A stretch of DNA of 21,121 nt from a virus. The notes under the pieces are model-generated. The model saw only the letters and a program-made list of their open reading frames with translations, ran no database searches and had not been told where the DNA came from. The translations under genes and the position numbers were made by a program. Shown here piece by piece: positions 1 through 21,121 of this stretch. The stretch lies in IMG/VR virus record IMGVR_UViG_3300025695_001214, positions 1 to 21,121 of that record; one strand, 5' to 3'. Numbering within the stretch: the stretch's first letter is position 1; each line of letters begins with the position of its first letter.

Positions 1-1
1 G

Positions 2-1264
2 GCGACAGTTCAAGTTTATGCGTCTAGAAATGCAGAACTTTTTGAAACTTATCTTTCTTTGGCGTCTGCGCAGAACGTAACGGCAGATACAAGATATTAT
101 ATGTTAAGAGAAGCTCCAAACGGAAGCTATGAAATCACATTCGGTGACGGGATTACAACAGGTAAAACACCACAAGCGGGCGAAGTTATCCGTGTAACAT
201 ATCTTTCAACTAGCGATGGTGTTGCAAATGGCGCCAGAGATTTTGTTTCTCAAAGTGAAATAACAGTCGATGACACAGATTATGCTATTGCAGTTACTAC
301 ACTTTCAAGGGCTGCTGGTGGTTCTGATAAAGAATCAATTAAATCTATTAAATCAAATGCACCAATTTCATATGCATCACAAAACAGGCTCGTAACTGCA
401 AATGATTATATTGCGCTTATCACGAGAACGTTCGGAAGTTTTATTGATGATGTTACTGCATGGGGCGGAGAAGATAACGTTCCAGCCGATTTCGGTAATG
501 TATATGTGTCTTTGAAGTTTATTGAGAATACGACAGAAGCGGTAAAGCAGGTTGTGAAAGATGGAATCGTATCGAATCTATCAGACACCCTTTCTATCAT
601 GTCTATTGATACTAAGTTTACAGATGCAGTCACAACTTATATTGAAACTGAAACATTCTTTAACTTTGATCCATCACTAACAAACACTACTGCAGGTACA
701 ACTGAAGGCACAGTTCAGACAGTTATCAGAGATTATTTCACAACAAATCTTAATAAGTTTAATACGACATTTAGACGTTCACAGATTTTAGCAGATGTTG
801 ATGACATAAGCGAAGCTATTCTTAACTCTCGAATGAATGTTAAAGTTCAGCAAAGAATAACTCCAACCTTGTCACAAAATCTTGCATATTCCCTTCAATA
901 TCCCGTGGCTCTTGCTGCTCCATCATCAACTGATTATACTATAACGTCAACCGCATTTAATACAAGCGGTAAAACTTGTACCATAAGAAATAGACTTGGA
1001 TCTAATATTCTAGAGGTTGTTACTGCAGATGGTGAAATTGTAGTCACAAATATCGGAACGTATAATCCAGTAAAAGGTTCTGTCAATATAGTGAGTTTGA
1101 CCCCAACATCTATTGTAGGAGCGGCGACATATATTAAAGTATCTGCAGTTCCCGCTAATCAAAGCACGATAAGACCGTTAAGAAACTATATTCTTACACT
1201 TGATACTGAAAAATCATTCGCTTCTGCGCAGATTGATTATCAAGAGATTAGAGTAACACTATAA
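2..1264 (+). CDS. gp6: Baseplate wedge protein gp6, C-terminal part (5' end outside window)
   Basis: Gp6 forms the wedge scaffold of the T4-type baseplate and clamps neighbouring wedges together. The frame is open from base 2, so the gene begins upstream; a TTG at 59 is only an internal codon. Early in the visible part, the pattern YYMLREAPNGSYEITFGDG followed by VTYLSTSDGVANGA matches what I recall of T4 gp6 (YYMRE, FGEG, then IEYIST and DANGA), and next comes a region resembling baseplate J-like proteins, with SQNRLVTANDYIALITRTFG. About 420 codons are present, against a T4 gp6 of about 660 aa, so roughly a third is missing. The stop shares one base with the next start (TAATG), suggesting translational coupling. 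Identity is confident from both motif pattern and gene order; the match was recalled, not aligned. Confidence 0.9.
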   Translation, partial: ATVQVYASRNAELFETYLSLASAQNVTADTRYYMLREAPNGSYEITFGDGITTGKTPQAGEVIRVTYLSTSDGVANGARDFVSQSEITVDDTDYAIAVTTLSRAAGGSDKESIKSIKSNAPISYASQNRLVTANDYIALITRTFGSFIDDVTAWGGEDNVPADFGNVYVSLKFIENTTEAVKQVVKDGIVSNLSDTLSIMSIDTKFTDAVTTYIETETFFNFDPSLTNTTAGTTEGTVQTVIRDYFTTNLNKFNTTFRRSQILADVDDISEAILNSRMNVKVQQRITPTLSQNLAYSLQYPVALAAPSSTDYTITSTAFNTSGKTCTIRNRLGSNILEVVTADGEIVVTNIGTYNPVKGSVNIVSLTPTSIVGAATYIKVSAVPANQSTIRPLRNYILTLDTEKSFASAQIDYQEIRVTL

Positions 1265-2232
1265 TGTCAAATAGGTTTGATTACAACGGAAGACTGCCAC
1301 TCAATCTTATCATTGATAAGACAAAGGAAGCTTTACCAGAACACTTTGCAACTGAGTACCCAGACTTAGTAAAGTTTCTTGACGTTTATTATGACTTTAT
1401 GGAAAAAGATGATGAAGGCTATTCATACTTCATTCAAGGATTATATCAAGCAAGAGACTTGAGCACAACACAGCTATCTTCTCTTGATAACATTTTTAAA
1501 GAGATTGGCAATAACTCACAATCTGCAGACTTCTTTGCAGATCCAAGGTTTGTTGCTAAAGTTATTGCAGGTTTCTATAAAGCAAAAGGAAGCAAAATCT
1601 CAGCTGAAGGATTCTTTAGAGCGTTCTTTGGTGAAGAAGCTTCTATCGTATATCCAAAAAACAATATGTTTATTGTGAATGATTCTAGATTAGGAACAGA
1701 TTCTCTTAAATATATACAAGACGATAAGCGATATCAGATACACTCTATTCTAATTCAGTCTGGCATTCCTGTAGCAAAATGGGAAGATTTGTTTAAGTTG
1801 TTTGTGCATCCTGCGGGCTGGTATCTTGCTGGTGATGTTGTTATTGAAGGCATATATAATCTTAGTGCTTCATCGATGCCTATTGCAGCACTAGATTCTG
1901 CAGCTGGCACAGCAATCTTTGAAGAAACCGCATTCGCAACACTTACACAAAATCAGTCAATTACTGGTATTATTATTGATGATAATGATAGCGATTCTCT
2001 TGCAGAAAGAGTGTCACTCATACGTCAAATTCAACTATTCAATACTCTTACTATAGCAGGAATTGCAGATCAATACAACTCAATTATTGAATTTGCTGAC
2101 GAAAACTCACCTACATTCGATGAGGATTCTGATGGAATCATTCGCGCAGTCGATTTCTCTAATACAATAGAAAAAATGGATATGAATAAATTTGATTACG
2201 GTAATCCGCTACAATATCAAGATTCCGCGTAA
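1264..2232 (+). CDS. Short gp7-like baseplate wedge protein (322 aa)
   Basis: This protein lies between gp6 and gp8, the place of gp7 in T4, but has 322 aa instead of about 1,030. It resembles the C-terminal part of T4 gp7 as I remember it. Residues 103-130 have FYKAKGSKISAEGFFRAFF followed by an acidic EEASI, like the T4 stretch in which a 'TKGIEASYKFLF' segment precedes NEEVEI. Residues 173-186 have W-x6-FVHPAGW, like the T4 'W...FVHPVG' segment. Residues 25-60 are rich in aromatic and acidic residues (LPEHFATEYPDLVKFLDVYYDFM), trimmed here to key positions P26, Y32, F38, Y42, F45. The rest of T4 gp7, including its large N-terminal region, has no counterpart. It probably sits in the wedge core with gp6. 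The start overlaps the gp6 stop by one base. Assignment rests on recalled motifs plus synteny. Confidence 0.62.
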   Translation: MSNRFDYNGRLPLNLIIDKTKEALPEHFATEYPDLVKFLDVYYDFMEKDDEGYSYFIQGLYQARDLSTTQLSSLDNIFKEIGNNSQSADFFADPRFVAKVIAGFYKAKGSKISAEGFFRAFFGEEASIVYPKNNMFIVNDSRLGTDSLKYIQDDKRYQIHSILIQSGIPVAKWEDLFKLFVHPAGWYLAGDVVIEGIYNLSASSMPIAALDSAAGTAIFEETAFATLTQNQSITGIIIDDNDSDSLAERVSLIRQIQLFNTLTIAGIADQYNSIIEFADENSPTFDEDSDGIIRAVDFSNTIEKMDMNKFDYGNPLQYQDSA

Positions 2233-2239
2233 TATTTGT

Positions 2240-2247
2240 TATAAATA
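2240..2247 (+). promoter_or_regulatory. T4-type late promoter octamer TATAAATA
   Basis: An exact TATAAATA lies in the short gap between the gp7-like gene and the 64-aa gene, 24 bases before the ATG at 2272. In T4 this octamer covers about -13 to -6 and is read by the phage late sigma factor gp55, which would put the transcript start near 2253. An AGGA ribosome-binding motif follows. Being intergenic and well spaced, this is one of the two most convincing copies in the window. Confidence 0.7.
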
Positions 2248-2271
2248 GAATCAACACAACAGGAATTAATT

Positions 2272-2466
2272 ATGGCACAACAATCTATTTCACTTGGAAC
2301 ATCGGCTAATGACGGCACTGGCGATACGCTCAGAGACGCTGGCCAGAAAATCAATGAAAACTTTACAGAGCTCTATGGTGACTATATCAGCATAAGCTCA
2401 TTACAATCAATCGCAGCGGCAAGTGCAGACTTTGACGCATTTAAGACAGCAATCGCAGCACTATAA
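2272..2466 (+). CDS. Small fibre-type N-terminal module protein (64 aa)
   Basis: A 64-aa protein whose first half carries the pattern SLGTSANDGTGDTLRDAGQK followed by INENFTELY. This pattern is common at the N-terminus of tail-fibre and other structural proteins of phages, where it precedes much longer fibre shafts. Here it ends soon after, with an alanine-rich helix-like tail (residues 44-64), and no downstream ORF continues it. It has a good AGGA ribosome-binding site about 9 bases before the ATG and its own late-promoter octamer, so it looks like a real expressed gene rather than debris. It probably is a small virion or baseplate-associated protein; a chaperone or adaptor role is possible but only a guess. 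Confidence 0.72.
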   Translation: MAQQSISLGTSANDGTGDTLRDAGQKINENFTELYGDYISISSLQSIAAASADFDAFKTAIAAL

Positions 2467-2478
2467 GTAGGACCTAAA

Positions 2479-3822
2479 ATGGCAGCCATCATCACAGATT
2501 ATTTTAAAAGAGAATTGGTCCAAAACATTTTTGAAGATGTTGCCGATTCGGCAGTAAACTATTACATCGGCATCGGTAGATCACAGGACTGGGATTCTTC
2601 TGATACTCCAACGGTTCCAATTAATTCTCTGAGAGAAGAACTGCAGTTTAGATTGAATATGCAATCTGTTAAAAGAACGGCTGACGTATCATTCGTTGCC
2701 CCACGCAAAAACTGGTCTTCTGGTTCAGTATATTCTGGGTATAATACTAACCAGGTTGGACAGCCTACGAATTCACATTATGTTATTACTGATAACAACT
2801 CTGTTTATATCTGTCTTGAACAAGGTAAAAGTGCAACCGGCGTGGCTGTTGCATCTACAGTTAAACCGACTAGTTCTGCATCAGCCGCATTTAAAACGGC
2901 GGATGGATATGTGTGGAAGTTCCTATACACACTTGCTGCGGTTGATGCAAACAAATATTTGTCTGCAAACTATATGCCAGTAAAACTACAGGATGCTACA
3001 GATTCGGCATCGGCAGCTACAGCTATTGAACAATATTCTATCCAACAAGCTGCGGTTGATGGTCAAGTTGCTGGTATCACTCTTACTTCTGGCGGATCTG
3101 GTTATACTTCTGCACCGACGGTAACAATTATCGGCGATGGCGATAGTGCAGAAGCGGTTGCAACAGTTCTTGCAGGATCGGTTGTTAAAGTTGAAATGAA
3201 AGATTCCGCCTCGACGATTTTCAACGGGAGTGGATATAATTATGCTGATGTAGTTTTCTCGGGCGGTGCTGGAACAGGCGCGGCTGCAAGAGCAAATCTT
3301 TCATATCTAGGTGGATTTGGTTCAGATCCTAGAATTGATTTAAAATCAACTTCACTTATGTTTAATGCAAAACCTTCTGGTGCAGAAAATGAAGATTTCG
3401 TTATCGGTCAAGATTTTAGACAAGTCGCACTGATGAGAAACGTTAAAAATGCTACAACGGATTCTGATTATTCATCTGAAACTGGATCAGCACTTGACTA
3501 TATGACACTATCATCCATTTCGGCTGCTTTCTCCGCAGACAAAACAATTCTTGGCGGAACATCTGGAGCACAGGCGTATGTAGATAGATTCGATTCAGAT
3601 AAAATCTATTACCACCAAACAGAAGAAACTGGCTTTATTCCATTCCAATCATCTGAATCTGTTACTGAAACTGATGGTGCAGGCTCGGGTGTTATTGGAA
3701 CACCACTCACAGTAGGTGATATAAATAAGTTCAAAGGTGAGGTATTCTACATTGATAACCGCGCTGCCATCGAAAGGTCAGCTGCTCAGACAGAAGACCT
3801 TAAGATTATCATCCAATTATAA
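2479..3822 (+). CDS. gp8: Baseplate wedge protein gp8 with inserted beta-repeat domain
   Basis: Gp8 is a dimeric wedge protein that binds gp7 and gp10 in T4. The signature pieces are in T4 order: YYIGIGRSQDWDSSDTP (residues 28-44, compare T4 GRSEPW), VAPRKNW (73-79, T4 IPRRDW), DGYVWKFLYTL (142-152, T4 DGYVWEYLFEI), DFRQVALMRN (312-321, T4 GFRQISIITN) and the C-terminus GEVFYIDNRAAI with AQTEDLKIIIQL (T4 GEMIYMENRPPI and QTEEINILFTF). At 447 aa it is about 110 residues longer than T4 gp8. Much of the difference lies in residues 197-275, which hold two glycine-rich beta units (GSGYTSAPTVTI and GSGYNYADVVFSG). The ATG at 2479 follows an AGGA motif 12 bases after the previous stop. T4 comparisons are from memory. 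Confidence 0.92.
   Translation: MAAIITDYFKRELVQNIFEDVADSAVNYYIGIGRSQDWDSSDTPTVPINSLREELQFRLNMQSVKRTADVSFVAPRKNWSSGSVYSGYNTNQVGQPTNSHYVITDNNSVYICLEQGKSATGVAVASTVKPTSSASAAFKTADGYVWKFLYTLAAVDANKYLSANYMPVKLQDATDSASAATAIEQYSIQQAAVDGQVAGITLTSGGSGYTSAPTVTIIGDGDSAEAVATVLAGSVVKVEMKDSASTIFNGSGYNYADVVFSGGAGTGAAARANLSYLGGFGSDPRIDLKSTSLMFNAKPSGAENEDFVIGQDFRQVALMRNVKNATTDSDYSSETGSALDYMTLSSISAAFSADKTILGGTSGAQAYVDRFDSDKIYYHQTEETGFIPFQSSESVTETDGAGSGVIGTPLTVGDINKFKGEVFYIDNRAAIERSAAQTEDLKIIIQL
3720..3727 (+). promoter_or_regulatory. Possible late promoter octamer TATAAATA inside gp8
   Basis: An exact TATAAATA lies near the end of the gp8 coding region, 109 bases before the start of the 1,710-aa gene at 3837. 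It could give an internal late transcript for that large gene. Because it lies in coding sequence (codons for Asp-Ile-Asn-Lys), a chance match is possible. Confidence 0.4.
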
Positions 3823-3836
3823 GACAGGTTTAACAT

Positions 3837-6800
3837 ATGGTCGACCAATTAATCAAGAATACATTTGAAAACACATATAGAGACGATTACAGCGACAGCG
3901 CTGGTTTTCATCGTGTTCTCTTTAATAACGGCCGTGCAGTTCAAGCGCGTGAGTTAACACAGCTACAAACTATTATTCAATCTGAGATTACTCGCTTTGG
4001 CAATAACATCTTCAAAGAAGGCGCAGCGGTAAATCCTGGCGGTATTAGCGTTAACCCAGTTGAATTTGTTAAACTTAATACAGCATCAAATACATTACCA
4101 TCAGATACTTCGACTATTATCGGTACAGAATTCACAGGCGCAACTTCTGGAATCAAAGCGACAATCGTGGATGTTAAAGTTGCTGTTGGTTCAGATCCAG
4201 CAACAATATACGTGAAGTATAACGATGGTCTTTCTAGCGGAGCTTCAATTAAGTTTGCTGCAGCAGAAGATATTACAAACGGTTCTGTCACACTTACGGT
4301 ACAAACCACAAATACAACACTGAATCCAGCTACTGGTCGTGGTCTTTCTGGCAACGTTGCAGGTGGGGATTTTTACGCAACAGGTCGTTTTGTATACGCT
4401 CCAAAACAAACATCAATCATTTCAAAATACACAAGTTTGTTAACAGATGATCTTGGTTTTAAGATTGTTGAAGATATTGTTACGGCAAATGATGATGTAA
4501 CTCTTTATGATAACTCTGGTGCGCTTCCAAACACTTCTTCGCCTGGCGCTGACAGATATAGAATTAGTCTTACTCTTGATATTAGGAGCAATGTTGATTC
4601 AGACGAAAACTTTGTTTATATTGCCAAAATCAGAAATGGTATTATCGTATCTGACGTTAAAGCGGAATCAGAAGATAACTACAATAAGCTCACAGACGTT
4701 CTTGCATTAAGAACAAAAGAAGAGTCTGGCAATTATATCGTTACACCATACACGTTATCTTTCGACGACGATTCTGATACAACTAAACTTGATATTCACG
4801 TATCTCCAGGCACAGTATACGTTAATGGATATAGAGCAAATAAAGATTTTAACACGAATATTATTGTAACAAAGCCCAGAACAACAGAAACAGTAAACAA
4901 CGAAGTTGCTGCATTTAGCATTGGCAACTACATTGTTATTGACGGGAATAAAGGTCTTCCAAACGTAAACGAATTCGAACTTATGAATTTAAGATCGGCT
5001 ACCACTCACGGCGGATCAACGATTGGTACAGCAAGAGTCCGGGCGGTTGAAGAAAATGGTGACGGTAACTATAGGCTTTATCTTTTCCAACTGTCAATGA
5101 ATTCCGGTCAAAACTTCAGGGACACAAGAAGCATTGGGACTTCAACTACTAACTATTCAAATTTGGTTCTTGAAAACTCTCAGGCAGTTCTTAAAGATGC
5201 AAGTAATAGCTCACTTCTAGTAAGTCTTCCAACATCTAGACCTTCAGTATTATCTGATATTTCACTTGCAACTCAACGTAGATTTACAACATCAACAAAC
5301 GGTTCAGGCCAAGCAACACTTACACTTTCAGCCTCAGGCGAAACATTTGCAAATACAAATGACTGGGTTCTTGCACTAGCAGACAGTGATATTATTTCTG
5401 GCGCAACAATCACCGGAGCTGGTACTACAACGGCTTCTCTTTCAGGACTTCCAGCATCTGAAGCGAATCTTGAAGTTATCACTTATGTTAATAAAGCAGC
5501 TGCAACAGTTAGATCAAAAAGCCTTGAAACAGGCGCTAATACAATTACATCATTCGATTCTGATGGAAATGGACTTATCTATGCAAATCTATCAAAAGCT
5601 GATATCTATTCCTTTGACGGAATTACATTGTCGGATTCTTCTGGCAGATCGCTTGTAAGTAAGTTTACTATCGATAACGGTCAAAGAGATAACTTCTATG
5701 ATCTAGGCCGTATTATTTTGAAACCTGGACAATCACTTCCAACCGATGATGTTGTTGTTCAATATCAATATTTTGATCACGGTGTTTCAGGCGACTTCTT
5801 TGCGGTTAACTCATATACAGGCGAAGTTGACTATGAAGATATTCCTTCACACACCCTAGCCGATGGAACAACAGTTTCTCTTAGAGACGTTCTTGATTTC
5901 AGATCGGTTGTTAACTCCTCACAAACATTTGGTGCTGGAGCAGTTCTTCACGAACTTCCGCAAACGAACGATACCATCCAAGCTGACGCTACATACTATC
6001 TTGGAACAAGAAATAAAGTTATTATTACAAATAATAATGAAATCAAGTTTATTTCAGGTAAGCCTGCTATTTCACCAAAATATCCAGAAACCCCTGAAAA
6101 CTCGCTTGAGCTTTATAGAGTTACATTAAACCCATATGTTCTTTCCCCATCGGATTTAACCGTTGAAAAGATTGACCATAGACATTATACTATGTCAGAT
6201 ATTGGTCGTCTTGAGGATCGTATCGATAAGCTTGAAGAATTAACTTCTCTTAGCTTACTCGAACTCGATACAAGCGCATTGAGTGTATTGGATTCAGCTG
6301 GTCTTGACAGAACAAAATCAGGTTTCTTTGTGGATAACTTTGCGGATCACGCATTCACTGATGTTACATCGTCGGAACACAGAGCTGCTCTTGATCCGGT
6401 TAACAAAGCATTAAGACCGACCTCAAGTGAAGATGCTATTACTCTTCAATATGACTCCGCAACATCAACAAATACTATTCTTAAAGGTGACAACGTATAT
6501 CTAAACTATACACATAGAACGATATATGACCAATCTTCCGTAACAGGTACGGAAAACGTAAATCCATTTATATTAATGGATTGGCTTGGAAATATTACAA
6601 TGTCGCCATCAAGCGATAGTTGGATCGAAAAACGGTGGACTGCAGATAGAGTTATTAGCGGTGGGACAAGGTTAAACACTAGCTCAGCAAATCTCTGGAA
6701 CTCAGCATCATTTAACTGGGCAGGAACACCGGTTGATCAACTTCAAGTTGGTTCCACATCAAGTTCCATTACTTTAGCTTCAAGTACTGTTGCTGGTAGA

Positions 6801-8969
6801 AATACTTCTTCATCATCGCAAAATGGACAGACTCGAACCACGACGACTTTTGCAAATTCTACAACTACTACTACAACCGGATCAAATCGCGTCGTTTCGA
6901 GCGAAACGGTAAGAACTGTTGTAGGCGACCGCGTGGTGGATGTTCTTGTTATTCCATTCATGCGCTCAAGAAAAGTATATTTTAAAGGCGAAGGATTCAG
7001 ACCTAACACAAGATTGTTCCCGTTTTTTGATGATGTTGCCGTTGACGATTGGGTAAAATCAGAATCATTTGTTCATATTGCATCTGATCCAGTTGACTTC
7101 GGTAATAGTCTAAACGGGACCGTTGGACATCCAGATGGGGCATCGAGCCTTGTAGCTGATGGATCCGGTCGAATTGAAGGTTCGTTCTTTATTCCATCAA
7201 CTGCAGGTTTAAGATTTAGAACTGGTACAAGACCGTTTACATTATCTGATGTTACGTCTGGAGTAAGAGCGAACGGGACTTCATTCGGTAAAACAACGTT
7301 TACTTCAAGAGGTACTATTGAAGTTAGACAAAGAGACGTTGTTTCAACACGAGTTCTTACGGTCCAAAGTTTTACTAATACGAGAACATCATCCTCTAGT
7401 CGGGTAATCGCACAGAATACTGAAGCGCGCGGTGGTGGACCAGATCCATTAGCCCAGTCTTTCCTTGTCGAAGAACCAACTGGATATTTTGTAACAAAGT
7501 TTGATTTCTATTTTAAAACAAAAGCAGCTTCAGAAGCAAATCCTGTATGGATCCAACTTCGAACTGTAGAGAATGGTATTCCAACTGGTAATATTTTACC
7601 TGGATCAACTAAATTTGTTTATCCTTCTGAGATTACAGTTTCTGATGATGCAAGTGCTGCTACTACCTTTGAGTTTAACGAGCCTGTTTATTTAGAGCCA
7701 GGTAAGGAATATGCTGTTGTTATGCTTGCAAACACCACAGATTACCTAGTGTATATTTCTAGAGTTGGCGACTTTATTCTAGGAACAACAGATGCTAAAG
7801 TAACTAGACAGCCATTCTTGGGGTCACTCTTCAAATCGCAAAACGCATCTACTTGGACTCCGTCACAGTGGGAAGACCTAACATTTAAAATGTATGGTGC
7901 ACAGTTTACTGCAACAACAGGCACAGCAAAACTCAACAACGTAGCAGTTCCTTCTGAACTACTTCCAGCCGATCCATTCAGTGTTGATTCTGCAGATGCG
8001 ACAATTACAGTTAATCAAGGATCTCACGGTCTTACGGTTGGTGATGATGTTGTAATTTCAGGGGCAACTACATTCGGCGGCATTTCTGCAGGAAGTATTA
8101 ACGGCACTAGAACAATTACGGCTCTTGATGCAAATGGCTACACATTTGAAGCTGACTCAGCATCAACATCCGCTGATATTGGTGGGGGAAGTGCAGTTCT
8201 AGCAGATAAAAACATTCCGATGGATGTTATGATTCCAAATATCACAACTCTCTTATTAGACGAGACTAATATTTCTGCAACAGGTGAGTTTACAACGGGT
8301 CAATCTCTTGCTGGGATAGAAACCGCTTATCAGAAAGAAAGCGCTGTTGATATTCCGATCAATAGAGAGATTGTATTCTCAGCACCAAAGTTGATTGCTA
8401 ATGCGTCAAATGAAACAAACAATATGGCAGGTGCAAAGAGCTTAACGCTTAATATTACAATGTCAACGAATAATGACTTCGTATCTCCTGTAATTGATAT
8501 GCAGCGCGCAATCGCAATTGCTATCTCAAATAGAATTGACAAACAATCTGCGTCCCCTGCCAGTGGATTTAACGTTCCACTTAACTATGTCGCTGAAACA
8601 ACAGCAACAGGGGGCACACACGCCTCTAAGCATATCACAAAAGCTATTACACTCGCGGATGATGCTGTTGGTTTGAAAGTTCTAGTATCAGCAAACAGAC
8701 CATCGGTTGCAAGCTTTGACGTTTATTACAGAGTGTCAAATGGCACAACGTTGCTTACGGATACCGACTGGGCCCTAGCTTCAATTGAAAATAATATGCC
8801 TTCAGATGAAAATCCAGAAGTATTCAGATCATACGAATACCTTATCGGCGGGCAAGGTGGATCACTCCCAGCATTTAATCAGTTCCAAATCAAGGTTGTG
8901 TTTAAGTCAACAAGTAGCGCTAAAGTTCCAGTCATTCGTGATCTAAGAGCTATTGCGATGGGCGTATAA
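3837..8969 (+). CDS. Giant DUF4815-type virion structural protein (1,710 aa)
   Basis: This is the largest gene in the window. Residues 24-65 contain FHRVLFNNGRAVQARELTQL and then RFGNNIFKEG, the hallmark N-terminus of DUF4815-type structural proteins of marine T4-like phages. Other landmarks are RDVLDFRSVV near 682, a short charged helical stretch (RLEDRIDKLEEL) near 790, a Ser/Thr-rich linker around 980-1020, then VIPFMRSRKVYFKGEGFRPN near 1035, and GGGPDPLAQSFLVEEPTGYF near 1198-1217. An inserted beta domain, with GSHGLTVGDDVVISG, lies at about 1378-1456. The last 200 residues form a beta-rich module ending IRDLRAIAMGV. It follows gp8, where T4 carries gp9 and gp10, so it is probably a baseplate-periphery or fibre-attachment protein, exposed on the virion. 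The exact role is unknown. The stop overlaps the next start by one base. Confidence 0.85.
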   Translation: MVDQLIKNTFENTYRDDYSDSAGFHRVLFNNGRAVQARELTQLQTIIQSEITRFGNNIFKEGAAVNPGGISVNPVEFVKLNTASNTLPSDTSTIIGTEFTGATSGIKATIVDVKVAVGSDPATIYVKYNDGLSSGASIKFAAAEDITNGSVTLTVQTTNTTLNPATGRGLSGNVAGGDFYATGRFVYAPKQTSIISKYTSLLTDDLGFKIVEDIVTANDDVTLYDNSGALPNTSSPGADRYRISLTLDIRSNVDSDENFVYIAKIRNGIIVSDVKAESEDNYNKLTDVLALRTKEESGNYIVTPYTLSFDDDSDTTKLDIHVSPGTVYVNGYRANKDFNTNIIVTKPRTTETVNNEVAAFSIGNYIVIDGNKGLPNVNEFELMNLRSATTHGGSTIGTARVRAVEENGDGNYRLYLFQLSMNSGQNFRDTRSIGTSTTNYSNLVLENSQAVLKDASNSSLLVSLPTSRPSVLSDISLATQRRFTTSTNGSGQATLTLSASGETFANTNDWVLALADSDIISGATITGAGTTTASLSGLPASEANLEVITYVNKAAATVRSKSLETGANTITSFDSDGNGLIYANLSKADIYSFDGITLSDSSGRSLVSKFTIDNGQRDNFYDLGRIILKPGQSLPTDDVVVQYQYFDHGVSGDFFAVNSYTGEVDYEDIPSHTLADGTTVSLRDVLDFRSVVNSSQTFGAGAVLHELPQTNDTIQADATYYLGTRNKVIITNNNEIKFISGKPAISPKYPETPENSLELYRVTLNPYVLSPSDLTVEKIDHRHYTMSDIGRLEDRIDKLEELTSLSLLELDTSALSVLDSAGLDRTKSGFFVDNFADHAFTDVTSSEHRAALDPVNKALRPTSSEDAITLQYDSATSTNTILKGDNVYLNYTHRTIYDQSSVTGTENVNPFILMDWLGNITMSPSSDSWIEKRWTADRVISGGTRLNTSSANLWNSASFNWAGTPVDQLQVGSTSSSITLASSTVAGRNTSSSSQNGQTRTTTTFANSTTTTTTGSNRVVSSETVRTVVGDRVVDVLVIPFMRSRKVYFKGEGFRPNTRLFPFFDDVAVDDWVKSESFVHIASDPVDFGNSLNGTVGHPDGASSLVADGSGRIEGSFFIPSTAGLRFRTGTRPFTLSDVTSGVRANGTSFGKTTFTSRGTIEVRQRDVVSTRVLTVQSFTNTRTSSSSRVIAQNTEARGGGPDPLAQSFLVEEPTGYFVTKFDFYFKTKAASEANPVWIQLRTVENGIPTGNILPGSTKFVYPSEITVSDDASAATTFEFNEPVYLEPGKEYAVVMLANTTDYLVYISRVGDFILGTTDAKVTRQPFLGSLFKSQNASTWTPSQWEDLTFKMYGAQFTATTGTAKLNNVAVPSELLPADPFSVDSADATITVNQGSHGLTVGDDVVISGATTFGGISAGSINGTRTITALDANGYTFEADSASTSADIGGGSAVLADKNIPMDVMIPNITTLLLDETNISATGEFTTGQSLAGIETAYQKESAVDIPINREIVFSAPKLIANASNETNNMAGAKSLTLNITMSTNNDFVSPVIDMQRAIAIAISNRIDKQSASPASGFNVPLNYVAETTATGGTHASKHITKAITLADDAVGLKVLVSANRPSVASFDVYYRVSNGTTLLTDTDWALASIENNMPSDENPEVFRSYEYLIGGQGGSLPAFNQFQIKVVFKSTSSAKVPVIRDLRAIAMGV

Positions 8970-9172
8970 TGAGATTAGTTAAAGCAGATAACGGCCCCGG
9001 TATGGCAAGAGATTTAAATACCGGGGCCATAATCAATATAAATAGAAGTGAACTTGAACAAGCCCGTGAAGCAAAGCGACTGAGAAAAGCTAAAGATCAA
9101 GAGTTTGAGCAAATGAAAACGGATATTGATTCTATCAAACAAATGTTAACTCAGATTGTAGAGAAACTATAA
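8969..9172 (+). CDS. Small conserved-looking coiled-coil protein (67 aa)
   Basis: A 67-aa protein coupled on both sides by TAATG overlaps (with the DUF4815 gene upstream and the fibre gene downstream). Residues 1-24 read as a compact glycine-containing head (NGPGMARDLNTGAI). Residues 28-67 are highly charged with regularly spaced hydrophobic residues (LEQAREAKRLRKAKDQEFEQ, then M, I, I, M, L, I, V, L), typical of a coiled coil. No enzyme motif is seen. It may be an assembly factor or a minor baseplate or fibre part. The gene body contains a perfect GC-rich inverted repeat (8993-9028) and a late-promoter octamer (9037-9044), which may explain part of its codon choice: it uses CCC, GGG and GCC codons that are uncommon nearby. 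Confidence 0.75.
   Translation: MRLVKADNGPGMARDLNTGAIININRSELEQAREAKRLRKAKDQEFEQMKTDIDSIKQMLTQIVEKL
8993..9028 (+). other. Perfect 11-bp GC-rich inverted repeat (RNA hairpin) inside a gene
   Basis: GGCCCCGGTAT at 8993-9003 is the exact reverse complement of ATACCGGGGCC at 9018-9028, with a 14-base loop. It is the most GC-rich short stretch noticed in this AT-rich window. No run of T follows, so it is not a standard terminator; RNA processing, pausing or termination just ahead of the octamer at 9037 are possible roles. Confidence 0.75.
9037..9044 (+). promoter_or_regulatory. Possible late promoter octamer TATAAATA upstream of fibre gene
   Basis: An exact TATAAATA nine bases downstream of the GC-rich hairpin, inside the 67-aa gene and 127 bases before the fibre gene at 9172. 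The placement suits a late promoter for the fibre genes, with the hairpin separating upstream transcripts from new ones. It lies in coding sequence, so chance is not excluded. Confidence 0.45.
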
Positions 9173-9738
9173 TGGCAAAAGTAATTGTAAATTTATCAGA
9201 CACTATGGACAGTTTTGTCACTAAGACAAATTTAATTTCTACATATGTTGGCGATCTAACGACTCTGAATACAACTCAAGATTCTGACCTTGTTGGAGCA
9301 ATCAATGAGGTATATGCGCTAGTTGATAATGACCTAGATTTTAGAAGTAAGATTAGTGTAACAGATGCTGGTGGAGATGGATCATTATCCTATAGTTCTG
9401 CTACTGGCGTTATTACATACACTGGACCAAGCGCAGCTGAGGTTAGAGCACATATTAGTGTAACAGATGCTGGTGGTGATGGATCACTAAGCTATAACTC
9501 AACTTCAGGTGTTATCACATACACTGGTCCAAGTGCAGCTGAGGTTAGAGCACATTTAAGTGCAGGTACAGCAATTACATTTTCATCAGGTCAAATTAGC
9601 GTTACTGCAGGAAGTATTAATACTACACAATTAACTGATGATGCCGTATCAAGAGCTAAATTAAAAGACGAAGTTGGTTTGGTGATATATAACAGTGCAG
9701 GCACAGCATTAAAAACATTATACGGCGCAGGAAGTTAA
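9172..9738 (+). CDS. Tail-fibre-like protein with two tandem repeats (188 aa)
   Basis: The N-terminus (VIVNLSDTMDSFVTKTN and LVGAINEVYALVDN) is typical of phage fibre or baseplate-attached proteins. Residues 61-94 and 95-128 are two copies of a 34-residue unit that begins ISVTDAGGDGSLSY and ends GPSAAEVRAH; a third copy is aborted after LSAGTA. The unit is a recurrent shaft repeat in marine phage fibres. The C-terminus (SINTTQLTDDAVSRAKLKDE) resembles short fibre-tail modules. At 188 aa it is much shorter than usual fibre proteins, so it may be a compact fibre, a connector, or an adhesin part working with the next gene. The start overlaps the previous stop by one base (TAATG). Confidence 0.75.
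   Translation: MAKVIVNLSDTMDSFVTKTNLISTYVGDLTTLNTTQDSDLVGAINEVYALVDNDLDFRSKISVTDAGGDGSLSYSSATGVITYTGPSAAEVRAHISVTDAGGDGSLSYNSTSGVITYTGPSAAEVRAHLSAGTAITFSSGQISVTAGSINTTQLTDDAVSRAKLKDEVGLVIYNSAGTALKTLYGAGS
9352..9555 (+). repeat. Two tandem 102-bp in-frame repeats in the fibre gene
   Basis: Copies at 9352-9453 and 9454-9555 differ at about 14 of 102 positions by hand comparison. The last 21 bases of each copy are identical, and the opening bases are identical too. Many differences are silent or conservative, which suggests selection for the repeated protein fold after duplication. Confidence 0.9.
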
Positions 9739-9740
9739 TC

Positions 9741-10670
9741 ATGACAGTTAGAACCCCCTTAAAATTGAACGGCAGTAATCTTCAGGAAATGACTTCCACT
9801 GAAATTAATGCAATTAAAACAGAAGCCATTCGTCTTTATGGGGCAAATCCATATGTATATTTGTCAGTTGTTGGAAGTGGCGGTAATCTTGGAACTATTA
9901 ATGATACCAGATTGATTGCTGGCGCAGGAACAACAGATGTAACAAACTACGATACAGAGGCAGAAACCCCAAACGTTTCTACTACAACTGTAGGATATGC
10001 TAGGATTACTGAATCAATTGACACGAGTTTGGCTAGTTGGACTGATGCTTCTTATTCGTATCCACTATACTATGATGCCGGTAACCTAAGAGAAATGACC
10101 GCTGCAGACTTTGCAGATACATTTATTATTCCCGCTATTGATACCCTTACTTCAGGATCAACTGGAACGGCACAAGCTGGAACATACCATATTTCAACAA
10201 GCTCTTCGGTTTCTGGATCAACATTGGTTTCCGCCACTCCGGTATTCGTGGATACAAGAGCAAATGCCGGTGCTTATACTGCTGGCGGTATTCCTGAGAC
10301 ACTAGATCAACCAACGACTATTACAAATTACTATTTGCATAGAATCAATTCTGCTAGTGCTGCTGGCCATGAACTTCCGGTATGTTATACTAAGTCTGGA
10401 ACAAATCTTTATCAGACGCCCTCGGCTACATTCCAATCAGCTCTTACAACAATGATTAACTACTATGCGGCTGAAGTTACTGGAACTCGAATCAGGTATA
10501 GCCTTAATGGAACTGGTACTAACAGAGGTTCTGCTATGACTGATACGAAGCTAAATAGCTCTACGTACCTACAGCGCTTTGTAAATACCGACGATTATAG
10601 AACACAAGAAGTTCCGAGTGGATCAGCAACAACAATCTCAACAAACTACTTAAGAATTTACCAAGTTTAA
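9741..10670 (+). CDS. Putative virion structural protein (309 aa)
   Basis: A 309-aa protein rich in Thr, Ser, Tyr and Gly and almost without charged clusters, with beta-rich low-complexity texture typical of phage surface proteins. The N-terminus (MTVRTPLKLNGSNLQEMTST) is followed by an internal echo of the same phrase, YPLYYDAGNLREMTAADF at about residues 107-124 (compare LKLNGSNLQEMTSTEI at 7-22), which indicates two related modules. I do not recognise catalytic motifs. It starts two bases after the stop of the repeat fibre gene and is preceded by an AGGA motif, so the two are very likely co-translated. The best guess is a fibre or decoration protein; I recall similar proteins in marine phages, but the function is not established. 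Confidence 0.7.
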   Translation: MTVRTPLKLNGSNLQEMTSTEINAIKTEAIRLYGANPYVYLSVVGSGGNLGTINDTRLIAGAGTTDVTNYDTEAETPNVSTTTVGYARITESIDTSLASWTDASYSYPLYYDAGNLREMTAADFADTFIIPAIDTLTSGSTGTAQAGTYHISTSSSVSGSTLVSATPVFVDTRANAGAYTAGGIPETLDQPTTITNYYLHRINSASAAGHELPVCYTKSGTNLYQTPSATFQSALTTMINYYAAEVTGTRIRYSLNGTGTNRGSAMTDTKLNSSTYLQRFVNTDDYRTQEVPSGSATTISTNYLRIYQV

Positions 10671-10694
10671 TATAATAAAAGAAAGTGAATTATT

Positions 10695-11309
10695 ATGGCT
10701 ATTTTTAGCGGTAAGGTTGTATCGGCAACCTTTGCGGATTTTCCGACTAATACATTAATTGAAGTTTTATATCAAGAAGAAGATGGTGTTACAGCATATG
10801 TTCTTGAAGTAGATTTTACACAAAGTGATTTTAACGATCTTTTACAAGATATTACATTAGAAGAAATTGAAGCTGCTACACAAACAATTGTTAAGGCTGA
10901 AGCTAATATTTTTAATAGTGCAGTTAATGAAGAAGTTGAGCGTAGATGGGCTTTAGAATCCGAAAAGATTAAAGCAGCATACAATCAGTTGGATGAATAT
11001 GCTGAAGATCAAAAGCTTAAAAAATTGACTGAAGTTGAACAAGAAAGAGCAGATGCACTTAAATCTCTTCAGGAAAAGTATAATTTAGTTTCTTCATCGG
11101 AAAACATTACTCCAAAAGATCTGCTAAATAAAATAGAACATTGGAATAATGACACAGACTTTTTGTTTAATACAAAAATTGCTATTCTTGAAGATCCTAT
11201 TATCTCAAAGTCAAAAGATAAAGAACTTAAGTTGTCAATCAGAAAAGCTAAATCAGTGTTTGAGCTATTAAGCATCTATAGTGCGAGAAAATTAGACCAA
11301 AAGGACTAA
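10695..11309 (+). CDS. Charged coiled-coil protein, function unknown (204 aa)
   Basis: Residues 1-50 form a beta-like head (MAIFSGKVVSATFADFPTNT, LIEVLYQEED). Residues 52-130 are a long, highly charged alpha-helical and probably coiled-coil stretch (LEEIEAATQTIVKAEANIFN, EEVERRWALESEKIKAAYNQ). The C-terminal third is helical and lysine-rich, ending SARKLDQKD. No enzyme motif is visible. It directly precedes the glycosyltransferase at 11312, with two bases between them, and follows the fibre genes after a 24-base gap, so it could belong to either group. A fibre-assembly chaperone or minor structural protein are reasonable ideas, without direct support. The region is already as AT-rich by eye as the enzyme island. 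Confidence 0.68.
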   Translation: MAIFSGKVVSATFADFPTNTLIEVLYQEEDGVTAYVLEVDFTQSDFNDLLQDITLEEIEAATQTIVKAEANIFNSAVNEEVERRWALESEKIKAAYNQLDEYAEDQKLKKLTEVEQERADALKSLQEKYNLVSSSENITPKDLLNKIEHWNNDTDFLFNTKIAILEDPIISKSKDKELKLSIRKAKSVFELLSIYSARKLDQKD

Positions 11310-11311
11310 TA

Positions 11312-11950
11312 ATGTATAATGTGATATGTGTCAAGTTTGGCACAAAATATAATAGTCAATACGTTAATAAATTATATCATGATATTAAAGCCGTAGCAAA
11401 ATCGGACTTTAAGTTTTATTGCTATACTGATGATAAATCTGGTATAGACAAAGAAATCAATATCATAGACCCATTACCTAAACCAACCTTAAAGGGCGTT
11501 TGGAACAAACTCAGATTGTTTGATCCAGACATGCCTTTTAAGGGTAAAACTTATTTCTTTGATCTTGATGTTAAGATTTGCAAAGATCCTTTTATTCACA
11601 CAGAAGAAAAGGACTGGGAAAAACTTACTCTTATTCATTCTCACTGGAAAGTCGGAAAGTTATATAACAGACTTTCAAACTATGATGTAAAAGTAAATAG
11701 CTCTATTATGTCTTGGGATACTAATAGCGAAGATATTAATAATTACTGGAGCCATTTTAACACCGGCTTCAGGGACTACTATTTACGGAAATATGTGGGT
11801 ATAGATAGATTCATAGTACATGAAGATTTTGATTATTTTACATTTGATAATCAATATGTACAATCAAAAAAATATCAAAAAGAAATTGATTATGATCCAT
11901 GTGTAATCACATTTGAGGAAATTGACGTTGAACTCAGAGATCTTATATAG
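11312..11950 (+). CDS. GT-A-type glycosyltransferase, DxD motif DLD (212 aa)
   Basis: Probably transfers a sugar from a nucleotide sugar to an unknown acceptor. The N-terminus (YNVICVKFGTKYNSQYVNKL, then FKFYCYTDD) is the first strand-helix unit of a small GT-A glycosyltransferase. GVWNKLRLF at 62-70 is followed by KTYFFDLDVKICKDPF, where D84-x-D86 would bind the metal and nucleotide. Residues 105-190 are rich in Trp and Tyr and end with a VHEDFDY segment. It is the first enzyme of the island, two bases after the coiled-coil gene, with an AAAGGAC ribosome-binding site. Its NKLRLF and DxD layout is shared with the glycosyltransferase at 13408, so the two are probably paralogous. The donor, acceptor and linkage cannot be read from the sequence. 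Confidence 0.8.
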   Translation: MYNVICVKFGTKYNSQYVNKLYHDIKAVAKSDFKFYCYTDDKSGIDKEINIIDPLPKPTLKGVWNKLRLFDPDMPFKGKTYFFDLDVKICKDPFIHTEEKDWEKLTLIHSHWKVGKLYNRLSNYDVKVNSSIMSWDTNSEDINNYWSHFNTGFRDYYLRKYVGIDRFIVHEDFDYFTFDNQYVQSKKYQKEIDYDPCVITFEEIDVELRDLI

Positions 11951-12551
11951 AGCACTAAAGCTTACTGAAGAAGTTTATGATGAATCGATGTATGGCATTG
12001 ACGATCTATATCGAATTAAAGATATAGGCCATTCGGTCGATATAAACCACTGGAAAAGCAAAGAGTGGTTAGCAAAAGAATTTCACAAACATTACAATCA
12101 TGACGCCGGACATTTTTATGTTGCTGGCGGGTGGTATGGTATGGCAGCATATCAACTAAGACAAATGTGGCCTGATATTGATCAGATGGCTATTACTTCA
12201 GCCGATATGGATCCGATGTGTGAAGAATATGCATGGAAACTATTTTATGATAGTAACATTGATTTTATAACTGAAGAAGTTGATACTGAAATAGACCTGT
12301 CGAAATACTCTGCTATCATTAACACGAGTTGTGAGCACATGGAGCAAGAGGATATTCTTTCTATCATTAAGAATAAACCTAAGGATACCTGGGTAGTATT
12401 TCAGAGCAATAATTTTGTTGATCTTACAGCACATATTAATTGTTGGCCAACAGTAGATTTATTTGCAGAAAGTCTTAAGTTAGATTATGTTGCATATGCA
12501 GAATCTTTAGACTTAGGTGACTTTAAAAGACATATGGTGATTGGTAAATGA
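11928..12551 (+). CDS. Methyltransferase-like protein (SAM-dependent, class I type)
   Basis: No ATG lies near the expected start. TTG codons at 11913, 11922 and 11928 are in frame; 11928 is chosen because GAGG at 11915-11918 is spaced well before it. This start overlaps the upstream glycosyltransferase by 23 bases (TTG at 11913 would give 38). Counting from 11913, HFYVAGGWYGMAAYQL at 67-82 fits a glycine-rich nucleotide-binding loop after a beta strand, ITSADMDP at 94-101 provides an acidic end of the second strand, and YSAIINTSCEHM at 132-143 resembles motif IV. These suggest a class I SAM methyltransferase, though the loop is not the classic GxGxG. The substrate may be a sugar or protein side chain handled by the neighbouring enzymes. 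The stop overlaps the next ATG (ATGA). Confidence 0.65.
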   Translation: MNSEILYRALKLTEEVYDESMYGIDDLYRIKDIGHSVDINHWKSKEWLAKEFHKHYNHDAGHFYVAGGWYGMAAYQLRQMWPDIDQMAITSADMDPMCEEYAWKLFYDSNIDFITEEVDTEIDLSKYSAIINTSCEHMEQEDILSIIKNKPKDTWVVFQSNNFVDLTAHINCWPTVDLFAESLKLDYVAYAESLDLGDFKRHMVIGK

Positions 12552-13420
12552 AAAAGGTAGTTTATAGTGTATTCATTGATATTCCAGAAGATAAGTTAGA
12601 TAATCCTGGCTGGTTTGAAAATGGCGTTCAAATAAAAACTGATAAGAGTCTTCAGACAAAAAATGCCCTTAAAGATAACAAATGGAAAATAATTAAAAAG
12701 CAGGAAGCCTATGCTAAGTCTATTAAGGCTGATTATTTGTGCATCGATTGTCCAGACTTATATACTGATTGGGCTAATGAGTTTAGAGAAACATATCCTC
12801 AAATTTCAGAATACGACATAATTAATTTCTACAAACATTGGTATATGAAGGTATTTTCAGAAAAATATGATGCAGTTTGTTATCTTGACTTTGATGTAAT
12901 CCCGAACACCGATGAAGATATTTTTGAAGCTCATGACATCAATAACAGGTTTGGTTGCGCTAACTCAAATGACAGAGCGATGTGGGGTAAAACAGTTTCT
13001 CCTAGTGAATACAATACTTGTATTCGTAACCCTGCCACGAAATACTGGAACGCTCATGCAATGTTGATGGCTGATGGTCATGACCCTGAGAATGATGTAT
13101 TTAATACGGGCATTATGGTAGCTTCATCTAAGATTATTAAAGAGCTAGGTTATTTCAATGATATGAAAGAAAACCTGAGCTTGATGACAGAACTAAAAGA
13201 AGAAGAAGATTCGATGTATCCTCACAACATTCAACGTGTATTTGGATATGATAATGAAACTCTGTTTTCATATTTGGTTCATTCAAAGTCTATCGATATT
13301 CAATATCTCAACGGCCCTTGGCATTATATCATCGATGAAAAATTTGATAGTATGAAGCGTGTGGATCCTAATGCTAAGATGTATCACTTCATTAATAAAA
13401 AAATGGAATGGGTTTTGTGA
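12548..13420 (+). CDS. GT8-like glycosyltransferase, DxD motif DFD (290 aa)
   Basis: Residues 108-120 read DAVCYLDFDVIPN: the strand ends with D114-x-D116, the metal-binding motif of GT-A enzymes. VFNTGIMVAS at 184-193, DNETLFSYLV at 235-244 and MYHFIN at 278-283, with H280 as a likely metal ligand, complete the pattern of a GT8-like retaining glycosyltransferase. The N-terminus (KKVVYSVFIDIPEDKL) is a normal first strand. It is the longest of the three glycosyltransferases here and the most complete. ATGA overlap with the methyltransferase stop indicates translational coupling. Donor sugar and acceptor are unknown; the position in a fibre region makes a virion glycosylation role possible. 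Confidence 0.82.
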   Translation: MKKVVYSVFIDIPEDKLDNPGWFENGVQIKTDKSLQTKNALKDNKWKIIKKQEAYAKSIKADYLCIDCPDLYTDWANEFRETYPQISEYDIINFYKHWYMKVFSEKYDAVCYLDFDVIPNTDEDIFEAHDINNRFGCANSNDRAMWGKTVSPSEYNTCIRNPATKYWNAHAMLMADGHDPENDVFNTGIMVASSKIIKELGYFNDMKENLSLMTELKEEEDSMYPHNIQRVFGYDNETLFSYLVHSKSIDIQYLNGPWHYIIDEKFDSMKRVDPNAKMYHFINKKMEWVL

Positions 13421-14091
13421 AAGTATTTTGTGTTCGAATAGGAAACAAATATGGTCCAGAGTATGAAGATTATATTAACTCGAAGTTAAGCAATCATGAA
13501 GTGATATGGATCCGTGAACAGTTTCATCCACACGTTCCTTTGCAATGGAATAAACTTCAAGTGTTCAATATGGACATTGATGAACCTGTAATTGTTATGG
13601 ACATCGATAAGCTGCTTATTAACGACTATGAAGAAGTTATAAACTATCCATGCGAGAAGAATGAATTTGTTTCTATTCCTTACTGGTGGAATTTTAATGG
13701 AACTCCGTTTAAGATGAGCGGTGGGTTTTATAAGTTTTGGCCTTCAAGAACAAAACACATTTATCAAAAGTTTATGAGTGATATACCTTATTACACAAAC
13801 TACTATATCAAAGCTGGATTAACAAATGGTCCAGTTAATGGTGAGTTTATGTTCGTCCAAGATAGCCTATACGGAATGGATTTAAAACTTATGCCAGATG
13901 CTTGGTTTACTCGCTGGTTAAGTTCTGACGATAAAGAAATGTGCGCTAAACTAACTGATAGATATTATGAGGTTACTGGTAATGAATACATCTATAACGA
14001 ACAATTTCATCCTGATCTAAAAATGGTCCACTTTACTAATAGTATGAACAAGCCTCACGAATGGAAAGACTATGAGACTCATATCAGATGA
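13408..14091 (+). CDS. GT-A-type glycosyltransferase, DxD motif DID (227 aa)
   Basis: The N-terminus VKVFCVRIGNKYGPEYEDYI parallels that of the glycosyltransferase at 11312. WNKLQVFNMD at 47-56 precedes PVIVMDIDKLLINDY, where D65-x-D67 is the DxD motif. MSGGFYKFW at 103-111, NGEFMFVQDSLYG at 144-156 and MVHFTN at 206-211 fit the acceptor loop and terminal His region of small GT-A enzymes. ATG at 13408 overlaps the previous gene by 13 bases; GTG at 13417 would instead give a tight GTGA overlap with its stop, and either start is possible. With the other two glycosyltransferases it may build a short oligosaccharide stepwise, but this is inferred from neighbourhood only. Confidence 0.8.
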   Translation: MGFVKVFCVRIGNKYGPEYEDYINSKLSNHEVIWIREQFHPHVPLQWNKLQVFNMDIDEPVIVMDIDKLLINDYEEVINYPCEKNEFVSIPYWWNFNGTPFKMSGGFYKFWPSRTKHIYQKFMSDIPYYTNYYIKAGLTNGPVNGEFMFVQDSLYGMDLKLMPDAWFTRWLSSDDKEMCAKLTDRYYEVTGNEYIYNEQFHPDLKMVHFTNSMNKPHEWKDYETHIR

Positions 14092-14863
14092 ACAATTTTA
14101 TAACTATAATGAGTTATATAATAAAAATGAGTTAAGTCTATGGCTTGACATTTCTACACACTGTAATGCTAAATGCCCTCAATGCCATAGAACGGATGCT
14201 AATGGCTTACAAAAAGTCGATTGGTTACCTGTTATTCAATGGTCAACTGAAGAGTTTAAAAAAGCTTTTACTCCTAAAAACTTAAGCCATATTGACAGGA
14301 TTGATATTTGTGGTACATGGGGAGATCCCATGATGAATAAAGATATATTTGAAATTGTAAAATATATCATGAATAATTCTAAGTGTAAAATATTAATTAA
14401 TACCAATGGTAGCATCAGAAATGCTGATTGGTGGTGGAATTTTGGATTACTAGGCAGAGAAAGAATCACTGTTATGTGGGCAATTGATGGCATTACGCAG
14501 GATCAACATTCGCTATATCGACAGGACACTAACTTACAAACAGTTTTAGATAATATGGAAACATTTACTGCTGCCGGCGGCATATCTCAAGTGTTTACTG
14601 TTGTGTTTAAACACAATGAAAAGGATATTTACAATCTAGCTTCACTAGTAAAAGAAAAAGGCGCTCAGGATATTTTTTATGTGCCTTCGAATAGATTTAA
14701 AAGAAATTCTACTAAGTTTGAATTTATTGATAAAGTAGGTGAACTTAAATTTTTAGAAAAATCTTCTTTAGACGAATATAATGCACCAGGTCTTTTTTGG
14801 AAAACTCTATTTCTAGAAGAAGAAGATAAAATGGAAGTGATACGTAATGCAACACCGAAATAA
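14072..14863 (+). CDS. Radical SAM core protein (263 aa), SPASM part encoded separately downstream
   Basis: Radical SAM enzymes use a 4Fe-4S cluster to cleave S-adenosylmethionine and start radical chemistry. LDISTHCNAKCPQCHRT at 25-41 holds the cluster motif C31-x3-C35-x2-C38. The usual GGEP SAM-binding loop is replaced by DICGTWGDPMMN at 78-89, with G84-D85-P86 in the expected place. LINTNGS at 108-114 and MWAIDG at 135-140 are the later strands. The protein ends after 263 residues at EVIRNATPK, where typical relatives continue into a SPASM domain; that part appears in the +1 frame in the next gene. It overlaps the glycosyltransferase upstream by 20 bases. The substrate is unknown; a peptide, protein or sugar substrate is possible. 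Confidence 0.85.
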   Translation: MRLISDEQFYNYNELYNKNELSLWLDISTHCNAKCPQCHRTDANGLQKVDWLPVIQWSTEEFKKAFTPKNLSHIDRIDICGTWGDPMMNKDIFEIVKYIMNNSKCKILINTNGSIRNADWWWNFGLLGRERITVMWAIDGITQDQHSLYRQDTNLQTVLDNMETFTAAGGISQVFTVVFKHNEKDIYNLASLVKEKGAQDIFYVPSNRFKRNSTKFEFIDKVGELKFLEKSSLDEYNAPGLFWKTLFLEEEDKMEVIRNATPK

Positions 14864-15242
14864 ATGTAATATTAAATGTGAATGGATGCAAACGAAAAGA
14901 GTATTAGTAAATCCTGATGGACAAGTTTTACCATGTTGTTTTTTTGCTAATGTTATTTACATGTATGATAGAATGGGCGCGCCTGAAGAATGGACTCCAA
15001 AGGCTGAGTATGGCATTTCAGATCAGTTAATGGATGTTCCAAGAGTTGCGCACGAAACAAGCCAAGAATCAATTCTTATGGATTATTATAAAAATCGTGA
15101 AGAGTATAATATATTTGAAAATGATCTAGAGGATATTTTAAATAGTGATTGGTTTAAAAAAACATTACCTGAATCATGGGAAGATGAAAGTAAACTAGCT
15201 AGACAGTGCAAAACATATTGCCAGGTAAAAGATGAAGAATAA
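14847..15242 (+). CDS. SPASM-like cysteine domain protein (131 aa), probable partner or split-off half
   Basis: This short protein carries six cysteines laid out like a SPASM auxiliary-cluster domain: C7-x3-C11, then VLVNPDGQVLPCCFFANV with C30 and C31, and C121-x3-C125 near the end. A Gly-Gln-Val-Leu-Pro-Cys-Cys segment is typical of the domain that follows the radical SAM core in one polypeptide. Here it has its own ATG at 14847, with GGAAG about nine bases upstream, and overlaps the core gene by 17 bases in the +1 frame. It could be a real separate subunit, the product of a programmed +1 frameshift, or the result of a frameshift mutation or sequencing error. It overlaps the next gene by 11 bases. 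Confidence 0.72.
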   Translation: MQHRNKCNIKCEWMQTKRVLVNPDGQVLPCCFFANVIYMYDRMGAPEEWTPKAEYGISDQLMDVPRVAHETSQESILMDYYKNREEYNIFENDLEDILNSDWFKKTLPESWEDESKLARQCKTYCQVKDEE

Positions 15243-16395
15243 CTTTTGCATTATTCCATGGATCTCAATTACGTCGGATAATGCTGGATTAGTAAGACCT
15301 TGCTGTAAGTTTGCTGAAAAGGATGTTCAAGGAGAATATCAAACACCTAGCCTTAAAGATTATTCATATGAGGACATATGGAATGGTCCAGAAATGCAGG
15401 CAATTCGGCAAGCATTTTTAGATGATAAAAAGATTCCAGAGTGTTCCTCATGCTGGAAAGAAGAAGCGGCTGGATTGACTAGCTATAGAAACCAATATAA
15501 CCACACGTTTCTTCGACAAATTGATCCAAAAGACTATTCTACAACTTATGCTGAACCACCTAGAGTCGTAGATTTAAAATTAAGCAATGTGTGTAATTTT
15601 AAATGCCGTATGTGCGATTTTTCATATAGCAGTCTAATTCTAAAAGAAGATAAAGCATTTAGAGGTTATGATATACCAGATGAATCATATTACATTTCTG
15701 ATAAAATATTAAATACCGAAAATGAAGATTACTTCTTTGAAAAAATAGTTCCGAATCTTATTCAGATCGAGTTTACTGGTGGTGAACCATTTGTAAGTCC
15801 CGAAGCTAGGAAGCTAATTGATATATTATCACAATCAGAATATGCGAAAAATATTGCAATCAATATAACAACTAATGGTAGTAGAGTAAACACACTAATA
15901 TTAAACCAACTAGAGAAATTTAAATTTGTTAGAATAGGATTAAGTGTTGATGACATTGGTTCTAGAGCGGAATACCAAAGGAAAGGTACTGTTTGGGAAA
16001 CTGTAAGTCATAACTGCAAACTCTTCAATGATAACAAAAAGTTTTATGTAAATCTACATCCAACGATAAACAACTATAGCATATGGAACTTCGATAAAAC
16101 TTTGGAATGGGCAAAAGAAAACAACATAAAGGTTGTTACAAATATTTTGCATGGCCCTGAACGATTGTGTATAAAAAATCTTAGTGCGTATAGTAAGTCT
16201 AAGGTTTATGAAAAACATAAAGATAATAAATCTATGGTTAACATTCTTTCGTATATGATGCAAGACGGTGAGGATCTTACTGAAGATTTTATTCGAGAAA
16301 CCGAGTGGATAGATAGTATTAGAAATGAAAGTTTTAAGGATGTTTTTCCTGATTGGAGTGAGATAATTTATGGCTCTTTGCAAAGCCCCAGTTAA
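15232..16395 (+). CDS. Radical SAM protein with N-terminal twitch domain (387 aa)
   Basis: The N-terminal 80 residues form a twitch-type auxiliary-cluster domain: FCIIPWISIT with C6, GLVRPCCKFA with C24 and C25, and ECSSCWKEE with C71 and C74. The radical SAM core follows: LSNVCNFKCRMCDF has C121-x3-C125-x2-C128, FTGGEPF at 181-187 is the SAM-binding loop, and NITTNGS lies about 30 residues later. This order, twitch first and core second, is that of the family named 'twitch domain-containing radical SAM protein'. Substrates of these phage enzymes are not known to me. The C-terminal 100 residues are helical and charged. The start overlaps the SPASM-like gene by 11 bases, and the end overlaps the next paralogue by 26 bases. 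Confidence 0.86.
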   Translation: MKNNFCIIPWISITSDNAGLVRPCCKFAEKDVQGEYQTPSLKDYSYEDIWNGPEMQAIRQAFLDDKKIPECSSCWKEEAAGLTSYRNQYNHTFLRQIDPKDYSTTYAEPPRVVDLKLSNVCNFKCRMCDFSYSSLILKEDKAFRGYDIPDESYYISDKILNTENEDYFFEKIVPNLIQIEFTGGEPFVSPEARKLIDILSQSEYAKNIAINITTNGSRVNTLILNQLEKFKFVRIGLSVDDIGSRAEYQRKGTVWETVSHNCKLFNDNKKFYVNLHPTINNYSIWNFDKTLEWAKENNIKVVTNILHGPERLCIKNLSAYSKSKVYEKHKDNKSMVNILSYMMQDGEDLTEDFIRETEWIDSIRNESFKDVFPDWSEIIYGSLQSPS

Positions 16396-17371
16396 CAATA
16401 TGTACTTTACTGTCCATGGAACAGTAGCGCCTTGCTGGTTAACGGTTGGAGCTATTGATCGTTGGAGTCCTACTCATTCTATAAGCGATATTTGGTTTGG
16501 TGAAAAATATCAGAAAATTAGAGATAATATTTCTAATGATATTTTTAAAGGTAAATGTGGCGAGTGTAAAAAGGATGTTGATAACGGGGTTTGGCCATTA
16601 GCTAAAGCCTATGATCAATTTACTGTAAAAGAATATCCTAGTCTTATGGAGCTGGAGTTAAGTAATCAATGTAATCTCGAATGTGTAATGTGTTCTGGAA
16701 CTTTAAGTTCAGGTATTCGTAAAAATCGTGATAAGCTTCCGCCACTGCCGCAGATTTATACAGATGAATTCAGACAACAGCTAAGAGAGTTTATTCCTCA
16801 TCTCGAAGAGCTACGATTTAATGGTGGCGAACCATTTGCGCAAAAGATTGTTTTAGATATTTGTGAAGACGTTGCAGAACTAAACCCGGGGCTTAAAGTC
16901 AACATTGCTACAAATGGTACGGTATACAATAAGCGTGTTCAGAAGATCCTGGATATATGCAATATTCATATTAATATTTCTATCGATAGTCTATTACATG
17001 ACCGCTATAGTGAAATCAGAATTAATGGCGACCTAGCTGTCCTTATGAAGAACTTTGAAATCTTTAATAAATATTGTAAAGATGGAAATCGAGACTTATC
17101 TATCATGGTTAACCCAATGAGGCAAAATTGGGATGAGATGGTAGAATTTGTTAAATGGACTAACAAACATCATGTGAAGTTATGGTATAATACTATTCGT
17201 TATCCGGCTGATTGCGCTATATGGAATTTGCCGACTGAAAAGTTAAAGGAGATTCATACTAGTCTTCAGGCAGAACTTGATAGTATACCACTTTCGAGCT
17301 ATAACTATGATAAAGCTGATCATTTGATCAATAGACAGATAGCCAATTGGTTATTAGAAAGTTATGAGTAG
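16370..17371 (+). CDS. Radical SAM protein with reduced N-terminal twitch domain (333 aa)
   Basis: A second twitch-first radical SAM enzyme. N-terminal cysteines are C4, C22 and the pair C63-x2-C66 (KCGECKK). Where its neighbours have CC, this one has Cys-Trp (VAPCWLT), so one cluster ligand of the usual set is absent or replaced. The core has LSNQCNLECVMCSG with C101-x3-C105-x2-C108, NGGEPF at 151-156, and IATNGT about 25 residues on. It is 54 residues shorter than the upstream paralogue, mainly at the C-terminus. The ATG at 16370 lies 26 bases inside the upstream gene. The three twitch-type proteins diverge strongly outside the motifs, which argues for separate substrates or steps rather than a recent triplication. 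Confidence 0.84.
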   Translation: MALCKAPVNNMYFTVHGTVAPCWLTVGAIDRWSPTHSISDIWFGEKYQKIRDNISNDIFKGKCGECKKDVDNGVWPLAKAYDQFTVKEYPSLMELELSNQCNLECVMCSGTLSSGIRKNRDKLPPLPQIYTDEFRQQLREFIPHLEELRFNGGEPFAQKIVLDICEDVAELNPGLKVNIATNGTVYNKRVQKILDICNIHINISIDSLLHDRYSEIRINGDLAVLMKNFEIFNKYCKDGNRDLSIMVNPMRQNWDEMVEFVKWTNKHHVKLWYNTIRYPADCAIWNLPTEKLKEIHTSLQAELDSIPLSSYNYDKADHLINRQIANWLLESYE

Positions 17372-17436
17372 TATACCTCTCCTCCCCCAGAAGTGATACT
17401 TCTATTATACACAGATTTTTAGGATTGTAAACAAGA
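17372..17436 (+). other. 65-base gap with pyrimidine tract and small hairpin
   Basis: The only sizeable gap inside the enzyme island. It contains a C-rich pyrimidine tract at 17376-17388 (CCTCTCCTCCCCC), a 6-bp inverted repeat at 17389-17403 (AGAAGT, loop GAT, ACTTCT), and TTTTT at 17416-17420. The hairpin is short and the T run is 12 bases away, so a terminator is doubtful. The pyrimidine tract resembles the 3' end of 16S rRNA and could mask a purine-rich ribosome-binding site. Confidence 0.4.
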
Positions 17437-18540
17437 ATGTTATGTCAAGCGCCATTTTTAGGAATTACTGTAGATCCATCCGGATTATTGACGTTATGTT
17501 GTGCTACAAATAATAGAAATTATTTTGAAAGTCATATAGATGATGTAGATGATTTACAAGAATTCTTTTTGAGTGACAAATATACTCATGTCAGAAATAT
17601 CATGGAATCCGAAGGTATAAAAAAGCTTCCTCAGTGTTTGCATTGCTGGAAAGCTATAGATGGATATTGGACAGAAATTAATAATTATAATGAGAAACAA
17701 ATCTCTGATACACTTCAAATTTCGTATCTAGAATTAACCACAAGCAACACGTGTAATCAAACGTGTGTTACATGTTCTAGTTATTTTAGCTCTAAGTGGA
17801 GAAAGATAGAATCTAAATTTAACAGGCATATTCACCCATCATTTCAATTATCAGATTCGGCTATTGATAAAGTTATTAAAGTCTTACCTGGATTGAAATA
17901 TCTTCAAATTAAAGGCGGGGAACCGTTTGCTGATAAAAACAATCTTAAAATTTTAAAAGCGCTATCTAAAGTAAATCCTGAATGCGAAGTTATTATAACG
18001 AGTAATTTTCAACGCGTACCAAATGAATGGTATGAAGTGTTAAAGCTTCTTCCAAATATAAAAGCTGGAGCTAGTATTGATGGTATAGGTAAAACTTATG
18101 ACTGGATACGAGGCGGTTCATTTAAAGATACTATACAAAACTTAGAGAATTTCTATAAAAAAACTGGAAATACAGTTGTTATAAATGTATGCGTTTCTTT
18201 GTATAATATATTTCATTTATCTGATATATTAGATTACTTTAAAAATAAAGAATATGTTTCAGTTACGATATTCAATAATATCATGGAATACCCCAGAGAA
18301 CAATCAATACAATCTTTGGATCCATTAACTTTGAAAAAAATAACATTTTTTGAACTTCCATTTTGGCATAAGGAACTTGAAAATATAAACAAAGTAGAAT
18401 CTTTTAGCGATGATATTAGATTTAATCTTATGAGTAAGTTTATATCACACACAGAAACCATGAATTCTATTAGAGGGTTTAATATTTTTGATATTCAACC
18501 TAAATTAGCCGAACTTTGCAATATAAAAATGTATAAATAA
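17437..18540 (+). CDS. Radical SAM protein with N-terminal twitch domain (367 aa)
   Basis: The third twitch-first radical SAM enzyme and the last gene of the island. N-terminal cysteines are C3 (MLCQAPF), C21 and C22 (LLTLCCAT), and C67-x2-C70 (QCLHCWK), a full set like that of the paralogue at 15232. The core shows TSNTCNQTCVTCSS with C106-x3-C110-x2-C113, and IKGGEPFADKNN with the SAM-binding loop at 160-164. GASIDGIGKTYDWIRGG follows near residue 205. It is set apart from the other island genes by a 65-base gap, and it is very AT-rich: the line 18181-18240 has 11 G or C in 60 by hand count. Its final codons contain a late-promoter octamer. Confidence 0.86.
   Translation: MLCQAPFLGITVDPSGLLTLCCATNNRNYFESHIDDVDDLQEFFLSDKYTHVRNIMESEGIKKLPQCLHCWKAIDGYWTEINNYNEKQISDTLQISYLELTTSNTCNQTCVTCSSYFSSKWRKIESKFNRHIHPSFQLSDSAIDKVIKVLPGLKYLQIKGGEPFADKNNLKILKALSKVNPECEVIITSNFQRVPNEWYEVLKLLPNIKAGASIDGIGKTYDWIRGGSFKDTIQNLENFYKKTGNTVVINVCVSLYNIFHLSDILDYFKNKEYVSVTIFNNIMEYPREQSIQSLDPLTLKKITFFELPFWHKELENINKVESFSDDIRFNLMSKFISHTETMNSIRGFNIFDIQPKLAELCNIKMYK
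18532..18539 (+). promoter_or_regulatory. T4-type late promoter octamer TATAAATA at the island end
   Basis: An exact TATAAATA forms the last codons of the third twitch-type gene (Tyr-Lys-stop) and lies 24 bases before the ATG at 18564. The spacing to the next gene is the same as at 2240. The predicted transcript start is about 18545, ahead of an AGAGGAAA ribosome-binding site. It would restart late expression for the virion genes after the enzyme island. Confidence 0.68.
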
Positions 18541-18563
18541 AGGTAATAGACCAAGAGGAAATC

Positions 18564-18920
18564 ATGGCTCAATACGAAGACTTAATCATTGATCAGGGTG
18601 CTGATGTAGCAATTGAGATAGAATTGCTCGAAAAGGATGGATCCGTAAAGGATCTGACTGGCTTTTCAGCATTTGCTAAAATGAAAAGGTCATATAATGC
18701 TGATAGTGATAATACTCAGGCTTTTACTACAACTATTAACGCAGAAACTCCAGAAGACGGTAAGCTTATTTTAGAATTGTCAAACACTGAAACGGATTCA
18801 TTAAAACCTGGAAGATGGTTATATGATGTTGAAATTTCATATCTTGATAGTGATTCCAACACCGTTATTGAAAGAGTTCTTGAGGGTAATATTCAAGTAA
18901 CTCCGTCAGTAACGAGGTAG
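18564..18920 (+). CDS. Small virion protein with beta-sandwich-like fold (118 aa)
   Basis: A 118-aa protein with the pattern of a small beta-sandwich domain found in phage fibre and baseplate proteins (BppU-like): LIIDQGADVAIEIELLEKDG, then VKDLTGFSAFAKMKR at 33-47, LKPGRWLYDVEISY at 80-93, and a terminal VLEGNIQVTPSVTR. The phrase 'DLTG..A.A.M+' and the ending 'G.I.VTPSVTR' are common in such proteins. It probably sits at the fibre or baseplate periphery. The gene has a strong AGAGGAAA ribosome-binding site and a late-promoter octamer just upstream, and is followed after two bases by the next virion gene. Confidence 0.75.
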   Translation: MAQYEDLIIDQGADVAIEIELLEKDGSVKDLTGFSAFAKMKRSYNADSDNTQAFTTTINAETPEDGKLILELSNTETDSLKPGRWLYDVEISYLDSDSNTVIERVLEGNIQVTPSVTR

Positions 18921-18922
18921 AT

Positions 18923-19192
18923 ATGGCAATTAAAGTAAAAACTGGTTCAACTGCTGCATCAATTAAAGTAAGATCGGCCAATACTTCAGTCAAACAGGTT
19001 ACAGTTGGATCTCCAGTAAGAATTATTAGAAGAGTTCAAGCTAGTGATTTTCAATTTGGCGCCATCGCCGGCATTGATATCACTGGAGTGACCGACGGAT
19101 CCATGCTAGTATATAACGATGGAACAGAAAACTTTGAAGCAAAAGTCGATATAACAAATACAAATACTACATTTAACGGAGGCAATTTTTAA
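18923..19192 (+). CDS. Small virion-type protein (89 aa)
   Basis: An 89-aa protein without cysteines or enzyme motifs. The N-terminus MAIKVKTGSTAASIKVRSAN is basic and beta-like. The C-terminal half (GITGVTDGSMLVYNDGTENF, shortened here to its key phrase SMLVYNDGTENFEA at about 65-78) is a phrase common in phage fibre proteins, where it marks a short surface beta unit. It lies between two other virion genes, two bases after the first and overlapping the next by one base (TAATG), with a strong GGAGG ribosome-binding site for that next gene near its own end. It is likely a minor fibre or fibre-attachment part. Confidence 0.7.
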   Translation: MAIKVKTGSTAASIKVRSANTSVKQVTVGSPVRIIRRVQASDFQFGAIAGIDITGVTDGSMLVYNDGTENFEAKVDITNTNTTFNGGNF

Positions 19193-20778
19193 TGGCCGTA
19201 ATTAGAATCAAACGATCTACGGGCACGTCAGCTCCAGGTTCACTAAAGACGGCTGAATTAGCCTACGCGATGGGTACAGGTACCCAAGCTAATGCGGGTG
19301 ACCGACTATTCTTTGGTAAAGGTGATGACGGATCTGGTAACGCAACTTCAATCGTTGTTGTTGGTGGTGAATATTTCACAAGTATGTTGGACCACGTTGC
19401 TGGTACTCTTACAGCATCTAGTGCAATTATTACAGATGCATCTAATAAAATAGATAACCTTAAAGTTGATAATATTGATATCAACGGAAATACAATCAGC
19501 ACGACTGATACAAACGGAAATCTTGTACTAAGCCCAAATGGTTCTGGTACAGTAGACGTTGCTACTTCTAAAATCACAAGCGTTGTTGATCCTACTTCGA
19601 ATCAAGATGCTGCTACAAAGAAATACGTTGATGACCAATTTGGTGGTGCAGCTGTTATCTTTACGATCCAGGATGATGCAGCAGCTACAGACACGGTTTC
19701 AGGTCAAGAGACACTTACATTTAATGGCGACGATTGGTTAACAACTGCGGTTACCAATAATACCGTTACATTTACTCATGATATTTCTGGTGTAACTGCC
19801 GGTACATATGGTTCTGCTACAGCAATTCCAGTATTTACTGTTGATGATAGAGGTCACATTGATTCTGCTGGAACTATTGCAGTTGCTACAGATCTTACAG
19901 TTGCCGGTGATGCTGGTTCTAACCAAACAATCTCTCTCTTAACAGACACTCTTACGATTGCTGGTGGGACAAACATTAATACGTTTGCTCAAGCAACCGA
20001 TCAAATTACAGTTCACCTAGATTCTGATGTATTAGGTCTATCACAACTTGGTGTTGACAATATTAACATCAATGGTAATACAATTATTTCGACAGATACT
20101 AATGGCGATATTAATGTCACGCCAAATGGTTCTGGCTCTGTTGTTATGTCAAAGGTCAGTATTACAGATCAATTAACTGTTGACAATATCAATATTAATG
20201 GTAACACAATTAGTTCGACAGATGGTAGCAATACCATGTTTATCGATCCAGCTCCTGTTGATTCTGACGGTGGTACTCTTGTAATTCGCGGTAACCTTAC
20301 CGTTCAAGGTACGCAAACTATCGTTAATTCTACGACAGTTTCTATCAATGATCTTAATATGGTTCTTGCTGATTCGGCTGGAAATGCTGCAGCTGCCGAT
20401 GGCGCTGGTCTTACAATCGGTGGGGCAGGTTATTCTGGGACTCAAGCGACATTCACATTCAACGGTGCGAATGATGAATGGGAAATGAACAAAACCCTTA
20501 ACCTAACAGATTCGAATTCTCTTGAATTTGGTGGTGTTAATTGGAAAGAGGTTCTAGAAGATCACCTCGTCAATAATGTTCTTGTTGAAGGCGAAGGCCT
20601 TGATATTACATATGATGATGGTGGAAATACAATTACATTTGCTGCGGAACTTGCAACACTCACAAATAGAGGTGTTGCATCATTCGGCGGCTGGGCAGAC
20701 TCTGACCAAACAATTAGACAATTCAGCGTAAATTCGGGTGACGTTAGAATTGAGCATATTGACGGCGGCGTATTCTAA
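19192..20778 (+). CDS. Tail-fibre-like structural protein with repeated shaft units (528 aa)
   Basis: The N-terminus has MAVIRIKRSTGTSAPGSLKT followed by AELAYAMGTGTQANAGDRLF, a widespread attachment-type start in fibre proteins of T4-like marine phages. A phrase with SNQDAATKKYVDDQF at 136-150 follows the first shaft unit. Units beginning VDNI-x-INGNTI occur at residues 92, 288 and 330. GGTLVIRGNLTVQGTQTIVN at 360-379 and a terminal DVRIEHIDGGVF complete a typical fibre layout. Composition is rich in Thr, Asp, Asn and Gly with no Cys. It probably forms part of a tail fibre or a baseplate-attached fibre that contacts the host. The start overlaps the previous stop by one base, with GGAGG upstream. 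Confidence 0.82.
   Translation: MAVIRIKRSTGTSAPGSLKTAELAYAMGTGTQANAGDRLFFGKGDDGSGNATSIVVVGGEYFTSMLDHVAGTLTASSAIITDASNKIDNLKVDNIDINGNTISTTDTNGNLVLSPNGSGTVDVATSKITSVVDPTSNQDAATKKYVDDQFGGAAVIFTIQDDAAATDTVSGQETLTFNGDDWLTTAVTNNTVTFTHDISGVTAGTYGSATAIPVFTVDDRGHIDSAGTIAVATDLTVAGDAGSNQTISLLTDTLTIAGGTNINTFAQATDQITVHLDSDVLGLSQLGVDNININGNTIISTDTNGDINVTPNGSGSVVMSKVSITDQLTVDNININGNTISSTDGSNTMFIDPAPVDSDGGTLVIRGNLTVQGTQTIVNSTTVSINDLNMVLADSAGNAAAADGAGLTIGGAGYSGTQATFTFNGANDEWEMNKTLNLTDSNSLEFGGVNWKEVLEDHLVNNVLVEGEGLDITYDDGGNTITFAAELATLTNRGVASFGGWADSDQTIRQFSVNSGDVRIEHIDGGVF
19465..20256 (+). repeat. Three dispersed fibre-shaft repeat units
   Basis: Units start at 19465, 20053 and 20179, each encoding VDNI-(D/N)-INGNTI and then a Ser/Thr-Asp phrase; the first two continue to PNGSG, the third to a variant (GSNTMFIDP). 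The spacing is 588 and then 126 bases, so the second and third are nearly adjacent and the first is separate. Confidence 0.8.
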
Positions 20779-20779
20779 G

Positions 20780-20787
20780 TATAAATA
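20780..20787 (+). promoter_or_regulatory. T4-type late promoter octamer TATAAATA before the last fibre gene
   Basis: An exact TATAAATA directly after the stop of the 528-aa fibre gene and 64 bases before the ATG at 20852. T4 spacing places the transcript start near 20793, one base before a perfect 12-bp hairpin. It is intergenic, which makes it a convincing copy. Confidence 0.7.
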
Positions 20788-20793
20788 ACGTAA

Positions 20794-20821
20794 AGTCTAG
20801 GATATTTTTATATCCTAGACT
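20794..20821 (+). other. Perfect 12-bp hairpin in the 5' leader of the last fibre gene
   Basis: AGTCTAGGATAT at 20794-20805 is the exact reverse complement of ATATCCTAGACT at 20810-20821, with a TTTT loop. It begins where a transcript from the octamer at 20780 should start, so the mRNA would carry a 5'-terminal stem. A T run occurs only 13 bases later (20835-20840), so a role as terminator for upstream transcripts is less likely but not excluded. Confidence 0.75.
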
Positions 20822-20851
20822 CTAAACTAAAGCCTTTTTTAAGGAATTAAT

Positions 20852-21121
20852 ATGACAAAAGTCTTACTTAAAAAATCCTCTGTTGGGGATAATGCACCTG
20901 GTACTGGCGATCTCGAATATGGCGAGGTCGCTATTAACTATGCCGATGGTCGACTTTACTACAAAAATTCCTCAAATCAAATTAAAAACTTTATCGATTC
21001 GGACGTTTTAGATGCAACGTATATCCGAAGTGTTTTTGATGATCCGGCTCCAGAATTATCAGCAAATTTAGAAATAGATAGCCACCGGATCACTAACGTT
21101 ACTTATGGCCCAGGTTCTTAT
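20852..21121 (+). CDS. Fibre-like structural protein, N-terminal 90 codons (3' end outside window)
   Basis: The reading frame is open from the ATG to the last base, so the gene continues beyond the window. The start MTKVLLKKSSVGDNAPGTGD leads into LEYGEVAINYADGRLYYKNS (21-40), a well-known N-terminal phrase of phage fibre and tropism-type proteins ('YGE.AINYADG+LYYK'). Residues 71-90 (ANLEIDSHRITNVTYG) look like the start of a fibre shaft or attachment unit. An AAGGA ribosome-binding motif lies at 20841-20845. It has its own late-promoter octamer and leader hairpin, which suggests separately tuned, high late expression. It is probably a tail-fibre or adhesin gene. Confidence 0.8.
   Translation, partial: MTKVLLKKSSVGDNAPGTGDLEYGEVAINYADGRLYYKNSSNQIKNFIDSDVLDATYIRSVFDDPAPELSANLEIDSHRITNVTYGPGSY

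Follow-up and report, generated by a model that had tools for sequence, protein, structure and literature searches.

Gene Content and Borders of the Locus

The window, by which we mean the whole 21,121-nt stretch analysed here, comes from a marine T4-like virus of bacteria, and the locus under study is the variable "host recognition cluster" that follows VrlC. The upstream border of the cluster is a baseplate-region gene (positions 3837 to 8969; plus strand, as are all features given below) identified by tblastn and phrog_358, and its product matches by tblastn the proteins annotated as VrlC in the Pelagibacter phages Mosig and HTVC008M. Next are f12 (9172 to 9738), a short protein of fibre type that contains a repeated unit, has weak PHROG tail-fibre matches and is syntenic in relatives, f13 (9741 to 10670) and its partner cap14 (10695 to 11309). 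By its syntenic position, f13 is a probable fibre or baseplate-attached protein and a candidate substrate of the enzymes described below. Its AF2 model, predicted from the window and IMG/VR loci only, is a confident fold (pLDDT 94.9) with no match in PDB or BFVD, so structure confers no fibre identity; Ser and Thr make up 27% of the protein. Synteny suggests that cap14, which matched no family in Pfam, NCBIfam and PHROG searches, is possibly a fibre chaperone.

Nine ORFs, all on the plus strand, fill positions 11312 to 18540 and encode three DxD glycosyltransferases (GT1 to GT3), a class I methyltransferase (MT), a radical-SAM core (SAM5), a SPASM protein (SPASM6) and three twitch-first radical-SAM proteins (TW7 to TW9). 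The earlier note had described a same-strand run of nine enzyme genes in the fibre region, mostly joined by short overlaps and with neither precursor-peptide nor sugar-nucleotide genes among them, and this description holds. GT1 begins 2 nt after cap14, the genes overlap at seven of the eight internal junctions (GT1 to TW8 in order: −38, −4, −13, −20, −17, −11, and −26 nt) and the sole gap is 65 nt between TW8 and TW9. The island lies directly downstream of VrlC, after the fibre genes, as does the host recognition cluster of pelagimyophages. Its downstream border is the structural gene asm (18564 to 18920; phrog_1084 and phrog_3304, "L-shaped tail fiber protein assembly"). The pelagimyophage cluster is bordered downstream by the neck gene gp14; the 21-kb record stops inside the fibre region.

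No near-identical DNA was found in the phage records searched, and the same genes occur in the same order in dozens of contigs. Because of this recurrent order and dN/dS values of 0.01–0.22 against the nearest relative, the island genes are not chance ORFs; they are under purifying selection. Low GC had been taken earlier as a sign of separate acquisition. The island does have a lower GC content (0.29–0.36 vs. 0.36–0.41), but codon positions 1 and 2 account for the difference, and GC3 is equal inside and outside (0.272 and 0.257; RSCU correlation 0.81), so that composition gives no sign of foreign origin and we rejected that proposal.

Sugar and Methyl Transferases

The enzyme identities put forward in the earlier note are upheld by PHROG, Pfam, NCBIfam, profile and DxD evidence, and its methyltransferase-like protein can be placed in class I by structure. 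Each of the three glycosyltransferase families has one invariant DxD pair. GT1 (11312 to 11950) matches phrog_1962 (E 2.6e-6), and D84/D86 are invariant in 24 family members. GT2 (12548 to 13420; D114/D116 invariant) is GT8-like in that 11 of 22 family members match PF01501 (GT8; best 1.4e-6), while GT2 of the window itself has no Pfam match. GT3 (13408 to 14091; D65/D67 invariant) matches phrog_1962 weakly (E 0.004) and is a homologue of GT1 by profile comparison (hhalign 99%, E 5e-21); it is optional in relatives, being missing in loci L137–L145. Profile searches of PDB gave no useful match for GT1, GT2 or f13. MT (11913 to 12551) is a class I SAM-dependent methyltransferase by fold (AF2 pLDDT 93.5; Foldseek matches to PDB methyltransferases with E 4e-8 to 5e-7; profile match to 3dtn, 2e-4), and its activity is putative.

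Radical-SAM Proteins and a Split Enzyme

SAM5 (14072 to 14863; PF04055 34 bits, cut-off 29.5) has its CxxxCxxC motif at residues 31–38, and SPASM6 (14847 to 15242; PF13186 30 bits, cut-off 21.5) has cysteines at positions 7, 11, 30, 31, 121, and 125. Homologues of the two are fused in loci L161, L089/L090 and L104 and are separate but adjoining in 40 loci, a count that includes redundant loci. To judge from sequence, they look like one enzyme in two polypeptides, SAM5 providing the radical-SAM core and SPASM6 the auxiliary-cluster half, an arrangement that is new here. We rejected a frameshift or sequencing error as its cause because the split is conserved across many levels of divergence.

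TW7 (15232 to 16395), TW8 (16370 to 17371) and TW9 (17437 to 18540) share an inverted order, in which a SPASM/twitch region (under the cut-off in TW9) precedes the radical-SAM core. Like SAM5, all three have the CxxxCxxC motif and exceed the PF04055 cut-off (49 bits for TW8). By the curated cut-off of 170 bits, TW7 (312 bits) and TW9 (190 bits) are members of the NCBIfam family N_Twi_rSAM (NF033640), of which TW8 (144 bits) falls short; we found no assigned substrate for this family. Radical-SAM profiles cross-match, and a TW7, TW8 or TW9 label in a distant locus denotes the best profile rather than orthology. At least 600 viral stretches had radical-SAM genes in one scan. Twitch-first genes in bacteria have mostly housekeeping neighbours in a Pfam scan; ABC transporter genes are near some of them, and a UDP-galactopyranose mutase is at one of the loci scanned.

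Peptide maturation is the typical task of SPASM/twitch radical-SAM proteins. Hence these proteins might modify the fibre polypeptide itself in a RiPP-like manner, by thioether or cyclophane formation or epimerisation, independently of the sugars. Weak matches to several maturase models agree with this, and without a separate precursor the substrate would be a virion protein: the island contains no RiPP precursor-peptide gene and no intergenic space above 65 nt. However, every maturase match is far under its curated cut-off, f13 has a single Cys and its alignment no invariant one, and the partners of such radical-SAM genes elsewhere are sugar-type enzymes, and we regard modification of the polypeptide as improbable.

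We consider it very unlikely that the radical-SAM proteins are auxiliary metabolic enzymes (haem, molybdopterin, or general anaerobic metabolism) that boost the host, as was suggested for those of Campylobacter phage CP220 (PMC2853527). They do match AhbD and MoaA models, but with 46 bits for AhbD (TIGR04545; cut-off 500) and 22–63 bits for MoaA (cut-off 284), for which reason haem and molybdopterin roles were rejected; furthermore, their location and partners are those of fibre and sugar genes. A set of 261 viral "ahbD" genes has been reported and called speculative (PMC9301287), and we infer that other listings may carry some viral radical-SAM genes of the present kind under the metabolic label "ahbD".

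A Fixed Core and Exchangeable Genes in Relatives

The earlier note had proposed searching related phages for the same gene set at the fibre locus, and such relatives exist. In all 27 non-redundant GT2/MT loci whose upstream sequence is long enough, f13 and cap14 are present, f13 always upstream of the enzymes, in the fixed order f13-cap14-GT1-MT-GT2, and the GT1, MT and GT2 set is complete in 26. GT3 and the radical-SAM genes are variable (13/27). The spacing of cap14 and GT1 in relatives is usually a few bases or an overlap, and f13 and cap14 are duplicated as a pair in loci L118–L124 and L161. In 25 VrlC loci gathered regardless of f13 or enzymes, the enzymes are found in 6/6 loci with f13 vs. 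5/19 without it (Fisher p 0.0026) and in 10/13 with cap14 vs. 1/12 without it (p 0.001). A Mantel distance test of f13 or cap14 against the glycosyltransferases gave a correlation beyond that of VrlC, yet it is not decisive because the backbone gene gp8 correlates as well, and the co-occurrence may partly reflect shared ancestry. The fixed GT1-MT-GT2 core and its tie to one fibre-like gene, f13, are new here.

Scattering of the genes in relatives, which had been named earlier as evidence against a dedicated virion-tailoring role, is not seen for GT1-MT-GT2 (27/27 with f13 and cap14) but does occur for the radical-SAM part in two relatives. In G060 (the contig of L147) ∼45 kb separate this part from the fibre, and its companions there are carbamoyltransferase-like and SGNH-like genes; in G056 (the contig of L143) it is likewise elsewhere. 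Relatives also carry N-twitch radical-SAM genes in tandem arrays together with a carbamoyltransferase, which is new here as well; the arrays of other T4-like contigs are 22–31 kb downstream of gp6 and on its strand (30/30), and the carbamoyltransferase family accompanies 54/76.

Comparison With Known Systems

The earlier note regarded the combination of sugar transfer and radical-SAM enzymes as new. The kind of island is not, because excerpts of PMC7029224 report glycosyltransferases and radical-SAM cassettes in pelagimyophage host recognition clusters, which also share with the window a T4-like genome, fibres and a position directly after VrlC. What is new is the fixed core, the tie to f13, the split enzyme and the N-twitch arrays, which the window and its relatives have and the cluster description in those excerpts does not include. 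CP220/CPt10 (PMC2853527; L092) similarly have five radical-SAM genes close to two nucleotide-diphospho-sugar transferase-domain genes, in a module termed interchangeable, with a possible baseplate lysozyme within 10 kb. Unlike TW7–TW9, however, their radical-SAM proteins have SAM5 and not a twitch-first protein as their best profile, and the module, which was read as host metabolism, has an amidinotransferase, not found among the ORFs of the island. The nearest relative does have, at another place (L289), an ORF that resembles an amidinotransferase on inspection by eye alone. The cultured Pelagibacter phage Mosig EXVC030M (L205, MT647606) has homologues of f13 (QOI69061, 50% identity), cap14 and GT2 together with genes annotated as MoaA-like and methyltransferase. 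Its locus is richer, with genes annotated as sugar aminotransferase, carbamoyltransferase, epimerase, and nitroreductases, and in contrast to the same-strand island of the window most of its enzyme genes are on the opposite strand.

Proposed Role of the Island

The island suggests chemical decoration of the virus's own fibre or of the host surface. The main rival to the fibre reading given below is that during infection the enzymes act on a surface glycan of the host, such as the O-chain, and so prevent superinfection or stop progeny from re-adsorbing. This is a real possibility, at clearly below even chances; the enzymes would then adjoin a fibre gene since adhesin and receptor modification are co-selected. 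The excerpts of PMC7029224 propose the host O-chain as substrate of the cluster glycosyltransferases and name GT8 a lipopolysaccharide-type enzyme. Also in keeping with it are the mutase and transporter genes near bacterial twitch-first genes and the islands, in some relatives as in Mosig, on the strand opposite the structural genes. On the other hand, the island lacks a lipid-carrier glycosyltransferase, a flippase, a polymerase and any obvious membrane protein, the contigs of ten relatives, which are fragments, have no NTP_transferase family match, and one would less expect the enzymes to be bound so strictly to a single fibre gene.

We give an about even chance to the island being a pathway that builds and tailors a glycan for the f13 fibre, with the fibre itself as the other half of the module. 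GT1 and GT2, joined by GT3 in the loci that have it, would attach sugars from host nucleotide-sugar pools, MT would methylate their product, and the split SAM5/SPASM6 enzyme, TW7, TW8, and TW9 would carry out later oxidative, epimerising or deoxygenating steps. The acceptor would be the f13 gene product late in infection, and the glycan would alter how the receptor is bound or act as a shield for the adhesin. We infer the presence of f13 in the virion, its part as acceptor, the sugar chemistry and the role. In favour of this reading are the co-occurrence of f13 and cap14 with the enzymes, the closeness of cap14 to GT1 and the joint duplication of f13 and cap14. It is also favoured by the nine proteins having no strong membrane segment in a hydropathy scan, by the lack of room for a precursor peptide between the genes, by the Mosig homologues beside sugar-type genes and by the arrays downstream of gp6 with a carbamoyltransferase. 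Weighing against it are the radical-SAM parts away from the fibre in G060 and G056, the opposite-strand islands, the gp8 correlation, possible shared ancestry and the host O-chain view in the excerpts of PMC7029224.

The fuller proposal is tentative and in our estimation somewhat doubtful: the virus would make a methylated glycan on its tail fibre and then remodel it with a number of radical-SAM enzymes, including the split one, the core of the pathway being fixed and its decorating genes exchangeable. We know of no earlier virion tailored by radical-SAM enzymes. Modification of the fibre can be tested in phage Mosig, which is in culture. If true, phages would carry elaborate adhesin coats made by radical chemistry, host range or shielding would be set by enzymes beyond the fibre sequence alone, and a great many radical-SAM genes of viruses would gain a function.

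Gene Content and Order at the Fibre Locus

We find a fixed core of genes at the fibre locus of these T4-like phages, followed by a variable tail of further enzymes. The window, a stretch of 21,121 bases from an IMG/VR virus record, carries in order gp6, a structural gene, a short gp10-like piece, gp8, the baseplate-region gene VrlC, fibre-type genes, the enzyme island and more structural genes, and none of the records of the phage collection matched it at the DNA level. The nine consecutive enzyme genes that the earlier note had placed at 11312-18540 are borne out, and comprise three glycosyltransferases (GT1, GT2, and GT3), a methyltransferase-like protein (MT), SAM5, SPASM6, and three radical-SAM proteins in which the twitch region precedes the core (TW7, TW8, and TW9). 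GT1 is homologous to GT3, GT2 is GT8-like as judged by its family, and a DxD pair is invariant within each of the three glycosyltransferase families. On the basis of a confident structural model and its fold neighbours, MT is a class I methyltransferase. Elsewhere in the window, a 64-residue ORF (2272-2466) has a match to phrog_677, the family of baseplate wedge-tail fibre connectors, which covers only the N-terminal part of that family.

Relatives at the same place share the order VrlC-sm11-f12-f13-cap14-GT1-MT-GT2, in which f13 (9741-10670 in the window) encodes a probable fibre- or baseplate-attached protein and cap14 (10695-11309) its partner, a possible fibre chaperone. What follows GT2 is a graded series of additions, from no further enzyme before the downstream structural gene asm (L137-L145), through GT3 (L147-L153) and GT3-SAM5-SPASM6 (L129, L135), to the latter set with TW8 (L113), with TW7-TW8 (L132), or with TW7-TW9 (L133 and the window). 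Non-redundant loci with 2.5 kb or more of upstream sequence number 27; f13 and cap14 are present in all 27, the three core enzyme genes (GT1, MT, and GT2) together in 26, and a radical-SAM gene in 13. Since MT and GT2 were the queries that yielded these loci, the count describes the companions of those two genes. Both f13 and cap14 are duplicated in L118, L119, L121, and L161, and the GT2 of these same loci contains an extra region and is of roughly double length, reaching 589 aa. The predicted fold of f13 is very confident (pLDDT 94.9), and no match to it was found in PDB or BFVD.

Comparison with a single relative (L175) gave dN/dS values, for this one genome pair, of 0.01-0.08 for GT1, MT, GT3, SAM5, SPASM6, TW7, and TW8, and of about 0.2 for f13, cap14, GT2, and TW9. 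GT2 is only 74% identical to its L175 counterpart whereas MT is 99% identical, and GT2 has therefore been replaced or has diverged faster.

Association of the Enzymes With f13 and cap14

Control loci were gathered with VrlC alone, and the 25 that extend 6 kb or more downstream were counted. Enzymes were present in 6 of 6 loci with f13 versus 5 of 19 without it (Fisher p 0.0026), although the sample is small and its loci share ancestry. A comparison for cap14, taken afterwards from the same table and hence post hoc, gave 10 of 13 loci with cap14 versus 1 of 12 without it (p 0.001), again with small numbers and loci related by descent. In distance correlations cap14 and f13 track the glycosyltransferases beyond VrlC, yet gp8 tracks them too, and the islands lie on the opposite strand in some cases.

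Linkage to the fibre does not hold for the radical-SAM genes. The contig of L147 has a fibre island of GT1-MT-GT2-GT3 and, about 45 kb from it, a second cluster of SAM5-SPASM6-TW7-SAM5-SPASM6-TW8-TW9 that is followed by an ORF judged by eye to be carbamoyltransferase-like and by an SGNH-like gene, and the contig of L143 resembles it in having a radical-SAM cluster elsewhere. Second radical-SAM clusters apart from the fibre islands of their own contigs are located at L287:8888-16840 and L288:5991-11763, both with SGNH-like genes and the former with a carbamoyltransferase-like gene.

A Probable Split Radical-SAM/SPASM Enzyme

The radical-SAM core lies in SAM5, and SPASM6 consists of an auxiliary-cluster domain only. 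The two are adjacent but split in 40 loci, many of which are overlapping records of the same contigs, while in L161 a single 382-residue protein matches both profiles (SAM5, 2e-76; SPASM6, 2e-26) and fused forms are also found in L089/L090 and L104. An additional pair, in the order SPASM'-SAM', is present in L175. The best reading is that SAM5 and SPASM6 are one two-subunit enzyme. SAM5 (14072-14863) also gives a weak match to the AhbD haem model, and the viral "ahbD" metabolic genes reported in PMC9301287 may be misassigned genes of the SAM5 kind.

Tandem Radical-SAM Arrays

Among the matches listed in a scan with TW7 are 76 loci in which the radical-SAM-like genes mostly number 4-9 and usually stand next to one another. 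An uncharacterised protein of 366 residues is encoded in 63 of these 76, mostly by the gene directly downstream. Members of a carbamoyltransferase family, one of them confirmed by Pfam, occur in 54. SGNH-, aminotransferase-, epimerase-, and amidinotransferase-like families also recur, as assigned from sequence and mostly by eye; DUF6071 is matched by one member of the SGNH type. A gp6 match is present in 30 contigs, and in these the array is located 22-31 kb downstream of gp6 on the same strand. The arrays (L009-L084; for example, L040:3569-12591) are on T4-like contigs with the 366-residue protein conserved, and in several contigs a fusion of two of the radical-SAM genes encodes about 850 aa. 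Loci in prokaryote genome contigs number 16, mostly Bdellovibrio-like and other MAGs, and some of these are probably misbinned phage. The Bdellovibrio-like MAG contigs of L097, L103, and L107 contain many twitch-first radical-SAM genes.

Relation to Previous Work and Proposed Function

The pelagimyophage study PMC7029224 has already described the island together with its glycosyltransferases and radical-SAM cassettes, and an exchangeable radical-SAM module was reported in Campylobacter phages (PMC2853527). Searches of open papers, which take in only a minority of subscription journals and preprints, turned up no account of the fixed core, of its link to f13, of the split enzyme, or of the arrays.

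The combination of sugar transfer and methylation at a fibre locus, the lack of carrier-lipid machinery, and partners of a sugar-decorating type favour a glycan pathway. Its acceptor could be the host surface, but the tie of the enzymes to f13 and cap14 makes the fibre the favoured acceptor. The donor sugars would be supplied by the host, since no NTP_transferase match was found in ten relatives' contigs, even though four of the ten have epimerase-type genes.
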